A stretch of DNA of 64,000 nucleotides from Streptomyces sp. CA-210063 (lineage in GTDB: Bacteria > Actinomycetota > Actinomycetes > Streptomycetales > Streptomycetaceae): positions 4,712,001-4,776,000 of the forward strand of contig NZ_CP102512.1 in assembly GCF_024612015.1 (NCBI RefSeq), written 5' to 3'. A model generated the notes under the pieces. The model worked only from the letters and a program-made list of their open reading frames with translations, did no database searches and had not been told where the DNA came from. Both the position numbers and the translations under genes were made by a program. Shown here in pieces: positions 1-64,000 of the stretch. Each line of letters opens with the position of its first letter. Positions within the stretch are counted from its first letter, which is position 1.

Positions 1-1
1 G

Positions 2-1864
2 TACGAACAGGCCAGGGCTGACAGGCTCGGCTTCTGGGCCACGCAGGCCCGTCGGCTGACCTGGGCCAAGGAGCCGAGCGAGACGCTGGACTGGTCGAAC
101 CCGCCGTTCGCCAAGTGGTTCAAGGACGGCGAGCTCAACGTCGCGTACAACTGCGTCGACCGGCATGTCGAGGCCGGAAACGGCGACCGGGTCGCCATCC
201 ACTTCGAGGGCGAGCCCGGGGACAGCCGGGCCATCACCTACGCCGAGCTCAAGGACGAGGTGAGCAAGGCCGCGAACGCTTTGCTGGAGCTGGGAGTTCA
301 GGCGGGCGACCGGGTCGCGGTCTATATGCCGATGATCCCGGAGACGGCCGTGGCAATGCTCGCCTGCGCCCGGATCGGTGCCGCGCACTCCGTCGTCTTC
401 GGCGGCTTCTCCGCGGACGCGCTCGCGACCCGTATCCAGGACGCCGACGCCAAGGTGGTCATCACCTCCGACGGCGGCTACCGGCGCGGCAAGCCGTCCG
501 CGCTCAAGCCGGCCGTGGACGAGGCGGTCACCAAGGCGGGCACCATCGAGCATGTCCTCGTCGTGCGCCGCACCGGCCAGGACGTCGCCTGGAACGACTC
601 CCGTGACGTGTGGTGGCACGAGATCGTCGACCGGCAGCCCGCCGAGCACACCCCCGAGGCCTTCGGGGCCGAGCACCCGCTGTTCATCCTCTACACGTCC
701 GGGACGACGGGTAAGCCCAAGGGCATCCTGCACACCTCCGGCGGCTACCTCACCCAGACGTCGTACACCCACCACGCCGTCTTCGACCTCAAGCCGGAGA
801 CGGACGTGTACTGGTGCACGGCCGACGTCGGCTGGGTCACCGGCCACTCGTACATCGTGTACGGGCCGCTGGCGAACGGCGCGACGCAGGTCATGTACGA
901 GGGCACGCCGGACACCCCGCACCAGGGGCGGTTCTGGGAGATCGTGCAGAAGTACGGGGTGACGATCCTCTACACGGCTCCCACGGCCATCCGTACGTTC
1001 ATGAAGTGGGGCGACGACATCCCCGCGAAGTTCGATCTGTCCTCCCTCCGCGTCCTCGGGTCCGTCGGGGAGCCGATCAACCCCGAGGCGTGGATCTGGT
1101 ATCGGAAGCACATCGGGTCCGACGCGACGCCGATCGTGGACACCTGGTGGCAGACCGAGACCGGCGCGATGATGATCTCGCCGCTGCCGGGTGTGACGGC
1201 GGCCAAGCCCGGGTCCGCGCAGACGCCGCTGCCGGGCATCTCCGCGACCGTCGTCGACGACGAGGCGAACGAGGTGCCGAACGGCGGCGGTGGCTATCTG
1301 GTCCTCACCGAGCCGTGGCCGTCGATGCTGCGCACCATCTGGGGCGACGACCAGCGGTTCCTCGACACGTACTGGTCTCGGTTCGAGGGCAAGTACTTCG
1401 CCGGTGACGGGGCGAAGAAGGACGACGACGGGGACATCTGGCTTCTCGGGCGCGTCGACGACGTGATGCTCGTATCGGGCCACAACATCTCCACCACCGA
1501 GGTGGAGTCCGCGCTCGTCTCGCACCCGTCCGTGGCCGAGGCGGCCGTGGTCGGCGCGGCCGACGAGACCACCGGTCAGGCGATCGTGGCGTTCGTGATC
1601 CTGCGCGGTACGGCGAACGCCGAGGACGAGAGCCTCGTCGCCGACCTCCGCAACCACGTCGGCGCCACCCTCGGCCCGATCGCCAAGCCGAAGCGGATCC
1701 TGCCGGTGCAGGAGCTGCCGAAGACCCGCTCCGGGAAGATCATGCGGCGACTGCTGCGGGACGTGGCGGAGAACCGCCAGCTCGGTGACGTCACCACGCT
1801 GACGGACTCCACGGTCATGGACCTCATCCAGGCCAAGCTTCCGGCGGCGCCGAGCGAGGACTGA
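2..1864 (+). CDS. acs: Acetyl-CoA synthetase, 5'-truncated by window edge
   Basis: AMP-forming acetate:CoA ligase, which activates acetate to acetyl-CoA through acetyl-AMP in the cytoplasm. The reading frame is open from base 2, so the gene begins outside the window and only the first few dozen residues are missing. The acyl-adenylate P-loop [11 protein letters not shown] is encoded near 690-722, followed by the acetate-pocket sequence [10 protein letters not shown], then the hinge/A8 region [17 protein letters not shown]. The C-terminal lysine motif [14 protein letters not shown] carries the lysine that is acetylated in this family and controls activity. The encoded part (620 residues) fits a family length of about 650. 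A strong hairpin terminator follows at 1933. Recognition rests on unmistakable motifs along the whole length. Confidence 0.97.
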
Positions 1865-1932
1865 GATCACGTACGAGGACTGAGGTCGCGTACGTCGAGG
1901 CCTGACGATCCCGACGATTATGTACGGCCATG

Positions 1933-1965
1933 AAGGGCACCCGGTGACCAGCGCCGGGTGCCCTT
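1933..1965. terminator. Intrinsic terminator after acs
   Basis: A 12-bp inverted repeat (AAGGGCACCCGG with its complement) encloses a short loop and is followed by a T/C-rich stretch. It lies about 70 bases after the acs stop and before nhaA, so it probably ends acs transcription. The rest of the 216-base gap shows no gene. Confidence 0.75.
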
Positions 1966-2080
1966 TCTGCCCCTTGCATGCGGGAGGCACCGGGTACTTT
2001 AGGTAGACTAAACAAATAGGTGCGCCGGGAAGTCTGGTCGGCAAGTGTTTTGTCCTGCCCACCGACCGGAGGTCCCCGCC

Positions 2081-3484
2081 GTGACCGCGCCCCGCACCAC
2101 CCCCACTCGCAAGGTTCTCGGCCGGCTCTCCCTGCCCGAGCGGACCTTCGTGGGGGAGGCGCTGCGCACCGAGACCGTCGGCGGTGTCCTGCTGCTCCTC
2201 GCCGCCGTCACCGCGCTGGTCTGGGTCAACGTCCCCCCGTTGCACGACAGCTACGAGAGCGTCAGCCACTTCCACTTCGGCCCCGAAGCCCTCGGCCTCA
2301 ACCTGTCCGTCGCGCACTGGGCGGCGGACGGGCTTCTCGCGATCTTCTTCTTCGTCGCCGGCATCGAACTCAAGCGCGAGCTGGTGGCCGGTGACCTCAG
2401 GGACCCCAAGGCGGCCGCGCTGCCCGTCGTCGCCGCGTTGTGCGGCATGGCCGTACCGGCGCTCGTCTACACGCTCACCAACCTCACCGGCGGCGGCTCC
2501 CTGGCCGGCTGGGCGGTGCCCACGGCGACCGACATCGCCTTCGCGTTGGCCGTGCTCGCCGTCATCGGCACCTCGTTGCCGAACGCGCTGCGCGCCTTCC
2601 TGCTCACCCTCGCCGTTGTCGACGACCTGTTCGCGATCCTGATCATCGCGGTGTTCTTCACCGACAGCCTCGACTTCGCCGCGCTCGGCGGCGCCGCCGC
2701 CGGCCTCGCCGTCTTCTGGCTGCTGCTCAGGAAGGGCGTGCGCGGGTGGTACGTGTATGTCCCGCTCGCCCTCGTCATCTGGGGGCTGATGTACAACAGC
2801 GGTGTCCACGCCACGATCGCCGGTGTCGCGATGGGGCTGATGCTGCGCTGCACCCGGCGCGAAGATGAGGAGCGCTCCCCCGGTGAGCGCATCGAGCACA
2901 TCGTGCGCCCCCTGTCCGCCGGTCTGGCGGTACCGCTGTTCGCCCTGTTCAGCGCGGGCGTCGCGGTGTCGGGCAGTGCGCTGGGGAGGGTGTTCACACA
3001 GCCGGAGACGCTCGGGGTGGTGCTCGGGCTGGTCGTCGGCAAGGCGGTCGGGATCTTCGGCGGGACCTGGCTGACCGCCCGCTTCACCCGGGCCTCGCTC
3101 TCCGAGGACCTGGCCTGGCCGGACGTCTTCGCGGTCGCCTCCCTGGCCGGGATCGGCTTCACCGTGTCCCTGCTCATCGGCGAACTGGCCTTCGAGGACG
3201 ACCGGACACTCACCGACGGCGTCAAGGCGGCCGTCCTCACCGGTTCCCTCATCGCAGCGGTCCTGGCGACCGTCCTGTTGAAGATGCGCAACGCCAAGTA
3301 CCAGGCCCTGTGGGCCGCCGAGGAGCGCGACGACGACCGCGACGGCATCCCCGACATCTACGAGCAGGACGACCCGGCGTACCACCTGCGCATGGCCGAG
3401 CTCTACGAACGCAAGGCCGCCGAACACCGCAGGCTTGCCGAAGTGGCGGGCGGGGCAGGCGATGGCGACGACGGTCCGGCATGA
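2081..3484 (+). CDS. nhaA: Na+/H+ antiporter NhaA
   Basis: Cytoplasmic-membrane antiporter that exports Na+ in exchange for protons. The protein has about a dozen hydrophobic segments. Family landmarks are visible: PTATDIAFALAV (equivalent of E. coli Asp133) and VVDDLFAIL (the Asp163/Asp164 pair that binds Na+/H+). I chose GTG 2081 because GGAGGT at 2068-2073 sits 7 bases upstream; an in-frame GTG at 2045 has no such site. The protein is 467 residues, longer than the roughly 390 of E. coli NhaA because of a charged cytoplasmic C-terminal tail containing DDDRDGIPD, which resembles an acidic Ca2+-binding loop. The gene stands alone, 40 bases ahead of the next small membrane protein. Confidence 0.95.
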   Translation: MTAPRTTPTRKVLGRLSLPERTFVGEALRTETVGGVLLLLAAVTALVWVNVPPLHDSYESVSHFHFGPEALGLNLSVAHWAADGLLAIFFFVAGIELKRELVAGDLRDPKAAALPVVAALCGMAVPALVYTLTNLTGGGSLAGWAVPTATDIAFALAVLAVIGTSLPNALRAFLLTLAVVDDLFAILIIAVFFTDSLDFAALGGAAAGLAVFWLLLRKGVRGWYVYVPLALVIWGLMYNSGVHATIAGVAMGLMLRCTRREDEERSPGERIEHIVRPLSAGLAVPLFALFSAGVAVSGSALGRVFTQPETLGVVLGLVVGKAVGIFGGTWLTARFTRASLSEDLAWPDVFAVASLAGIGFTVSLLIGELAFEDDRTLTDGVKAAVLTGSLIAAVLATVLLKMRNAKYQALWAAEERDDDRDGIPDIYEQDDPAYHLRMAELYERKAAEHRRLAEVAGGAGDGDDGPA

Positions 3485-3523
3485 TCTGACAGGACCGTAC
3501 AAACGCATATGAGGGAGACCCCG

Positions 3524-4003
3524 ATGAGCGCACCCGACGGCAGCCCGGTCGGAGCCGAACGCAGTGTCGGCCAGCTGTTCGCCTCGGCGACGGCCGAGAT
3601 GTCCGCGCTGGTGCACGACGAGATCGCGCTGGCCAAGGCCCAGCTCAGGCAGGACGTCAAGCGAGGCGTGGTCGGCGGCGGGGCGTTCACGGCTGCCGGC
3701 GCCGTACTGATCTTCTCCCTGCCGATGCTGAGCTTCGCCCTGGCGTACGGCATCCGCACCTGGAGCGACTGGAATCTGGCGATCTGCTTCCTGCTGTCGT
3801 TCGCGGCGAACGTGGTGGTCGCCCTCGTACTGACGCTGATCGGCGTCGTCTTCTCGAAGAAGGCCAAGAAGGGCAAGGGCCCGCAGAAGGTCGCCGCCTC
3901 CATGAAGCAGACGGCGGGCGTGCTGCAGAACGCCAAGCCCCACCCCCGGCGGCCCGCCCCGGCCGACGACGCCGTCGAGGCTGTGGCACGCTCGACGTCA
4001 TGA
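3524..4003 (+). CDS. Phage-holin-family (holin-X-like) membrane protein
   Basis: A 159-residue protein of the actinobacterial holin-X/putative superfamily III holin type that is common in Streptomyces chromosomes. It begins with an amphipathic helix (SVGQLFASATAEMSALVHDE), then has two transmembrane segments around residues 45-70 and 80-110, and ends in a lysine/proline-rich cytoplasmic tail. It is probably not a lysis holin here, since no phage genes surround it; its role is unknown. ATG 3524 is preferred over ATG 3509 because GAGGGAG precedes it at 3511-3517. It overlaps the downstream hydrolase by ATGA, so the two are likely co-translated. Confidence 0.8.
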   Translation: MSAPDGSPVGAERSVGQLFASATAEMSALVHDEIALAKAQLRQDVKRGVVGGGAFTAAGAVLIFSLPMLSFALAYGIRTWSDWNLAICFLLSFAANVVVALVLTLIGVVFSKKAKKGKGPQKVAASMKQTAGVLQNAKPHPRRPAPADDAVEAVARSTS

Positions 4004-4962
4004 CCGACCCCGCGACCACCCCGGCCGCCCCCTCGACTCAGCCCGCGTCTCCCGTACGACTCGACGTGCCCGGCGCGAAGGGGCTGATCCACCGGGACGT
4101 GGCCGCCAACGGCGCGCGTTTCCACATCGCCGAGGTGGGCGACGGGCCGCTGGTGCTGCTGCTGCACGGCTTCCCGCAGTTCTGGTGGACCTGGCGGCAC
4201 CAACTGGTCGCCCTCGCCGACGCGGGCTTCCGGGCAGTGGCCATGGATCTGCGCGGGGTCGGCGGCAGCGACCGTACGCCCCGGGGTTACGACCCCGCGA
4301 ACCTCGCTCTCGACATCACCGGGGTCGTACGGTCCCTCGGCGAGCCCGACGCCGCGCTGGTCGGCCACGACCTGGGCGGCTATCTGGCGTGGACGGCGGC
4401 CGTGATGCGCCCCAAGCTCGTCCGGCGGCTCGCGGTGGCCTCGATGCCGCATCCACGGCGCTGGCGCTCGGCGATGCTCTCGGACGTCAAGCAGACCTCG
4501 GCGGGCTCCTACATCTGGGGCTTCCAGCGGCCCTGGATCCCCGAGCGGCAACTCACCGCCGACGACGGCGCGCTGGTCGGCCGACTGATCCGGGACTGGT
4601 CGGGGCCTCGGCTGCCCGACGACGAGTCCGTGGAGGCGTACCGGCGGGCGATGTGCATCCCGTCGACGGCGCACTGCTCCATCGAGCCGTACCGGTGGAT
4701 GGTGCGGTCCTTGGCCCGCCCGGACGGCATCCAGTTCAACCGCCGGATGAAGCGCCCGGTGCGTGTGCCCACGCTCCATCTGCACGGTTCGCTGGACCCG
4801 GTGATGCGGACGCGCAGCGCTGCGGGGTCCGGGGAGTACGTCGAAGCGCCGTACCGTTGGCGGCTGTTCGACGGCCTGGGGCACTTCCCGCACGAGGAGG
4901 ACCCGGTGGCGTTCTCGGCCGAACTCATCAACTGGCTGAAGGACCCCGAGCCGGACCGGTGA
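4000..4962 (+). CDS. Alpha/beta hydrolase, epoxide hydrolase-like
   Basis: A 320-residue alpha/beta-hydrolase-fold protein. The oxyanion-hole motif HGFPQFWWTW, the nucleophile elbow GHDLGG (aspartate nucleophile, as in epoxide hydrolases and haloalkane dehalogenases rather than serine esterases) and the late histidine in DGLGHFPHEEDP are all visible. It would hydrolyse epoxides or related substrates in the cytoplasm; the substrate cannot be read from the sequence. The start overlaps the stop of the preceding membrane protein by 4 bases. Confidence 0.88.
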   Translation: MTDPATTPAAPSTQPASPVRLDVPGAKGLIHRDVAANGARFHIAEVGDGPLVLLLHGFPQFWWTWRHQLVALADAGFRAVAMDLRGVGGSDRTPRGYDPANLALDITGVVRSLGEPDAALVGHDLGGYLAWTAAVMRPKLVRRLAVASMPHPRRWRSAMLSDVKQTSAGSYIWGFQRPWIPERQLTADDGALVGRLIRDWSGPRLPDDESVEAYRRAMCIPSTAHCSIEPYRWMVRSLARPDGIQFNRRMKRPVRVPTLHLHGSLDPVMRTRSAAGSGEYVEAPYRWRLFDGLGHFPHEEDPVAFSAELINWLKDPEPDR

Positions 4963-5082
4963 ACGGCGGGCAGGGCCCGGATGTGAACACCTGTTCCACG
5001 AACAGCCACTTGCCCGGCGCATAGGCCAATTGGGGGGCGTGGGGGCGGTTATCGACCTTGGGGCGGGGGCACACGTCGGGGT

Positions 5083-5262
5083 ATGGGCTGGACGCACGAC
5101 TACAGTGACGCAGCACGCAACCGCCGCTCGGCCGCGGGCCTGAGCTCCCACCAGAGGGGCGCCCCGCAACTGCCGGGCACGGACCCCCGCCTGGGCATTC
5201 CGCGCATCCTGCGGCGCCGGGCCCGCTGGGTCTCGGCCCGGCTGCGCCACCCCCGTCCCTGA
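5083..5262 (+). CDS. Small arginine-rich protein, unknown function
   Basis: A 59-residue basic protein beginning MGWTHDYSDAARNRR and ending in an Arg/Pro-rich tail (RRRARWVSARLRHPRP). I recall near-identical small hypothetical proteins at this place in other Streptomyces, which supports a real gene, but no function is known to me. No membrane segment or cysteine motif is seen. It is followed closely by the convergent MarP-like protease gene. Confidence 0.6.
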   Translation: MGWTHDYSDAARNRRSAAGLSSHQRGAPQLPGTDPRLGIPRILRRRARWVSARLRHPRP

Positions 5263-5316
5263 CCCGTACGGGGCGACCTTCACCGGACCTCACCACACGG
5301 GCATCGCCCGGCCGCC

Positions 5317-6516
5317 TCAGAGCGCGCAGCTGTCGCTGTCCACCTGCTGGTTGGCCGTACGGCCCTTGGCGATGTCCTCCTCGATCTCGTCCGCGGTGAG
5401 CGCGTAACCCGTCGCCGGGTCGTCGAGGGACTTCGCGAAGACCACGCCGTACACCTTGCCCTCGGGGGTGAGCAGCGGGCCGCCGGAGTTGCCCTGGCGG
5501 ACGGTCGCGTAGAGCGAGTAGACATCGCGGTGGACGGTGCCGCGCTTGTAGATGTCGGCGCCGTTGGCCGTGATGCGACCGCGCACGCGCGCGGGGCGCA
5601 CGTCGTACGCGCCGTTCTCCGGGAAGCCCGCGACGATCGCGTCGTCGCTGCTGACGGCGTCCTTGGTGGTGAACTCCAGCACGGGCGCCCTCAGGTCCGG
5701 CACGTCCAGTACGGCGATGTCGCGCTCCCAGTCGTAGAGGACGACCTTGGCGTCGTGCTTGCGGCCCTCGCCGCCGATCTGGACGGTGGGTTCGTCGACC
5801 CCGCCGACCACGTGCGCGTTGGTCATCACCCGGCGCTCGCCGAAGACGAAGCCGGTGCCTTCGAGGACCTTGCCGCAGCTCTGGGCGGTGCCCATGACCT
5901 TGACGATGGACCGCTTGGCACTCTGGGCGACCGGGCTGTTCGCGAGCGCCGGGTCGGGGGGCTGGACGTCGGTGATCGGCTCGTTCGAGAACGGGCTGAA
6001 GACCTGCGGGAAACCGTTCTGCGTGAGGACCGAGGAGAAGTCCGCGAACCAGGTGTCGGCCTGGTTGGGCAGGGCCCCGGCCACTCCCTGCAGCACCTTG
6101 GAGTTGCGGACCTCCTTGCCGAGCGTCGGCAGCGTCGTCCCGGCGAGTGCGGAACCGATCAGCCAGGCGACCAGGAGCATCGCCACGACGTTGACGAGGG
6201 CGCCGCCGGTGGCGTCCAGGGCGCGGGCCGGGGACCAGGTGATGTACCGGCGCACCTTGTTGCCGAGGTGGGTGGTCAGGGCCTGGCCGACCGAGGCGCA
6301 GACGATCACGATGACCACCGCGACGACGGCGGCGGCCGTGCTGACCTCCGAGTTGTCGGTCATCCAGTCCCAGATGACGGGCAGGGCGTAGACCGCGACG
6401 AGGCCGCCGCCGAGAAAGCCGATCACCGACAGGATGCCGACGACGAAGCCCTGTCGGTACCCCACGATCGCGAACCAGACAGCGGCGACCAGCAACAGGA
6501 TGTCCAGCACGTTCAC
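5317..6516 (-). CDS. MarP-family membrane serine protease (CvpA + trypsin-like)
   Basis: A 399-residue protein. The first ~170 residues form four hydrophobic segments of the CvpA/colicin V production type (VLDILLLVAAVWFAIVGYRQG). The rest is an extracytoplasmic trypsin-like domain with the catalytic triad visible as TNAHVV (His), ERDIAVLDV (Asp) and GNSGGP (Ser). Mycobacterium MarP has the same design and is needed for acid and oxidative stress resistance; the same role is inferred here. The start is GTG 6516. The gene is the last of a leftward group that includes the NUDIX and nth genes. Confidence 0.9.
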   Translation of the reverse strand: MNVLDILLLVAAVWFAIVGYRQGFVVGILSVIGFLGGGLVAVYALPVIWDWMTDNSEVSTAAAVVAVVIVIVCASVGQALTTHLGNKVRRYITWSPARALDATGGALVNVVAMLLVAWLIGSALAGTTLPTLGKEVRNSKVLQGVAGALPNQADTWFADFSSVLTQNGFPQVFSPFSNEPITDVQPPDPALANSPVAQSAKRSIVKVMGTAQSCGKVLEGTGFVFGERRVMTNAHVVGGVDEPTVQIGGEGRKHDAKVVLYDWERDIAVLDVPDLRAPVLEFTTKDAVSSDDAIVAGFPENGAYDVRPARVRGRITANGADIYKRGTVHRDVYSLYATVRQGNSGGPLLTPEGKVYGVVFAKSLDDPATGYALTADEIEEDIAKGRTANQQVDSDSCAL

Positions 6517-6634
6517 CGCTTCAAGCCTCGCCTCGTCACTTCGCGATCACTACAGGCCGGCCGGGGTCCGGTCCGCCGCGCGGCGACAGGGGGACGCCAC
6601 AGGCCCCAAAAGACGCAGCACGGCAGACACCCTG

Positions 6635-7366
6635 TCATGAGCGCCAGTCGAGCGGGACCTGCTTCTCACGGTCCCAGGGGCGCTCCCAGCCCGCGTAGTG
6701 CAGCAGACGGTCGATCACTCCGGCTGTGAAGCCCCACACCAATGCCGATTCGACCAGAAATGCCGGACCCGCGTGGCCGCTGGGGTGAATGGCGGTGGCT
6801 CTGTTGGCCGGATCCGTGAGATCCGCCACGGGCACGGTGAAGACGCGGGCCGTCTCGTTCGGATCCACCACCCGGACCGGCGTCGGCTCCCGCCACCAGC
6901 CCAGGACGGGGGTCACGACGAAGCCGCTGACCGGGATGTACAGCTTCGGCAGCACGCCGAAGAGCTGGACGCCGGCGGGGTCGAGGCCGGTCTCCTCCTC
7001 GGCCTCGCGCAGAGCGGCCCGCAGCGGGCCGTCGGTCTGCGGGTCGCCGTCCTCGGGGTCGAGGGCACCGCCGGGGAAGGAGGGCTGTCCCGCGTGCGAT
7101 CTGAGCGAGCCGGCGCGCTCCATGAGCAGCAACTCCGGCCCGTCCGGGCCGTCGCCGAACAGGATCAGGACCGCCGACTGCCGCCCCGAGCCGTTCTCCG
7201 GCGGCAGGAAGCGGCTCAGCTGCAACGGCTCGACCGTCTCGGCGGCGCGCACCACCGGGTCCAGCCAGGCGGGCAGGCCCGCCTTGTCCAGGCCCAGGTG
7301 CCCGCCCCGGGCGTGGTGCCCGTGGCCGGTGTCCGTACCGCCGTCCGTCCGGCTCGCGCGTGTCAT
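6635..7366 (-). CDS. NUDIX hydrolase, CoA pyrophosphatase type
   Basis: A 243-residue NUDIX protein. The box is clear: GGALDPEDGD followed by REAEEETGL, supplying the metal-binding glutamates. The N-terminal part resembles the NudL/CoA pyrophosphatase group, which cleaves CoA and its derivatives to 3',5'-ADP and phosphopantetheine. ATG 7366 is preferred because GGGGGTGGG precedes it; a longer frame to 7402 exists. It lies between nth and the MarP-like gene on the same strand. Confidence 0.85.
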   Translation of the reverse strand: MTRASRTDGGTDTGHGHHARGGHLGLDKAGLPAWLDPVVRAAETVEPLQLSRFLPPENGSGRQSAVLILFGDGPDGPELLLMERAGSLRSHAGQPSFPGGALDPEDGDPQTDGPLRAALREAEEETGLDPAGVQLFGVLPKLYIPVSGFVVTPVLGWWREPTPVRVVDPNETARVFTVPVADLTDPANRATAIHPSGHAGPAFLVESALVWGFTAGVIDRLLHYAGWERPWDREKQVPLDWRS

Positions 7367-7499
7367 ACCCACCCCCGTCGTTCTTCCGGTCCCAACGCCC
7401 ACAGGCCCGCCGATCGTTCCGCTCGGGCCGCACGTCCTTCTTGTGAGTGGCTCGCGGCGGGGTGGGAAGGCCGTGCGTCGGGTCTCTCCCCGCTGAGCG

Positions 7500-8582
7500 T
7501 CATCCGGCGGCTCCCAGCGGCGGGGCCGGGATGCCGCCCGCGTCCAGGTACGACTGCGGGGGCTTGAGGCGCTGGCCGGGGAAGCCGCCCTTCTCGTACT
7601 TCAGGAGCTTCCTGGCCTTCTCGGGGTCCGTCTCGCCCTCGCCGAACGCCGGGCAGAGCGGGGCGATGGGGCAGGCGCCGCAGGCCGGTTTCCGGGCGTG
7701 GCAGATACGGCGGCCGTGGAAGATCACGTGGTGCGACAGCATCGTCCACTCGCTCTTCGGGAAGAGCGCGCCGACGGCCGCCTCGATCTTGTCCGGGTCG
7801 GTCGCCTCGGTCCACCGCCAGCGTCGTACGAGCCGCTGGAAGTGCGTGTCCACGGTGATCCCGGGCCGGCCGAAGGCATTGCCCAACACGACGAAGGCGG
7901 TCTTGCGGCCGACGCCGGGCAGCTTGACGAGGTCTTCCAGGCGGCCCGGGACCTCGCCGTGGTGGTTCTCCACCAGGGCCTTCGACAGCCCTATCACCGA
8001 CCTGGTCTTGGCCCGGAAGAACCCGCACGGCCGCAGGATCTCCTCGACCTCCTCCGGGTCGGCCGCGGCCAGGTCCTCGGGGGTCGGGTACTTCGCGAAC
8101 AGCGCCGGTGTCGTCTGGTTGACCCGCAGGTCGGTCGTCTGCGCGGACAGGACCGTCGCGATGATCAGCTGGAAGGAGTTCTCGAAGTCCAGCTCCGGGT
8201 GGGCGTACGGGTACACCTCGGCGAGCTCGCGGTTGATACGGCGGGCACGGCGGACGAGGGCGGTGTGGGACTCGGCTTTGGGGGGCTTGGCGGGGGCGGC
8301 GGGGGACTTTTTGGCGGCGGGGGCCGTCTTCTCTTGCGCCGGGGTCGCCCCTCGCGCCCCGGGCGTCTTCCTCGCCGCCGGAGTCCTTCTTGCCGGCGCG
8401 GTCTTCTTCGCCGGAGCCGTGGTCTTCTGGGCGGGGTTCTCCGCCGCTGATGGATCGGACACCTTCGTCGCCTTTGCCGTTTTGTTCGTCCCCGTGAGGA
8501 CCTGTTCGCCCACAGCGGAATCGCGCCGTACAACCACCCGCCCAGCCCCCTTGGCCTGTGCTCTCACCGGCGATTTGGACAC
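7500..8582 (-). CDS. nth: Endonuclease III (DNA glycosylase/AP lyase)
   Basis: Base-excision repair enzyme that removes oxidised pyrimidines and nicks the abasic site. The helix-hairpin-helix with catalytic lysine is LPGVGRKTA, the catalytic aspartate is in ITVDTH, and the [4Fe-4S] cluster ligands are four cysteines spaced C-x6-C-x2-C-x5-C ([17 protein letters not shown]). The core is normal length, but about 100 residues of Lys/Ala/Pro-rich sequence precede it, giving 360 residues in total. The tail may bind DNA non-specifically, or the true start could be further in. It diverges from crp. Confidence 0.95.
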
Positions 8583-8684
8583 CCGGCCAGCCTAAAGCCA
8601 GGCACCGACATCCGCCCCGGGCCCAGAAGACCGGCCCCCAATTGGACCCCTGGCGCTTACCCCGGGACATGTGTGCGGCATCCT

Positions 8685-8698
8685 TGTGACAGATCACA
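8685..8698. promoter_or_regulatory. CRP-like palindrome upstream of crp
   Basis: The sequence TGTGACAGATCACA is a palindrome with perfect 5-bp arms (TGTGA...TCACA), 91 bases before the crp start and 103 bases before nth. The half-sites match the general CRP/FNR consensus, but the spacer is 4 rather than the usual 6 bases. It could mediate autoregulation of crp; this is inference. Confidence 0.45.
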
Positions 8699-8788
8699 CT
8701 GTTTGGTCCGTCCGGCAAGATGGGGAACACGGTCCCCTGGTAGTACGGGGAGCAAGATCCCCTGAGCAGGTCGACAAGGAGAGAACTC

Positions 8789-9463
8789 GTGGACGACGTT
8801 CTGCGGCGCGCCCCGCTCTTCGCGGCGCTCGATGACGAGCAGGCCGCGGAGCTCCGCGCCTCCATGGGTGAGGTGACCCTCGCGCGCGGTGACGCTCTCT
8901 TCCACGAGGGTGACCCCGGTGACCGCCTCTATGTGGTCACCGAAGGCAAGGTCAAGCTGCACCGCGCGTCGCCCGACGGCCGCGAGAACATGCTGGCCGT
9001 GCTGGGTCCCGGTGAGCTGATCGGCGAGCTGTCGCTGTTCGACCCGGGTCCGCGGACGGCGACGGCCACCGCGCTGACCGAGGTCAAGCTGCTCGGCCTC
9101 GGCCACGGCGACCTTCAGCCGTGGCTGAACGCGCGGCCCGAGGTGGCCGCGGCGCTGCTGCGTGCCGTCGCGCGGCGGCTGCGCAAGACCAACGACCAGA
9201 TGTCCGACCTCGTGTTCTCGGACGTGCCGGGGCGGGTCGCTCGCGCGCTGCTCGACCTGTCGCGGCGGTTCGGTGTGCAGTCGGAGGAGGGCATCCATGT
9301 GGTGCACGACCTCACGCAGGAGGAGCTGGCGCAGCTGGTGGGTGCGTCCCGGGAGACCGTGAACAAGGCGCTGGCGGACTTTGCGCAGCGGGGGTGGCTG
9401 CGGTTGGAGGCTCGCGCGGTGATTCTGCTGGATGTGGAGCGGTTGGCGAAGCGGTCGCGCTGA
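8789..9463 (+). CDS. crp: Crp/Fnr-family transcription regulator Crp
   Basis: A 224-residue regulator with an N-terminal cyclic-nucleotide-binding domain (residues ~5-120, including the phosphate-binding-cassette region PGELIGELSLFDPGPRTATA) and a C-terminal winged helix whose recognition region is LTQEELAQLVGASRETVNKAL. In Streptomyces this protein controls germination and antibiotic production. The start is GTG 8789 with AAGGAGAG at 8776-8783. It is divergent from nth, as I recall for S. coelicolor. An 18-bp tandem repeat begins right at its stop codon. Confidence 0.95.
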   Translation: MDDVLRRAPLFAALDDEQAAELRASMGEVTLARGDALFHEGDPGDRLYVVTEGKVKLHRASPDGRENMLAVLGPGELIGELSLFDPGPRTATATALTEVKLLGLGHGDLQPWLNARPEVAAALLRAVARRLRKTNDQMSDLVFSDVPGRVARALLDLSRRFGVQSEEGIHVVHDLTQEELAQLVGASRETVNKALADFAQRGWLRLEARAVILLDVERLAKRSR

Positions 9464-9545
9464 CGTCGGTTCGGCTGGTTACGTCGGTTCGGCAGGTTAC
9501 GTCGGTTCGGCTCGTGGGTCGGTCCGGCTCGTAGGTCGGTTCCGT
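9463..9545. repeat. 18-bp tandem repeat after crp
   Basis: Three consecutive 18-base units of the form ACGTCGGTTCGGCTGGTT start at 9463, 9481 and 9499, followed by degenerate copies (GGTCGGTCCGGCTCGTA). They begin inside the crp stop codon. No coding role is apparent. Confidence 0.8.
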
Positions 9546-9755
9546 CGTTGGTTTCGGTCGTACGCCGGTTTCGTACGTCGATGGGGTTCGTCTCGTTCGC
9601 GGGGCGGGCCCCATTGTTTTCGCCCCCGCCGCCCTTACCCGTTCCCATCCCCAGGGGCTGCCGCCCCTTCGACCCCGCGTGTGCGCGCCCTCACGGGGCT
9701 CCGCCCCGGACCCCGCCAGGGGCGCTGCGCCCCCTGGACCCCCGCCGGATTTGGG

Positions 9756-9920
9756 CCCCGCTGATTTGGGGGCCCGCTGATTCGTGGCCCGCTGATTTGT
9801 GAGGTCCGCCGATCCGTGGCCCGCTGACTTGTGAGGCCCGCCGATTTGTGGGGCTCGCCGATTGTGGCCGGTGACTTGTGCAGCCCTCCGATCCGTGGCC
9901 CCCAGAATTGTGGCCGCCCA
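9756..9920. repeat. Imperfect ~17-18-bp tandem array in intergenic spacer
   Basis: About nine degenerate units of the type CCGCTGATTTGTGGGGC run through the spacer before the nucleotidyltransferase gene. Between this array and the 18-bp repeat, 9600-9755 holds only short GC-rich inverted repeats (GGGGCTCCGCCCC, CAGGGGCGCTGCGCCCCCTG) of the kind common in Streptomyces spacers. No gene is supported between 9464 and 10006. Confidence 0.75.
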
Positions 9921-10006
9921 TTCATTCGCTGAGCCCCCAGCTGACCGCTCGGCGCCGCACGCATAAATCGCCTGCCACCACCCGCCCCCGGAGGCACAGT
10001 GGTCGT

Positions 10007-10852
10007 ATGGCCGGAACAGGGCGTCGAAGAGGGCTGGACAGTCGGGGGTACATCGAGCGGGAGGGGGCGCTCGGGCGGGTGCCGGGGGTGTTTCGGGCGG
10101 TGGTGGCGGTGGCTCGGGATCGGGTGTTGAACGTGTTCGGGGCGGGGCTGCACAGTGCGTATCTCTATGGGTCGATTCCGCGGGGGACGGCTCGTCCGGG
10201 GCGCAGTGATCTCGATCTGCTGCTGGCGTTGCGCGAGGAACCGACGGAGGCGGACCGGGCGGAGGCTCGGGGGCTGGACGAGGCCCTGGACGAGGAGTTC
10301 CCTCAGATCGACGGGGCCGGAACGCTGCTGGTCAGCCGGGCGCAGGTGCTCAGCGAGCCGGAGCGGTACGACCTGGGCTGGTTCGTGGCCTGCCTGTGCA
10401 CTCCGCTGCTGGGCGAGGATCTGGCGGAGGACCTGCCCCGCTACCGGCCGGACTCCCTCCTGGCCCGTGAGACCAACGGCGACCTCGCGCTGCACCTGCC
10501 GCGCTGGCGGGAGCGGATCGCGGGCGCCGTCACCGACGAGGCCCGGCGGTCGCTCGTCCGCGGTTACTCCCGGCGGCTCGTCCGCACCGGGTTCACCCTC
10601 GTCATGCCCCGCTGGAACGGCTGGACCAGCGATCTGCACGAGATGGCGGAGGTGTTCGGCGCGTACTACCCCGAGCGAGCCGCCCGGATGCGCGCGGCGG
10701 CGGTGGCCGGGTACGAGCCGGGTGCCGGGGCGGGTGGGGCGGACGCCCATGACGCCGTTCTGCGGTCGTACGTGGATGATCTCGGGCCCTGGCTGGCCGA
10801 GGAGTACGCGCGCGTGCATGGCGTCAAGGCACCCCGCCCCGGGGACCGGTGA
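10007..10852 (+). CDS. Nucleotidyltransferase-fold protein
   Basis: A 281-residue protein with the minimal nucleotidyltransferase signature LYGSIPRGTARPGRSDLDLL (Gly-Ser motif, then the metal-binding Asp-x-Asp). The rest is helical. It may transfer a nucleotide to a small molecule or a protein, as in the aminoglycoside-adenylyltransferase and MNT toxin-antitoxin families; the substrate is unknown. ATG 10007 is chosen with GGAGG at 9990; the frame extends upstream only through the repeat array, which is unlikely to be coding. Confidence 0.8.
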   Translation: MAGTGRRRGLDSRGYIEREGALGRVPGVFRAVVAVARDRVLNVFGAGLHSAYLYGSIPRGTARPGRSDLDLLLALREEPTEADRAEARGLDEALDEEFPQIDGAGTLLVSRAQVLSEPERYDLGWFVACLCTPLLGEDLAEDLPRYRPDSLLARETNGDLALHLPRWRERIAGAVTDEARRSLVRGYSRRLVRTGFTLVMPRWNGWTSDLHEMAEVFGAYYPERAARMRAAAVAGYEPGAGAGGADAHDAVLRSYVDDLGPWLAEEYARVHGVKAPRPGDR

Positions 10853-10995
10853 AGGGCCGGGGGGTCGGTGAGATCTTGAAGGGTGCCCTCGGGATACCCA
10901 CGGAGGCCCTGGGAGCGGGTTGCTGAGGCCTGGGAAGCCGCTAGGGCGGGTGGGGCCTCTCAGGCGGCCGGGGCCCGGGAGAAGGCCGCTGAGGG

Positions 10996-11826
10996 TCAGA
11001 TCAGGCCGTGTTCGGTCAGGTACTCCAGCTGCGCCCGTACCGAGAGCTCCGCGGCCGGCCACAGGGAACGGTCGACGTCGGCGTAGACGTGGGCGACGAC
11101 CTCGCCGGGGGTGCGGTAGCCGTTCTCGACGGCCGTCTCGACCTGGGCGAGCCGGTGGGCGCGGTGGGCGAGGTAGAACTCGACGGCGCCCTGGGCGTCG
11201 TCGAGGACGGGGCCGTGGCCGGGGAGGACGGTGTGGACGCCGTCGTCGACCGTGAGGGACCTGAGGCGTCGCAGGGAGTCGAGATAGTCGCCGAGACGGC
11301 CGTCGGGGTGGGCCACGACCGTCGTACCGCGCCCCAGGACGGTGTCGCCGGTCAGGACGGCCTGATCGGCCGGGAGATGGAAGCACAGCGAGTCGGCGGT
11401 GTGGCCGGGGGTGGGTACGACGCGGAGTTCCAGGCCGCCGAGCGCGACGACGTCGCCCGCGCCCAGTCCCTCGTCGCCGAGCCGCAGCGCGGGGTCGAGG
11501 GCCCGTACCTTCGTCCCGGTCAGCTCGGCGAAGCGTGCGGCGCCCTCCGCGTGGTCCGGGTGCCCGTGTGTGAGCAGGGTCAGGGCGACCCGTTTGCCGG
11601 CCTTCTCCGCCGTGTCGACAACGTGGCGCAGATGGCCGTCGTCCAGCGGACCGGGGTCGATCACGGCAGCCGACTCCGAGTCCGGCTCGGACACGATCCA
11701 GGTGTTGGTCCCGTCCAGCGTCATCACGGACGCGTTCGGCGCGAGCACATTGACCGCGCGCGCGGTGGCGGGCCCCGAAAGGGCACCGCCCCTCGGTTGG
11801 CCGGGAAGAGCTGCTGCGTCCGTCAT
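10996..11826 (-). CDS. MBL-fold metallo-hydrolase
   Basis: A 276-residue metallo-beta-lactamase-fold hydrolase of the glyoxalase II/LACTB2-like kind. The zinc motif HGHPDH is followed by further ligands in PTPGHTADS, LTGDTVLG and LPGHGPV. Substrate unknown; thioesters or RNA are possible. ATG 11826 overlaps the stop of the upstream NUDIX gene by ATGA, so translation is probably coupled; an open frame continues upstream only as a shadow. Confidence 0.88.
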   Translation of the reverse strand: MTDAAALPGQPRGGALSGPATARAVNVLAPNASVMTLDGTNTWIVSEPDSESAAVIDPGPLDDGHLRHVVDTAEKAGKRVALTLLTHGHPDHAEGAARFAELTGTKVRALDPALRLGDEGLGAGDVVALGGLELRVVPTPGHTADSLCFHLPADQAVLTGDTVLGRGTTVVAHPDGRLGDYLDSLRRLRSLTVDDGVHTVLPGHGPVLDDAQGAVEFYLAHRAHRLAQVETAVENGYRTPGEVVAHVYADVDRSLWPAAELSVRAQLEYLTEHGLI

Positions 11827-12692
11827 GTGGGGTCTCCGCCGGCTGGTATGCGCTTGGTGAACTCCTCGTGGCCGGGCCAGGAGAGGATCACGTCGTCGTT
11901 CTCCAGGCGGGCCTCGGCGAGGACGGGGGTCAGGTCGCGGGCGCCGGCTGCCGCGAGGGCGTCGGCCGCCGTGTCGTACTCCGCGAGCCGGCGCAGGGTC
12001 GCGATGGTGGGCGGCATCATCAGGAGTTCGCCCTTGTCGTAGCCGTCCGCCGCGTCCCGGGGGCGGATCCAGACCGTGCGGTCGGCCTCCGTGGAGGCGT
12101 TGCGGGTCCGCTGGCCCCGCGGGAGCGCCGCCACGAAGAACCACGTGTCGTAGCGGCGGTTCTCGAACTCGGGGGTGATCCAGCGGGCCCAGGCACCCAG
12201 CAGGTCGGACCGCAGGACCAGCCCCCTGCGCTCCAGGAACTCCGCGAAGGACAGGTCCCGTGCGGCCACCGCCGCGCGGTCCGCCTCCCAGTCGTCGCCG
12301 GTGGTGTCGCCGACCACCGTGTCGGAGCTGGGTCCGGCGAGCAGGACGCCCGCCTCCTCGTACGTCTCCCGGACGGCCGCGCAGACGATCGCCTGGGCGT
12401 CGGTCTCGTCGACACCGAGCCTGGACGCCCACCACGCGCGCGTGGGGCCCGCCCAGCGGATCTGGTGGTCGTCGTCGCGCGGGTCCACACCGCCGCCCGG
12501 ATACGCGTACGCGCCTCCGGCGAAGGCCATGGAGGCGCGTCTGCGCAGCATGTGCACGACCGGGGTGTCGGCCGTGTCCTTGAGCAGCATGACAGTGGCG
12601 GCCCGCCTGGGGGTCACCGGTGTCAGCGTGCCGGCCGCGAGTGCGCGGATACGGTCCGGCCACTCGGGTGGGTACCACTGCCCGTTTGCCAT
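11823..12692 (-). CDS. NUDIX hydrolase
   Basis: A 289-residue NUDIX-superfamily hydrolase. The box region contains GGGVDPRDDD and the helix RETYEEAGVLL, with a longer insert between the glycines and the REXXEE helix than usual, as in RppH/NUDT19-like members. It forms a two-gene unit with the MBL hydrolase downstream. Substrate cannot be assigned. Confidence 0.85.
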   Translation of the reverse strand: MANGQWYPPEWPDRIRALAAGTLTPVTPRRAATVMLLKDTADTPVVHMLRRRASMAFAGGAYAYPGGGVDPRDDDHQIRWAGPTRAWWASRLGVDETDAQAIVCAAVRETYEEAGVLLAGPSSDTVVGDTTGDDWEADRAAVAARDLSFAEFLERRGLVLRSDLLGAWARWITPEFENRRYDTWFFVAALPRGQRTRNASTEADRTVWIRPRDAADGYDKGELLMMPPTIATLRRLAEYDTAADALAAAGARDLTPVLAEARLENDDVILSWPGHEEFTKRIPAGGDPT

Positions 12693-12746
12693 GGCCGGAG
12701 GCTAACCCGTGACGGCCGGATGTTCGAGAGGGGCCCGGTACGGGTG

Positions 12747-13208
12747 CTAGGCCAGCTCCACCTGGAGCTCCACCTCGACCGGCGCGTCCAGCGGCAGTAC
12801 CGCCACGCCGACCGCGCTGCGCGCGTGGACGCCCTTGTCGCCGAAGACGGCGCCCAGGAGTTCGCTCGCACCGTTCAGCACGGCGGGCTGGCCCGTGAAG
12901 TCCGACGCCGAGGCCACGAAGCCGACGACCTTCACCACGCGGGCGACCCGGTCGAGGTCGCCCGCCACGGACTTGACGGCGGCGAGCGCGTTCAGCGCAC
13001 AGGTGCGGGCGAGCTCCTTGGCCTCCTCGGGGGTGACCTCGGCGCCGACCTTGCCGGTGACGGGCAGCTTGCCGTCCACCATGGGCAGCTGCCCGGCGGT
13101 GTACACGTACAAGCCGGACTGGACGGCCGGCTGGTACGCGGCCAGCGGCGGGACCACCTCGGGCAGGCTCAGCCCGAGTTCCGCGAGCTTTGCCTCGACG
13201 GCGCTCAC
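12747..13208 (-). CDS. RidA-family protein
   Basis: A 153-residue member of the RidA/YjgF/UK114 family, enamine/imine deaminases that remove reactive 2-aminoacrylate-type intermediates. Landmarks are the early YVYTAGQLPMVDGKLPVTGKVG and the C-terminal strand VGVAVLPLDAPVEVELQVEL. GTG 13208 is chosen because it overlaps the stop of the DUF4177 gene by GTGA, a coupled arrangement; the longer open frame upstream is out of character. Confidence 0.88.
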   Translation of the reverse strand: MSAVEAKLAELGLSLPEVVPPLAAYQPAVQSGLYVYTAGQLPMVDGKLPVTGKVGAEVTPEEAKELARTCALNALAAVKSVAGDLDRVARVVKVVGFVASASDFTGQPAVLNGASELLGAVFGDKGVHARSAVGVAVLPLDAPVEVELQVELA

Positions 13209-13363
13209 GGCTTGGGCCGCTTCAGGTAGGCCACCAGCTGCTCGGGGTTGTTCGGCCCGGGCACGACCTGGACGAGCTCCCAGCCGTCCTCGCCCCAGGT
13301 GTCCAGAATCTGCTTCGTGGCGTGGACGAGCAGCGGTACGGTTGCGTATTCCCACTTGGTCAT
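13205..13363 (-). CDS. DUF4177-type small protein
   Basis: A 52-residue protein, MTKWEYATVPLLVH...WGEDGWELVQV...LKRP, with the W-E-Y...DGWEL pattern of DUF4177. Function is unknown. It overlaps ridA by 4 bases and diverges from the ArsA-type ATPase genes. Confidence 0.85.
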   Translation of the reverse strand: MTKWEYATVPLLVHATKQILDTWGEDGWELVQVVPGPNNPEQLVAYLKRPKP

Positions 13364-13502
13364 GTGGCCGACTTTATCCGCTGCCCGGCCGCTGTCGGGC
13401 ACGGGTTCCGCCGCTGCTCCGGGCGGGCCGGACGGCCGAGAGGGGCCAGGTTGTCCACAGCCTCCCGCGTATGCGGCGCGCGGACTGGTTAGTCTCGAAT
13501 AC

Positions 13503-14480
13503 GTGAGCAGGCTCCAGGTCGTCAGTGGCAAGGGCGGGACCGGAAAGACCACGGTCGCCGCCGCACTCGCGCTCGCCCTCGCGACCGAGGGGAAGCGCGC
13601 CCTCCTGGTCGAGGTCGAGGGCAGACAAGGCATCGCACAGCTCTTCGAGGCGGAAGCACTTCCGTACGAGGAGCGGAAGATCGCGGTGGCTCCCGGGGGC
13701 GGGGAGGTGTACGCGCTGGCCATCGACCCCGAACTGGCCCTGTTGGACTACCTCCAGATGTTCTACAAACTGGGCGGGGCGGGCCGTGCCCTGAAGAAGC
13801 TCGGCGCCATCGACTTCGCGACCACCATCGCGCCCGGCCTCAGGGACGTGCTGCTGACCGGCAAGGCCTGCGAGGCGGTGCGCCGCAAGGAGAAGAGCGG
13901 GCGGTTCGCATACGACTACGTGGTGATGGACGCGCCGCCCACCGGACGCATCGCGCGCTTCCTGAACGTCAACGACGAGGTGGCGGGCCTCGCCAAGATC
14001 GGCCCGATACACAATCAGGCCCAGGCCGTGATGCGGGTCCTGAAGTCTCCCGAGACGGCCGTGCATCTGGTGACGCTCCTGGAGGAGATGCCCGTCCAGG
14101 AGACGGCGGACGGCATCGCCGAGCTGCGCGCCGCGAAGCTGCCGGTGGGGCGGATCATCGTCAACATGGTGCGGCCCGAGATGCTGGACGCCGAGGAGCT
14201 GGAGTTCGCGCGCGCGGTGCCGCGTACGGCCGTCGCCAAGTCCCTGTCCACGGCGGGCCTCGGCGGCGCGCGGCGCGGCGGCAACGCCGAGCGGCTGGTG
14301 GAACCGCTGCTCGCGCAGGCCGACGAGTACGCCGAGCGGTACACCCTGGAGCAAGAACAGCGCGGCGTGCTGGGCGAACTGGGCCTGCCGCTGCATGAAC
14401 TGCCGTTGCTCGCCGAGGGAATGGACCTGGCGGGCTTGTACGAACTGGCCACGGAACTGCGTCAGCAAGGGATCTCATGA
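13503..14480 (+). CDS. ArsA/Get3-type ATPase, first of a pair
   Basis: A 325-residue P-loop ATPase of the anion-transporting ArsA/Get3 class. The deviant Walker A SGKGGTGKTT is at the N-terminus and the switch region VMDAPPTGR follows at ~140-150. GTG 13503 is chosen because the Walker A motif comes soon after it. It overlaps the second ATPase by ATGA, so the two probably form a heteromer. No arsenic genes are nearby. The pair precedes wblA in Streptomyces genomes I know of; its true cargo is not established. Confidence 0.9.
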   Translation: MSRLQVVSGKGGTGKTTVAAALALALATEGKRALLVEVEGRQGIAQLFEAEALPYEERKIAVAPGGGEVYALAIDPELALLDYLQMFYKLGGAGRALKKLGAIDFATTIAPGLRDVLLTGKACEAVRRKEKSGRFAYDYVVMDAPPTGRIARFLNVNDEVAGLAKIGPIHNQAQAVMRVLKSPETAVHLVTLLEEMPVQETADGIAELRAAKLPVGRIIVNMVRPEMLDAEELEFARAVPRTAVAKSLSTAGLGGARRGGNAERLVEPLLAQADEYAERYTLEQEQRGVLGELGLPLHELPLLAEGMDLAGLYELATELRQQGIS

Positions 14481-15832
14481 CTCCGGACCCGGCCGCCATG
14501 CCCGACTCGGCCCATGTGAACGACCCGGCCCAGGCCCCCGACGGACACCGCGCGATCAGCGCGCCCCGCCTCCTCGCGGTCGATCCGCTGATCGACGACC
14601 CCGAGACCCGCATCGTGGTGTGCTGCGGCGCCGGCGGGGTCGGCAAGACGACCACGGCGGCGGCCCTCGGTCTGCGTGCCGCCGAGCGCGGCCGCAAGGT
14701 GGTCGTGCTCACCATCGACCCGGCCCGGCGGCTCGCCCAGTCCATGGGGATCGACTCGCTGGACAACACCCCGCGGCGGGTGAAGGGCATCGACGGGAAC
14801 GGCGAACTGCACGCCATGATGCTCGACATGAAGCGCACGTTCGACGAGATCGTCGAGGCGCACGCGGACCCCGACCGGGCCTCCGGGATCCTGAGCAACC
14901 CCTTCTACCAGTCGCTTTCGGCGGGCTTCGCGGGCACGCAGGAGTACATGGCGATGGAGAAGCTGGGCCAGCTGCGGGCCCGGGACGAGTGGGACCTGAT
15001 CGTCGTCGACACCCCGCCGTCCCGGTCGGCGCTGGACTTCCTGGACGCCCCGAAGCGGCTCGGCTCGTTCCTGGACGGCAAGTTGATCCGCGTCCTGCTG
15101 GCGCCCGCGAAGGTCGGCGGACGGGCCGGCATGAAGTTCCTGAACGTCGGCATGTCGATGATGACGGGCGCCCTGGGCAAGCTGCTCGGCGGCCAACTGC
15201 TCAAGGACGTACAGACGTTCGTGGCCGCCATGGACTCCATGTTCGGCGGCTTCCGTACGCGCGCGGACGCCACGTACAAGCTGCTCCAGGCGCCCGGCAC
15301 GGCCTTCCTGGTGGTGGCCGCGCCGGAGCGGGACGCGCTGCGGGAGGCGGCGTACTTCGTGGAGCGGCTGGCGGCCGAGGACATGCCGCTGGCCGGCCTG
15401 GTGCTCAACCGGGTGCACGGCAGCGGCGCGGCCCAGCTGTCGGCCGAGCGCGCGCTCGCCGCCGCGGAAAATCTTGACGAGCCCCGCATTGTTGATCAGA
15501 TGGACGGGAAAGCAGTTCGTAACTCTCCCGACACGTACGACAGTTCAGACAGTCCAGAAGCTCCCGCAACCACCGGTGTCCAGGCCGACTCCCCTGCCCC
15601 GGACCGGACGGTGGAACACCTCACGGCGCGCCTGCTCAGGCTGCACGCCGAGCGGATGCGGATGCTCTCCCGCGAGCAGCGCACGCGTGACCGCTTCACC
15701 GCGCTTCATCCCGAGGTGGCCGTGGCCGAAGTGGCCGCGCTGCCCGGTGACGTCCACGACCTGGCGGGTCTGCGGAACATCGGGGACCGGCTCGCGACCA
15801 TAAGGCCGGAGCTGCCCACCTCCGACGACTGA
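14477..15832 (+). CDS. ArsA/Get3-type ATPase, second of a pair
   Basis: A 451-residue partner of the preceding ATPase. Walker A is CGAGGVGKTTT, followed by LTIDPARRLAQSMG (the family's DPA motif) and VVDTPPSRSALDFLDAP. A lower-complexity insert at residues ~340-380 separates the ATPase core from a C-terminal helical part. The start codon lies inside the previous gene's stop (ATGA). Confidence 0.9.
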   Translation: MTPDPAAMPDSAHVNDPAQAPDGHRAISAPRLLAVDPLIDDPETRIVVCCGAGGVGKTTTAAALGLRAAERGRKVVVLTIDPARRLAQSMGIDSLDNTPRRVKGIDGNGELHAMMLDMKRTFDEIVEAHADPDRASGILSNPFYQSLSAGFAGTQEYMAMEKLGQLRARDEWDLIVVDTPPSRSALDFLDAPKRLGSFLDGKLIRVLLAPAKVGGRAGMKFLNVGMSMMTGALGKLLGGQLLKDVQTFVAAMDSMFGGFRTRADATYKLLQAPGTAFLVVAAPERDALREAAYFVERLAAEDMPLAGLVLNRVHGSGAAQLSAERALAAAENLDEPRIVDQMDGKAVRNSPDTYDSSDSPEAPATTGVQADSPAPDRTVEHLTARLLRLHAERMRMLSREQRTRDRFTALHPEVAVAEVAALPGDVHDLAGLRNIGDRLATIRPELPTSDD

Positions 15833-15958
15833 CTGAGGACCGTCCATGCCCCGACGGCCGATCCACGCCCCGGGACACCCGAGAGCCGGCACACCTGCCC
15901 GACGCGCCGACACCACAAGGGCGCCCTCGACGGACGTGGCCCGGAAAGGGCCTCGTCC

Positions 15959-16297
15959 TCAGCTCACCGCCGCGTAGTTCTCGTACATCTCGTCATCGTC
16001 GAGCGGCAGAATGCCCGCGCCACGCTCGTACTCCGTGCGCGCGGTCTCAAGGAGCCGGCGCCATGAAGTGACAGTGGGACGCCTGCGCAGCAGTGCGCGG
16101 CGCTCGCGCTCCGTCATTCCTCCCCACACGCCGAACTCGACGCGGTTGTCCAACGCGTCCGCCAGGCACTCCGTGCGTACCGGGCATCCGGTGCACACCG
16201 CCTTGGCCCTGTTCTGCGCTGCTCCTTGAACGAACAGTTCATCCGGATCGGTAGTGCGGCAGGCAGCCTGCGCACTCCAGTCGGTTACCCAGCCCAT
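15959..16297 (-). CDS. wblA: WhiB-like regulator WblA
   Basis: A [4Fe-4S]-binding WhiB-family protein and pleiotropic regulator of sporulation and antibiotic production in Streptomyces. With start ATG 16297 (112 residues) the cluster cysteines are 13, 35, 38 and 44 (C...CTGC...C), followed by the family turn GVWGG at 56-60 and a basic tail (RERRALLRRRP). The sequence CRTTDPDELFV is typical of the WblA/WhiB4/WhcA branch. GGGAGAGGAC lies before ATG 16297; the frame also allows GTG 16354 or ATG 16348, adding up to 19 residues, with weaker ribosome sites. It lies convergent to the ArsA-like pair and divergent from the PBP gene. Confidence 0.93.
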   Translation of the reverse strand: MGWVTDWSAQAACRTTDPDELFVQGAAQNRAKAVCTGCPVRTECLADALDNRVEFGVWGGMTERERRALLRRRPTVTSWRRLLETARTEYERGAGILPLDDDEMYENYAAVS

Positions 16298-16822
16298 ACC
16301 GGCGCCGTCCTCTCCCGAATCGAGGCTCCCCCACGGCGGCAGCGGCATATTCACCGCCGCCAGTTGAGGACGTTACGGAAGGTGGGCACAGCGCAACACC
16401 CCCTTCGGGCCCAATCTTGAATGGCCCGAACGGACTATGCGTAAGCGGCAGATCACCCGCGGGAGTGACCTGAGGACATACGTGACTATCCCGGCAGAAC
16501 GGGACAGTTGACATGCGTCACAACGGACACCGAATGACACACAAGGCGGATTCGGACACGGCACCGGAAAAAAATCGGAAGAACGTCAGAACGATTCGGG
16601 CTCGCTGGACGTACTTGATACAAGGGCCTACGGCTGTGACAGTTGAGAGCAGCTTAGGCCAAGGCCTGCGCGCGTGTCCGGCAAATGAGAACGTAGACAA
16701 CCACTCATGTTTTCTTCACGTCTCGGTGTCGCGGGCAGCTGATGTCACGATCCGGCACTGGTGCGCCGCCCGGAGGCACCCGCTCCTTCGGAACGGTCAT
16801 CACTACGGATTAGGCTGCCCTC
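16298..16822. other. Long wblA-PBP divergent regulatory region
   Basis: About 525 bases separate wblA from the divergently transcribed penicillin-binding protein. The stretch is less GC-rich than its neighbours (for example GGAAAAAAATCGG near 16566), as expected for a promoter region. Frames present here have no convincing start or codon bias. No operator can be named by eye. Confidence 0.5.
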
Positions 16823-19117
16823 ATGCCAAACAAGCGCTCGGGTGGTGGTCTGGCCCCCACACAGCAGGCCGCCAAGTTCCTAGGTGTCAGCGTCCTCGCC
16901 GGTGCCGTCATGGCGGGCATCGCGCTGCCCGCGGTCGGCGCCCTGGGGCTGGCGGCCAAGGGTTCGGTCGAGGGGTTCGACGAACTCCCCGCCAACCTCA
17001 AGCAGCCGCCGCTGAGCCAGCGCACGACGATCCTCGACAGCAAGGGCGACTCGATCGCCACGGTGTACAGCCGCGACCGTACGGTGGTCGATCTCAAGGA
17101 GATCTCGCCGTACATGCAGAAGGCGGTCATCGCCATCGAGGACGCCCGCTTCTACCAGCACGGCGCGATCGACCTGAAGGGCGTGCTGCGCGCGCTCAAC
17201 CGGAACGCCCAGGAGGGCGGCGTCGCCCAGGGCGCGTCCACGCTGACGCAGCAGTTGGTGAAGAACGTCGCGGTGGAGGAGGCCGGTGACGACCCGACAC
17301 TGGTCGCCCAGGCCACCCAGCAGACGCTCGGCCGCAAGATCCAGGAGCTGAGGCACGCGATCCAGCTGGAAGAGGAGCTCAGCAAGAAGAAGATCCTCGA
17401 GAACTACCTGAACATCACGTTCTTCGGCCAGCAGTCCTACGGCGTCGAGGCCGCCTCCCGGCGCTACTTCTCCAAGTCGGCCAAGGACCTGGACGTCGAG
17501 GAGGCCGCGCTCCTCGCCGGCATCGTGCAGTCGCCGAGCCGGTACGACCCGGTGAACGACCCGCAGGAGGCCACCAAGCGGCGCAACATCGTGCTGCAGC
17601 GCATGGCCGACCTCGGTGACATCTCACAGGCGGAGGCCGACAAGGCCAAGAAGAAGCCGCTCGGCCTGGACATCAGCAAGCCGAAGAACGGCTGCATCAC
17701 AGCCGTCAAGAACGCGGGCTTCTTCTGCGACTACGTCCGCGAGGTGTTCCTGAACGACCCGGTCTTCGGCAAGACCAAGGAGGACCGGGCGAAGATCTGG
17801 AACCAGGGCGGTCTGACGATCCGGACGACGATGGACCCGAAGGCCCAGAAGTCGGTCCAGGCCTCCATCAAGGACCACGTCAACCAGAAGGACGACGTCG
17901 CCACCGCCGCCACCATCGTGGAGCCCGGCACGGGCAAGATCCTCGCCATGGGCCAGTCGAGGCCGTACGGCCTCGACACCAAGAAGAACGAGACGTCGAT
18001 CAACCTGTCGGTCGACGAGTCCATGGGCGGCGGCGCGGGCTACCAGCCCGGTTCGACGTTCAAGCCGATCGTGGCCGCGGCCGCGATCGAGGGCGGCATG
18101 TCCCCGACGAAGTCGTACTCCGCGCCGTACAAGATGGAGTACCCGAGCCCGATCTCGGTCTGCGGCGGCAAGAACTGGGTGAACACCGACGGCACGACGC
18201 TCACCAACGAGAACGAGTCCGAGGTCGGCCCGTACACGATGAAGAAGGCGACCGCGCTGTCGGTCAACACCTACTTCGTCCAGATGATCGCGGACGTCGG
18301 CATCTGCCCGGTGACGGAGATGGCCGGGAAGATGGGCGTCGAGCGGGCCGACGGCTCCAAGATCGGCCAGAACCCGTCGATCGCGCTGGGCACCCAGGAG
18401 ATGTCCCCGCTGACCATGGCGAACGCGTACGCGACCTTCGCCTCGCGCGGTATGTACTGCACGCCGGTCGCCATCGAGTCCATCACCCAGCGGGTCGGCG
18501 AGAAGTCGAAGTCGCTGGAGGTCCCCAAGTCGACGTGCTCGCGCGCGATGTCCGAGAACACCGCCGACACCATCAACACCCTACTCAGGGGCGTGGTCGA
18601 GGACGGTACGGGTACGGAGGCGGGCCTCGGCAGCCGTCCCAGCGCCGGTAAGACCGGCACGACGGACTTCCGTTACGCGGCCTGGTTCGTGGGCTACACC
18701 CCGAACATGGCCGGCGCCGTCTGGGTCGGTGACCCCGCGCACAAGCGCCGCATGGTGAACATCACCATCGGCGGCGAGTGGCACGACAAGGTCTTCGGTG
18801 GCCAGGTCCCGGGCCCGATCTGGCGCGACATGATGTCCGGCGCGCTGGAGGGCGAGCCCGCCCCCGACTTCACCCTCGTCAACATCCCCGACCCGAAGCC
18901 GGACCGCGGCCGCGGGGACGGCGACAACGGTCGCGGGAACGACGACAACGGCAATGGTGACGACAACGGCAACGGCAACGGCGATGACGGGATCATCGGC
19001 GGCACCGACGGCGGCACCACGTTCCCGGACCCGGAGTTCTCCATCCCGGAGAACTGGATCCAGGGCCAGACGAACGGCGGGAACAACGGGAACAACGGGA
19101 ACGGTGGCTTCGGGTGA
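16823..19117 (+). CDS. Class A penicillin-binding protein (transglycosylase/transpeptidase)
   Basis: Bifunctional peptidoglycan synthase of 764 residues anchored by one N-terminal membrane segment (~18-46). The GT51 glycosyltransferase domain shows EDARFYQHGAID (catalytic Glu) and GASTLTQQLVKN. The transpeptidase domain has the SxxK serine in GSTFKPI (~411), SVN (~478) and KTGTT (~609). The C-terminus, from ~690, is a hydrophilic Asp/Gly/Asn-rich tail (repeats of NGDDNGNG), probably outside the membrane. Its position next to wblA matches SCO3580 as I recall it. A perfect 18-bp hairpin terminator follows. Confidence 0.95.
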   Translation: MPNKRSGGGLAPTQQAAKFLGVSVLAGAVMAGIALPAVGALGLAAKGSVEGFDELPANLKQPPLSQRTTILDSKGDSIATVYSRDRTVVDLKEISPYMQKAVIAIEDARFYQHGAIDLKGVLRALNRNAQEGGVAQGASTLTQQLVKNVAVEEAGDDPTLVAQATQQTLGRKIQELRHAIQLEEELSKKKILENYLNITFFGQQSYGVEAASRRYFSKSAKDLDVEEAALLAGIVQSPSRYDPVNDPQEATKRRNIVLQRMADLGDISQAEADKAKKKPLGLDISKPKNGCITAVKNAGFFCDYVREVFLNDPVFGKTKEDRAKIWNQGGLTIRTTMDPKAQKSVQASIKDHVNQKDDVATAATIVEPGTGKILAMGQSRPYGLDTKKNETSINLSVDESMGGGAGYQPGSTFKPIVAAAAIEGGMSPTKSYSAPYKMEYPSPISVCGGKNWVNTDGTTLTNENESEVGPYTMKKATALSVNTYFVQMIADVGICPVTEMAGKMGVERADGSKIGQNPSIALGTQEMSPLTMANAYATFASRGMYCTPVAIESITQRVGEKSKSLEVPKSTCSRAMSENTADTINTLLRGVVEDGTGTEAGLGSRPSAGKTGTTDFRYAAWFVGYTPNMAGAVWVGDPAHKRRMVNITIGGEWHDKVFGGQVPGPIWRDMMSGALEGEPAPDFTLVNIPDPKPDRGRGDGDNGRGNDDNGNGDDNGNGNGDDGIIGGTDGGTTFPDPEFSIPENWIQGQTNGGNNGNNGNGGFG

Positions 19118-19230
19118 TCTCAGCCGGTTGACCTGACCGGTCGGTTGGCCGGTCGGTTCGCCGGTGGTGCTCCGGTCGGTTCTCCGGTTCATGGTCGCTG
19201 AAAGTCGCGGTCGCCGAATGTGAGTGGATA

Positions 19231-19273
19231 CGGCGGTGGGGGCGCCCCCAGAGAAGGGGCGCCCCCACCGCCG
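19231..19273. terminator. Bidirectional hairpin terminator
   Basis: An 18-bp perfect stem (left arm 19231-19248, right arm 19256-19273) with a 7-base loop lies between the convergent PBP and GatB/YqeY genes and could serve both. Confidence 0.85.
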
Positions 19274-19289
19274 TACTGCTGGGAGACGC

Positions 19290-19757
19290 TCAGCCGCCCG
19301 TGAGCTGCTGCTTGACGATGGCGGCGACACGGCCGCCCTCGGCCAGTCCGGCCACCTTCGGGTTCACGATCTTCATGACCTGGCCCATCGCGCGCGGGCC
19401 CTCGGCGCCGGCGGCCCGGGCCTCCTCGACGGCCTGGACGACGATCTGCTTCAGCTCCTCGTCGGAGAGCTGCTTGGGCAGGTACTCGGCGAGGAGCTCG
19501 CCCTCCGCCTTCTCCCGCTCGGCCGACTCCGTACGACCACCCTGGGCGAAGGCGTCCGCGGCCTCGCGGCGCTTCTTCGCCTCCTTGGTGATCACCTTGA
19601 GCACCTCGTCGTCGGAGAGCTCGCGCTTCTCCTTGCCCGCGACCTCTTCCTTGGTGATCGCGGTGAGGGTCAGCCGGAGCGTCGAGGAGCGGAGCTCGTC
19701 GCGCTCCTTGATGGCGGCGTTGAGGTCTTCCTGCAGCTTCGACTTGAGCGTGGTCAT
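19290..19757 (-). CDS. GatB/YqeY domain protein
   Basis: A 155-residue stand-alone YqeY protein, related to the tRNA-binding tail domain of the GatB amidotransferase subunit. Features are MTTLKSKLQEDL..., a Lys/Glu-rich helical centre and the C-terminal GPRAMGQVMKIV...GG. It may help in tRNA handling, but the function of the solo protein is not settled. Start ATG 19757; the longer frame upstream is non-coding. Confidence 0.9.
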   Translation of the reverse strand: MTTLKSKLQEDLNAAIKERDELRSSTLRLTLTAITKEEVAGKEKRELSDDEVLKVITKEAKKRREAADAFAQGGRTESAEREKAEGELLAEYLPKQLSDEELKQIVVQAVEEARAAGAEGPRAMGQVMKIVNPKVAGLAEGGRVAAIVKQQLTGG

Positions 19758-19945
19758 GGGGTCGATTGTCGCAGGTGTGATGCGGTAGGCGCGCCTTGAT
19801 TTCGCCGGTGTGTGCGGATCGGGTGCTGATCGGGTGCGCGAGCCGGAGTCGGTTGTCCACAGGCGGACTTGGCGGTCGGCGGTGGTGGTTCGCGGTTGTC
19901 CACAGGCGTTCAACCGGGTTCGGCGAGGTCTGACACGATGGACAT

Positions 19946-20875
19946 ATGCGAGCGCGATACGGAGTACCTCTGGGGATCGCGGCGGCCGGTGCCGCCGGTG
20001 TGGTGTACGCGGCGGGTTTCGAGGCCCGCTCCTTCCGGCTGCGGCGGGTGACGGTGCCGGTGCTGCCACCGGGCATGCGGCCCCTGCGGATACTCCAGGT
20101 CTCCGACATCCACATGGTGAGCGGGCAACGCAAGAAGCAGCGCTGGCTGCGTTCCCTGGCCGGGCTGCGCCCCGACTTCGTGATCAACACCGGGGACAAC
20201 CTCTCCGATCCGGAGGGCGTACCGGAGGTGCTGGACGCGCTGGGCCCGCTGATGGAGTTCCCGGGCGCGTACGTGTTCGGCTCGAACGACTACTACGGCC
20301 CGAAGCTGCGCAACCCCGCCCGCTATCTCCTGGAGAAGGTGCAGGGCCGCCACGGCCTGAACGGCAACAAGCCGGTGGTCGGCGCGATCCACAACCCGTG
20401 GGAGGACCTGCGCGACGGCTTCGACGGGGCGGGCTGGCTCAACCTCACCAACACCCGTGGCACGCTGAAGATCGAGGGCATGTCGGTCGAGCTCACCGGC
20501 CTCGACGACCCGCACATCAAGCGGGACCGCTACGCCCGCGTGGCCGGCGGTCCGTCCGACTCCGCCGACCTCTCCCTGGGCGTCGTCCACGCCCCCTACC
20601 TCCGCACGCTCGACGCCTTCACCGCCGACGGCTACCCCCTGATCCTGGCCGGCCACACCCACGGCGGCCAGCTCTGCATCCCCTTCTACGGCGCCCTCGT
20701 CACCAACTGCGACCTCGACACGGAGCGCGTGAAGGGCCTCTCCACGCACACGGCTGAGGGCCACACCGCGTACATGCACGTCTCGGCCGGCTGCGGCACG
20801 AACCGCTACACCCCGGTGAGGTTCGCCTGCCCACCGGAGGCTTCGCTGCTGACGTTGGTGGGGCGGGAGGGTTAG
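19946..20875 (+). CDS. Membrane-anchored metallophosphoesterase
   Basis: A 309-residue calcineurin-type phosphoesterase. Metal-binding motifs appear in order: QVSDIHM, NTGDNL, a GSNDYYG replacing the usual GNHD, and LAGHTHGGQ. A hydrophobic N-terminal segment (IAAAGAAGVVYAAG) suggests membrane anchoring, as in YkuE-like enzymes. Substrate unknown. Start ATG 19946. Confidence 0.9.
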   Translation: MRARYGVPLGIAAAGAAGVVYAAGFEARSFRLRRVTVPVLPPGMRPLRILQVSDIHMVSGQRKKQRWLRSLAGLRPDFVINTGDNLSDPEGVPEVLDALGPLMEFPGAYVFGSNDYYGPKLRNPARYLLEKVQGRHGLNGNKPVVGAIHNPWEDLRDGFDGAGWLNLTNTRGTLKIEGMSVELTGLDDPHIKRDRYARVAGGPSDSADLSLGVVHAPYLRTLDAFTADGYPLILAGHTHGGQLCIPFYGALVTNCDLDTERVKGLSTHTAEGHTAYMHVSAGCGTNRYTPVRFACPPEASLLTLVGREG

Positions 20876-21008
20876 GGCTGTTGGGGTGATCTGCGCTGAC
20901 GGGGGCGTCGGGGTGGGAGGCGGGAGGTCGGCGTTCGAGTCGGCGTGCGAGTCGGGCCGGTTCAGGGCGGGGGGATCTGCGGGGGCCTGCCGGGGGGCGG
21001 CCTGCGGA

Positions 21009-21095
21009 GGGCGACGGTCCAGGGAGGGCCGCCCGCGTAGGGCGACAGTCCAGGGCGGGCCGCCCACGTAGGGCGACAGTCCAAGGAGGGCGCGG
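21009..21095. repeat. 31-bp tandem repeat in spacer
   Basis: Two full 31-base units begin at 21009 and 21040 and a partial third at 21071; each opens GGGCGACAGTCCA. The 313-base spacer 20876-21188 shows no gene beyond this array. Confidence 0.8.
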
Positions 21096-21188
21096 TCGGC
21101 GAAGGGTGGGGGCCGTCGGCAAGGCGGCATTGACCCGTACGGATCGTCCCGGATAGCCCGTTTCGTCGAGGCGTCTTAGCGTGAGCGC

Positions 21189-22010
21189 ATGACCGCACCG
21201 ATACCCAGGGACATCCCCGACCTGCCCGCGATCTCGGGCATTCCCGCGCCGGTGACGTCCGTCGTGCCCGCGACGGCGGTGGTGGCACCGACACGCCGCC
21301 CAGTGGCTGCGGCCTACCGCGCCCTGGTCGCGCTGGCGGCGGCAGCGGCCGTGGTGATTGAGATGGTGCTGGGTGGCCCTTCACGGGCGTTCAGCCATTT
21401 CTCGGTCCAGAGCACGGCCCTGGTGGCGCTGGTCTTCGCGGCCTCATCCCGCCGCGCGTGGTCGGCCCGCCGCTCCTTGCCGTCCTTGGTGACCGTCGGC
21501 ACGGTTCTCTACGCCGTGATCGCGGCCTTGGTGTACCACCTGATCCTGATGAGGGACCCGGCCGCCTTCTCCCTGACGACGACACCTACAGGGACCCCGG
21601 TCTCCCCCACCGGCTGGCAGGCCGTGACCAACCACGCCTTCCACACGGCGATCCCCCTCGCGGTGGTGGCGGACTGGCTCCTGCTGACCCGCCCGTGCCC
21701 GCCACGCCTGAGCCACGCGGCGGCCTGGCTGCTCTACCCGATGGCGTACCTGGCGTTCACGCTCGGCCGAGCCGCCCTGCTGACCCCCGACTGGCCGGCC
21801 CCGTACCTCTACCCGTTCCTGGACGTCGACCGCCACGGCTACAAGAGCGTCCTCGGCAACGCCCTCCTCCTGGGCCTCGCCTTCTACGCCCTCGCCCTCC
21901 TCCTCATCGCCGTCGACCACCTCCGCCCGGACCCCGTACACCCACGCCGGGGCCGCCCCAGCCGCCACGAAAACCGGATTTCGTCTCCAGGCACCAGTGG
22001 GCTAAAGTAA
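21189..22010 (+). CDS. Pr6Pr-family membrane protein
   Basis: A 273-residue integral membrane protein with about six transmembrane segments. The sequences HFSVQSTAL near residue 75, NHAFHTAIPL and LLYPMAYLAFTLGRAA fit the Pr6Pr (FAR-17a/AIG1-like) family, whose role in bacteria is unclear. The N-terminal ~40 residues are Pro/Val-rich and cytoplasmic. It is the last chromosomal gene before the tRNA that received the AICE. Confidence 0.85.
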   Translation: MTAPIPRDIPDLPAISGIPAPVTSVVPATAVVAPTRRPVAAAYRALVALAAAAAVVIEMVLGGPSRAFSHFSVQSTALVALVFAASSRRAWSARRSLPSLVTVGTVLYAVIAALVYHLILMRDPAAFSLTTTPTGTPVSPTGWQAVTNHAFHTAIPLAVVADWLLLTRPCPPRLSHAAAWLLYPMAYLAFTLGRAALLTPDWPAPYLYPFLDVDRHGYKSVLGNALLLGLAFYALALLLIAVDHLRPDPVHPRRGRPSRHENRISSPGTSGLK

Positions 22011-22039
22011 ACGACGTCGCCGCGACAAGCAGCGACAAT

Positions 22040-22113
22040 CGGGGTGTAGCGCAGCTTGGCAGCGCGCTTCGTTCGGGACGAAGAGGTCGTGGGTTCAAAT
22101 CCCGCCACCCCGA
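22040..22113 (+). tRNA. tRNA-Pro (anticodon CGG)
   Basis: A 74-base cloverleaf: acceptor CGGGGTG (22040-22046) pairs with CACCCCG (22106-22112), discriminator A. The anticodon stem CTTCG/CGAAG encloses loop TTCGGGA with anticodon CGG at 22074-22076, and the T-arm holds GGTTCAAAT. No CCA is encoded. Integration of the AICE restores the gene because the 45-bp att repeat supplies the 3' half from the anticodon loop onward. Confidence 0.95.
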
Positions 22114-22114
22114 C
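22070..22114. other. attL core (45-bp direct repeat, copy 1)
   Basis: Identical to 45090-45134; it runs from the anticodon loop to one base past the tRNA-Pro 3' end. The bases just outside differ between the copies (T before and G after here; G and A at the other). Confidence 0.95.
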
Positions 22115-22165
22115 GCAGGTCAGAGGGCCAATCGCATGATCGCGATTGGCCCTCTGTCGTGCTCA

Positions 22166-22189
22166 GGGGGCCAAACAGGGGGGCAAACG
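22166..22189. promoter_or_regulatory. Integrase arm-type site near attL
   Basis: A 24-base stretch with two tandem GGCCAAAC-like units, matching 44966-44989 at 23 of 24 bases. It lies 51 bases inside the core. The paired placement near both ends suggests an arm-binding site for Int or Xis. Confidence 0.65.
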
Positions 22190-22340
22190 GATTTGCTCAG
22201 GCCATGATGCCGCTCTCTTCCATGCCTGAGTTCTCCCGGCACCCTCCAACAGGGCGGCGCCACCAAGGTCACCATAGCCGCGCGCGGAGACTCTTCCTTC
22301 GAGACCGATCGTCACTCCGCAGCATGCGACGCCCACCGGT

Positions 22341-22520
22341 TCAGCGATCTATGAAGATTGCGATCAGCCAGTCAGCGAACGCTCCCACGGCCCCGCTACA
22401 CGCACCCCTCAAGGCTTGGCCCACCATCCACCTGCCAGCAGGATCGGGTGCGCCTTGCTCACCAGGGGCGGAGGCGAGGGTGAGAAATGCGTTCTTACCA
22501 GCATGAGTACGGTCGGCCAT
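22341..22520 (-). CDS. Small protein of unknown function in AICE
   Basis: A 59-residue frame starting MADRTHAGKNAFLTLAS and ending in a hydrophobic stretch (GAVGAFADWLIAIFIDR). The start ATG 22520 is preceded by GAGGAAGGG at ideal spacing, strong support for a real gene. It is divergent from the XRE regulator gene. The C-terminal segment could be a short membrane anchor. No family recognised. Confidence 0.5.
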   Translation of the reverse strand: MADRTHAGKNAFLTLASAPGEQGAPDPAGRWMVGQALRGACSGAVGAFADWLIAIFIDR

Positions 22521-22680
22521 CGGTTCCCTTCCTCAGGTGTGATCCAGCGGCCTGCCGGCGTGTTTGGACTCTTCCGGCGAGCCGTTCTTATCGGACCACC
22601 ACCTCGCGCGCCCATTCCCGGAGCTAGCATCGCCCGGTATCAAGTGGGACTTCACGGGACTTCATCTGCAAGGGACACCC

Positions 22681-23304
22681 ATGCCGAACCGACGTCGAGC
22701 AGTCGACCCCTCCTCGCCCTTAGGGGAGCTCTCCGCACGGCTACGTGCCCTGCACGACCACGCCTTGGCCACGGCTGGGGGAAGCGAAGCAGCGAGGAAG
22801 CTACAGCCAGACAGGATCGCCGCGACTTCGACATGGCGGACTAGTCGCACGGCTATCTACGCCGCCCTCAACGGGACCCGCATCCCTTCTGTGGACACCC
22901 TCTGCGCCCTAGTGTCTGCGTTGGATCCACGAGACGAGAGGATCGCCATCCCTGAGTGGCTCAAACTCAGATCGCAGGCCGAACAGGGGCTCGAAGGAGA
23001 ACGCGTCAGCTACACCGCAGCGGTTGCCGACCCTTCTACACCTCAACCGGACGCCCCTCCTATCGAGTACCTGATATTCGCCCAAGAACTCAATGCAGCG
23101 CGTTTGAGAGCCGGAATAACTCGCGCACAGTTGGCAGTCAAGGCGGGCTATTCTCCACGGTCAATATTTAGCACCTTAGAAGGACGTCGACTCCCAAGAT
23201 GGGACCTGATTGAGAATTTACTCCATGTCCTAGCCGCATCAGAGGAAGAAAGCGCCGAGCACCGAAAGCGCTGGGAAGCCGCACTACTCGCTTCCCAGCG
23301 CTAA
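22681..23304 (+). CDS. XRE-type regulator with two helix-turn-helix regions
   Basis: A 207-residue protein with an N-terminal HTH region (SRTAIYAALNGTRIPSVDTL, ~55-75) and a second, clearer one near the C-terminus (RLRAGITRAQLAVKAGYSPRS, ~150-190). It is probably the DNA-binding regulator of the element's integration or replication genes. ATG 22681 has only a weak AAGGGA ahead of it; the frame is open further upstream without good starts. It converges on the int pseudogene with 3 bases between stops, and its A/T-ending codons are more frequent than in the core genes. Confidence 0.75.
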   Translation: MPNRRRAVDPSSPLGELSARLRALHDHALATAGGSEAARKLQPDRIAATSTWRTSRTAIYAALNGTRIPSVDTLCALVSALDPRDERIAIPEWLKLRSQAEQGLEGERVSYTAAVADPSTPQPDAPPIEYLIFAQELNAARLRAGITRAQLAVKAGYSPRSIFSTLEGRRLPRWDLIENLLHVLAASEEESAEHRKRWEAALLASQR

Positions 23305-23307
23305 CCA

Positions 23308-24526
23308 TCATCCGGCGCCTCGCAGGGGGACTTCAATAATGTGGACCTTTTCTCTGCTCTCCACGTCCCAATCTTCGGCGAATATGTCATCCATCGCTTC
23401 GGCCCCCTCCGTGATCACAGGCCGGAGTTGCTTGCGGTAGACCGCCTCGGTTGTCGCCTGGCTGCTGTGACCGACCAAGAGAGCGATCCGTTCCAGCGGG
23501 ATGCCGTGGTCTGAAAGCAGGGAAACGAAGCTGTGCCGGAGCTCCCGCGGTGTCCACTCCGGCCTCAGACCGGCCTTCTTCACGATGGCCTTGAAATCGC
23601 GCCGGACGTTGGCCGCGTCGAGCGGCTCACCGCTCCGGGTAGTGAAGACCCGGCCGGTGGGGGCCCACTCCATCCCTCGCGATGCTCGCTCCTGCTTCTG
23701 CCATCGCATGTGCTCTTCGAGGACGTCGACCACCTGCTTCGGCAGAGCGATGGTCCGGCGGCTCTTCCTGGTCTTGGTCTCACCATGCTTACGGACCGAG
23801 CGCCACACCGCGACGTGAGGCGGGGCCCCCGTCCTTCGGCTCCAGGAAGACGTGATCCCAAGTGAGGGGCCGCGCCTCTTCTGTGCGAACACCACTGAGG
23901 AGCGAGAGCACGAGGTAGGCGTACAGCCGTGACGGTCGCGCGGCGATGAGCACAGCTTTCGCCTGCTCCAAATTGAGTGCCTTGCTCGGGCGACCGGGGC
24001 GCCCCTCCGGCGCGGTGACGAGAAAGGCGACGTTGCGCGCCGCCTTGTCTCGGCGCTGAGCGTGCGCGGTGGACCGGCGCAGGATGGCGAGCAGGTCGCG
24101 CAGGCTTCGCGTCGCGAGGAATTCAGCCCTGTCGTCCAACCAGTCGTCGACGTCGTCCGCGCTGAGTTCCTTGAGCTTGGCCTTGCCGATGAACGGGATG
24201 AGGTGCTTGTTCGCCATCGAGCGGTTCTTGCCGATGGTGCCCTTCTCGTCGCGCCCCTTGAGTCCGCGCTCCAACCAGTCGTTCACCGCGTCCGCCACGG
24301 TGTAGTTGGCCGGCGCCTTGACGCCGGTCTGTACCTCCTTTTTCAAGTCCCGGATCTTGTTGCGGACTTCGGTCTTCGTCTTGCCGTACACCTTCGGTCG
24401 ACGGCGCTTGCCATTCGGGGCGTGCCCCAGAGAAACGGCCCCCACAAAGCTCTTCTTTTTGGGGTCCCAATAGATCGTGTCCGCACCGTGGCCCGCCCTG
24501 GTGGCGCGTTTCGGGGTCTCGGTCAT
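23308..24526 (-). pseudogene. int: AICE tyrosine integrase, frameshifted
   Basis: Phage-type tyrosine recombinase that would insert the element into tRNA-Pro. The N-terminal part (arm- and core-binding domains, then the first catalytic arginine in LSGVRTEEARPLTW) is in one frame; the rest (TPRELRHSF, LVGHSSQATTEAVY with the tyrosine) is in another. The frames join around 23815-23832 at a G5C4 tract: removing one base would give a continuous ~400-residue protein. ATG 24526 is likely the start, since GGAGGC precedes it; ATG 24544 is also in frame. As read, the product stops soon after the frameshift and lacks the catalytic tyrosine. Confidence 0.85.
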
Positions 24527-24548
24527 GCCGTGTTGTGCCTCCATAGGA

Positions 24549-24580
24549 CAGGGCCGCGCCCGGAGGAGGGCGCGGCCCTG
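24549..24580. promoter_or_regulatory. 13-bp perfect hairpin between xis and int
   Basis: Arms 24549-24561 and 24568-24580 (CAGGGCCGCGCCC and its complement) with a 6-base loop. On the minus strand it follows xis and precedes int. It may attenuate int transcription or shield its translation; there is no U-tract. Confidence 0.6.
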
Positions 24581-24600
24581 GTGTGATGGGTGGTGGGGAT

Positions 24601-24810
24601 TCAGGCGGTGGCTTCTGCCTCGCGCTTGAGGAGTTCGACGTACTGCGCGATGTACTCAGGCGGCACGAGTCGACGTCGACCGATGCGAACGGTCTGGAGT
24701 CGTCCGAGCCGTATCTCCTCGTAGACCATCGAGCGGCCGATCCGGAGAGCCTTCGCGGCCTCTTCGGGCCGGTAGAGGAGTTGTTCAGCAGACGCAACGG
24801 CGGTGCTCAT
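24601..24810 (-). CDS. xis: Excisionase (MerR-like HTH)
   Basis: A 69-residue DNA-binding protein with the excisionase motif LLYRPEEAAKALRIGRSMVY and the wing VRIGRRRLVPPEYI. With Int it would direct excision by bending the att arms. It is the gene directly upstream of int, the usual AICE order. Intact. Confidence 0.9.
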   Translation of the reverse strand: MSTAVASAEQLLYRPEEAAKALRIGRSMVYEEIRLGRLQTVRIGRRRLVPPEYIAQYVELLKREAEATA

Positions 24811-24864
24811 GCGGCGGTGCCTCCTCGGCAGGGAGTTGGGGGCGGTGGCCCCCTTCCTGTCAGG

Positions 24865-25079
24865 TCCGCTACCTCCGCTACCTCCGCTACCGCCCTGGTC
24901 AGCGGCATGATCGTGGTAGCGGATATGGGAAGCGGTAGCGGATAAAGCCGCTACCGGCCCCGGGATCGTGGCCGCGGGGTCGGTAGCGGACGGGCGGCGC
25001 GGTAGCGGATGCGGAGTGCCGATCCGCTACCGGTTTTAGGGCTCTGACCTGCCTGGTAGCGGAGGTAGCGGAAGTAGCG
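24865..25079. repeat. GGTAGCGG iteron-like cluster
   Basis: Eleven exact copies of GGTAGCGG or its complement lie within 215 bases: complement copies at 24865, 24874 and 24883 (head-to-tail, 9-bp period), 24948 and 25024; direct copies at 24915, 24934, 24982, 25001, 25055 and 25064, plus a partial at 25073. The array fills the xis-DUF3631 spacer and runs into the last codons of the DUF3631 gene. The layout resembles origin iterons or a plasmid transfer site; it is not a CRISPR array (no unique spacers). Confidence 0.85.
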
Positions 25080-26202
25080 CACTTTCCGCAGGGGGAGGGC
25101 AGTAGCGTTGCCACGCGTCGTGAAGATCGGACGCGTAATAGCCCTTCATGACGCTTCCGCCGGCCTTGATGTTGCGGGCCGCAATCGGCGCGTTGTCCGC
25201 GGTCATGTACTCGCGCAGCATCCGTGAGAGGCCGCGGGCATCAAGCGGCTTGCCGCTCATGTCCGCCCACGGCGCCTCTTCGAGGCTGTGCAGCCTGTCG
25301 AGGATGGCGACGGTGGGCAGACGGTCGATGCCGTTGAACACGTAGTCGCGCAGATCGATCAACAGGCGGATACCGATGCTGCCTTTGTCGCTGGTCTTGG
25401 CCGCGTTCACCAGCTCGATGCAGGCGGCGCGAGCCCGCTCCGGCCACGTGCCGCCCGCCGCGTCGGCCACCGCGAGCAGGGGCTCCCACACGTCCGCGGG
25501 CCGGTCGCTGATGCCCTCCGGGAGTTCCGGGAACACTCCGTCGACCAGGTGGCGGATGGACTGTGCCCAATTGGCGAGCCGGTCGCGCAGTTCGTGTCCT
25601 TCCTTCTCGTGAATGCGCTGACGGAACGGTTCGACCTGCTCGTTCGGTGCGCGGCGCCGCATGCGGACGATGACCGAGCGAGTCAGGATCGTGTCGGGCA
25701 GCGAGCCGAGTCCGGCGACCGCGACCCCGCAGAACGACGGGAACTCCTGCACCTGCTGATTGGAGCCGTCGCCCACGCAGCGCCACATGACACCGGAGCG
25801 TCGGTGGCCTGCATTCAAAAAGCCCCGGAGCTGTTCGTTCTCTCCGGCCTTGGGCCCGAAGACCGTATCGATCTCGTCGAACAGGATCGTCGGCCGTCCC
25901 TCCATCCCGGACACCGCACGAAACAGTGCGGACGCGGATGCGTTGACCGCCACCATCGGTTGCGGCACGAGGGTTTCCACGGTCTCCAGAGCGCGGGACT
26001 TGCCCAACCCCGGCTCCGGCGACAGGAACGCGAGCCGCGGTGTGGAGTCGAAGCAGTCGAGCAGGTGCGCGTGTGCGTCCCACAGCGTCACAGCGACGTA
26101 CGCGGCTTCGAGGGGGAAGATGTTGAAGCGGCGGTGGAAGGCTTCCACCTCATCGAGCAGTGCGGAGCCGTCCATGGCGGGTGCCGGCGGATTGGCGCTC
26201 AT
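25036..26202 (-). CDS. DUF3631-containing replication-associated ATPase
   Basis: A 388-residue protein. The P-loop region is SPEPGLGKSRALE and the Walker B-like segment is TILFDEIDTVFG, followed by a sensor-like RRSGVMWRC. This is the helicase/primase-associated DUF3631 domain found beside prim-pol proteins in AICEs and phages. It probably helps unwind DNA at the element's origin. ATG 26202 is used, with GGAGG upstream, giving ATGA overlap with the previous gene. The extreme C-terminus (LLPLPPLPG) is encoded by the iteron-like repeats. Confidence 0.85.
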   Translation of the reverse strand: MSANPPAPAMDGSALLDEVEAFHRRFNIFPLEAAYVAVTLWDAHAHLLDCFDSTPRLAFLSPEPGLGKSRALETVETLVPQPMVAVNASASALFRAVSGMEGRPTILFDEIDTVFGPKAGENEQLRGFLNAGHRRSGVMWRCVGDGSNQQVQEFPSFCGVAVAGLGSLPDTILTRSVIVRMRRRAPNEQVEPFRQRIHEKEGHELRDRLANWAQSIRHLVDGVFPELPEGISDRPADVWEPLLAVADAAGGTWPERARAACIELVNAAKTSDKGSIGIRLLIDLRDYVFNGIDRLPTVAILDRLHSLEEAPWADMSGKPLDARGLSRMLREYMTADNAPIAARNIKAGGSVMKGYYASDLHDAWQRYCPPPAESALLPLPPLPGRSEP

Positions 26203-26555
26203 GCCGCCTGCCTCCCTTCCTGGTTGGTGCGGAACGGGCATGCGTCACGGTGGGCGGTGTGGTCTTCGATCAGGGCGAGCACCTTCGTGTGGCCGACGGC
26301 GCTGCGGTCCCTGCCGCACAAGCACTTCGAGGTGGCGGTAGGCACGGCACCGCGTGGTGCACAGATGCACAGCCACGCGATCGGGTACCGGCCGTCGCCC
26401 TGCTGCGGGTCAGGACGAAGAGCAGAAGGGACGCCCTTGCGGGCGGCGCCTTTCGGCTCACCCACGGCCGGACCGGGCACGGCTTGTGCGGCGGCGCGCG
26501 GACTGGTCGGGGTGACGGGAAGGCTCTTCAGAGCGGGGCGGGGAAGGGCGCTCAT
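26199..26555 (-). CDS. Small AICE protein with cysteine cluster
   Basis: A 118-residue protein. Cysteines in WLCICAPRG, KCLCGRD and HRDACPF look like a zinc-binding site. It is translationally coupled at both ends by ATGA overlaps, between the prim-pol pseudogene and the DUF3631 gene, so it is likely part of the replication module. Function unknown. Confidence 0.65.
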   Translation of the reverse strand: MSALPRPALKSLPVTPTSPRAAAQAVPGPAVGEPKGAARKGVPSALRPDPQQGDGRYPIAWLCICAPRGAVPTATSKCLCGRDRSAVGHTKVLALIEDHTAHRDACPFRTNQEGRQAA

Positions 26556-27441
26556 GCCGCCCTCCGCTGACCGTTGCGAGCGATCGACCAGTTCAGACCG
26601 CTGCGAATGGTCGCCTCACACGACCGCGGCGAGAGACCGGCCTGCTCCCCCGCCCACTGAAGAGCCTCCTCAACCTGCTCCCTGGGGAGGTCGCCCCACG
26701 CGATGAACCGCCCCAAGGCTCGCGCCGCCCGCAGCAACGTGGCGTTGCGCTCGCCCTCCGGTGCCTGCCGTACGGACGCGGTTTCCGCGTTCAAGCCCGC
26801 TGCGGTGTAGCTGGTCGCCCGTACGGACGACGGTGCAGCCGTTAGTGCCCGCGAAGCCTGACGGGCAGTCAGGCGGGCGTGCAGCCAATCGGGCAGGGGC
26901 GCGGGCTGCATATCACTGACGACCGCGTAGGCCCCCTGGGGGTGAGGCTGCCGGGGGCGACGACGTAGCCACCCCACGCGCGGGTGTCGATACGTTTGGC
27001 GAGCCGTCCGGCGGTGTTGCCGAGCCGGACGCCGGGCGGGGCGGTGAAGTACAGGTGGACCCCGCCGCTCGCGGTCCGCACAGTGCGGGTGGCAGGTACA
27101 GCCTGTCCGGTGCGCTCGCAGAGCGCCGTGAAGGTTGTCACGCCGTTAGGCGTGTCCGTACTGCTCTTCCGCTTGGGCATGTCGAGGTCGACGACGACCA
27201 GCCCGGACGGGCCGGTCGCGATGCCGACGTTGAACGGCAGGTCGCCCCACGCGCGGCGGATGCGGTCGGGGTCGATGGTGGCACGCTCTTCCCACCTGCG
27301 GTGACCGCCGGCGCAGTCCCCGATGCCGGGGCAGACGTCTTCACCGTGCAGGGCCGGACGCTTGTCGCCGGGGCGCAGCGGAAGGACGGCCCAGCCTCGC
27401 TCTGCCGCGTCCAGGGCGGCAAACAGGAGGTGACGGTTCAT
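26552..27441 (-). pseudogene. Prim-pol (bifunctional primase/polymerase), frameshifted
   Basis: N-terminal part (27441 to ~26935) shows the Prim-Pol fold: WAVLPLRPGDKRP, GIATGPSGLVVVDLDMPK (catalytic Asp-x-Asp) and GGVHLYFTAPPGV. The frame is lost after YVVAPGSLTP at ~26935-26945 and the C-terminal 125 residues (GAYAVVSD, ...) continue in another frame. One more C in the C5 run there would restore an unbroken protein of ~295 residues. This would be the element's replication initiator or primase, so its loss would block autonomous replication. Confidence 0.85.
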
Positions 27442-27601
27442 GCCGTAACCCCCGCCACGCTCGATGGGGTGGCATGGGCCGGACGGCCCTCGCCGAATGA
27501 CGCTCGTTGGGTCATGCTGGATGTCTCCTGCTCTCTTGGAGGGACTGGAGAACCGGGGCGGGCGCAGGCTTGTGGTGAGACGGCGCCCGCCTCGGGCGTA
27601 G

Positions 27602-28065
27602 CTAGCCGTGGAAGTGGTTGCGCTTGAAGACGGCTTTGCGGATGTTGACCGTTGTCCCGCTGCCGTGTCCGCTCGCGCTGAAGACTTGAACGGCGACCCA
27701 GCCGCCGAAGATGACGGCGGCGAGGGTGATGAGCTGGGTGGTGAGCGCGGTCAGTGCGGTGATGAACGCGGTCAGCAGGAACAGTCCGCCACAGACGGCA
27801 CCGAAGCCGATGCCTCCGAGGGCGATGTTCACCGCCGTGCGGGAGACGGGCGGCTTGGCCGCGACGGGTTCGGGCTTGGCGGGTTCGAGGGTGTAGCCGG
27901 TGACGACGCGGCGTCCGGCAGGACCACGCTCGCCACGGCCGGGATGGCGCCCGGCTGCACCGGTGCGACCGGCGCCGACGGGATCGGGGCGAGCGGTGTG
28001 GGGCGGTGGACTTCCATGGCCGCCTCACGGCGGCCGGGTGAGAGGGGCTTGACGGGTTCGTTCAC
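27602..28065 (-). pseudogene. Small AICE membrane (Spd-like) protein, frameshifted
   Basis: Starts at GTG 28065 with AGGAGG upstream. The Pro/Ala-rich N-terminus (LSPGRREAAMEVHRPT) runs in one frame to VVLP; the remainder (GRRVVTGYTLEPAKPEPVA, then two membrane segments such as GGLFLLTAFITALTAL) is in a second frame from ~27912. The indel is one base short, or an equivalent 4-base loss. It resembles the spread-type membrane proteins near traB in AICEs, by position and topology only. Confidence 0.7.
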
Positions 28066-28079
28066 GATGGGGCCTCCTG

Positions 28080-28271
28080 TCAGCCGAGGTCGCTGAGTGC
28101 GTTGGCGGACGCCTGGACGAGGTGGTGAATGGGCTCGTACGCGCCGGTCCCGGCGGCGAAGAACCCGAAGAGGAACAGCACGATGGCCGCGCCCCCGCCG
28201 GCGGACTTGGTCTTGACGGCGAGGGCGGACGCGGCGCCGAAGAGCAGCACGGCGGAGATGTTGAGGATCAT
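28080..28271 (-). CDS. Small AICE membrane protein (two TM)
   Basis: A 63-residue protein with two hydrophobic segments (LNISAVLLFGAASALAV and AAIVLFLFGFFAAGTGAY) joined by a short basic loop. ATG 28271 overlaps the previous stop by ATGA. Possibly a spread-related protein of the transfer module. Confidence 0.7.
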   Translation of the reverse strand: MILNISAVLLFGAASALAVKTKSAGGGAAIVLFLFGFFAAGTGAYEPIHHLVQASANALSDLG

Positions 28272-28543
28272 CGGAATCCTTCCGGGCGGGGGGTGTCGGT
28301 TCCGGCGCGGTAGATGCGGGCCCAGCGGTTGTAGAGCCAGCGGCCGACGCGTATGCGCTTGCCGGTGGCCTTGCAGCGGCGGCAGTCCTTGCCGCGCTTC
28401 TGGCGACCCTTGCGGTCGGTCTTCATGGCGAAGCCCCATCCGTTGCACTTGCGGCAGTTGCCGAACGGCGAGGCAGCACACACAGTGGCGTAACACAGCG
28501 TTGCGCCGAGCAGGAGTGTGATAGCGAGCAGGGCAGGGGTCAT
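28268..28543 (-). CDS. Small AICE protein with TM and CxxC zinc knuckles
   Basis: A 91-residue protein with an N-terminal membrane segment (LLAITLLLGATLCYATV) and two cysteine pairs (NCRKCNGWGF and CRRCKATGK) forming a DnaJ-like zinc site. The C-terminus is basic. Coupled to the two-TM protein downstream. Families like this accompany TraB in AICEs; role unknown. Confidence 0.7.
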   Translation of the reverse strand: MTPALLAITLLLGATLCYATVCAASPFGNCRKCNGWGFAMKTDRKGRQKRGKDCRRCKATGKRIRVGRWLYNRWARIYRAGTDTPRPEGFR

Positions 28544-28593
28544 GACGGGCCCTCCGGGCGGGTTTCAGGGATTTCCGCAGGTGGGCCGCTATG

Positions 28594-28674
28594 CGCTAGC
28601 GACCTGATCAGAGCTGGTTTGGCGCGCTAAGCGAGCCGCTAACGCTAGCGGGGGGTGCCGCTAGCGCTAGCGGC
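28594..28674. repeat. CGCTAGCG palindrome cluster, candidate clt
   Basis: Exact CGCTAGCG palindromes at 28594 and 28643, a variant CGCTAAGCG near 28625, and an 18-bp perfect palindrome at 28657-28674 holding two more overlapping copies. The cluster lies 10 bases past the traB stop. In Streptomyces conjugative plasmids TraB binds short clustered repeats (TRS) at the clt locus; this could be the equivalent. Confidence 0.7.
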
Positions 28675-28683
28675 CCGAGACGG

Positions 28684-30921
28684 TCAGCCCGCGTCCCGCT
28701 TTCCGTCACGCTCCGCAATCGCGGCCGTGATGTGGGAGCGGTCGACACCGCGCCGGTTGACGACCTTGCCGTCCACCCGGCGACCCACCTGGATCGTGGA
28801 CAGACCCTGCGGCTTCAGGGCCGCGGCGAGTGTCTCGGGCTCCCAGCCGTCGTAGACCTCGGGGCGCAGTTCGGCGAGCCGCGCGACGACGGTTTCCGAC
28901 CACACCTTGGTCTCCTTGACGGGGATCACGGCGAGGATGTCGGCGAGCAGGTCGTACGCGCTCGCGGCCGTCTCCGGCTCCTCCCCCAGCGCGTGACCGG
29001 ACAGGGTGCCCGCGTCTTCGCGTGCCTTGCGGGCGCGGGCGGCGATGCTGTCGGCTCCGGGTCCGTCCACGTACACCGAGCCCACGATCCGGGCGTCGGA
29101 GCCTTCACTCACGAAGTAGTGGATGCCCTTGTCGCCCCAGGCGAACATGGTGGCGCGCACGCCGCGCTTGTACGCGGACGTGCCGAGCACCATGTCGTTC
29201 TCCAACTGCCCCATGACCTTCAGGCACCAACGCGCCGACGCGTTCGCGGAGATGCCCGTGGGCAATGCCTTGGCGTCCGGGCGCTGTGTGGCGAGCAGCA
29301 GCACGATGCCGGTGGCCGGACCGCGCTTGACCAGGTCTGTTGCGATCTCCTCGAACTCGTCCTTGTGCTTGGGGTGCTCGAACAGCACCTGGCACTCGTC
29401 CACCCCGATCACGATGGGGTGCAGCCCAAGGGAGCGCTTGTCGGCGAGTTCGCTGGTCACCTTCGACTCCGGGCAGATGTCCCGCGGAAGCGAGCGGATC
29501 ACCTTGGTGCGGCGGCGCAGTTCCTCGCGCAGCGCCCGGAAGTCGTTCAGCGCGTACTCGATGGCGTCGTCATCGTCGCCCGCGGCGTGCCGGTGCGAGA
29601 CGGCGTTGCCGACCGGGTCCAGGTCGCCGGTGCCCTTCATGTCGTAGGTGTGCAGCTCGGCGCGCGGGTCCAGCGCGGCGATGAGCAGGAGCAGGCGGAG
29701 CAGGAAGGTCTTGCCCATGCGCGGGATGGCGCCGATGATGCCCGCGATGTACATCAGGGTGACCTCTACCCAGCGTCCGCGCTGGTCGGTGCCGTAGGCG
29801 ACGGGCTTGAACAGGTTGACGCTGCCGCTGTTCATCAGCGGCCACTTGGGCTTGCGGGACGTCGACATGTCCTGATCGCCGACCCACAGCACGAGATGAC
29901 CGGTGTGCTCGTTCGGCACCGCCTCAGGCCACACACACCCCAGCGGGCGGCGCAGACCGGACGCGAGCCGGTCACGCCGCTCGATCACGTCCGTGACCGT
30001 CACGCCGTACGGGAGGTTGCCCTCCGCGCGCCAGCCCGGACCGTCCCGTGTGATGGGCGCGGTGAACTCGAAGCCGTCGCGGCCCTTGCCCTGCGCCTGG
30101 TTGATGGCGGGGATGCCGAGCGAGCCGAGCGCCCGCAGCACGATGTCACTGGTGAGCTTGACAGCCTTGGGCAACTCCACCGCGCGGTGGATGACCGGAG
30201 CATCCGCCCGGCGGCCGGCGAACCCGAGCGCCATCCCGACCGCGCCCACCGACACCGCCTGAAGCCAGGCAGGGGCGAGCACGTAGATGGCGAGCGCGGA
30301 GCCGAGCCCGATGAACATCGCGAGCACGGTCACGAGGGTGCGCAGTCGGACCCGTCCGTCGCGCTGCCGTGACAGCTTCAGGTACTCGGCCGCGTCCTCA
30401 CGCCTCACGGCGGCGAGTCGGACCGGCTCGCCCTCGCGGTCGGCCATCCACCGCATGGTGCCGCCCACGAACTTGGCGGCACCGGACGGCGCCTGAAGCG
30501 TGAGCCGTGCGGCGTAGACCGGCGAGCGCAGCGCGTGATAGCCGACCGAGTGGGCGTAGTGGCGTGCCACCCACGCCGTGGCGGTCTTCAGCTCCGCCAC
30601 GGACTTCAGCCACGCGGGAACGACCGGGCGGCGCTGCGCGGCGAGCAGCCGACCGAGGTAGCCCGGACCGGTCGCCTTGGCAGTCGGCAGGTCGACCATC
30701 ACGCGTGCGGTCGGGTCGCCCGACTCGGTGCCCGACCGCTCCGGCGCGGAGTCGGCCGACCGGTCGGAGTCGGGTCGGGCGGTCGGGTCGGCCGACTGCT
30801 CGCGGGCCGACCGTGCCTTGTCGAGGTCGACTACCTCGCCACCCGAGTCGGCAGCGCGGTCGGTGTTCAGCTCTGCTTCGAGTCGGTTGAAGAGTTCGTT
30901 GTCGTCGTCGGGGTGCTTCAC
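28684..30921 (-). CDS. traB: TraB-type FtsK/SpoIIIE DNA translocase
   Basis: A 745-residue conjugation motor that moves double-stranded DNA between mycelial cells. It has a charged, low-complexity N-terminus, one or two membrane segments (~195-240), Walker A GAIPRMGKTF (~397-406) and Walker B HPIVIGVDECQVLF (~501-514), then an FtsK-like RGPATGIVLLLATQRPDAKALPTG region. The C-terminus has a small winged-helix-like segment (GLSTIQVGRRVDGKVVNRRGVDRSH in overlapping pieces) that may read DNA repeats. The gene is intact, unlike many around it. Confidence 0.92.
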   Translation of the reverse strand: MKHPDDDNELFNRLEAELNTDRAADSGGEVVDLDKARSAREQSADPTARPDSDRSADSAPERSGTESGDPTARVMVDLPTAKATGPGYLGRLLAAQRRPVVPAWLKSVAELKTATAWVARHYAHSVGYHALRSPVYAARLTLQAPSGAAKFVGGTMRWMADREGEPVRLAAVRREDAAEYLKLSRQRDGRVRLRTLVTVLAMFIGLGSALAIYVLAPAWLQAVSVGAVGMALGFAGRRADAPVIHRAVELPKAVKLTSDIVLRALGSLGIPAINQAQGKGRDGFEFTAPITRDGPGWRAEGNLPYGVTVTDVIERRDRLASGLRRPLGCVWPEAVPNEHTGHLVLWVGDQDMSTSRKPKWPLMNSGSVNLFKPVAYGTDQRGRWVEVTLMYIAGIIGAIPRMGKTFLLRLLLLIAALDPRAELHTYDMKGTGDLDPVGNAVSHRHAAGDDDDAIEYALNDFRALREELRRRTKVIRSLPRDICPESKVTSELADKRSLGLHPIVIGVDECQVLFEHPKHKDEFEEIATDLVKRGPATGIVLLLATQRPDAKALPTGISANASARWCLKVMGQLENDMVLGTSAYKRGVRATMFAWGDKGIHYFVSEGSDARIVGSVYVDGPGADSIAARARKAREDAGTLSGHALGEEPETAASAYDLLADILAVIPVKETKVWSETVVARLAELRPEVYDGWEPETLAAALKPQGLSTIQVGRRVDGKVVNRRGVDRSHITAAIAERDGKRDAG

Positions 30922-31016
30922 TGAAGGTCCCTTCCAAGGGGAGGAAAGGCGGGGTCCGGCCGTCGCTGTAGGAGGTGGGCGACCGGACCCCGCGGGGCGC
31001 CGCTACGGTGTGCGGC

Positions 31017-31175
31017 ATGGGGGAATCTCAGGTCAGGACACGGCCGTGCAGGTGGTGCGGCAGGCCGGTGCAACAGCCGCGAAGTCGCTGGCGCAGACGG
31101 CGTTTTTGCAGCAAGTCACACCGGCGTAGAAACCGGATCCTGGAAGCTGTCCTGAACTTCTTCGACAGCCTGTAG
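31017..31175 (+). CDS. Small Arg-rich zinc-finger protein
   Basis: A 52-residue protein with CRWCGRPV ... RFCSKSHRRR, a half treble-clef that could bind one zinc. It lies on the plus strand against the transfer genes, next to the traB start region. Start ATG 31017. Unknown role, perhaps a regulator of the transfer operon. Confidence 0.55.
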   Translation: MGESQVRTRPCRWCGRPVQQPRSRWRRRRFCSKSHRRRNRILEAVLNFFDSL

Positions 31176-31176
31176 G

Positions 31177-31584
31177 TCAGGCAGCGCGCTGTTCCTCGGG
31201 GTAGGCGCAGGGCACGCACATGCCGAGCGAGGTGGGGATGACGTATCCCGCGTCGGTGCGGCACTGCGGGCAGGTGCGGCGGGCGCACATCGCCTTGGCG
31301 AGCGCGGCCCGCTTGCCGGGCGTCATCGGCCGGACGGGCTTGGCGCGGTCGACGCGGTAGAGGTAGGCGACCAGCGGTCCGCGCCGGTAGCGCGGACGCA
31401 GCACCTGAGCCGCGATCGGCTGACCGCCCGGACGTAAGCCACGGGCGCGCAGTTGGCGGCGCGTGGCAAGCCCGTCGGGGGCGTAGCGCCACGGGTAGGT
31501 GGGGATACCGAACTGGCTGCCGGTCGGGTCGTAGCACTTGCCGTAGGCCGGGACATCAGGCGGCCACCCCGACGATCGGGGCAT
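31177..31584 (-). CDS. RRQRL-type zinc-binding AICE protein
   Basis: A 135-residue protein carrying the region FGIPTYPWRYAPDGLATRRQ followed by LRARGLRPGGQP, the signature of the 'RRQRL motif' zinc-binding proteins of actinobacterial mobile elements, and cysteine pairs CPQCRTD and MCVPCAY at the C-terminus. Start ATG 31584 overlaps the end of the GGDEF fragment. Probably part of the transfer module; biochemical role unknown. Confidence 0.75.
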   Translation of the reverse strand: MPRSSGWPPDVPAYGKCYDPTGSQFGIPTYPWRYAPDGLATRRQLRARGLRPGGQPIAAQVLRPRYRRGPLVAYLYRVDRAKPVRPMTPGKRAALAKAMCARRTCPQCRTDAGYVIPTSLGMCVPCAYPEEQRAA

Positions 31585-31879
31585 CCTTGCGGGCGCCGGT
31601 TCGGCCGGCACGGCGTCCGGCGACGGTGGCGAACAGCCGGCCGAGCCCGGCGCCACGAGTTCCGGCGCGGGCCTGTTTGGCCGCATACATCGCCTCATCC
31701 GCCCGCTGCAGCAGCCCGGACAGGTCATCGGCGGGGAAGTCGGCGGCGCGCACCCAGCCGAGCGAGACCGTAGTGCGTACGGCCGGGTCCTGGCCGTCGA
31801 CCGGCCGGGCGAGCACGCCGTGCAGCACGGCGAGCAGGTCCCCGGCGGTGCCGTGGTCGTCGATGACCACGGCGGCGAA
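31556..31879 (-). pseudogene. GGDEF protein, 3' fragment
   Basis: Codes for FAAVVIDDHG...VSLGWVRAADFP...LLQRADEAMYAAKQARAG, the second half of a GGDEF domain. The first half, ending exactly in RLGGDEF, lies at 36502-36831 on the same strand. The two are separated by the nested element 31880-36504 and join without a gap. Confidence 0.88.
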
Positions 31880-31886
31880 CCGTTGA

Positions 31887-31894
31887 CTGAACTA
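31887..31894. repeat. Left core half-site CTGAACTA
   Basis: Inverted partner of TAGTTCAG at 36490-36497, symmetrically placed relative to the insertion junction. Confidence 0.5.
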
Positions 31895-31942
31895 ACTCCA
31901 ACATTTTCGCAGGTCAGATAGCCTTTCTGCTAGCTTCCGTGG

Positions 31943-33222
31943 ATGCTTGGACGGGAACCCGAGAGGGAGTTAGCAAGCTTCGTGCTGCCCGAGGCTGGAC
32001 AGCTGGCGGAGACAGGAGATCGATGGAGACCGTTTGTCCTCCTGGACGCGGACGGTGTCGAGATCGAACCTGTGGCCGCCTTCTTCGCGGAGCTGCTGTT
32101 TGTGACAAGTCAGCAGCCACGATCCGGTCATACGGAATGGATCTGCTGCGTTGGTGGCGCTTCCTGTGGGGCTGGGGGATTGCCTGGGATCGTGCAGGCC
32201 GGTCGGACGCTCGGGACTTCGCCCGCTGGATGCAGATCGCGAACAAGTTCGCACCGCTGCACTGGCGCCACCGACGGGCCATCCAGACGGAGACAACACC
32301 AAAGCCAGTACGAGAGCAGCTGCCGCCCGGAGCCCCCAATCCGATCACAGGAAAGTCGTCCCCAGGGCCGAGATACGCGCCGACAACGCGAGCGCACTGC
32401 GAGACCGTCCTGCGGGCCTTCTACGACTTCCACCTCTCCGAGGGAACCGGCCCGATCCTGAACCCGTTTCCACTGGATCGCTCCCGGCGCCGTGGCAGGG
32501 CACACGCTCACCACAACCCTGACGAGCGGTTTCGCCACGAACGACAGGGCCGCTACCGGCCGGCCATCCCCAAGCGAGCGCCTCGGCGGATCCCCGACGC
32601 GATGTTCAACGCGCTCTTCGCCGCGCTGAAGCACGACCGTGATCGAGCTCTGCTGGCGTTTTGGGTCTCCAACGGGGCTCGTGCTGAGGAACTGCTCACC
32701 AGTCGGCAACGCGACGCGCTGCCCGGCCAACAGGTCCTGGGGGTGGTCCGCAAGGGGAGCCGGGCCTATCAACAACTCCCCTGCTCAGCCGACGCTTTCG
32801 TCTGGCTACGGCTCTATCAGGAGAGCGCCTGGCGGGCGGGGGTCCCCCGCGGACAGAGCGAGGGGCTGTGGTGGACGTTACGCCGTCCGTGGCGTCCCCT
32901 GAACTATCCGGCGGCCCGTGCGATGTTCAACCGGGCCAACAGCTTGCTCGGTACAAACTGGACTCTCCACGATCTTCGACACACCGCCGCCTATCGGCTG
33001 GCGAGGGATCCGAAGATGCCACTGACCGACGTGCAGTGGGTGCTCGGCCATGCACACCTGTCGACGACACAGCTCTATCTGCCGGCCGACCGGGACGAGG
33101 TGATCGAACACGTTCGAGCACACCATGCCCGACGGGCCAAGTCCGCCGAGCGGGTTCCACCGCCACCGGCGGCCGGTTACAACCCTGAATCCCTCAACAA
33201 CCTCTTCGGGACTGCCTGGTGA
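31943..33222 (+). pseudogene. TnpA-like tyrosine recombinase, frameshifted near N-terminus
   Basis: The first ~50 residues (MLGREPERELASFVLPEAGQ..., ending AAFFAELLF) are in one frame; from ~32100 the protein continues in another (CDKSAATIRSYGMDLLRWW...). One extra T in the GTTTG at 32098-32102 would fuse them into a ~427-residue protein. Catalytic residues are seen later: first Arg in NGARAEELL, HDLRH, LGHAHLSTTQLY. A product from an internal start would lack part of the DNA-binding arm. It overlaps the second recombinase by GTGA. Confidence 0.8.
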
Positions 33223-35699
33223 CACCTGCAGAGACGATGTCCGTCGCCACGCATGTCGCACCTCCCACGTCCCTGAGCCTGGCCGGAGAAGCATTGAGGG
33301 CCGTCGCCCTGCGCTTCCCGCCCAGACCTGCCGCGGACGACTGGGCGGCCACGGCAGGCACGCAGGCCGACATCCTGGCTCGTCTGCAGCAGCCTCCCTT
33401 GCGGCCGGCGGACGTGAGGCACCACCGAGCCCGGATCCGCGGAGCTCGCCAAATCTTGCAGTGGCTGGACACCTTCTCCGGGGCCACCTGGCAGCAGCGG
33501 TGGAACGCCAGCCCCGCCAGCACACGTCCTGGCAACGACTGGGCGCGGTTGGCACCCGGCTGGATCGGAACCGCCGCGGGCCCCTCGCAACGGCAGACCT
33601 TGTCCGGCGGGCTACTGAGTTTGATCTGTGCAGACGTCATCAGGCCAGCCCTCCCCTGGCTGCTTTCGCGAACCTCGGCCAACATGACCAGCCTGCGGAT
33701 CGGGCTCATCCCTACCCGTGATCCGGAAGGATTCTCCCAGCTTGAAGCGATGATCGAACCTGCTACATGGTCCTCCAACGTCGGGCGCCATGCCCTGCAC
33801 GCGCTGGTCAAGATCGTTGCCGCCAAGGGCGGCACCTTGGCCGACATCACCGTCGGCGACGCAGTGGAGTATCTCGCCGCGCTCAAAGCAGCGAACGACA
33901 AATCCCGCGGCTACACCCTCTTCTATGCCTGGCTGAGGGAGTTGGGCACCCTCCCTGCAGAAGCACCCAGCTCGCTGCGCTACCTGGCCAACACCAGTGG
34001 GCAGGTATCGATGGAACAGCTCATCGACCGATTCGGCGTCCGCTGCCGCCCCATCAGAGATCTTTTGGTGGACTACCTCAAAGAGCGGCAGCCCGGTCTC
34101 GACTACACGTCCCTGAACAATTTATCCCGGCACTTGGCCAGCAACTTCTGGGGCGACCTGGAACAGCATCATCCGGGAATCGACTCTCTCCACCTGGCAC
34201 CCGAGGTGAGCGCGGCCTGGAAGCAGAGATGCCGGACCCGCATCGAACGGCGCCGCCAGCCAGACGGCACAGTGCGTGAAGTGGTGACCGCGCGCGTCAA
34301 CGTCGCCAGCATCATGATCTCTGTGCGGGCGTTCTATCTCGACATCGCCCAGTGGGCCATCGACGAGCCGGCGCGCTGGGGGCCCTGGGCGGTGCCGAGC
34401 CCGATCAAGGACGCGGATGTCGCCGTCGTGAAGGACAACAAGCGGCGCAAAGCCCGGATGGACCACCGGACGCGGGAACGGCTCCCGGCTCTGCCTGCCG
34501 TCGCCCGAGCGGCTTCATCATGCCTGAACGAGGCCAAAGCCCGACTCCAGGCGCTGATGGACACCCCGCCAGGCGACCATTTCACCTTCGCGGGCGACAC
34601 CTTCGCGCGAGCAGCGAAGGACGGAACGACCTGGGCGGTGAACATGGCCACCGGCCGGCGCATCGACCTGGCCCTCGCGGAAAGCCGCGCGTTCTGGGCC
34701 TGGGCAATGGTCGAGTTTCTTCAGCACACCGGGGTCCGCATCGAGGAAATGCTGGAGGCCAGCCATCACAGCCTGATCCAATACAGGCTGCCCACGACCG
34801 GCGAGATCGTCCCCCTCCTGCAGATCGCGCCCTCCAAAACCGACGAGGAACGAGTCATCCTGGTCAGCCCAGAACTCGCCGACGTACTGAGCGCGATCAT
34901 CGCCCGTGTTCGCGACTCGCGCACCGGTGCCGTCCCCTACGTCTCCAGCTATGACATGGCTGAGAAGACCTGGAACCCGCAGATGCCACTGCTCTTCCAA
35001 TGGTGCCGCAGCGGCGAGAGCTCCCGCCTCTCCCCGAAGTTCTTGCGCGAAGCGCTCCAAGAAGTACTGGCGTCTACGAACCTCACCGACTCGGCCGGAC
35101 AGCCCTTGGATTTCTCGCCCCATGACTTCCGGCGGATCTTCATCACCGACGCCATCCGCAGCGGCCTTCCCCCGCACATCGCGCAGGTCATCGCCGGGCA
35201 CACCAACATCAACACGACCATGGGGTACAACGCCATCTACCCCAGCGAGGCGATCGAGGCGCATCGCGCGTTCATCGCGCGGCGCCGAGCGCTGCGTCCC
35301 AGCGAGGAGTACCGAACCCCAACCAACGAGGAGTGGGACGCCTTCCTCGGGCATTTCGAGCGACGCAAACTGTCCATCGGGATCTGCGCTCGCGCATTCG
35401 GCACTCCATGCATCCACGAACACGCTTGTATTCGATGCTCCATGCTCCGACCGGATCCGGCTCAGAGACACCGCCTCGTCGAGATTCGCGACAACCTGAT
35501 CGCCCGAATCACCGAAGCCGAACAGGAGGGATGGCTCGGTGAGATCGAAGGACTCCGAGTCAGCCTCGCCAGCGCAGAGGAGAAGCTCACCCAGCTCGAT
35601 GCAGAGCAAGTCCGTCAACGCCAAGTGATCGATCTCGGCATGCCGCGCTTCAGCCAGATCGCGACACGAATCAGTACGGCAAAAGGACCTTCAAGTTAG
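33219..35699 (+). CDS. TnpB-like tyrosine recombinase
   Basis: An 826-residue tyrosine recombinase with a long N-terminal region. The catalytic core shows the first Arg in HTGVRIEEML, HDFRRIF and AGHTNINTTMGYNAIY with the nucleophilic Tyr. A cysteine/histidine cluster (GTPCIHEHACIRCSML) and a C-terminal coiled coil follow, as in the TnpB of Tn554-type elements. GTG start overlaps the stop of the TnpA-like gene. Intact. A truncated relative of its C-terminus lies at 40965-41435. Confidence 0.88.
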   Translation: MTPAETMSVATHVAPPTSLSLAGEALRAVALRFPPRPAADDWAATAGTQADILARLQQPPLRPADVRHHRARIRGARQILQWLDTFSGATWQQRWNASPASTRPGNDWARLAPGWIGTAAGPSQRQTLSGGLLSLICADVIRPALPWLLSRTSANMTSLRIGLIPTRDPEGFSQLEAMIEPATWSSNVGRHALHALVKIVAAKGGTLADITVGDAVEYLAALKAANDKSRGYTLFYAWLRELGTLPAEAPSSLRYLANTSGQVSMEQLIDRFGVRCRPIRDLLVDYLKERQPGLDYTSLNNLSRHLASNFWGDLEQHHPGIDSLHLAPEVSAAWKQRCRTRIERRRQPDGTVREVVTARVNVASIMISVRAFYLDIAQWAIDEPARWGPWAVPSPIKDADVAVVKDNKRRKARMDHRTRERLPALPAVARAASSCLNEAKARLQALMDTPPGDHFTFAGDTFARAAKDGTTWAVNMATGRRIDLALAESRAFWAWAMVEFLQHTGVRIEEMLEASHHSLIQYRLPTTGEIVPLLQIAPSKTDEERVILVSPELADVLSAIIARVRDSRTGAVPYVSSYDMAEKTWNPQMPLLFQWCRSGESSRLSPKFLREALQEVLASTNLTDSAGQPLDFSPHDFRRIFITDAIRSGLPPHIAQVIAGHTNINTTMGYNAIYPSEAIEAHRAFIARRRALRPSEEYRTPTNEEWDAFLGHFERRKLSIGICARAFGTPCIHEHACIRCSMLRPDPAQRHRLVEIRDNLIARITEAEQEGWLGEIEGLRVSLASAEEKLTQLDAEQVRQRQVIDLGMPRFSQIATRISTAKGPSS

Positions 35700-35757
35700 C
35701 GGAGCCTCATCCACGCGGATGATCTACACCACCCCGATCCAGGCCACGAGCCACGCC

Positions 35758-36387
35758 CTACAGGCGGCGGGCCAGCAAATGGGTGTCGAGGAAGCCCCGC
35801 TCGGACGCTGGGTCGTGGAGCAGCCGGGCGAACGTGACGAGTCCGGCCTCGGCGAGCAGCTCGGCGAACCGGTCCGCCGGCCAGCTATAGGCGGGCGTCA
35901 CCTTGTGGTCGAAGCGGACCGGCTCCGGTCCCTCGGTCCCGAAGAAGGACACCAAGAGCAGGCCCCCTGGTGCCAGGACACGCACCTGCTCGGCGAGCAG
36001 CGCGGGCAATTCTCCAGGTGGGGTATGGATCATCGAGTAGTGGGCCAGCACTCCGCCGAGCGCACCGTCCTCGACCGGCAGGGCCTCCATCCGCGCCTCA
36101 TCGAACCGCAGCGCCGGATGGGCCCGCCGGGCGTGGGCGACCATCGCCGGGGAGAGGTCGAGCCCGAAAGCGTCCAGCCCCAAGTCATGCAGCATCGCCG
36201 TCACATGACCGGGGCCGCACCCGACGTCGGCTACCCGCAGGTTCCCCGTGCCACGCACGAGCTCGGCGAAAGTGCCGATCATGTTCCGCGCGAACGGGTG
36301 CGTCTCCAGCCCATTGGCGAACATCGACGCGTACAGATCGACGACCCCGTCATAGGCCGCCCTCGTCTCGTCCTGGTGTCCTAACAC
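35758..36387 (-). CDS. Class I SAM-dependent methyltransferase
   Basis: A ~209-residue methyltransferase. The SAM-binding motif I is VADVGCGPGHVTAMLHDLG, followed by LDLSPAMV and the post-I acidic residue region, then GGVLAHYSMIHTPP. Substrate unknown. GTG 36387 gives MLGHQDETRAAYD, the usual family start; its second codon is TTA, rare in Streptomyces and dependent on the bldA tRNA. The frame is also open upstream into the 5' GGDEF fragment, so a 357-residue chimera is possible from 36831. Confidence 0.8.
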   Translation of the reverse strand: MLGHQDETRAAYDGVVDLYASMFANGLETHPFARNMIGTFAELVRGTGNLRVADVGCGPGHVTAMLHDLGLDAFGLDLSPAMVAHARRAHPALRFDEARMEALPVEDGALGGVLAHYSMIHTPPGELPALLAEQVRVLAPGGLLLVSFFGTEGPEPVRFDHKVTPAYSWPADRFAELLAEAGLVTFARLLHDPASERGFLDTHLLARRL

Positions 36388-36489
36388 GGGAAGGAAACTA
36401 ACACCCGCGCCGTTCGCCACCGTTCTCCGGCCCCACACCGGTTTCCTCAGGACTGATCGTCCCGTCACCTGATCACGGAACGCTCTCGC

Positions 36490-36497
36490 TAGTTCAG
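36490..36497. repeat. Right core half-site TAGTTCAG
   Basis: Reverse complement of the left half-site at 31887-31894; 7 bases from the right junction of the nested element. Confidence 0.5.
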
Positions 36498-36501
36498 AGA
36501 A

Positions 36502-36831
36502 GAACTCATCGCCCCCGAGCCGCCCCGCGACCCCGGACCGGCCGACGTGGTGGGCGAGCCGGTCGGCGGTCGCCTTCAACAAGGCGTCCCCGGCCGCGTG
36601 CCCGTAGGTGTCGTTGATGTGCTTGAACTTGTCGACGTCGGCGAGTACCACGACCGCGCGCGGGTCCCTGAGCAGGGCTGTGGCGCGGTGGGTGAAGCCA
36701 TCGCGGGTGCGTAACCCGGTGAGCGGGTCACGCCGGGCGGTGTTGAGGCAGCCTCGCAGCCACCACACATGCACCACCCAACCAGCGGCCAGGGGCAGCG
36801 CGGACAGCAGGACCGTGGCCAGGGTGTTCAC
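36502..36831 (-). pseudogene. GGDEF protein, 5' fragment
   Basis: Codes for an N-terminal membrane segment (LLSALPLAAGWVVHVWWL), then RDPLTGLRTRDGFTHRA and VVVLADVDKFKHINDTYGH, ending in RLGGDEF, the active-site loop. GTG 36831 overlaps the stop of the DUF2637 gene. The protein would be a membrane-linked diguanylate cyclase-like AICE protein; it is cut right after the GGDEF motif. Confidence 0.88.
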
Positions 36832-37834
36832 GCGGCCACCCCCTCGACACTGTCGCCGGCCGCCGTGGCGTCGGGAGCGGTGACGGCGTGCAGCGGACGG
36901 CCGTCGGCGCGCTCGCTCTTAAGGGTGTCGCGCAGTGTGCGGGCGTTGGCCTGCGAGACGTGGACCGCCGTGCGGATGCGATCCGCGGTCAAGTCAGCGT
37001 CCGGCCACTCAGAGGTGACCGCGCGCGCCTCGGTCAGCAGCTCCTCGAAGGTGCGCTGTGCCTTGGCCTTGCCCTTGGCGGGTGCCCGGCGGCGCGGGCG
37101 CGGCTTGGCGTCGACCGGGGGCGCCGGCGGATTCTCTACCGGGGGCGGTGCGGGCGTCTCCTGCTCGGTGGCAGGGGCCAGGTCGCCCATGCGCAGCATC
37201 ACGCGCTCGCGCCGCGGGGTCTTCGTCCGCCACTTGCGGCCGTAGCGCTCGCGCAGGTCCGCGCGGGCCAACTGTCGTTCCTTCTCCAGCGTCAGCGCCT
37301 CGGAGTACGAGGTGACCTCCCACAGCGTCATGCGGCGCCACACAGGGCGAAGGTGGAGGGGAAGGCGAGCAGCCAGCGGGAGAACCGAATCTTCTCCATG
37401 CGGCGGCCGGTGGCCGCGCCGATCCGCACGGCGTAGATGTGCGCGCCGATCTCGGAGAACACGACCCACAGCAGCGGCATCGTGCCGTGCGCGACCTTGG
37501 CCGACAGGGAATGACCGGCCGCGATGTTCAGCCCGCACGTGATCAGCGTGAGCACCCAGGGCACGAACCGCACCCACGCGAGCGCCATATCCATGCGGAT
37601 CAACAGCAGGTTGGCCACGGTGAACACCGGAATGGCCACGTCGATACCAACCGGCAGCATCCACGGCTCGCCGAACCCCCAGCGGGCCGCAGCCTCGGAG
37701 ACGGCGTCGAACGAGGAGATCAGGCCGAGCGCGCCGACTCCGGCCGCGGCGAGCGCGCCGACTCCGGCGAGCCCCATCTCCGGGCGGGTCAGCGGCGGCA
37801 CGGCCGACGACTCGATGGTCTGCACGGTCGTCAT
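36828..37834 (-). pseudogene. DUF2637 membrane protein, frameshifted
   Basis: Start ATG 37834. The first ~160 residues form four membrane segments (GLAGVGALAAAGVGALGLIS, ..., CGLNIAAGHSLS, MPLLWVVFSEIGAHIYAVR) as in DUF2637 proteins of AICEs and actinobacterial plasmids. After FPSTFAL the frame ends at TGTGTGG (~37336-37342); the cytoplasmic tail, starting WRRMTLWEVTSYSEALTLEK, is in another frame to 36828. An extra TG dinucleotide explains the shift. The tail has a winged-helix-like region near its end (TADRIRTAVHVSQANARTLR). Confidence 0.85.
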
Positions 37835-38160
37835 GCCGCACCCCCGACCAACACCGGGGCGACGATGTCCGCGTAGCCAGTCAGACGGACCACCGGGCCC
37901 GCGTAGTCGACGGTCGTGCGCAGGACTCGCGTCCGGCCGTCGCTCTGCTCGCGGTAGGTCACAGCGTCCGGGGCGATCCCCAGGGCCTCCCGCCACGCCT
38001 CGAAGCCCGGCAGGTCGTCGTAGAACGTCAGCTCCAACCGCTCCGGGTAGACGGTGGACACCTGCACCGACGGTGCCGACAGGTGCCCGAAGTCCGCGGC
38101 CAGTAGGCGCAGCGCGCGCAGGGGCACGGCGAGATCGTCCAGCGTCAGCGCGTCACTCAT
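37831..38160 (-). CDS. AICE hypothetical protein, 109 aa
   Basis: A 109-residue protein (MSDALTLDDLAVPLRALRLL...) with mixed alpha/beta character and no motif I recognise. Coupled by ATGA at both ends to neighbours in the transfer operon. Confidence 0.75.
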   Translation of the reverse strand: MSDALTLDDLAVPLRALRLLAADFGHLSAPSVQVSTVYPERLELTFYDDLPGFEAWREALGIAPDAVTYREQSDGRTRVLRTTVDYAGPVVRLTGYADIVAPVLVGGAA

Positions 38161-38447
38161 GCCGCCACCCCCTTGCGTGCCGCGCGGCGGCGCCGGGCGG
38201 GGCGGATCAGGGGGATGACGTCGAACAGGTCCGGGTTCTCCTCGATGACCTGCGCAGCGATGCGGATCAGGTCGTCGGGAAGGTCGGGGTTGTCGGCGAG
38301 GATGTCGCGCGCCGCGTCCTCGCGGGCCGCGCGCTCTTCGTCCGTCTCGCCCTCGACCCCGAGCCACAGCTCAACCGGGGTGCCGAGCGCCAGCTCCGCG
38401 AAGTCCGCGGCAGAGATGGCCTGTTGGTGGCCGATGTACGTACGCAT
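38157..38447 (-). CDS. AICE hypothetical protein, 96 aa
   Basis: A 96-residue protein, acidic in the middle (EGETDEERAAREDAARDI) and basic at the end (RPARRRRAARKG). First intact gene of the leftward operon toward traB; ATGA overlap downstream. Unknown function. Confidence 0.75.
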   Translation of the reverse strand: MRTYIGHQQAISAADFAELALGTPVELWLGVEGETDEERAAREDAARDILADNPDLPDDLIRIAAQVIEENPDLFDVIPLIRPARRRRAARKGVAA

Positions 38448-38603
38448 GACAGCTCCTGAAGTGGGAGGGACACGGAGCCGGAGAGCCGCAGGCGTTTGGT
38501 GAGACGGCGACTGCTCCGGAAGAACCCGAGCCGCAGCGCGGCAGGGGAAAGCGCCCCGACCAGGAGTCGAACCCGGCCTGCGACCATCGGGGCGAACGTG
38601 CGC

Positions 38604-38758
38604 TCAGCGCTGGACGACGGGCTTGTCCAAGTCGCGGTGGTGGACCGTGACCGTGTGCCCGGCCGCGGTGAGCCGGTCGGCGAGGGCACGGGCGAAGGTG
38701 GGCGCGCTTTTCCGGACTACGAGCTGTTGCGTTTGGTGGTACGCCGCAGTCGGTGTTG
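38604..38758 (-). pseudogene. 5'-truncated AICE gene remnant
   Basis: The minus-strand frame reads TQQLVVRKSAPTFARALADR then LTAAGHTVTVHHRD and KPVVQR before a stop, with good codon bias, but no start codon exists before an upstream stop. It looks like the 3' end of a gene whose front was lost when the TetR/MFS segment arrived. Confidence 0.4.
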
Positions 38759-38860
38759 GTTGTCACGGACAGCCTTGGACTGACGGCCAGATGTGCTCCT
38801 CCGGCACCGACCACGCCGTAAAGGCTTCAAGGTCGCGGTAGGAGTGGGCCTCCAAAAGAG

Positions 38861-38883
38861 TATTGCAACGGGCAGTCCAAAAC
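38861..38883. promoter_or_regulatory. TetR operator, copy 1
   Basis: TATTGCAACGGGCAGTCCAAAAC lies 15 bases before the tetR start. The same elements (TATTG, AACGG, GTCCAAAAC) recur inverted at 39541-39562, pointing to a shared TetR binding site. Confidence 0.6.
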
Positions 38884-38898
38884 GGCTAAGGTCGCGCC

Positions 38899-39501
38899 AT
38901 GGCCCGACCGAGGACGTTCGACGAGGAAGGTGCCCTGGATGCGGCGATGCGCACGTTCTGGGAGAAGGGCTACGAGGCCACCTCCACACAGGACTTGTGT
39001 GACGCCACAGGACTGGGACGCAGCAGCATTTACAACACATTCAAGAGCAAGCACGATCTCTTCGAGCGCGTACTGGCCCGCTACATCGACTCCATGACGA
39101 CTGCCCAGCTGGCCGTCCTGGAGGACACCCGACACAGCGCCGCCGACCGGCTGCGCACCCTGTTCGCCATGGTCGTCGACGGCGAGACGGAGACGGACCA
39201 TCGGACGGGCGGACGTGGCCTCGGCTGTCTGACCGTGAACACCACGGTCGAGTTGGTCGCCCGGGACCCGCGGGCAGCGGAAATGCTGGACCGCGACACA
39301 CGGCGTCGACTGACGGCACTGCGCGCGGTGCTCCAGGAGGGGCAGCGGGAAGGCAGCATCACCTCTCCTCGCGACGCCGGAGCGCTTGCCCGCTTCGTCA
39401 ACGCGGCGATCGGCGGCATGCGCATCTCCAGTCAGGGCGGCGCCGACCGGGCCGCACTGGAGTCGATCGCCGAAATCACCATGGACGCACTCACCGGCTG
39501 A
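38899..39501 (+). CDS. TetR-family repressor
   Basis: A 200-residue regulator. The N-terminal HTH is FDEEGALDAAMRTFWEKGYE followed by TSTQDLCDATGLGRSSIYNTF; the C-terminal ligand domain is of the TetR_C_16-like type. It likely represses itself and the adjoining MFS gene through the two operators. Start ATG 38899. Confidence 0.92.
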   Translation: MARPRTFDEEGALDAAMRTFWEKGYEATSTQDLCDATGLGRSSIYNTFKSKHDLFERVLARYIDSMTTAQLAVLEDTRHSAADRLRTLFAMVVDGETETDHRTGGRGLGCLTVNTTVELVARDPRAAEMLDRDTRRRLTALRAVLQEGQREGSITSPRDAGALARFVNAAIGGMRISSQGGADRAALESIAEITMDALTG

Positions 39502-39540
39502 CGGCGCACGCCACCGGGGGCCGCGTCCACGCCTGCCCAC

Positions 39541-39562
39541 GTTTTGGACCGTTCAATACATA
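39541..39562. promoter_or_regulatory. TetR operator, copy 2
   Basis: GTTTTGGACCGTTCAATACA, between tetR and the MFS gene, is the inverted counterpart of the site at 38861-38883. Confidence 0.6.
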
Positions 39563-39585
39563 ACTGACCTCGAAGGAGATCGAAC

Positions 39586-40809
39586 GTGCCTCGTGCCGTA
39601 TACGTCCTGGCACTCGGCATCTTCGCCATGGTGACCAGTGAGTTCGTGGTCGCCGGGCTGATGCCGCAGATGGCCGAAGGACTGGACGCGACCATCCCTC
39701 AGATCGGCTACCTCATCACCGCCTTCGCGGTGGCCATGGCCGCCGGCGGCCCGTTCCTGACCGTGGCCCTGATGAAGTTCCCACCACGTACGGCACTGAT
39801 GGTGCTATTCGTCATCTTCCTCGCCGGCAACGTACTGGCCGCCACCGCGACCGGCTACGGCACGATGATGGCCGCGCGGATCATCGCCGGCATCGCCTCC
39901 CAGGCGTTCTTCGGCGTGGGCATCTCGATGTGCGCCCAGATCACCCGCCCGGAGATCCGGGGCCGCGCGATCGCCGTCGTGATGAACGGCCTCATGCTCG
40001 GCACCCTGCTCGGGCTGCCCATCTCCACGCTGGTCGGCGAGCGTTTCGGCTGGCGCGCCGCGTTCTGGACGATCACCCTGATCACCGTGGTGGCGGCCGG
40101 GACCACCCTGTTCGGCGTGCCCCGCATCGAACGCGCGGCGAGCAGCGGCGGCTTGCGCCAGGAGGTCGGCGTCTTCAAGAAGCCCAAGATGTGGCTGGTG
40201 CTGTCCAGCAGCACACTGATCATCGGCGCCACCTTCTCCGCCTTCAGCTACTTCAACCCCATCCTCACCGACGTCACCGGCTTCTCCACCGGCACCGTCC
40301 CCCTGCTTCTCGTCGCCTACGGCGCCGCCACCGTCATAGGCAACAACGTCGTCGGTCGTTTCGCCGACGGGCACACCGTCCCGGTCCTTGCCGTCGGCCT
40401 CGTCCTCAACACGCTGTTCCTGACCGGCTTCGCCCTCCTCGCCGACGTACCCGCCCCGGCCGTCATCTGCATGATGGGCATCGGCCTGGTCGGCGTCACC
40501 ATGAACCCGGCCATGGTGACCCGCGTCCAGCACACCGGCAACGCAGGCCCCCTGGTCAACACCGTGCACTCCTCCTTCATCACCCTCGGCATCATCCTCG
40601 GCTCCTCCATCGGCGCCGTGGTGATCGACACCTGGGGGCTGCGCGCTCCGCTCTGGCTCGGCGCTGTCTTGGCGCTGGTCGGCCTGGCCACCGTCCTGCC
40701 CGATCTCGCCCGCCGCACCACCCTGGCTACCGGCCCCGCCCCCTTGTCTGCCCTGCCCGACGAAGGGAACGAGTTTGCACCCGCTGATCAGTCGGCAAGG
40801 AAGCGATAG
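39586..40809 (+). CDS. MFS drug-efflux transporter (DHA1/AraJ-like)
   Basis: A 407-residue transporter with 12 predicted membrane segments. The opening VLALGIFAMVTSEFVVAGLM and the loop RGRAIAVVMNGLMLGTLLG fit the DHA1 drug:H+ antiporters near AraJ/CmlR. GTG 39586 has AAGGAG at 39573-39578. Controlled by the neighbouring TetR. The last codons (from ~40788) run over an IS5-type transposase remnant on the other strand, so the C-terminal tail (ADQSARKR) is probably not the original one. Confidence 0.9.
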   Translation: MPRAVYVLALGIFAMVTSEFVVAGLMPQMAEGLDATIPQIGYLITAFAVAMAAGGPFLTVALMKFPPRTALMVLFVIFLAGNVLAATATGYGTMMAARIIAGIASQAFFGVGISMCAQITRPEIRGRAIAVVMNGLMLGTLLGLPISTLVGERFGWRAAFWTITLITVVAAGTTLFGVPRIERAASSGGLRQEVGVFKKPKMWLVLSSSTLIIGATFSAFSYFNPILTDVTGFSTGTVPLLLVAYGAATVIGNNVVGRFADGHTVPVLAVGLVLNTLFLTGFALLADVPAPAVICMMGIGLVGVTMNPAMVTRVQHTGNAGPLVNTVHSSFITLGIILGSSIGAVVIDTWGLRAPLWLGAVLALVGLATVLPDLARRTTLATGPAPLSALPDEGNEFAPADQSARKR

Positions 40810-40871
40810 CAGATGACGGCTGCGGCAACGTCAGTGAAAGCAACGAAATGCTCGGCCTCGCACTCGTAGCG
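40788..40871 (-). pseudogene. IS5-family transposase 3' remnant
   Basis: The minus strand reads RYECEAEHFVAFTDVAAAVI followed by CYR and a stop. This matches the end of IS5-type DDE transposases (R-Y-E-x-R ... L-x-x-A-x-x-I-x-x-R). Only ~28 codons remain. Confidence 0.6.
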
Positions 40872-40964
40872 ACCTCCTGGGCATGAGGGTGGAAGCCGTC
40901 GAGGTCGAGGACGTCGCGGGCGGCGGCCGGGTCGCGGAGCCGCTCGCGGACGTCCTCGACGCGG

Positions 40965-41435
40965 TCAGCGGTCGGCGGGAGCGGGGTGCCGTCCGGGGTC
41001 TCCTGTTCCTGGCGGGGGTGCGGGGTCGGTGATGACGGGCATTCCGAGGTCGACCAGTTGAGGGCGTCCGTCGGTGGAAGTGTTCTTGAGGCTGTTGAGC
41101 TTGGCCATCGCAGCGTCGAAGCTGACCTGAAGTCCCTCAACCTCGCCGAGCCAGCCGTTGGCGCGGGCCTCGCGGATGCGTTCGCGGAGGTTCTGGATGA
41201 TCTCGATGAGGCGGGGCTTCTGGCGGGGGTCCATCTGGAGGACCGGGCAGCGGATGCAGGCGTGCTCGTGCTTGCAGGGGGTTCCGTAGGGACGCCCGCA
41301 GGTGCCGAGCGAGACCTTGCGGAGTTCGAAGTGCTGCTGGAAGTCGCGCCACTCCTGCGGCGTGGGCTCCCGGTATTCCTCCTGGGGACGCGCCGCGCGG
41401 CGACGGTCGAGGAAACCGCGGTAGGTCCTGATCAA
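40965..41435 (-). pseudogene. TnpB-like recombinase, C-terminal fragment
   Basis: A 157-codon frame from IRTYRGFLDRRR through GTPCKHEHACIRCPVL to a coiled-coil end (WLGEVEGLQVSFDAAMAKLN), clearly homologous to the C-terminus of the recombinase at 33219-35699 (GTPCIHEHACIRCSML, WLGEIEGLRVSLASAEEKL). The catalytic core is missing, so this is a second, dead copy of a Tn554-like element. Confidence 0.85.
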
Positions 41436-41786
41436 ATGGACTGCTACCGCCTCGTTGGCGAAGACAAGCTCGCGCGTACGCTCGCCGAAGAAGTGCTGAG
41501 GACAGGGGCAGACTTCGACGGCACCGAGCGCTCGCCGATGCGCAACGCGGAAGCGCGCGTCACGCTGGGCGTGACCGCGGCCCGTGAGGGCGACTTGGAA
41601 CAGGCTCTCACCATGGGGGAGCGGGCACTCGAAGGTGACCGAAGGTCGGTGCCGTCGCTCATCATGACGAGCCGCGAACTCGCTGCCGAGATGAAGCGTC
41701 GCTATGTAGGTGAGCCCGCGGCTGAGGAATACCTTGCACGGCTTCAGGCACTCGGCCAGGAGAAACCCGGATTCTTGCCACAGTAG
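41436..41786 (+). pseudogene. XRE/TPR regulator, C-terminal fragment
   Basis: Codes for MDCYRLVGEDKLARTLAEEV, then FDGTERSPMRNAEARVTLGV and TAAREGDLEQALTMGERAL. This is the TPR-like C-terminal domain of Streptomyces XRE-family regulators, which normally follow an HTH of ~80 residues. The front is cut off exactly where the TnpB fragment begins. Confidence 0.7.
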
Positions 41787-41843
41787 CCAGGAAAGAAATT
41801 GTCAAAATAGTCGGCGACAATCAACACCCGGGGCAAAAATTCG

Positions 41844-44471
41844 TCACCAAGGCGAAGCGACACTTCCATCAGGTTCAAGTCCGAACTTGAGAATCTGCGG
41901 CCATGGCTCTACCGATCCCATGTTACGAGCAAACTCAATGAGCAAATAGCTATCACCTCCATCAACAGCTTGCCGCACGTATGCTTGAGTTTCCCCGGAT
42001 AGCCTTGAGGTCATTAACGTAAGCAATAGCGATGTGGATGCCGTGGCACCGGCCTGCTCAATCGCGTAGCGAAGAAGGTCATTAGCCCGATCAGCGCTAT
42101 CATTGGCTAGCAGGTGCTCTGCAAGCTGTGAAATGGCGAAGAAGTTGCCTTGATCAGCCGATTCCTTAGCTAGCATTTCGGCGCGCTCCGCATCACCGCA
42201 CCTTTCATACATTCGCGCTACATACCAAACCGCTTCCTCATCCCCGTGGCTCAGCACCTCTAGATATAGGCTCTCAGCTTTCTCTAGATTCCCGTCTTCC
42301 TCTTCAAGCGCAGCAAGCTCTCTTAGAGCGTACGAGTCAATGTGCTCAGCCGCTTGCTGGAATATCTGCTTGGCCTCCTCGCGCTGGCCAGCCAGCTTAC
42401 GCATTACGCCAAGTTCGACAAACGAAAAAACGTCACCCATCTCAGACGCCAGCCTGAAAAATCGCTCGGCTGTCTCGAAGTCTCCTTTTTCGCGACTCTC
42501 CAGCCCCAAAGTAAAAAGCGCCTCATCGTCTTGTGTCTCTACCAAAACAGAAATCAGCTCGTCAACCTCACCAGCAGTTCCGAGCTTCACTTTCAACCTG
42601 AGCAAGTCCGTCACCGCATCAGGGCTTCCCGCCTCGGCGGCCAGCCAAAAAATGCGCTCAGCCTCGTTCAGGTCACCCTTCCCTTTGCATATCCTGGCTA
42701 CCTCCCACAGAGCAGTTGGGTAACCGGCAGTTGCAGCCTCCTCCGCAAATCGCATGGCCTCAGCATGGTCGCCGTTATGCTCACACCATCTTGCCGCGTC
42801 GCGTAGCGCAAAGACATCTCCAGCTTTCACCGCAGCGAGTGTAAGACGCTCCCTGGATTCAAGGTCTTCTGCTTGCTCCCGCAGAAACGCCAACCACCTA
42901 AGCGCCTCTGTGCTACCGAATTCTGCCGCCTTATTGTACAAATCGGCGGCAACCCTTTTCCGCCATCGATCCCGCGCAGAGGCAGCAATCGACATCAACT
43001 CTTCGACCGACTCAAGCGTTTCTCTCGCAGCGTTCCAGAACCCCTGTGGCGGAACAAGGTATTTCCGAACGTCCCGAGCATATTGATCCAGATAGTCCGC
43101 TAGACGGACCACACCGGGCTGCGCACCCATACCACTGTCATTCGGAACATCCTGCAGGGCAGCAGCCACACCCTTGATCTTCGTACGAGCGTACGCCAGA
43201 GCATCAGTGAACCACGTTGCCGGGTCTGCCGAGGCGCGCTCTTCAGGCGTCAGATACGCGGGGGTAGCAGCTTCTAAGAAATGCAAGGATAGCGGCTCGG
43301 ATATTCCCAGACGGCGGGCATCCATAGCGGCCGTAATCACGGCCTTTCCATATGGCCCACTTACCCCGGAGGGGTGTTCGTAATGGTCAACCAAGTTTGG
43401 AGCCGCAGCCAGGAATTGCGTGACGCTATCAGAGGCGGTACTGAGAACCGCTGACAGTGACGCGTCTTCTGACGCACGCGCCCTAACCTCCTCAAGTGCA
43501 GCATCAGAGAAGGAGGCGGGCACCTCAATTCTAAATTCCTGAGAAAGAAGCTCACGGGCGTGATGATGCGAGTCCTCGTGCCCCGGCGATGGAGTCACTG
43601 TGAGCTCTTTGTGATACTCAGGCCAGACTGTCGCAATGACTAGCGCGGGCCCAGGGTCTTCAAGGTGTCTACGCAATGCTGCGGCAGCAGCTTCACCGTA
43701 CTTTCCGTAAAAGAAGTTCTGTGCTTCATTAAGCCAGAGAATCGTGTTGCACTCGAACGCGCCAGCAGCGAGGACAGCTAGTAAGCTATCCGCATCCTTA
43801 GGGAAAACAAGATCCCACTCGGAAAGGATGGCTTTAACTGCCTCGTATGCGGTTCTGGTTTTGCCAGTGCACGAACTCCCCCTAATGACAACAAGACCCT
43901 TATTTCCTCCTTCCGCGAGCAATGCGAGGTGCTGGCGAACACCTGAGTCATGCGGGCGTTCGATATACGTCGGGAGTGCGAAACGACTAGACGTTTTCCC
44001 TGGCTCACCACCAACGGCCGGATGGACACCCAATTGCTGCGGGGTCCAAGACGTCATGGGGCGCGGCTTATCCGGCAGAGCAGCAAACCGCTCTTTTGCC
44101 GCGTTAGCCGCAAGAATGCTACGGGCGCGGGCCCGGTTGACATCATCGCGCGTATTTCGCGCACGTTGCGCTGCTTCTGCTTGATGCGCGTTACGCCAGT
44201 GACGCTCATCAAGCAGTGCGGCCACCGTGGGATCACCGAGGAGCTCCCGCGTCTGGGCTTCCTCACGCAAGGCATCGACGACAACCAACAGCTCGTCGAC
44301 CCGTTGAGGGAAGCGTTTCCCTCGCAACCACTGCCCGACGGTCGTCGGAGAGACATTCGCCCTCCTGGCCAGGGCCCTGTCAGCGGGCCGACCGTCCAGC
44401 TTGTCGTTCCTGAGGACTGCAAGATTGCGCACTTCGGCAAGGAACGCGGAGCCTTCCTCCTCGCTGGGCAC
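41844..44471 (-). CDS. HTH-P-loop-TPR STAND-like ATPase, candidate defence gene
   Basis: An 875-residue protein. Residues ~30-60 form an XRE-like HTH (ALARRANVSPTTVGQWLRGK); the P-loop is RGSSCTGKTRTA (197-207) with a Walker B-like ILWLNEAQNFF (244-254); from ~500 to ~830 the protein consists of Sel1/TPR-type helical repeats (for example HNGDHAEAMRFAEEAATAG). This sensor-NTPase-repeat layout is that of STAND proteins, many of which are phage-triggered defence or regulatory switches. The gene has visibly lower GC than its neighbours and uses rare codons, including TTA at Leu230. It lies in the cargo zone near attR. Function is inferred from design only. Confidence 0.7.
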   Translation of the reverse strand: MPSEEEGSAFLAEVRNLAVLRNDKLDGRPADRALARRANVSPTTVGQWLRGKRFPQRVDELLVVVDALREEAQTRELLGDPTVAALLDERHWRNAHQAEAAQRARNTRDDVNRARARSILAANAAKERFAALPDKPRPMTSWTPQQLGVHPAVGGEPGKTSSRFALPTYIERPHDSGVRQHLALLAEGGNKGLVVIRGSSCTGKTRTAYEAVKAILSEWDLVFPKDADSLLAVLAAGAFECNTILWLNEAQNFFYGKYGEAAAAALRRHLEDPGPALVIATVWPEYHKELTVTPSPGHEDSHHHARELLSQEFRIEVPASFSDAALEEVRARASEDASLSAVLSTASDSVTQFLAAAPNLVDHYEHPSGVSGPYGKAVITAAMDARRLGISEPLSLHFLEAATPAYLTPEERASADPATWFTDALAYARTKIKGVAAALQDVPNDSGMGAQPGVVRLADYLDQYARDVRKYLVPPQGFWNAARETLESVEELMSIAASARDRWRKRVAADLYNKAAEFGSTEALRWLAFLREQAEDLESRERLTLAAVKAGDVFALRDAARWCEHNGDHAEAMRFAEEAATAGYPTALWEVARICKGKGDLNEAERIFWLAAEAGSPDAVTDLLRLKVKLGTAGEVDELISVLVETQDDEALFTLGLESREKGDFETAERFFRLASEMGDVFSFVELGVMRKLAGQREEAKQIFQQAAEHIDSYALRELAALEEEDGNLEKAESLYLEVLSHGDEEAVWYVARMYERCGDAERAEMLAKESADQGNFFAISQLAEHLLANDSADRANDLLRYAIEQAGATASTSLLLTLMTSRLSGETQAYVRQAVDGGDSYLLIEFARNMGSVEPWPQILKFGLEPDGSVASPW

Positions 44472-44672
44472 CGACCCCTCCTCTTGTCAGCCGGCTGGCC
44501 GTCTCTGTCCAGGTCTGGCTCCTTGGACAGGGGCAGCTTAAGCCGCTCAGCTGCATCGATGTGGCCTTGCTGTCCAAGTCAGGGCAGAAGGCTGCTGGAC
44601 ACTGCCCGCTACAGCGACCTTCGGAGTGCTGAAGGGCTCACGGTGAGCCCGCTCTAGAAAGGGAGATGCTGA

Positions 44673-44855
44673 GTGATCACGGTTCAGCTGCTGGCGTTGC
44701 TGCTGGCCCTGTCAGTGGCCCTCAACGTTGGAGTGGCAGCCTGTCTGCTCGCCTACCGAGCAGGAACGGCACTGCCGAGCGCTCTCTTGGTGGGGGGTGG
44801 GGCGCTCGGGGGTGTGATGGCACTCTTCCTCTCGGCGGTATCCGCCTACCGATGA
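44673..44855 (+). CDS. Small two-TM membrane protein
   Basis: A 60-residue protein made almost entirely of two membrane segments (VQLLALLLALSVALNVGVAA and LLVGGGALGGVMALFLSAV) ending in SAYR. GTG 44673 has AAAGGGAG at 44658-44665. I recall similar small proteins near integrated elements in Streptomyces; function unknown. The spacer from 44856 to attR holds an arm-type site but no gene. Confidence 0.65.
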   Translation: MITVQLLALLLALSVALNVGVAACLLAYRAGTALPSALLVGGGALGGVMALFLSAVSAYR

Positions 44856-44965
44856 GGACAGCAGGGTGCTCCCAGGCTGACTGTCGCTCCGCGGCGAATG
44901 GCCTGTACGCGGCACAGTTCTTGTGTTCAAGAGGCCCTGATGAGCCGACGATGGAACTGCGCTTC

Positions 44966-44989
44966 GGGGGCCAAACAGGGGGCCAAACG
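44966..44989. promoter_or_regulatory. Integrase arm-type site near attR
   Basis: Matches 22166-22189 at 23 of 24 bases; two tandem GGCCAAAC units. It ends 100 bases before the attR core. In the excised circle the two sites would flank attP in the same orientation. Confidence 0.65.
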
Positions 44990-45089
44990 AAGCAGTCGCA
45001 GTAAGACCGTCCTGGACGGTAATGGACGACACCGCGGCCGATCAAGCAGGTCAGGAACCCTCAGCGCAAGGTCACGAAGCGGCTGATCG

Positions 45090-45134
45090 CGTTCGGGACG
45101 AAGAGGTCGTGGGTTCAAATCCCGCCACCCCGAC
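45090..45134. other. attR core (45-bp direct repeat, copy 2)
   Basis: Identical to 22070-22114. It carries only the 3' portion of the tRNA (anticodon loop to end) and cannot encode a tRNA by itself. Confidence 0.95.
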
Positions 45135-45146
45135 AGTGAACACCAG

Positions 45147-45190
45147 GTCAGGGGCCTGATCCGCGAGAGCGGGTCAGGCCCCTGACTTGT
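45147..45190. terminator. Hairpin terminator beyond attR
   Basis: A long stem (GTCAGGGGCCTGA 45147-45159 with TCAGGCCCCTGAC 45174-45186) followed by TTGTTT. It was probably the original terminator of the tRNA-Pro gene, now separated from it by the AICE. The rest of 45191-45518 holds no supported gene; it includes a less GC-rich promoter-like stretch near 45400-45500. Confidence 0.8.
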
Positions 45191-45518
45191 TTCTCGGGTC
45201 TCTTGGGAACCATGAAAAACCGCCTGCGGAATCCGGTTCCCGGACGACTCCCGCCCTCTCTCGGGGAGACGGCGCCCGGAACATCACGGGGAAGCGTGCG
45301 TGCGAAGGGCGCGGAGTCGGTGGGCCGGGAGTGCGGTTCCTCGGAGCGGGCAAGCCCCTGCGGCGGTGAGCCATGTCACAGGGAATGCCAAGGCATGTCG
45401 CACACCTTTGCGATGATCAATGCTTTTGTCCACTTCTTGTGGAGGCTAGGTTTTCACATCGACCACACTTCTTTACAGCAGCCTTACAACTTGGCGGCTC
45501 AGAACCGAATACGGGTGG

Positions 45519-48500
45519 ATGTTGATACCACTGGGGGATTCGTCCTCTCCTTTCCGGAGAAGGACCTTTTGGCATGAGCGCAGCAAGTATCTGCGCTGGA
45601 CGGCGAACGGGCTGGCCGCGGTCATGTCCGTGAGCCTGCTGCAGGGGGCGGCCGAGGCCGCTCCGCAGGCGAAGCCCGCCAAGCCCGAGGCGGCGACCGC
45701 CGCGGCCGACATCGCGTCGGCGAAGGTCGCGGCGCGGTTGTCGGGCAAGCGCGTGGAGGCGCTGTCGGAGCGCACCGAGACCTCGACGACCTGGGTGAAC
45801 AAGGACGGCAGCCTGACCACGGAGCTGTCGGCGGGGCCGGTGCGCTTCGAGCGTGACGGCACGTGGGTGAACGTCGATGTGGAGCTGCGCGAATCGGGCA
45901 GCGGCGTGGAGCCGGTGGCGCACCCCAACGGGCTGCGGCTGGCGGGCAGGACGGGTACGCCGGCGACGTCGCTGAAGGCGGCGCAGCGGTCGAAGGCCGT
46001 CGACCTGGTGACGCTGGGCGAGGGCAGTGAGCAGATCACGCTGCGCTGGAAGGGCGGTCTGCCGGAGCCGGAACTGAACGGGACGCGTGCGGAGTACGTC
46101 AACGCGGTGCCCGGCGCGGATGTGGTGGTCGAGGCGACCCGCACCGGTTTCGAGCAGTACGTCGAGATCAAGAAGAAGCCGGCCACCGACGGGTTCTCCT
46201 ACACGCTGCCGTTGGAGACCGACGGGCTGAAGGTCAGGCAGCTGAAGAACGGCAGCCTGCAGTTCACCGACAGGAAGAACAAGAAGCGGGCCGTCATGCC
46301 CGCGCCGGTGATGTGGGACTCCACCGTCGACAAGCGCTCCGGTGAGCACACCCGCCGGGTGCCGGTGTCGATGAAGATGGTCGAGAGGGAGGCGGGCGTC
46401 GACCTGGTGGTCACCCCGGACCCCGAGTTCCTCGCCGATCCCGAGACCAAGTACCCCGTGACGGTGGACCCGTCGACGTCCTCGCTGTCGAATGTCTTCG
46501 ACACCTATGTGCAGCAGGGCGAGACAGTCGACTGGTCGTCCGCGACGGAGCTGGACTTCGGCAACCCGGGCACCACCAACGCCGACGGGACGCCCCGCAC
46601 GGCGCAGTCCTTCGTCAGCTGGAACACCTCGCCGATCGCCGATGCCCTGGTCTCCAGCGCGAAGCTGAGCCTGTGGAACTTCCACTCGGCCAACCAGACG
46701 GACTGCTCGCCACAGTCGTGGGAGGTGTGGTCCTCCGGGGCCGCGTCGACGACCTCCCGGTGGACGAACCGTCCCACCATGACGGCGAAGAAGGCCACCT
46801 CGACCGAGACCCGCGGCAACGCCTCGTGCACGTCCCAGCCGGACGGCTGGATCAACGCCGACGCGACCACGCTGGCGCAGGACTGGGCCTCGGCCAAGGC
46901 CACCCGCGGGCACATGGGTCTGCGTGCGACGAGCGAGTCGGCCGTGGCGCAGTGGAAGCGGGTCAACTCCGCGAACGCGGCGACGAATCCGCCGAAGCTC
47001 GTCGTGACCTACAACTTCCGGCCGAAGACGGGCACCAAGCAGGAGGCCGGTCCGCCGTTCTTCTCCTACGACGGCGCCTACATGGTGAACACCACCACAC
47101 CGACGCTGCGCGACACCTTCGTCGACGCCGACGGTGACAAGGTCAACGGCACCTTCCAGATCTACGACAACGCCACCGACACCCAGGTCGGCGAGGTGAT
47201 CGTCTCGAAGTACGTGGCCTCCGGGTCCCCGGCGTCGGTGACCGTTCCGTCCGGGGCGCTGAGCAACGGCAAGACGTACAAGTTCCGCACCAACCCCTAC
47301 GACGGGACGCACTACAACACCGGCTGGTCAGCGTGGAAGACGTTCACCGTCGACACCTCGGCCCCGTCCGCCCCGGCGCAGATCACCTCCACCGACTACC
47401 CGGCCGGCCAATGGGTCAAGGGCGCCGGACAGGCCGGCACCTTCACCGTCACCCCGCCCTCCGCGGACCACAACTGGCTGGAGTGGTCGCTGGACGGCGT
47501 GACCTGGACCAGGGTCGCCACCGGCGGCGCCGGCGCGGCCAAGGCCATCTCCGTCACCCCGCCCAAGAACGGCACCCACACCCTCCAGGTGCGGTCCGTC
47601 GACAAGGCGGACAACAAGTCGGAGGCCAAGGAGTACACCTTCCACGCCGGTTCCGGCGGCTTCCTCCAGCCGGCCGACGGCGAGCGCACCGCACGCCGGC
47701 TGCCGCTGGTCGCCGAGGCCGAGGGCGGCAAGTACGACAAGGTCTCCTTCTCCTGGCGCCGCTCCGAGGCCGACGCCTGGGTGAAGATCCCCGTCGGCGA
47801 CGTCACCTCCGGCGGCACGGCGCTGACCGCCTGGCCGGTCGGGCTCACCGGCGGCAGGAACGCGGAGCTGGTCTGGAACGCCACCGGCACCGTCGACCCC
47901 GACGGCACGGTCCAGATCAAGGCCGACTTCACCGGCCCGAACTCCGCCGCCAGCAGCACCGAACCGCTGACCGTGGTCGTGGACCGCAACGCCGACGGCG
48001 CGGCCACCACCGAGACCGGTCCCGGTTCGCTGAACCTGCTCACCGGTGACTACACGCTGTCGGAGACCGACGCGTCGTTCTTCGGCATGGAGATGACACG
48101 GACCGCTTCCTCACGCAACCCCGACCAGGGCGCGAAGCAGGAGGGGCAGGCCCCGATCTTCGGCAAGGAGTGGGTCGCCGGCACCGTCGCGGACGACACC
48201 ACCTCCGACTACAGCCACATCCGCAGGATCTCCGACACCGCGGTCGACGTGGTGATGTCCGAGGGCGACGCGGTGCACTTCACCGCCAACGCGGCCAGGA
48301 CCGGCTGGGTGCCCGAGCCCGGTGCCGAGGCGCTCACCCTCAAGGGGAGTGTCACCGGCTCGTTCACCCTGTCGGACACCGAGGGCTCGGTGACGACGTT
48401 CGCCAAGCCCGGCTCGGCGGCCACCACATGGCAGGTCTCCACCGCCCTGTTCGACGGTCTGAGCAACACCACCACCAAGGTGGTCTCCGAGACCGTGACC

Positions 48501-51500
48501 GTGGCCGGCAAGACGCTGGCCCGCCCCAAGCGGATCATCGCCCCGACGTCGGCCGTCACGGCCGCCACGTGCGAGGCCGATCCGGCCACCAAGGGCTGTC
48601 GGGTACTGGAGTTCGTCTACGCCACCGCGACCACGGCGACCGGCACCGAGACCGACGCCGACTTCGGTGACTTCACCGGCCAGGTCAAGCAGATCAAACT
48701 GTGGGCCACCGCCCCCGGCGCCGCCGCCGCGACCGCGACCGCCGTGGGCACGTACCGGTACGACTCCGCCGGTCGGCTGCGCCAGTTCTGGGACCCGCGG
48801 ATCGGTCAGCAGGCCGAGACCCAGTACGCCTACGACGAGGGCCGGGTCACCTGGTACCAGCCGTCGGGCGTGCTGCCGTACACCTTCGACTACGGCAACG
48901 CCGGCGGCGGCACCGCCCCCGGCGCGGGGATGCTGCTCAGTGTCTCGCGCCCGGCCCTGAAGCAGGGCTCGGTGGACGCCACCGAGGGCGAGGCGGTCAC
49001 CAGCGTCGTCTACGGTGTCCCGCTCACCGGCACCAAGGCACCGCACGCCATGGGCACCGGCGATGTCGCGCAGTGGGGGCAGCTCGACGCCCCGAGCGAC
49101 GCCACCGCCGTCTTCCCCGCCGACTCCGTGCCCTCGTCCCACGACGGCGCGAACCTGACCGGCGGCGGATACACACGCGCCGAGGTGCACTACCTCGACG
49201 CCTCCGGCCGCAGCGTCAACACGGCGGAGCCCGGCAAGCACATCAGCACCACCGAGTACGACCGGTTCGGCAACACCGTCCGTGAACTGAGCGCGGCCAA
49301 CCGGGCGCTGGCACTCGGCACGACGGACGCGCAGAAGGACACGCTGACGGGTCTGGGCATCATCTCCCGGCCCTCGGCCGAGCGAGCCCACCTGCTCTCG
49401 ACGACCTCCCTGTTCAACGAGGCCGGCACCCGCGAGCTGGAGGAGTTCGGTCCGCTGCACCGGGTGGACCTGACCGAGGACCTCAAGGACGGAACCACCG
49501 TCCTGGTCAAGGCCGACACCTCCGTGCCCGCCCGGACCTGGACGGTCAACGAGTACGACGAGGGACGGCCGACCGACGGCACGGCCAAGGTCAAGGACCA
49601 GCTGACGCTCAAGATCGTCGGCGCCCGGGTCCGCGACTACTACTCGGTCATGGGTGAGAAGCGGGTCACCGAGACCCAGTACGACTGGGCCAAGGGCCTT
49701 CCGAACCTGGTCATCCAGGACTCCGGCGGCCTGAACCTGACGACCACCGCCGCGTACGACGCACAGGGTCGGATCACCGACATCGTGCCTCCGGCCGGCA
49801 CCGGCGGCGACGCCGCCTCCCGCGTCACCGAGTACTGGGCCGCCGACGGCACCGGCTTCTGCAAGGGCCGCCCCGAGTGGGCCGACCAGGTCTGCTGGAG
49901 CGGGCCCGCCGGAAAGATCACCGGAGGCGGCAGCCAGCCCGACGAGGTGACCGACTCCACCGTGGAGTACGGCTACTTCGGCCAGCCCACCAGGATCACC
50001 GACACGGCCAACGGCCAGTCGCGCACGACCACCAGGTCGTACGACGACGCGGGTCGGCCGCTGAAGACCACGGTGACCGGCGGCCTCGGCCAGGCGGTCC
50101 CGGAGTCCACCGTGGAGTACGACCCGGCGACGGGCCAGATCACCGGGATCACCTCTCCGACGGCGGGCACCATCACCAAGGCGTACGACAAGCTCGGCCG
50201 CCTCATCTCGTACACCGACGCCGACGGGGGCAGAACCACCACCGTCTACGACGCGCTCGACCGCGCGGTCAAGGTCAGTGACTCCGTCCCGTCGACCGTC
50301 ACCTACACCTACGACCACAGCGTCGAGCCGCGCGGACTGGTCACCAAGGCCGGCGACTCCGTCGCCGGTGACTTTTCCGCCACGTACGACGCGGACGGTT
50401 CCGTCACCTCCGAGAAGCTGCCCGGCGGCTACACCCTGAACGTCACCGAGGACGCCACCGGCGCCCCGACCTCCAGGGCCTACACCCGGGACAGCGACGG
50501 CACCACCGTCTACACCGACGTGGTGACCCGGTCCGCCCAGGGGCGGACGACCAGCCACTCCGGCTGGTCCGACCAGCGCTACGGCTATGACAAGGCCGGG
50601 CGTCTGACCACGGTCGAGGACACCGTCGGACAGGTGTGCACCAAGCGCACGTACGCCTTCGACAAGCGTTCCAACCGCACCGGTCTGACCACCGCGACGG
50701 GCGAGGTCTCCGGCGCCTGCCCCGCCTCGGGAGGCACCAGCACCAGCCACACCTACGACAGCGCCGACCGGCTCGTCGACTCCGGCTACTCCTACGACGC
50801 CTTCGGCCGCACCACCGCCCTGCCGGGCGGCACCGTCGACTACTACGCCAACGACCTCGCCTACCGGCAGACCGCGGGCGGCGAGCGGCAGACCTGGCAG
50901 CTCGACGCGGCCATGCGTTTCCGCTCCTGGAAGACCGAGACCGGCAGTGGCACCACCTGGACGCAGACCGGGTCCAAGGTCAACCACTACGGCGACGACA
51001 GCGACAGCCCCCGCTGGCTCGTCGAGGACACCGCGAGCGGAGCCGTCAGCCGCAACGTGACGTCCGTCTCCGGCGACCTGGCCGCGATCACCGGCAAGAC
51101 CGGTGACACGGAGCTGCAGTTCACGACCGTCCACGGCGACGTGGCGCTCCAGCTCCCGCTGGACGTGAGCCAGGCGCCCGTCGTCATCGACACGGACGAG
51201 TACGGCAACGTCCGCGAGGGCGGCGGCGCCGACCGCTACGGCTGGCTCGGTGCCAAGCAGCGCTCCGCCGAGACCCCCACCGGTCTCCTCCTGATGGGAG
51301 CGCGCCTCTACAACCCCACCACCGGCCGCTTCCTGTCCGTCGACCCCGTCACGGGCGGCAGCTGCAACAGCTACGAGTACGTCTGCGGTGACCCCGTCAA
51401 CCTGGTCGACCTCGACGGCAGGATGACAGCGGTCGCCCTGGTCGGCATGGCCGGACTCGGCGTCAGCGCCGGAACGGTTCTCGCCGTGATCGGTGTGGGC

Positions 51501-51770
51501 GCGGTCATCGCGATCATCGGCCTGATCTGGTGGAAGGGCAGGAAGTGGGCCATCAACAAGGTCCGCACCCTGTGGCGGGAGGCCCGCAAATCCGGGAAGG
51601 CGAAGGGAAACGACGTACCCGACTTCGCCAAGGGCCAGCGCAGAGGAAAGGGCGAAACGCTCGACGGCGCTACCGACCGGGTCATGAGGAAGGGCAACTA
51701 CAGGCCCCCGTACAAAAAGGGACCGGGGTCGGTCTACAACAAGGTCCGCAAGTATCTCTCCCGCAACTGA
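45519..51770 (+). CDS. Rhs/YD-repeat protein, candidate polymorphic toxin
   Basis: A 2,083-residue secreted protein. A hydrophobic stretch at ~30-48 ending AEAAP looks like a signal peptide. The N-terminal half is beta-rich (GTWVNVDVELRES, fibronectin-like segments around 600-700); YD repeats follow (YDRFGNTVREL, YDAQGRITDI, YDDAGRPLKT, YDKLGRLISYTDADGG, YDKAGRLTTV). The Rhs core GARLYNPTTGRFLSVDPVTG lies at ~1926, after which 117 residues are variable: two hydrophobic segments and a very basic ~60-residue end (RKSGKAKGNDVPDFAKGQRR, YRPPYKKGPGSVYNK). That end is the toxin position, but I cannot name its fold. ATG 45519 has a poor ribosome site; an internal start at 45624 is possible. Confidence 0.88.
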   Translation: MLIPLGDSSSPFRRRTFWHERSKYLRWTANGLAAVMSVSLLQGAAEAAPQAKPAKPEAATAAADIASAKVAARLSGKRVEALSERTETSTTWVNKDGSLTTELSAGPVRFERDGTWVNVDVELRESGSGVEPVAHPNGLRLAGRTGTPATSLKAAQRSKAVDLVTLGEGSEQITLRWKGGLPEPELNGTRAEYVNAVPGADVVVEATRTGFEQYVEIKKKPATDGFSYTLPLETDGLKVRQLKNGSLQFTDRKNKKRAVMPAPVMWDSTVDKRSGEHTRRVPVSMKMVEREAGVDLVVTPDPEFLADPETKYPVTVDPSTSSLSNVFDTYVQQGETVDWSSATELDFGNPGTTNADGTPRTAQSFVSWNTSPIADALVSSAKLSLWNFHSANQTDCSPQSWEVWSSGAASTTSRWTNRPTMTAKKATSTETRGNASCTSQPDGWINADATTLAQDWASAKATRGHMGLRATSESAVAQWKRVNSANAATNPPKLVVTYNFRPKTGTKQEAGPPFFSYDGAYMVNTTTPTLRDTFVDADGDKVNGTFQIYDNATDTQVGEVIVSKYVASGSPASVTVPSGALSNGKTYKFRTNPYDGTHYNTGWSAWKTFTVDTSAPSAPAQITSTDYPAGQWVKGAGQAGTFTVTPPSADHNWLEWSLDGVTWTRVATGGAGAAKAISVTPPKNGTHTLQVRSVDKADNKSEAKEYTFHAGSGGFLQPADGERTARRLPLVAEAEGGKYDKVSFSWRRSEADAWVKIPVGDVTSGGTALTAWPVGLTGGRNAELVWNATGTVDPDGTVQIKADFTGPNSAASSTEPLTVVVDRNADGAATTETGPGSLNLLTGDYTLSETDASFFGMEMTRTASSRNPDQGAKQEGQAPIFGKEWVAGTVADDTTSDYSHIRRISDTAVDVVMSEGDAVHFTANAARTGWVPEPGAEALTLKGSVTGSFTLSDTEGSVTTFAKPGSAATTWQVSTALFDGLSNTTTKVVSETVTVAGKTLARPKRIIAPTSAVTAATCEADPATKGCRVLEFVYATATTATGTETDADFGDFTGQVKQIKLWATAPGAAAATATAVGTYRYDSAGRLRQFWDPRIGQQAETQYAYDEGRVTWYQPSGVLPYTFDYGNAGGGTAPGAGMLLSVSRPALKQGSVDATEGEAVTSVVYGVPLTGTKAPHAMGTGDVAQWGQLDAPSDATAVFPADSVPSSHDGANLTGGGYTRAEVHYLDASGRSVNTAEPGKHISTTEYDRFGNTVRELSAANRALALGTTDAQKDTLTGLGIISRPSAERAHLLSTTSLFNEAGTRELEEFGPLHRVDLTEDLKDGTTVLVKADTSVPARTWTVNEYDEGRPTDGTAKVKDQLTLKIVGARVRDYYSVMGEKRVTETQYDWAKGLPNLVIQDSGGLNLTTTAAYDAQGRITDIVPPAGTGGDAASRVTEYWAADGTGFCKGRPEWADQVCWSGPAGKITGGGSQPDEVTDSTVEYGYFGQPTRITDTANGQSRTTTRSYDDAGRPLKTTVTGGLGQAVPESTVEYDPATGQITGITSPTAGTITKAYDKLGRLISYTDADGGRTTTVYDALDRAVKVSDSVPSTVTYTYDHSVEPRGLVTKAGDSVAGDFSATYDADGSVTSEKLPGGYTLNVTEDATGAPTSRAYTRDSDGTTVYTDVVTRSAQGRTTSHSGWSDQRYGYDKAGRLTTVEDTVGQVCTKRTYAFDKRSNRTGLTTATGEVSGACPASGGTSTSHTYDSADRLVDSGYSYDAFGRTTALPGGTVDYYANDLAYRQTAGGERQTWQLDAAMRFRSWKTETGSGTTWTQTGSKVNHYGDDSDSPRWLVEDTASGAVSRNVTSVSGDLAAITGKTGDTELQFTTVHGDVALQLPLDVSQAPVVIDTDEYGNVREGGGADRYGWLGAKQRSAETPTGLLLMGARLYNPTTGRFLSVDPVTGGSCNSYEYVCGDPVNLVDLDGRMTAVALVGMAGLGVSAGTVLAVIGVGAVIAIIGLIWWKGRKWAINKVRTLWREARKSGKAKGNDVPDFAKGQRRGKGETLDGATDRVMRKGNYRPPYKKGPGSVYNKVRKYLSRN

Positions 51771-51780
51771 GCGGGGCCCG

Positions 51781-51812
51781 AGGATCTGAGGACCTGAGGA
51801 CCTGAGGACCTG
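51781..51812. repeat. 8-bp tandem repeat after the Rhs gene
   Basis: Four units of AGGACCTG (first one AGGATCTG) in a row, just after the Rhs stop codon. Confidence 0.8.
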
Positions 51813-51825
51813 GCGAACCGAAGAG

Positions 51826-51864
51826 CCGCGGCCCGCGCCGGCGACCACGCCGAGCGGGCCGCGG
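51826..51864. terminator. Hairpin between Rhs gene and immunity gene
   Basis: Arms CCGCGGCCCGC (51826-51836) and GCGGGCCGCGG (51854-51864) form an 11-bp GC-only stem followed by TCTCCCTTT. It may partly uncouple the downstream immunity gene from the toxin gene. Confidence 0.7.
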
Positions 51865-51892
51865 TCTCCCTTTGAAACACGAGGTGATCACG

Positions 51893-52219
51893 ATGGACGG
51901 ACAGAGCCGGGTTTACCTGCTGTGGCATGTCAGGCACGCCGAGCCGACCGATGGGTCGGAGATCCGGCACTTCGCCGCGGACGACGACTTCTGGGCCGAC
52001 GAGGAGGAGGGGGACGACGTCAAACTCCTGGGCGTCTACTCCAGCCGCGACAAGGCCCAGGAACGTATCGTCCGTGCACGCGTGCTTCCGGGTTTCCGTG
52101 ACGAACCGAAGTGCTTCTACATCGAGGAGTTCACGGTGGACGCCGACGAGTGGAAGGACGGCTTCGTGACCGTCATGACCGGTGGTGAGGGCTCCGAGGG
52201 GCCGGAGGAGACGGGCTGA
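51893..52219 (+). CDS. Putative immunity protein (DUF7336-like)
   Basis: A 108-residue acidic protein, MDGQSRVYLLWHVRHAEP..., with DDVKLLGVYSSRDKAQERI, then LPGFRD and GFVTV. The pattern W-H...D-x-K-L-L-G-V-Y-S-S...A...I...LPGF is that of small cytoplasmic proteins often found just after toxins. Its place 122 bases after the Rhs gene makes immunity the best guess. ATG 51893 has GAGGTG ahead; a TTG at 51872 is in frame but less likely. Confidence 0.7.
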   Translation: MDGQSRVYLLWHVRHAEPTDGSEIRHFAADDDFWADEEEGDDVKLLGVYSSRDKAQERIVRARVLPGFRDEPKCFYIEEFTVDADEWKDGFVTVMTGGEGSEGPEETG

Positions 52220-52352
52220 GCCACCCAAGGGCCGGGGTACAGCCGAGCGCCGCCCTGGGCCACTCGCGTGGCCCAGGAGCGCGAGCCCACCGGCCGTGGC
52301 CCGCACGCACAGCGCGCCGGCGGCCAATCGCGCGTCCTGGACAACAGGTCAA

Positions 52353-52432
52353 GGGCCCGATCCGCGCAGCGGGTCGGGCCCGATCGCTTCGTTCGGCACC
52401 GGTCCCTCCCCACGTGGGGACCGGTGCCGAAC
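52353..52432. terminator. Two consecutive hairpins in spacer
   Basis: First stem GGGCCCGATCCGC/GCGGGTCGGGCCC at 52353-52381; second a perfect 16-bp stem (52391-52406 with 52417-52432). They end the immunity transcript. The rest of 52220-52738 shows no gene; ~52680-52735 is more A/T-rich and should hold the promoter of the WD40 gene. Confidence 0.7.
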
Positions 52433-52738
52433 GGTGCGGGGGTGTCGATCCTCGTCAGGGGACGTGGATCGAGACGGTTGTGGACGTTGTGTGGCGGTGT
52501 GCGGAGCGGGATCGTCGCCGAAGCTGGCCGGAAACAGATGGTTCATGGCTCGGTTCTGCGGGCGCTGTGCCGGTGGCCTGCGTGTGCGGCGGCCCCGAGG
52601 TGCGCGGCCCGGGCTTGATCCTGCCAGTCGGGACTCGTGACGAGGAGGGTCCGGTGCTCCCGCCAGGGCTTCGTCGCAGGTCAGGCATATAAGGTGAGTT
52701 TTCCGGTCCGGATATCCAGGTGTGGGGGAAGTTAAGGG

Positions 52739-55700
52739 GTGGATGCCTTGAGTTACGACTCAGGGGCACGCACAGCCTTCGCGGAGCGTCTCGCGCTGCT
52801 GTACAAGGAAGCGGGCAATCCTCCTCTCAAGAGCGTTTCCGAGTCGGTCGTCCGGCTGCAGCGGGTCGACGAACGCGGGCGGCCCGTGCGGGTGTCCGCC
52901 CAGCGGATCAGTGACTGGCGGCGGGCCAGGAACGTGCCCGCGCAGTTCGCCGCCCTCGCGGCCGTCCTGCATGTGCTGATCCCCGAGGCCCGGCGGGCGC
53001 GGCCCGTCCCGGTCTCCAAGGGGCTGTACGACATGGCCCAGTGGCAGCGGCTGTGGGAGCTGGCCCTGGCCGACCCCGTCGGCGAGCGCCCGGCGGGGGC
53101 GTCCGCGTCCCCCTCGTCCGCGGCGGCCGCCGCCTCCGCCGCGGCTCTGGAGGAAGAGCACACCCCGGGTACGGGCTCGCCCATCCCCGGCGGTGTCTGC
53201 CCCTACCGGGGGCTGGCCTCGTATCGGCAGCAGGACGCGCGGTGGTTCTTCGGGCGGGAGCGGAGCACCGACGCGCTCGTCGCCCAGTTGCGCGCGGCGG
53301 AGCCGACGGGCGGGCTCGTCATGCTCGTGGGCGCCTCGGGCGCCGGAAAGTCCTCCCTGCTGAACGCGGGGCTCGTCCCCGCGGTGCGCAACGGTGCCCT
53401 CGGCAGCCGCCCGGACGGCCCGGACGGCCCGGCCGGTGCGAGGCATACGGGGAGCGCGGCGGGCGGCCGTACCGGCGAAGGCCGCGTGGAGAGCCGGGCC
53501 GGCGAGGTGCTCCAGCTCGTGCCGGGTGCCGATCCGCTCGGGGAGCTGACGCGTCACATACCGGAGCTGGGGCAGGTCGTGTCCGCCGCGTACGAGCCCG
53601 GCACGCCGATGTTCGCCGAGGCGGTGCGGGAGGCCGTCGCGGCCTGGGCACGGCGGCGCGAGCCGTCCCCGGACGGCAATGGGGCCGCCCCCGACGACGC
53701 TGGGACCACCCCCAACACCACTGGGACCACCCCCAACAGCCCGTCCACCCCCACCCGCCCCGTCCTGATCGTCGACCAGTTCGAGGAAACCTTCACCCTC
53801 TCCTCCGACGAAGCCGACCGGCGCACCTTCATCCAGCTGCTCAGCGCGGCGTGCACGCCCGGCGACCCGGGCGGGCAGGCCCCCGTGCTCGTCGTTCTCG
53901 GCATTCGGGCCGACTTCTACGAGCAGTGCCTCGGGTATCCGGAGCTGGCGGACGCGTTGCAGCACCGGCACATGGTGCTGGGGCCGTTGACCACGGCGGA
54001 GTTGAGGGAGGCCGTGGTGGGGCCGGCCAAGGCCGTGGGCCTGGAGTTGGAACCGGGGCTGGCGGAGTCGATCGTGCGGGAGGTGAGTGCGGACGGGCCG
54101 CGCGGCGCGCACGACGCGGGCGTGCTGCCGCTGCTGTCGCACGCGCTGCTCGTGACCTGGCAGCGGCGGAAGGCGGGGCGGCTGACGCTGGCCGGGTATC
54201 GGGCGGCGGGCGGCATCCAGGGCGCGGTGGCGGCGACCGCCGAGCGGGCCTGGACGGGGCTGGACCCGGCGGCCCGTACGGCCGCGCGGCTGCTTCTGCT
54301 GCGCCTGGTCCGGCTGGGCGAGGACACGCAGGCCACGCGGCGGCGGGGGACGCGGCGGCAGTTGGCGGACGGGTCGGCGGATCCGGACAAGACGGAGGAG
54401 TCGCTGGAGGCGCTGGTCCGCGCCCGGCTGGTGACGCTCGACGCGGAGACCGTGGAGATCACCCATGAGGCGTTGCTGCACGCCTGGCCGCGGTTGCGGG
54501 GATGGATAGACGAGGGGCGCAACGACCATCTGCTACGGCAGCGGCTGGAGGAGGACGGCCGGGCCTGGGAGGAGTCGGAGCGCGACACCTCCCTGCTCTA
54601 CCGGGGGTCGCGGCTCGAACAGGCCCACACCTGGGCGAAGTCCGCCGGGGACACCTTCCTGACCCGGAGCGCGGTGGAGTTCCTGGCCGCCTCGGTCCGG
54701 CTGCGTCGGCGTACCGTCTGGATCAGCCGGAGTGCCGTGGCGGCGCTGGTGGCGCTCGCCCTGGTGGCCGTCGGCTCGGCGGTGGTCGCGTGGCAGCAGC
54801 GCAACGACGCGGTGTTCGAGCAGGTGGTCGCCGAGGCCGACCGCGTCCAGCACACGGATCCGTCGCTGTCCGCCCAACTCGACCTGGTGGCGCACGGCCT
54901 GCGGCCCGACGACGAGGGCACCGACAACCGGCTCGTCTCGATCGTCAACGCGCCCCTGGCCACCCCGCTCCTCGGCCACGGCGGCGCCGTCTACCTGACC
55001 TCGTTCAGCCCGGACGGGAAGTACCTGGCCACCGCCAGCTACGACCGGAACGTACGGCTGTGGGACGTGGCGGACCCCTCCCGGCCCAAGGCGCTGGGCG
55101 AACCCCTCACCGGGCACACGAGTTGGGTGAGCACGTCGGTCTTCGCTCCGGACGGCCGTACGCTCGCCAGCGCCGGCGACGACGGCACGATCCGACTGTG
55201 GGACGTACGGGATCCGAGCGCGCCGCGGTCGTTCGGCGCGCCGCTGACCGGGCACCGGGGCGGCACGATCTATCTGCTCGCCTTCAGCCCGGACGGGAAG
55301 ACGCTCGCGTCCGTGGGCGAGGACCGCACCGTACGGCTGTGGGACGTGAGCGACCCGGCGCACGTGACGGCGCTCGGCGCGCCGCTCACCGGGCACACCG
55401 CGCCCGTACGGGCCGTGGCGTTCGGCCCGGACGGGAAGACGCTGGCGACCGGGGGCGACGACGACACGATCCGGCTGTGGGACACGGCCGATCCGCGTGA
55501 TCCGGCGCCGCTCGGCACGGTGCTCGAGGGCCATACGGCCGGGGTGCACTCCGTGGCCTTCAGCCCCGACGGGAAGACGCTGGCCAGCGGCAGTTCGGAC
55601 AACACCGTCCGGCTCTGGGACGTGGCCGATCCCCGGCACGCGAGCGCGCTCGGGTCGCCGCTCACCGGGCACACCGCCCCCGTCTGGTCCGTGGCCTTCA

Positions 55701-56944
55701 GCCCCGAGGGGGGCCTGCTCGCCGCGGGCAGCGCGGACAGTACGGCGAGTCTGTGGAACGTGGCCGATCCGGAGTATCCGTCGCAGGTGGGCGAGCCGCT
55801 GGCCGGGGCCAGCGGCGAGATGTTCGCGGTCTGCTTCAGCCCGGACGGGAAGACCCTCGCCACCGGGAGCGGGGACAGCAAGGTGCGGCTGTGGTCGATA
55901 CCGACGTCGGACATGGTCGGCCGCAAGGGGGTGTTCCGTCCGGACGGGCGGGTGCTCGCCACGGCCGGACGCGACGGCCGGATCCGGCTGTGGAACGTCG
56001 CGGAGTCCGGCCGCCCGGTGCCGCTGAGCGAACCGTTCCTGGCCGAGGACGGCGGCAATCGCGCCCTGGTGTTCTCCCCCGACGGCCGCACCCTCGCCAT
56101 CGTGGCCGGAAACCGGGACCTGCATCTGTGGGATGTCAGCGACCCCACCCATCCGGTCCGCCACCGGCCGCCCGTCACGCTGCGGACCCGGTACACCGAC
56201 GCCCTGGCCTACAGCCCGGACGGGCGCACGCTGGCCACCGTCTACGACGATCACACCATCCAGCTGTGGGACGTCAGCGACCCGACCCACGTCGTTCCGT
56301 TCGACCGGCGGCTCACCGGCCACAAGGGCTACATCCTCGAACTCGACTTCAGCCCGGACGGCCGCACGCTCGTCAGCGGCAGCGCGGACGGCACCATCCG
56401 TATGTGGAAGGTGACCGACCCGAGCCGCGCCACCCGGCTCGGCAAGCCCCTCACCGACCACCACGGCCCCGTCAAGGCCCTCGCCTTCAGCCCGGACGGC
56501 ACGACGCTGGCCAGCGGCGGCGACGACGACACGGTCCGCCTCTGGGACGTCACCGACCCCGCCGGGGCGACCCGGCTCGGCGAACCCCTCACCGGTCACA
56601 CCGAAGCGCTCGTGTCGCTGAGCTACAGCCCCGACGGCCGGACCCTGGCCAGCGGCGGCAACGACAGCACCGTCCGGCTGTGGAACGTCACCGACCCCGC
56701 CGAGGCCTCCCCCATCGGCCAGTCGATGAGCCCCAACGCCAAGACCGGCAACTTCCTGTCCTTCAGACCCGAGAGCCACATGCTGGGGGTGTCCAGCGGC
56801 GCCGACACCGTACGGCTGTGGAATCTCGACGTCGACGACGCCGTACGGCACATCTGCGCGACGACGCGCGGTGTGCTGACTCGGGAGAAATGGGACGAGT
56901 ACCTGCCGCGGCTGGAGTACGAACCGCCCTGCGGACGTACCTAA
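52739..56944 (+). CDS. HTH-nSTAND-WD40 repeat protein
   Basis: A 1,401-residue protein in four parts: an N-terminal HTH-like region (~1-90), an nSTAND1 NTPase (PYRGLASYRQQDARWFFGRE, Walker A GASGAGKSS at ~196, Walker B VLIVDQFEETF), one membrane segment (~660-685, SAVAALVALALVAVGSAVVAW), and 14 WD40 repeats (units like SFSPDGKYLATASYDRNVRLWDV), enough for two seven-bladed propellers. Such Streptomyces proteins are thought to be signalling platforms; partner and trigger are unknown. Start GTG 52739. A terminator follows at 57053. Confidence 0.92.
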   Translation: MDALSYDSGARTAFAERLALLYKEAGNPPLKSVSESVVRLQRVDERGRPVRVSAQRISDWRRARNVPAQFAALAAVLHVLIPEARRARPVPVSKGLYDMAQWQRLWELALADPVGERPAGASASPSSAAAAASAAALEEEHTPGTGSPIPGGVCPYRGLASYRQQDARWFFGRERSTDALVAQLRAAEPTGGLVMLVGASGAGKSSLLNAGLVPAVRNGALGSRPDGPDGPAGARHTGSAAGGRTGEGRVESRAGEVLQLVPGADPLGELTRHIPELGQVVSAAYEPGTPMFAEAVREAVAAWARRREPSPDGNGAAPDDAGTTPNTTGTTPNSPSTPTRPVLIVDQFEETFTLSSDEADRRTFIQLLSAACTPGDPGGQAPVLVVLGIRADFYEQCLGYPELADALQHRHMVLGPLTTAELREAVVGPAKAVGLELEPGLAESIVREVSADGPRGAHDAGVLPLLSHALLVTWQRRKAGRLTLAGYRAAGGIQGAVAATAERAWTGLDPAARTAARLLLLRLVRLGEDTQATRRRGTRRQLADGSADPDKTEESLEALVRARLVTLDAETVEITHEALLHAWPRLRGWIDEGRNDHLLRQRLEEDGRAWEESERDTSLLYRGSRLEQAHTWAKSAGDTFLTRSAVEFLAASVRLRRRTVWISRSAVAALVALALVAVGSAVVAWQQRNDAVFEQVVAEADRVQHTDPSLSAQLDLVAHGLRPDDEGTDNRLVSIVNAPLATPLLGHGGAVYLTSFSPDGKYLATASYDRNVRLWDVADPSRPKALGEPLTGHTSWVSTSVFAPDGRTLASAGDDGTIRLWDVRDPSAPRSFGAPLTGHRGGTIYLLAFSPDGKTLASVGEDRTVRLWDVSDPAHVTALGAPLTGHTAPVRAVAFGPDGKTLATGGDDDTIRLWDTADPRDPAPLGTVLEGHTAGVHSVAFSPDGKTLASGSSDNTVRLWDVADPRHASALGSPLTGHTAPVWSVAFSPEGGLLAAGSADSTASLWNVADPEYPSQVGEPLAGASGEMFAVCFSPDGKTLATGSGDSKVRLWSIPTSDMVGRKGVFRPDGRVLATAGRDGRIRLWNVAESGRPVPLSEPFLAEDGGNRALVFSPDGRTLAIVAGNRDLHLWDVSDPTHPVRHRPPVTLRTRYTDALAYSPDGRTLATVYDDHTIQLWDVSDPTHVVPFDRRLTGHKGYILELDFSPDGRTLVSGSADGTIRMWKVTDPSRATRLGKPLTDHHGPVKALAFSPDGTTLASGGDDDTVRLWDVTDPAGATRLGEPLTGHTEALVSLSYSPDGRTLASGGNDSTVRLWNVTDPAEASPIGQSMSPNAKTGNFLSFRPESHMLGVSSGADTVRLWNLDVDDAVRHICATTRGVLTREKWDEYLPRLEYEPPCGRT

Positions 56945-57052
56945 CAAACGTTTGGACACTGCCTCGGTTGTACGTGATCCCGATCACAACTTGTCCACGC
57001 AGTGGACCAGTCGGCTCCCGTCCTGCGAGCAGCCTTGTTAGCCTTGGCCATA

Positions 57053-57092
57053 GCCCGGTCGCTGGTGCATCCCCCGTCGCCAGCGACCGGGC
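57053..57092. terminator. Terminator between convergent genes
   Basis: Inverted repeat GCCCGGTCGCTGG / CCAGCGACCGGGC with a 14-base loop, followed by CCTTCTCT. Ends the WD40 gene and perhaps the convergent TIGR03943 gene. Confidence 0.75.
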
Positions 57093-57160
57093 CCTTCTCT
57101 GCCCTGGCACCGTTCGACCACGCGTCGGCCCGTCGGGACGCTCCGGGGCGGCCGGTGCCG

Positions 57161-57955
57161 TCAGCCGTTCCAGGCCTCGTCGTACGGGTCCTGCGGTGCC
57201 TTGACCGGCTTGGTGGTCGTGACGTCGAGGTACGGGACGGCGGTGCCGTTGACCGGGTCCTTGGCCTGTCGGGGGCTGTAGGTGCCGGTGACCTCGATCC
57301 AGGTGTCGGGCCGGAGGACGGCCGGGAGTTCACCGGTGAGGGCGATCTTGACGGGCTGGGCGTCGGCGGCGCAGCAGTTGAGGGCCATGCGCACGAGGTA
57401 CGGATTGCCGGCGCCGTCCAGGGCGAGGAACCCGGTGACCTTGAGCGGGCGGCCGGCGAGGGCGCGGCCCTTGTCGTAGACCGCGCGGCCCGCGTAGTCG
57501 GCGACGCTCAGGCGGAGGGTGCCGTCGGCGGGGAGCGTGGGGTAGCCCCAGGGCTGCTCCTGGAGGGCCGTGCCGGTGCGCATCGCGGTGTAGGAACCGG
57601 CGGCGGGCGGGGCGACCAGGACGAGGGCGAGGAGGGGGAGGACGAGGAGCCAGGAGACCCGGGGTTCGTGAGGGGTGTGGGCCGTACCGGTCTCGATGGC
57701 GTCGGCGTGGGCCCTACCGGTCTCGGTGGCGTCGCCGGTGCCTGGGGCGCCGGCTTCGGGGTCGTCCTGCCGGTGTGCCGCCCGGCGTTCGTACCGGACC
57801 GTCGCGACCGCGGCGGCTATCAGCACCACGCCCGCGCCTATGAGCAGCGGTTGGAGGCCTGCCTTGACGTACCGGAGGTAGAGGTCGGTGAAGCCGGCGT
57901 GGAGGAGGGCGCCGCCGGTGAGGAAGAGGACGACGGTCTGGGCCTGGCGGTTCAC
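57161..57955 (-). CDS. TIGR03943-family membrane protein
   Basis: A 264-residue protein with three membrane segments (first VVLFLTGGALLHAGFTDLYL) and a C-terminal extracytoplasmic domain (YLVRMALNCCAADAQPV, IEVTGTYSP). This family is nearly always paired with a DUF318/UPF0718 permease, as here, and is called a putative permease subunit. GTG 57955 overlaps the permease stop by GTGA. The CC pair may bind metal. Probably zinc-regulated with the permease. Confidence 0.85.
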   Translation of the reverse strand: MNRQAQTVVLFLTGGALLHAGFTDLYLRYVKAGLQPLLIGAGVVLIAAAVATVRYERRAAHRQDDPEAGAPGTGDATETGRAHADAIETGTAHTPHEPRVSWLLVLPLLALVLVAPPAAGSYTAMRTGTALQEQPWGYPTLPADGTLRLSVADYAGRAVYDKGRALAGRPLKVTGFLALDGAGNPYLVRMALNCCAADAQPVKIALTGELPAVLRPDTWIEVTGTYSPRQAKDPVNGTAVPYLDVTTTKPVKAPQDPYDEAWNG

Positions 57956-58935
57956 AGGAACACCGCCCCGACGAGGGCCGACACCAGGATCGCGAGGGTG
58001 AAGGTGGCGGGGGCGAAGCGGAGCGCGAAGGCGCGGCCGAAGGTGGCGGTCTGCATGGCGAAGAGTTTCAGGTCGATCATCGGGCCGACGACCAGGAAGG
58101 CCAGCCGGGAGGTCAGGGAGAACTGCGTCAGCGAGGCGGCGACGAACGCGTCCGCCTCCGAGCAGATCGAAAGCAGTACGGCGAGGACCGCCAGGGCGAG
58201 GATCGCGACGACCGGGTTGTCGGCGGCGGCGTTGAGCCAGCTCGCCGGGACGACCGCCTTGAGCGTGGCCGCCGCCATCGCGCCGACGACCAGGAACCCG
58301 CCCGCGTGCATCACGTCGTGCCGCACCGAGCCCCAGAACGCCGCGCCCTTGCTCTGCCCCTCGTAGGACGGCCGCTCCGGCGGACGCATCCATTCACCCC
58401 GGCCCAGGCGCTGCCACAGCCAGCCCATCGCGCAGGCCACGAGCAGGCTCGCCACGAACCTGGCCAGCACCATCTCGGGGTTCCCCGGGAAGGCCACGGC
58501 GGTCGCCGTCAGCACGATCGGGTTGATCGCGGGGGCGGAGAGAAGGAAGGCGAGCGCCGCCGCGGGCGTCACACCCCGGCGCACGAGGGCGCCCGCGACC
58601 GGTACCGAGGCGCATTCGCACCCCGGCAGCACCACACCGGCCATGCCCGCCGCCGGTACCGCCAGCGCGGGCCGCTTCGGCAGCGCGCGGGCGAAGAACG
58701 ACGCCGGCACGAACACCGCGATGGCCGCCGACAGCAGCACCCCGATGACCAGGAACGGCAGGGCCTGCACGACCACCGCCACGAACACCGTCATCCAGCT
58801 CTGCGTCACGGGCGCGGACAGCAGGCCGCGCAGGGGGCCCTGCGCGACGACCGCCAGGACCAGCAGCATGGTGAGGAGGAGCGGTGAGTCGAGGTGCCGA
58901 CCGCGGTGGGGGGCTTCTTCCTTGGAAATGGCCAC
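57952..58935 (-). CDS. DUF318/UPF0718-type permease
   Basis: A ~327-residue permease with about eight membrane segments. The motif LPGCECASVPVAGALVRRG and the repeat-like LSAPAINPIVLTATAVAF / LSICSEADAFVAAS are characteristic of the ArsP/YraQ-type family. It probably moves a metal ion or metal-ligand complex. GTG 58935 is chosen because GGAGGT precedes it at good spacing; an ATG at 58998 adds 21 residues but has no ribosome site. Divergent from the bL32/CobW pair across a Zur-like box. Confidence 0.85.
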   Translation of the reverse strand: MAISKEEAPHRGRHLDSPLLLTMLLVLAVVAQGPLRGLLSAPVTQSWMTVFVAVVVQALPFLVIGVLLSAAIAVFVPASFFARALPKRPALAVPAAGMAGVVLPGCECASVPVAGALVRRGVTPAAALAFLLSAPAINPIVLTATAVAFPGNPEMVLARFVASLLVACAMGWLWQRLGRGEWMRPPERPSYEGQSKGAAFWGSVRHDVMHAGGFLVVGAMAAATLKAVVPASWLNAAADNPVVAILALAVLAVLLSICSEADAFVAASLTQFSLTSRLAFLVVGPMIDLKLFAMQTATFGRAFALRFAPATFTLAILVSALVGAVFL

Positions 58936-59044
58936 GGGGGACGGTACCTCCGTAGGGAACGGCTGTGCTGTGCGGGCCGGTTCGGCCTCCCCTCTCATAC
59001 GGCGCCCGGGGCACGGTTGCTCACGGCCGTCCCCCCTCTCTTTT

Positions 59045-59066
59045 AGTAATGGGATCCATTTTCATG
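59045..59066. promoter_or_regulatory. Zur-box-like site
   Basis: On the minus strand this reads TGAAAATGGATCCCATTACT, close to the actinobacterial Zur box (TGAAAATGATTTTCA) in its left half and weaker in its right. It lies between two divergent units whose genes are typical zinc-starvation genes. Confidence 0.6.
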
Positions 59067-59102
59067 TAGCGTTCCGGGACATCACCTGTGGAGGAGGACC
59101 CC

Positions 59103-59273
59103 ATGGCCGTACCCAAGCGGAAGATGTCCCGCAGCAACACCCGTCACCGTCGCGCCCAGTGGAAGGCGAGCACGCCGCAGCTGGTGCCGTTCACGGTCGA
59201 CGGCGCCACGCATCTCGTACCGCAGCGGCTGCTGAAGGCGTACGAGCGCGGGCTGATCCAGCCGGAGGGCTGA
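59103..59273 (+). CDS. rpmF: Ribosomal protein bL32, zinc-independent paralogue
   Basis: A 56-residue ribosomal protein ([20 protein letters not shown]...). The normal zinc ribbon cysteines are absent: the protein has no cysteine at all. Such C-minus forms replace the zinc-binding version when zinc is scarce and are Zur-repressed in Streptomyces. ATG 59103 has GGAGGAGG at 59090-59097. Four bases from the CobW gene, so probably one operon. Confidence 0.93.
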
Positions 59274-59277
59274 GCCC

Positions 59278-60483
59278 GTGACCACGGCGCACGACGGAAC
59301 GGCGCACGACGGACTCGACCGGCTTCCCGTCACGGTCCTCTCCGGCTTTCTCGGCGCGGGCAAGACCACTCTGCTCAACCATGTCCTCGCCAACCGCGAG
59401 GGGCTCCGGGTGGCGGTCATCGTCAACGACATGAGCGAGGTCAACATCGACGCCGCCCTCGTGCGCGGCGGCGAGGCGGCGCTGTCGCGCACGGAGGAGC
59501 GGCTGGTCGAGATGACCAACGGCTGCATCTGCTGCACCCTGCGCGACGATCTGCTGGAGGAGGTGGACCGGCTGGCGCGGGAGGGTCGTTTCGACTATCT
59601 GCTCATCGAGAGTTCGGGGATCTCCGAGCCGATGCCCGTGGCGGCGACCTTCGCCTTCGCGCGCGACGACGGTGCCATGCTCTGGGACCTCGCCCGGCTC
59701 GACACCATGGTCACGGTCGTCGACGCGGTGAACTTCCTGCCCGAGCTGGCGGGTGGTGACGAGCTCGTGGCGCGGGGGCTCGACCAGTACGAGGACGACG
59801 AGCGGACGGTGAGCGATCTGCTGATGGACCAGGTCGAGTTCGCCGATGTGATCGTGCTCAACAAGCTCGACCTCGTCGACGCGCCGACCGCCGAGCGGCT
59901 CGCGGCGACGCTGGCGCGGCTCAACCCGGCCGCGCGGATCGTGCCGGTCAGCCATGGCCGTGTGCGGGTCGCGGAGGTGCTCGGCACCGGGGCGTTCGAC
60001 CTCGAACGGGCCCAGCAGGCGCCGGGGTGGGTGCGGGAGCTGAACGGTGACCATGTGCCGGAGACCGAGGAGTACGGCATCTCCTCGACCGTCTTCCGGT
60101 CCGAACTCCCCTTCCATCCAGGACGGTTGTGGACCTTCGTGACCGAGGCGCTCGACAGCGGTTCCTTCGGGGAGGTCCTGCGCTCCAAGGGCTTCTTCAC
60201 CCTGGCCAGCCGGCCGGGCGTCGTCGGACTGTGGTCCCAGGCCGGGTCCGTCGCCCGCTTCGAACCGTCCGCCGCGCGGGACGACGAGGCCCCGTACGCA
60301 CAGGAGTTGGTCTTCATCGGGACGGGTTTGCGGGCGGAGCGGCTGCGGTCGGCCTTGGCGGGTTGCCTGATGGGCGAGGGCGAGCTCCTTTCCCGGTCCG
60401 CCCTCGGCGATCCGTTCCCCGCGTGGGACACGTACGGAATCGACGACGCTTGCGAACACGAGCAACCCGCCGGGGTGGGCTGA
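59278..60483 (+). CDS. CobW/COG0523 GTPase, zinc metallochaperone
   Basis: A 401-residue G3E GTPase. Walker [16 protein letters not shown], the metal-binding motif [12 protein letters not shown] (CxCC), ESSGISEP and NKLDLVD are visible, then a CobW_C domain ([20 protein letters not shown]). It hands zinc to essential enzymes under starvation. GTG 59278 follows the bL32 stop by 4 bases. Expected to be under Zur control with it. Confidence 0.92.
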
Positions 60484-60519
60484 CCGAGAGTGCCGGGTGC
60501 GGGTGGTGTGTGGTTGCTC

Positions 60520-60630
60520 GCGCAGTTCCCCGCGCCCCTGAAAACACCGGGCTCGACCCACGCCGTCAAGGGGCGCGGGGCTGTGTTGGACCTGCGGCTA
60601 CCGCCGCGTGGGCGCGACCAGCCCCCACCC
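60520..60630. repeat. Streptomyces GC-rich dispersed palindrome
   Basis: CAGTTCCCCGCGCCCCT (60523-60539) and AGGGGCGCGGGGCTG (60569-60583) form a large stem-loop, followed by GCGCGACCAGCCCCCAC. Sequences of this kind are scattered through Streptomyces spacers and can act as terminators. The spacer 60484-60666 holds nothing else. Confidence 0.65.
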
Positions 60631-60666
60631 ACCCGCACCCGACCCACCACCTCGCCGCCCCCAGAG

Positions 60667-62802
60667 CTACGCCCCCGCCCTCGCCCGCCTTCCCAACAGC
60701 TCCGCCAGCCCCCGCCGCGTGGCCGCCAGCACCACGCGGTCCTCGGCGCGGAGCACGTACGTGAGGGGCAGGTCCCAGATCAGCCCCGCCCCCGACGGCG
60801 CCCCCGGTGCCCGCTCGGCGCCGGATTCTCCCGGCGCGGCCGTGTCGAGGGCCAGCACACGCCACGCGCCCGCCCGGAATGCCTCGGCCACGGTCCGGCC
60901 CTCCAGGCGGGGGTGGCCGCGGACCTCGACGGCCGCGAAGAGCAGGACACGGCGTTCGACGGGGATCGCCCCCAGGATCTGACGGCCCATCATCGCGCCG
61001 GCGAACGCGGGCGCGGCGAGGTGGGTGACGCTGCGGCTGCGGGTGAGGGCGCCGGGGTGGGCGGCGCGCAGGGTGCGGTAGACGGCGGTGGCGAAGTCGT
61101 CGTCGTAGAGGCGGAGGACGACGCGCAGGTCGGGGCGGACGGAACGGGCGTACAGGCCGGCTTCGAGGTTCGTCGTGTCGGAGCTGGTGACGGCGAGGAG
61201 CGCGTGGGCGCGGTGGATCTTGGCGGCCTCCAGGACGCCTTCCTGGGTCACGTCGCCGAGCACGACCGGCACCCTCAGTCGGCGGGCCTCCGCCAGGCCC
61301 CGTGCCTCGGGGTCGGCCTCGACGCAGACGACCGGGATGTGCAGGTCACGCAGGCGCGCGAGCACCCGGGTGCCGATCTTGCCGAGGCCGAGGAGGACGA
61401 CGTGCCCGGAGAGGCCGCGGGGCGGCTTGCGGAGGGCGGTGCCGCTGCGGAAGGTGCCGAGGGCCTCCAGCACGGCGGCCAGGAGCACGGGCAGGAGGAG
61501 TAGGCCCATGAGGCCGGAGAGGAGTTGGAGGATCTGGCGGGAGTCGCTCTGGTCGGTCGCCGGGTCGGCGATCCCGAAGAGGTCGAGGAGGGTCGCGTAC
61601 GTCGCCTGGAGCGGATGCTCCCCGGTGATGACCATCTGGGCGACGGCGAGGGCGAACACACACGCGATCAGCCCCGCGAGGGACCACCGCAGCCGCCGCG
61701 AGAGCAGCGACCCGAACGCCCCGAAGGCCCCCAGCGACCCGCCGCCCGCCCGGCCGGGCGGCAGCGCGGGTCCGGCGTAGCGCACGGTGTCCAGTACGAC
61801 GGTCCCGCGTCCGGTGGCCGCCGCCACCGCCCGCTCGTCGGGCAGGAGTTGGGGGCCGCGCTCCCCGCTGCTCTCTGAACCGTCGGCTCCGGCGGGGTCG
61901 TTGGTGGTGGCCGAGAGGAGTGCGAGCGTGCACAGACCTCCCGGGCTCTGACCACCACGGCCCGGCGGGCGTTCCACGGCCCGCAGCATCAGCCCGTCCG
62001 TCTGCACGACCTTGGTGGTCCCGACGACGGCGGTCGCGGCCAGCGCGGGCGCGGCCGTGTCGGCGTCGGAGAGGACGGTCGTCGAGGCGCCCAGGCCGTC
62101 GACCCCGTCGTCGGCGGCGCCTCCGGTGGCCAACGCCGCGGCCTGGTCGAGGAGTTCCTCGATGTGCTGCCCCAACCGGCGGTTGTAGAGCCGGAGGACG
62201 AGCCGCAGGCGCGGGTTGAGGCGCCGGGCGGTCAAGGCCGCGCGGATGTTGGTCTCGTCGTCGTCATACACGAGCGCCAGTGCGGCGGCCCGCTCCACCC
62301 CGGCCTCGGCGAGCACGGCCTCGGTGGCCTCGGCGGCTTCCAGGACCCGGTCGCCGTTGCGGTCGTTCCTGTCCTCGCCCCGGTCGCCCTGATCGCCCCG
62401 TTCCCCTCTGTCTCCGGTCCGGTCGCCGATTGCCTGATCGCCGTTGCCCGCCGCCCGGTTGACCGCCGCCGTCACCCGGTCGAGGAGCGCGGCGGCGCCG
62501 CGGGCGCGTCCGACGACCGGCCGCTGCGCGACCCGGGCGGTGGGCGGCACGACGAGCGTCACCTGCTCCCCGTACACGTTCCGCAGTTCGGCGGCGAGCC
62601 GGTGTGCCAGCCCGTCGTCCCCGCAGACGACCATGTGCGCGCCGGAGTCGGCCGCCGGTCTGCTTCGCCCGCTCGGGGCGGGTGACCGGCCCGGGACGAC
62701 CGGACCTGACGGTGTGCCGGGACCGGTCGTCCCGGCCGGGTCGGCCGGACCCGCCTGTCGGCCCGGACCGGTACGGCTGCTCTGCTGCGAAGGACTCCCC
62801 AC
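60667..62802 (-). CDS. RCK/TrkA-N double-domain channel-like protein
   Basis: A 711-residue protein. The N-terminal Rossmann-type domain starts at HMVVCGDDGLAHRLAAEL (~57) and includes a variable insert of Gly/Asp/Arg repeats (GDRGERGDQGDRGED). Two or more membrane segments follow at ~370-450 (SLAGLIACVFALAVAQMVI, LSGLMGLLLLPVLLAAVL) with a pore-like stretch between. The second TrkA-N domain begins HVVLLGLGKIGTRVLARLRD (GxGxxG), followed by a TrkA-C-type end. It likely gates K+ or cation flow by NAD(H) or nucleotide binding. Confidence 0.88.
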   Translation of the reverse strand: MGSPSQQSSRTGPGRQAGPADPAGTTGPGTPSGPVVPGRSPAPSGRSRPAADSGAHMVVCGDDGLAHRLAAELRNVYGEQVTLVVPPTARVAQRPVVGRARGAAALLDRVTAAVNRAAGNGDQAIGDRTGDRGERGDQGDRGEDRNDRNGDRVLEAAEATEAVLAEAGVERAAALALVYDDDETNIRAALTARRLNPRLRLVLRLYNRRLGQHIEELLDQAAALATGGAADDGVDGLGASTTVLSDADTAAPALAATAVVGTTKVVQTDGLMLRAVERPPGRGGQSPGGLCTLALLSATTNDPAGADGSESSGERGPQLLPDERAVAAATGRGTVVLDTVRYAGPALPPGRAGGGSLGAFGAFGSLLSRRLRWSLAGLIACVFALAVAQMVITGEHPLQATYATLLDLFGIADPATDQSDSRQILQLLSGLMGLLLLPVLLAAVLEALGTFRSGTALRKPPRGLSGHVVLLGLGKIGTRVLARLRDLHIPVVCVEADPEARGLAEARRLRVPVVLGDVTQEGVLEAAKIHRAHALLAVTSSDTTNLEAGLYARSVRPDLRVVLRLYDDDFATAVYRTLRAAHPGALTRSRSVTHLAAPAFAGAMMGRQILGAIPVERRVLLFAAVEVRGHPRLEGRTVAEAFRAGAWRVLALDTAAPGESGAERAPGAPSGAGLIWDLPLTYVLRAEDRVVLAATRRGLAELLGRRARAGA

Positions 62803-62944
62803 GAGGCAGAAGACTGCCTCATCGGCGCGGCCGGTTCCTCAGTGATCCAGGTCACTGTTGAGAGTGTGAGTGCGACGGCGGGTGGAAATCCGTACTCAAG
62901 AGGGTCGGGGTGACGACGGTGTCCGGATGCGAGGATGGGGCGCC

Positions 62945-63625
62945 ATGACCGCAGGGTGGGGTTCGCGCACAGCACGCGCCGCGATGTTCGCGGCCGTCTG
63001 TGTGCTGCTCGCCGCCCTGGGACACGTGATGATGTCCGGCAGCCAGGTCCCCTGGTGGGCGATGGCCGCCGGGGCCGCCGCGACGGGTGCCGTCGGCTGG
63101 TGCCTGGCCGGACGTGAACGCGGGCTCCCGCTGATCACCTCCGTCGTGGTCGCCGCCCAGACCGCCCTGCACTCGGGCTTCGAACTGGTGCAGTCGGCGG
63201 GCCCGATGGCGGACAGGGGATCCGCCCACATGATTCACACGGCCCCCACGGCTGCGGCCGGTCACATGGACCACGTGGACCACACCGGGTACCTCCTGGA
63301 CGGCTCGTCCGCGTCCTCCTCATCGTTCCTGGCGTCGCTCGCGTCCGCGTACGCGTCGTCGGCCGGCATGTTCACCGCGCATCTGCTGGCCGCGCTGCTG
63401 TGCGGTCTGTGGCTGGCGTACGGCGAACGCGCCGCCTTCGGTCTGCTGCGGGCCGTCGCCGGCTGGCTGGCCGCACCGCTGCGGCTGTCGCTCGCGCTGC
63501 CCGCCGCGCCGGAGCGGCCGCGCCCTCGGGTGCGCCGCGGCCGGTCCGACCGGTCACCGCGACGGCTCCTTCTCGTCCATGCGATCACCTCTCGCGGGCC
63601 ACCCGCCGGGACCGCTGTCATCTGA
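62945..63625 (+). CDS. Multi-pass membrane protein, unknown
   Basis: A 226-residue protein with four to five membrane segments (AAMFAAVCVLLAALGHVMM, WWAMAAGAAATGAVGWCL, ...) and a His/Met-containing loop (HMIHTAPTAAAGHMDHVDH) that could bind metal, possibly copper. The C-terminus is Arg-rich. ATG 62945 is chosen with GAGGA upstream; ATG 62927 is also in frame. Confidence 0.75.
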   Translation: MTAGWGSRTARAAMFAAVCVLLAALGHVMMSGSQVPWWAMAAGAAATGAVGWCLAGRERGLPLITSVVVAAQTALHSGFELVQSAGPMADRGSAHMIHTAPTAAAGHMDHVDHTGYLLDGSSASSSSFLASLASAYASSAGMFTAHLLAALLCGLWLAYGERAAFGLLRAVAGWLAAPLRLSLALPAAPERPRPRVRRGRSDRSPRRLLLVHAITSRGPPAGTAVI

Positions 63626-63673
63626 CGACAGCCGGTGACCCGAGGCGGCCGCTACGGCACACGCCTCGGGCTT

Positions 63674-63709
63674 CGGCCGTACGCCGCCCACGCGCGTGCC
63701 GTACGGCCG
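63674..63709. terminator. Hairpin before the sigma-factor gene
   Basis: GGCCGTACG and CGTACGGCC arms around a 16-base loop, followed by GGTTTCCCTTCC. Likely ends the membrane-protein transcript. Confidence 0.6.
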
Positions 63710-63800
63710 GTTTCCCTTCCTCACCGGACCGCCTGACGCGTTCTCACATGCCCGCGTCGCTCGGTGGTCCGGATCCCGGATGACCCGAGAAGGACACCAG

Positions 63801-64000
63801 GTGATCACCCTTACCCCCCTGCCTGCCTCGATCCCGCAGGCCAGGTCCACGACCGACGAGTCCATAACCGCCTGGGCGCTGGCCGCCCGCGGTGGGGACC
63901 CGGAGGCCGTCGAGCGGTTCGTCGGTGCGCTGCACCGTGACGTCCAGCGGTTCGTCGCCCACCTCTGCGCGGACCCGCAGGCCGTGGACGACCTCGCCCA
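63801..64000 (+). CDS. RNA polymerase sigma factor (sigma-70 region 2), cut by window edge
   Basis: The first 66 codons of an ECF-type sigma factor: after a short leader, ITAWALAARGGDPEAVERFV and LHRDVQRFVAHLCADPQAVD with DLA at the edge form the start of region 2. GTG 63801 has AAGGA at 63790-63794. Its position after a His/Met-rich membrane protein hints at a metal- or envelope-stress role, which cannot be tested here. Confidence 0.85.
   Translation, partial: MITLTPLPASIPQARSTTDESITAWALAARGGDPEAVERFVGALHRDVQRFVAHLCADPQAVDDLA

Follow-up and report, generated by a model that had tools for sequence, protein, structure and literature searches.

NLR-like defence proteins of bacteria are, for the most part, seen as triggers of an enzyme that is fused or attached to them. 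Avs and other bacterial NLR-related STAND defence proteins have a modular effector head, a central STAND-like NTPase and a repeat sensor. According to the available text of PMC10936776, AfsR is a SARP-NOD-TPR STAND activator of afsS in which ATP binding relieves inhibition. AfsS is termed a small sigma-like protein (PMC2267785) and not a membrane protein. Multicellular bacteria have conflict systems (the VMAP, TRADD-N and DGR ternary systems) in which HTH domains have been described as non-enzymatic effectors; there, the HTH lies in or near the effector position and a transcriptional or alternate output was proposed (available parts of PMC7159879, PMC8195603 and PMC10907252). In RRNPP signalling, a small ORF stands beside a TPR receptor, which frequently has an HTH as well (available text of PMC10075063).

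The locus analysed here lies in a 64,000-nucleotide stretch of DNA from the soil bacterium Streptomyces sp. CA-210063, the whole of which we call the window (Table 1). Its 875-aa protein shares with AfsR a DNA-binding head, a NOD, a TPR region and, putatively, an ATP-binding switch and action at a small-gene promoter (AfsR side from the available text of PMC10936776). However, AfsR has an OmpR-type SARP head, whereas the 875-aa protein has a weak HTH_31/HTH_3 head, and Pfam found in it neither the OmpR-type winged head nor the BTA domain of a SARP. We know of no exchange of the AfsR head for nuclease heads. Unlike the Avs proteins, whose layout it shares, the 875-aa protein has an HTH head with a separate small membrane-protein gene and no convincing PADLOC match. 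The VMAP, TRADD-N and DGR systems differ in having other core NTPases, and the available parts of their descriptions mention no small membrane-protein gene or half-site array. Among the listed matches in the open-licence literature, none described an HTH-STAND protein whose gene faces a divergent gene for a small membrane protein. One candidate, an S. coelicolor protein that resembles AfsR and is accompanied by a small membrane protein, was rejected, as the available text of PMC3878966 concerns SCO1774 with an alanine dehydrogenase partner.

Table 1. Coordinates of the STAND gene, the small gene, their shared promoter region and the surrounding element, numbered from the first letter of the window.
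Feature	Position	Strand	Basis
Left att site, 3′ end of tRNA-Pro	22070..22114		45-bp direct repeat
Element integrase, now two overlapping ORFs	23308..24544	-	profile match
Element Prim-Pol replication protein	26869..27441	-	E 4.9e-44
Element FtsK/TraB-like translocase	28684..30921	-	weak: TraB-like E 4.9e-5, far under cut-off
Element DUF2637 protein	37328..37996	-	profile match
HTH-STAND-TPR gene, 875 aa	41844..44471	-	GTG start
TPR/Sel1 superhelix, residues 476-863, putative sensor	41883..43046	-	repeat matches and model
Winged-helix-like segment, residues 396-468	43068..43286	-	three helices, two-stranded wing, helix (model secondary structure)
P-loop NTPase, residues about 172-390	43302..43958	-	Walker A 198-205; Walker B strand 243-247, then NE
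HTH region, residues 9-86	44214..44447	-	weak Pfam matches and model helices
Half-site TGTCC	44506..44510	+	repeated motif
Half-site GGACA	44525..44529	+	repeated motif
Half-site TGTCC, inside GCTGTCCAAG	44571..44575	+	repeated motif
Half-site GGACA	44597..44601	+	repeated motif
Perfect palindrome, 8-bp arms, just upstream of small gene	44634..44650		sequence
AGGGAG, likely ribosome-binding site of small gene	44660..44665	+	by eye
Small gene of family A, divergent; 60 aa from a GTG start, with two hydrophobic segments	44673..44855	+	ORF and profile comparison
Right att site, identical 45 bp	45090..45134		direct repeat of 22070-22114

Domain architecture of the STAND protein

A preliminary description of this DNA had read an HTH, a P-loop and long helical repeats in the ORF at 41844-44471, and all three were recovered by Pfam, alignment and AlphaFold2. 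The HTH is weak but present, with HTH_31 (E 0.0016) and HTH_3 (E 0.003) both below the Pfam cut-offs when the first 130 aa were searched; the modelled head is all-helical and is followed by a long helix. The Walker A motif reads G198-S-S200-C-T-G203-K204-T, with G198, S200, G203 and K204 invariant across 69 aligned sequences. The Walker B strand is followed by N248-E249, where N stands at the position at which D is usual and the E is present. TPR/Sel1 repeats span residues about 476-863.

The AlphaFold2 model had a pLDDT of 91 at full length and 94.5 for the core. For the full model, two of the top three Foldseek rows were SAMD9 and the other, in second place, was 6mfv, a STAND protein with a TPR sensor (E 7.1e-9; low global TM-score of 0.15-0.18). 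We know of no HTH/small-gene pairing for 6mfv. The core model matched ORC4, CED-4 and SAMD9 and, lower down, EfAvs5 and NRC2. Structure prediction, proposed earlier as a check for a STAND fold, gave a STAND-like model with the winged-helix-like segment behind the NTPase; this segment is predicted with high confidence, and the structural matches from a second comparison mostly cover just the NTPase part. A conserved P-loop, an acidic Walker B and fold likeness to known STAND members were all found, and judged from the model the protein very probably has a STAND fold. PADLOC and NCBIfam gave no convincing match, the best PADLOC row being PrimPol (E 0.056) on the TPR part.

A divergent small membrane-protein gene and its HTH partner

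The small gene at 44673-44855, our main finding, lies outside the interval 41844-44471 and was missing from the preliminary description. Small genes of this kind are easily missed and have no convincing Pfam or PHROGs family. We found no match for small-protein families A, B, D and F in Pfam or PHROGs, whether to a toxin, a holin or anything else, and only weak rows for family E (DUF4381, E 0.16; phrog_24276, E 0.2). In families A, B and D, the second hydrophobic segment lies at the C-terminus. In the class-B small proteins, the hydrophobic segments are separated by a short, well conserved polar stretch (KLARxDGATYPAALTR), and among the 41 nearest pairs of class-B small ORFs the changes at codon positions 1/2/3 number 423/185/698, a pattern indicating that these ORFs are protein-coding.

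Analysis of the neighbourhoods of homologues, which had been suggested earlier, showed a small transmembrane gene next to 66 of 69 members with an HTH compared with 0 of 32 with other N-termini (Fisher 3e-23, relatedness ignored). The three HTH members without a match are L026, L077_78 and L103. Members counted as "without" have none of families A, B, D, E and F, and since these five profiles were seeded beside this STAND family, "with" holds partly by construction; by a crude test, 7 of the 32 non-HTH rows (L030, L048, L054, L062, L071, L076, L111) have some hydrophobic divergent ORF outside the five families. Identical proteins fetched twice were removed. Also excluded were 5 rows whose upstream sequence was shorter than 350 bp and 11 rows lacking a usable core, of which 3 had the small gene, 6 did not and 2 were at contig edges. 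The third-HTH-type members L079, L082, L092 and L095 were assigned by hand to HTH and the LmuA-headed L094 to non-HTH; automatic classes on the same rows give 64 of 68 compared with 2 of 33. On a quick tree, there were 9 independent HTH/non-HTH pairs on starred branches, and the small gene follows the HTH in a mean of 7.8, shows the opposite in 0 and does not differ in 1.2 (median p 0.008). The linkage of the STAND gene and the small gene is well supported. Of four plasmid loci, the HTH-type locus L117 is without a visible small gene, and one family-F profile match (L111) lies away from the STAND-family gene of its locus. A search with the class-B small gene gave 59 rows at E 1e-5; the 32 below 1e-12 were placed in the 199 genomes, where for 6 no HTH gene turned up within about 4 kb, and of the 27 weaker rows 4 were fetched (L153-L156), for 3 of which none turned up either.

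The small-gene family largely tracks the HTH type: class-A heads are found with families A, E and F, class-B heads with B and a third HTH type with D, the one exception being L065, which has a class-A head and a B small gene. The class-B small gene also adjoins HTH-NB-ARC-TPR genes (L142, L145, L149) and HTH-NACHT genes (L152, L156), which suggests that it follows the HTH class and not the sensor body. Altogether, class-A and class-B HTH heads account for 175 of 230 relatives examined, a sample drawn with an HTH-bearing query and so skewed towards HTH. The earlier view that an HTH instead of an effector enzyme is unusual therefore does not hold, the HTH being the commonest head in this sample; nor is the HTH a simple stand-in for an effector, as a divergent gene for a small membrane protein and a set of repeated half-sites accompany it.

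In some relatives, the HTH is replaced by a nuclease head: Cap4 in L064 (E 6.9e-10) and an LmuA-type head in L094 (LmuA E 7.7e-53, Avs2 2e-10), with weak nuclease-head matches only in L037 and P0116. The small gene is absent from nuclease-headed L037, L064 and L094. L060, with an HTH and the small gene, and L064, with Cap4 and without it, are 79.5% identical across 723 aa. Because two relatives with a like NTPase-TPR body carry a nuclease head and no small gene, the HTH, the half-sites and the small transmembrane gene together behave as one exchangeable output cassette. Cap4 and LmuA heads on related NTPase-TPR bodies fit conflict systems rather than metabolism and lend support to the defence link of Avs-type STAND proteins proposed earlier.

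The promoter regions carry repeated putative half-sites that differ by class, TGTCC or GTTC, and are recognised from their conservation. In upstream regions of 330 or 170 bp, which may take in the start of the STAND gene, TGTCC/GGACA occurs 61 times in class A compared with a shuffle mean of 9.2 and maximum of 17, and GTTC-N24-GAAC occurs in 25 of 42 class-B regions compared with 0.17 and a maximum of 1; the shuffles ignore common descent. The reciprocal controls showed no enrichment of TGTCC in class-B regions (54; mean 40.4, maximum 58) or of TGTTC in class-A regions (4 compared with 4.4). L145 is without the GTTC pattern and L149 without its exact spacing. A common palindromic operator by the small gene was considered and rejected: of 11 family-A regions, 6 have a palindrome (at about -41 to -53), and the unlike sequences of these palindromes argue against a shared operator. 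Overall, perfect palindromes are present in 10 of 67 regions compared with 1-5 across ten shuffles.

Proposed output and rival explanations

We propose, with a level of confidence that is about even, that the two genes form an NLR-like sensor system which has the transcription of a membrane-protein gene as its output and probably acts against invaders. A cue would be sensed by the TPR superhelix, ATP binding would open the NTPase/winged-helix switch and, as in STAND biology, the protein would oligomerise. The HTH heads would sit on the half-sites between the divergent genes, and the conserved half-sites and the co-occurrence suggest that they probably control the small gene. The small membrane protein could well be the executor, with chances near balance; its most likely action would be to damage or seal the membrane when a phage or competing element invades, and we hold a role against invaders with moderate confidence. 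More tentatively, we suggest a portable actinobacterial transcriptional output cassette for NLR-like receptors, comprising an HTH head, a matching half-site array and a facing tiny membrane executor gene, that is swapped with nuclease heads on a single STAND family and also fitted to NB-ARC and NACHT bodies. If this is right, sensing would cause a membrane effector to be newly made and would not directly activate an enzyme. The widespread HTH-headed STAND family would be a receptor acting by gene expression and would link STAND regulators (AfsR, MalT) with STAND immune proteins inside one family. As the system consists of two genes and a 200-bp promoter region, it is directly testable.

An AfsR- or MalT-like STAND activator on a mobile element could instead respond to a metabolic or developmental cue, with the small membrane protein serving housekeeping or element maintenance. 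A SARP-NOD-TPR activator at a small-gene promoter is known in Streptomyces from AfsR/afsS (available text of PMC10936776), 49 of the 56 family loci of at least 18 kb show no window-element protein and phage records hold no relative, all in its favour; however, the replacement of the HTH by Cap4 and LmuA heads, in L064 on a body so close to that of an HTH member, and the patchy distribution (94 of 199 genomes) lead us to consider it unlikely. The small protein might also act upstream: as a tether, receptor or inhibitor, it would keep the STAND protein at the membrane until damage occurs, and the HTH would act on other targets or only on its own gene. The conserved polar stretch of the class-B proteins looks suited to protein contact and the HTH class and small family largely match, but the same class-B gene accompanies NB-ARC and NACHT bodies, following the HTH class, and is missing beside nuclease heads, and we judge this arrangement improbable.

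Signalling of the RRNPP type would make the small ORF the precursor of a pheromone that the TPR protein receives inside the cell, so that cell density sets the time of transfer or defence. This is the most doubtful of these readings and in our view very improbable. Known pairs do consist of a small ORF of 10-100 aa adjoining a TPR receptor, often with an HTH and also on plasmids, but validated receptors have 285-473 aa (available text of PMC10075063) compared with 875 aa here. An RRNPP receptor has 250-500 aa and consists of TPRs with or without an HTH, a pattern that the longer protein with its central NTPase does not fit, and it pairs with a secreted propeptide. We know of no RRNPP receptor with an NTPase. 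The small protein is adjacent and, at 60 aa, within the propeptide range, but has two hydrophobic segments, and in families A, B and D the second occupies the C-terminus, the part in which a mature peptide would be looked for.

Integrated element, distribution and base composition

Returning to the transcriptional sensor system that we favour, its STAND gene occupies the right end of an integrated element of 23 kb, whose limits are marked by a 45-bp copy of the 3′ end of tRNA-Pro. The element has the features of an AICE, namely insertion at the 3′ end of a tRNA, direct repeats, an integrase, a Prim-Pol and an FtsK/TraB translocase (the last weak), and the earlier designation of the gene as mobile-element cargo was accurate.

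The gene product is a member of a patchy actinobacterial STAND family. There are at least 921 relatives (8000 candidates scored), a usable core was obtained in 230 of 243 sequences and the family core is present in 94 of 199 congeneric genomes. Relatives occur in 101 of 72,556 plasmid records; none was found in phage records, and in viral contigs 64 stretches fit a pattern, of which 0 were confirmed. Homologues fixed as core regulators without mobile links, which the preliminary description had named as evidence against its reading, were not what we found, because the family is patchy and partly plasmid-borne. Linkage of the relatives to integrated elements is weak: proteins of the window element lie near relatives at 7 of 56 loci (>=18 kb) compared with 0 of 20 control regions, which were hand-chosen, non-random places in genomes of the same genus. 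An enrichment of tRNA genes at the relatives' loci was rejected (4 of 56 loci compared with 2 of 20 controls).

We also rejected low GC as evidence that the family is of foreign origin, the median GC minus flanks being +0.020 for 17 class-A and +0.014 for 30 class-B relatives. The host-unlike composition noted earlier is thus no family trait, but it does apply to the copy at 41844-44471, which has a GC of 0.568 compared with 0.692 for the window and contains 3 TTA and 13 CTA among 876 codons, whereas ten other genes of the window have 0-1 TTA and 0-3 CTA.

Architecture and setting of the gene pair

The unit of interest is a gene pair, the HTH-STAND-TPR gene and the small membrane-protein gene that faces it, together with their promoter region. 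The preliminary description took the large gene for AICE cargo and a candidate for an undescribed STAND-like system; its observation was correct, and its interpretation correct in part. The HTH, P-loop and helical-repeat architecture that it proposed is borne out by weak Pfam matches to the N-terminal HTH, by P-loop residues G198, S200, G203 and K204, which are invariant in an alignment of 69 sequences, and by a TPR/Sel1 superhelix. An AlphaFold2 model of the full-length protein, built on the 69-row alignment, has a mean pLDDT of 91. Its top Foldseek matches were SAMD9 (E = 6.5e-9) and 6mfv (7.1e-9), a STAND-TPR protein; their TM-scores were low, probably owing to the bend of the superhelix. 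A fold search with a core-only model (pLDDT 94.5) matched ORC4, CED-4 and SAMD9 and, lower down, the SIR2-STAND protein EfAvs5; in a second structural comparison AAA+ NTPase domains ranked first. We therefore read the protein as a predicted STAND-type switch: the matches to SAMD9, 6mfv and CED-4 favor the expected STAND fold, and the expected winged helix is read from secondary structure.

Features of the element, the gene pair and the modelled protein
Feature	Position	Strand	Details
Repeats of tRNA-Pro 3′ end	22070-22114 and 45090-45134		identical, 45 bp
Element integrase	23308-24544	-	catalytic and N-terminal parts on two overlapping ORFs, each in its own frame
Tyrosine-recombinase genes	31939-35699	+	two, overlapping
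GGDEF-methyltransferase ORF	35758-36831	-	single ORF, partial GGDEF domain
TetR-like regulator and MFS transporter	38899-40809	+	additional element cargo; regulator assigned by eye
Recombinase-tail-like ORF	40965-41435	-	likeness by eye, no family match
HTH-STAND-TPR gene	41844-44471	-	875 aa
Class-A half-sites	44506, 44525, 44571, 44597		four sites
Palindrome	44634-44650		upstream of small gene
Small gene	44673-44855	+	60 aa, GTG start, AGGGAG ahead of start, two hydrophobic segments
HTH	residues 9-86		AlphaFold2 model
Long helix	residues 89-130		AlphaFold2 model
NTPase strands, then helical part	residues 192 to 317 (strands)		AlphaFold2 model
Winged-helix-like segment	residues 396-468		AlphaFold2 model
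TPR helices	up to residue 863		AlphaFold2 model

The segment between the tRNA-Pro repeats is a 23-kb AICE-type element with the gene pair at its right end. It encodes integrase pieces, a DUF3631 protein, a Prim-Pol protein, DUF2637 and a TraB/FtsK-like translocase (a weak match), and the repeats together with the integrase, Prim-Pol and DUF2637 genes confirm the placement as mobile-element cargo. With its reading frame broken into two overlapping ORFs, the integrase may be inactive and the element may no longer be mobile. NB-ARC and NACHT-type proteins are among the genes listed for Frankia AICEs (PMC3218068). Within the element, the tyrosine-recombinase genes and the ORF resembling the tail of another recombinase are perhaps transposon insertions, and the GGDEF-methyltransferase ORF may have arisen by fusion where a deletion or insertion took place.

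Exchangeable heads and the small divergent gene

The N-terminal head of this family is exchangeable. Among 230 sequences with a usable core, 124 carry the window-like class A HTH, 51 an HTH of another type (class B, at that stage including the relatives L094, L092 and L095) and 6 a third pattern (C); 20 heads are shorter than 30 aa and 29 are of other kinds. The head of relative L064 is a Cap4 nuclease (PF14130, E = 6.9e-10), and L094 has an LmuA nuclease head (E = 7.7e-53), which also matches Avs2 and is followed by a remnant of the class-B HTH. Two further heads are nuclease-like but weak (L037, weak Mrr_cat/LmuA match; P0116, PDC-M58A match, 1e-5). P0071 retains its HTH and has gained a C-terminal nucleosidase/phosphorylase-type domain (PF01048, 1.4e-13), a possible second effector. 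Short-headed members (P0066, L019, L045, L047, L058, L062 and others) have motifs such as GGIAAHSIGQL or ARIYQAGGDIIIN, which may resemble amyloid-type signalling motifs. At L045 and three further loci a same-strand ORF overlaps the STAND-gene start (4 loci, median distance -91 bp); it could encode a partner, or else supply the start that short-headed members lack.

When neighbors were clustered across 79 genome loci and the window, the commonest cluster consisted of small divergent ORFs immediately upstream, which formed three such clusters of 13, 7 and 4 loci. Profiles of five small families (A, B and D with two hydrophobic segments; E and F with a single segment plus a basic tail) were then run on all loci. 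With duplicates and contig-edge rows excluded, the small gene is present in 66 of 69 HTH members versus 0 of 32 others (64/68 versus 2/33 under the unaltered automatic classes), and none of 5068 ORFs in 20 hand-picked 20-kb control regions matched these profiles. A quick tree built from 101 cores requires 15 changes of the HTH label, 9 of them forced by starred branches; in nine independent HTH/non-HTH pairs the small gene tracks the HTH in an average of 7.8 and runs contrary in none. The clearest pair is L060, with an HTH and a family-E small gene, versus the Cap4-headed L064, which lacks a small gene (79.5% identity over 723 aa). The excess of third-position changes in class-B small ORFs (423/185/698 at codon positions 1/2/3) argues that they code for protein. 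The small gene is annotated adjoining the large gene in two plasmid records (L118, L119), and the window's small protein has four homologues in the database, three of them on contigs equal in size to contigs carrying large homologues.

Promoter half-sites and a proposed travelling cassette

Half-sites upstream of the small genes differ by HTH class. The 11 family-A regions together contain 61 copies of TGTCC/GGACA, against a shuffle mean of 9.2 and a maximum of 17, and the 10 E/F regions contain 30 (mean 9.5, maximum 18); the motif is unenriched in class-B regions (54 versus a mean of 40.4, maximum 58). TGTTC/GAACA occurs 106 times in 42 class-B regions (mean 25.5, maximum 42), 25 of which contain the fixed pair GTTC-N24-GAAC (mean 0.17, maximum 1), and the class-B spacings of 14, 24 and 34 step by about one helical turn. 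Because shuffles ignore shared ancestry, these counts are evidence of conservation, not of binding, and an operator role is putative. Palindromes with 7-8-bp arms, alike in position (~-41 to -53 relative to the small gene) and unlike in sequence, are found in the window and 5 of 10 other family-A upstream regions; they are perhaps an RNA hairpin ahead of the ribosome-binding site.

The cassette of HTH, half-sites and small gene appears to travel among STAND proteins. A class-B small-gene search of 199 genomes placed 32 matches with E <1e-12: 19 adjoin a core of the HTH-STAND-TPR family (two, in genomes G078 and G094, truncated or broken), 4 adjoin other HTH-STAND proteins, 2 adjoin broken genes resembling family members by eye (L144, L151), 6 have no HTH found nearby and 1 is at a contig edge. 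The four other HTH-STAND neighbors are HTH-NB-ARC-TPR (L142, L145, L149) and HTH-NACHT (L152) proteins, and L142 has both genes on the same strand. Four weaker matches were also fetched, one beside an HTH-NACHT protein (L156) and three without an HTH. GTTC-N24-GAAC lies ahead of the small gene in L142, L152 and L156; L149 has half-sites lacking the exact N24 spacing, and the pattern is absent before the L145 small gene. For family A, 4 of 6 small-gene matches adjoin a core of the HTH-STAND-TPR family.

Proposed mechanism and family distribution

The STAND activator AfsR, which works on the afsS promoter, is inhibited by its own NOD and TPR domains until ATP binding relieves the inhibition (PMC10936776). 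By analogy with AfsR, the TPR part would sense a cue, the switch would open, and the HTH heads would jointly act on the half-site array, altering small-gene transcription. The trade-off between small gene and nuclease heads suggests that the small membrane protein would be the executor; that it is instead a tether or receptor seems unlikely, and a role as peptide signal more improbable still. The nuclease-headed relatives and the mobile setting suggest that the cue may be a phage or rival element. HTHs have been proposed as non-enzymatic or transcriptional outputs of conflict systems (PMC7159879, PMC8195603), which are likewise HTH-based but built on different cores. The literature matches listed, from open-licence papers, contain no description of this pair with its promoter region.

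At least 921 relatives were found among 8000 candidates scored. The whole protein is matched in 69 of 199 same-genus genomes (E up to 1e-20) and the core profile in 94 (E up to 1e-10, the weakest of which may be distant kin), with several copies in some. Relatives are present in 101 of 72,556 plasmid records, 85 of these from Streptomyces, and in none of 50,697 phage records. The family is thus accessory, in part plasmid-borne and unseen in the phage records searched, which contradicts the alternative of fixed core regulators without a mobile link. Homologue neighborhoods yielded the HTH-linked small gene upstream. Proteins like those of the window's element occur at 7 of 56 loci of ≥18 kb versus 0 of 20 control regions, a weak association of other copies with integrated elements. 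The window's own genome has a second, class-B HTH-STAND copy (G000:C1:9367142-9370240) with its own class-B small gene.
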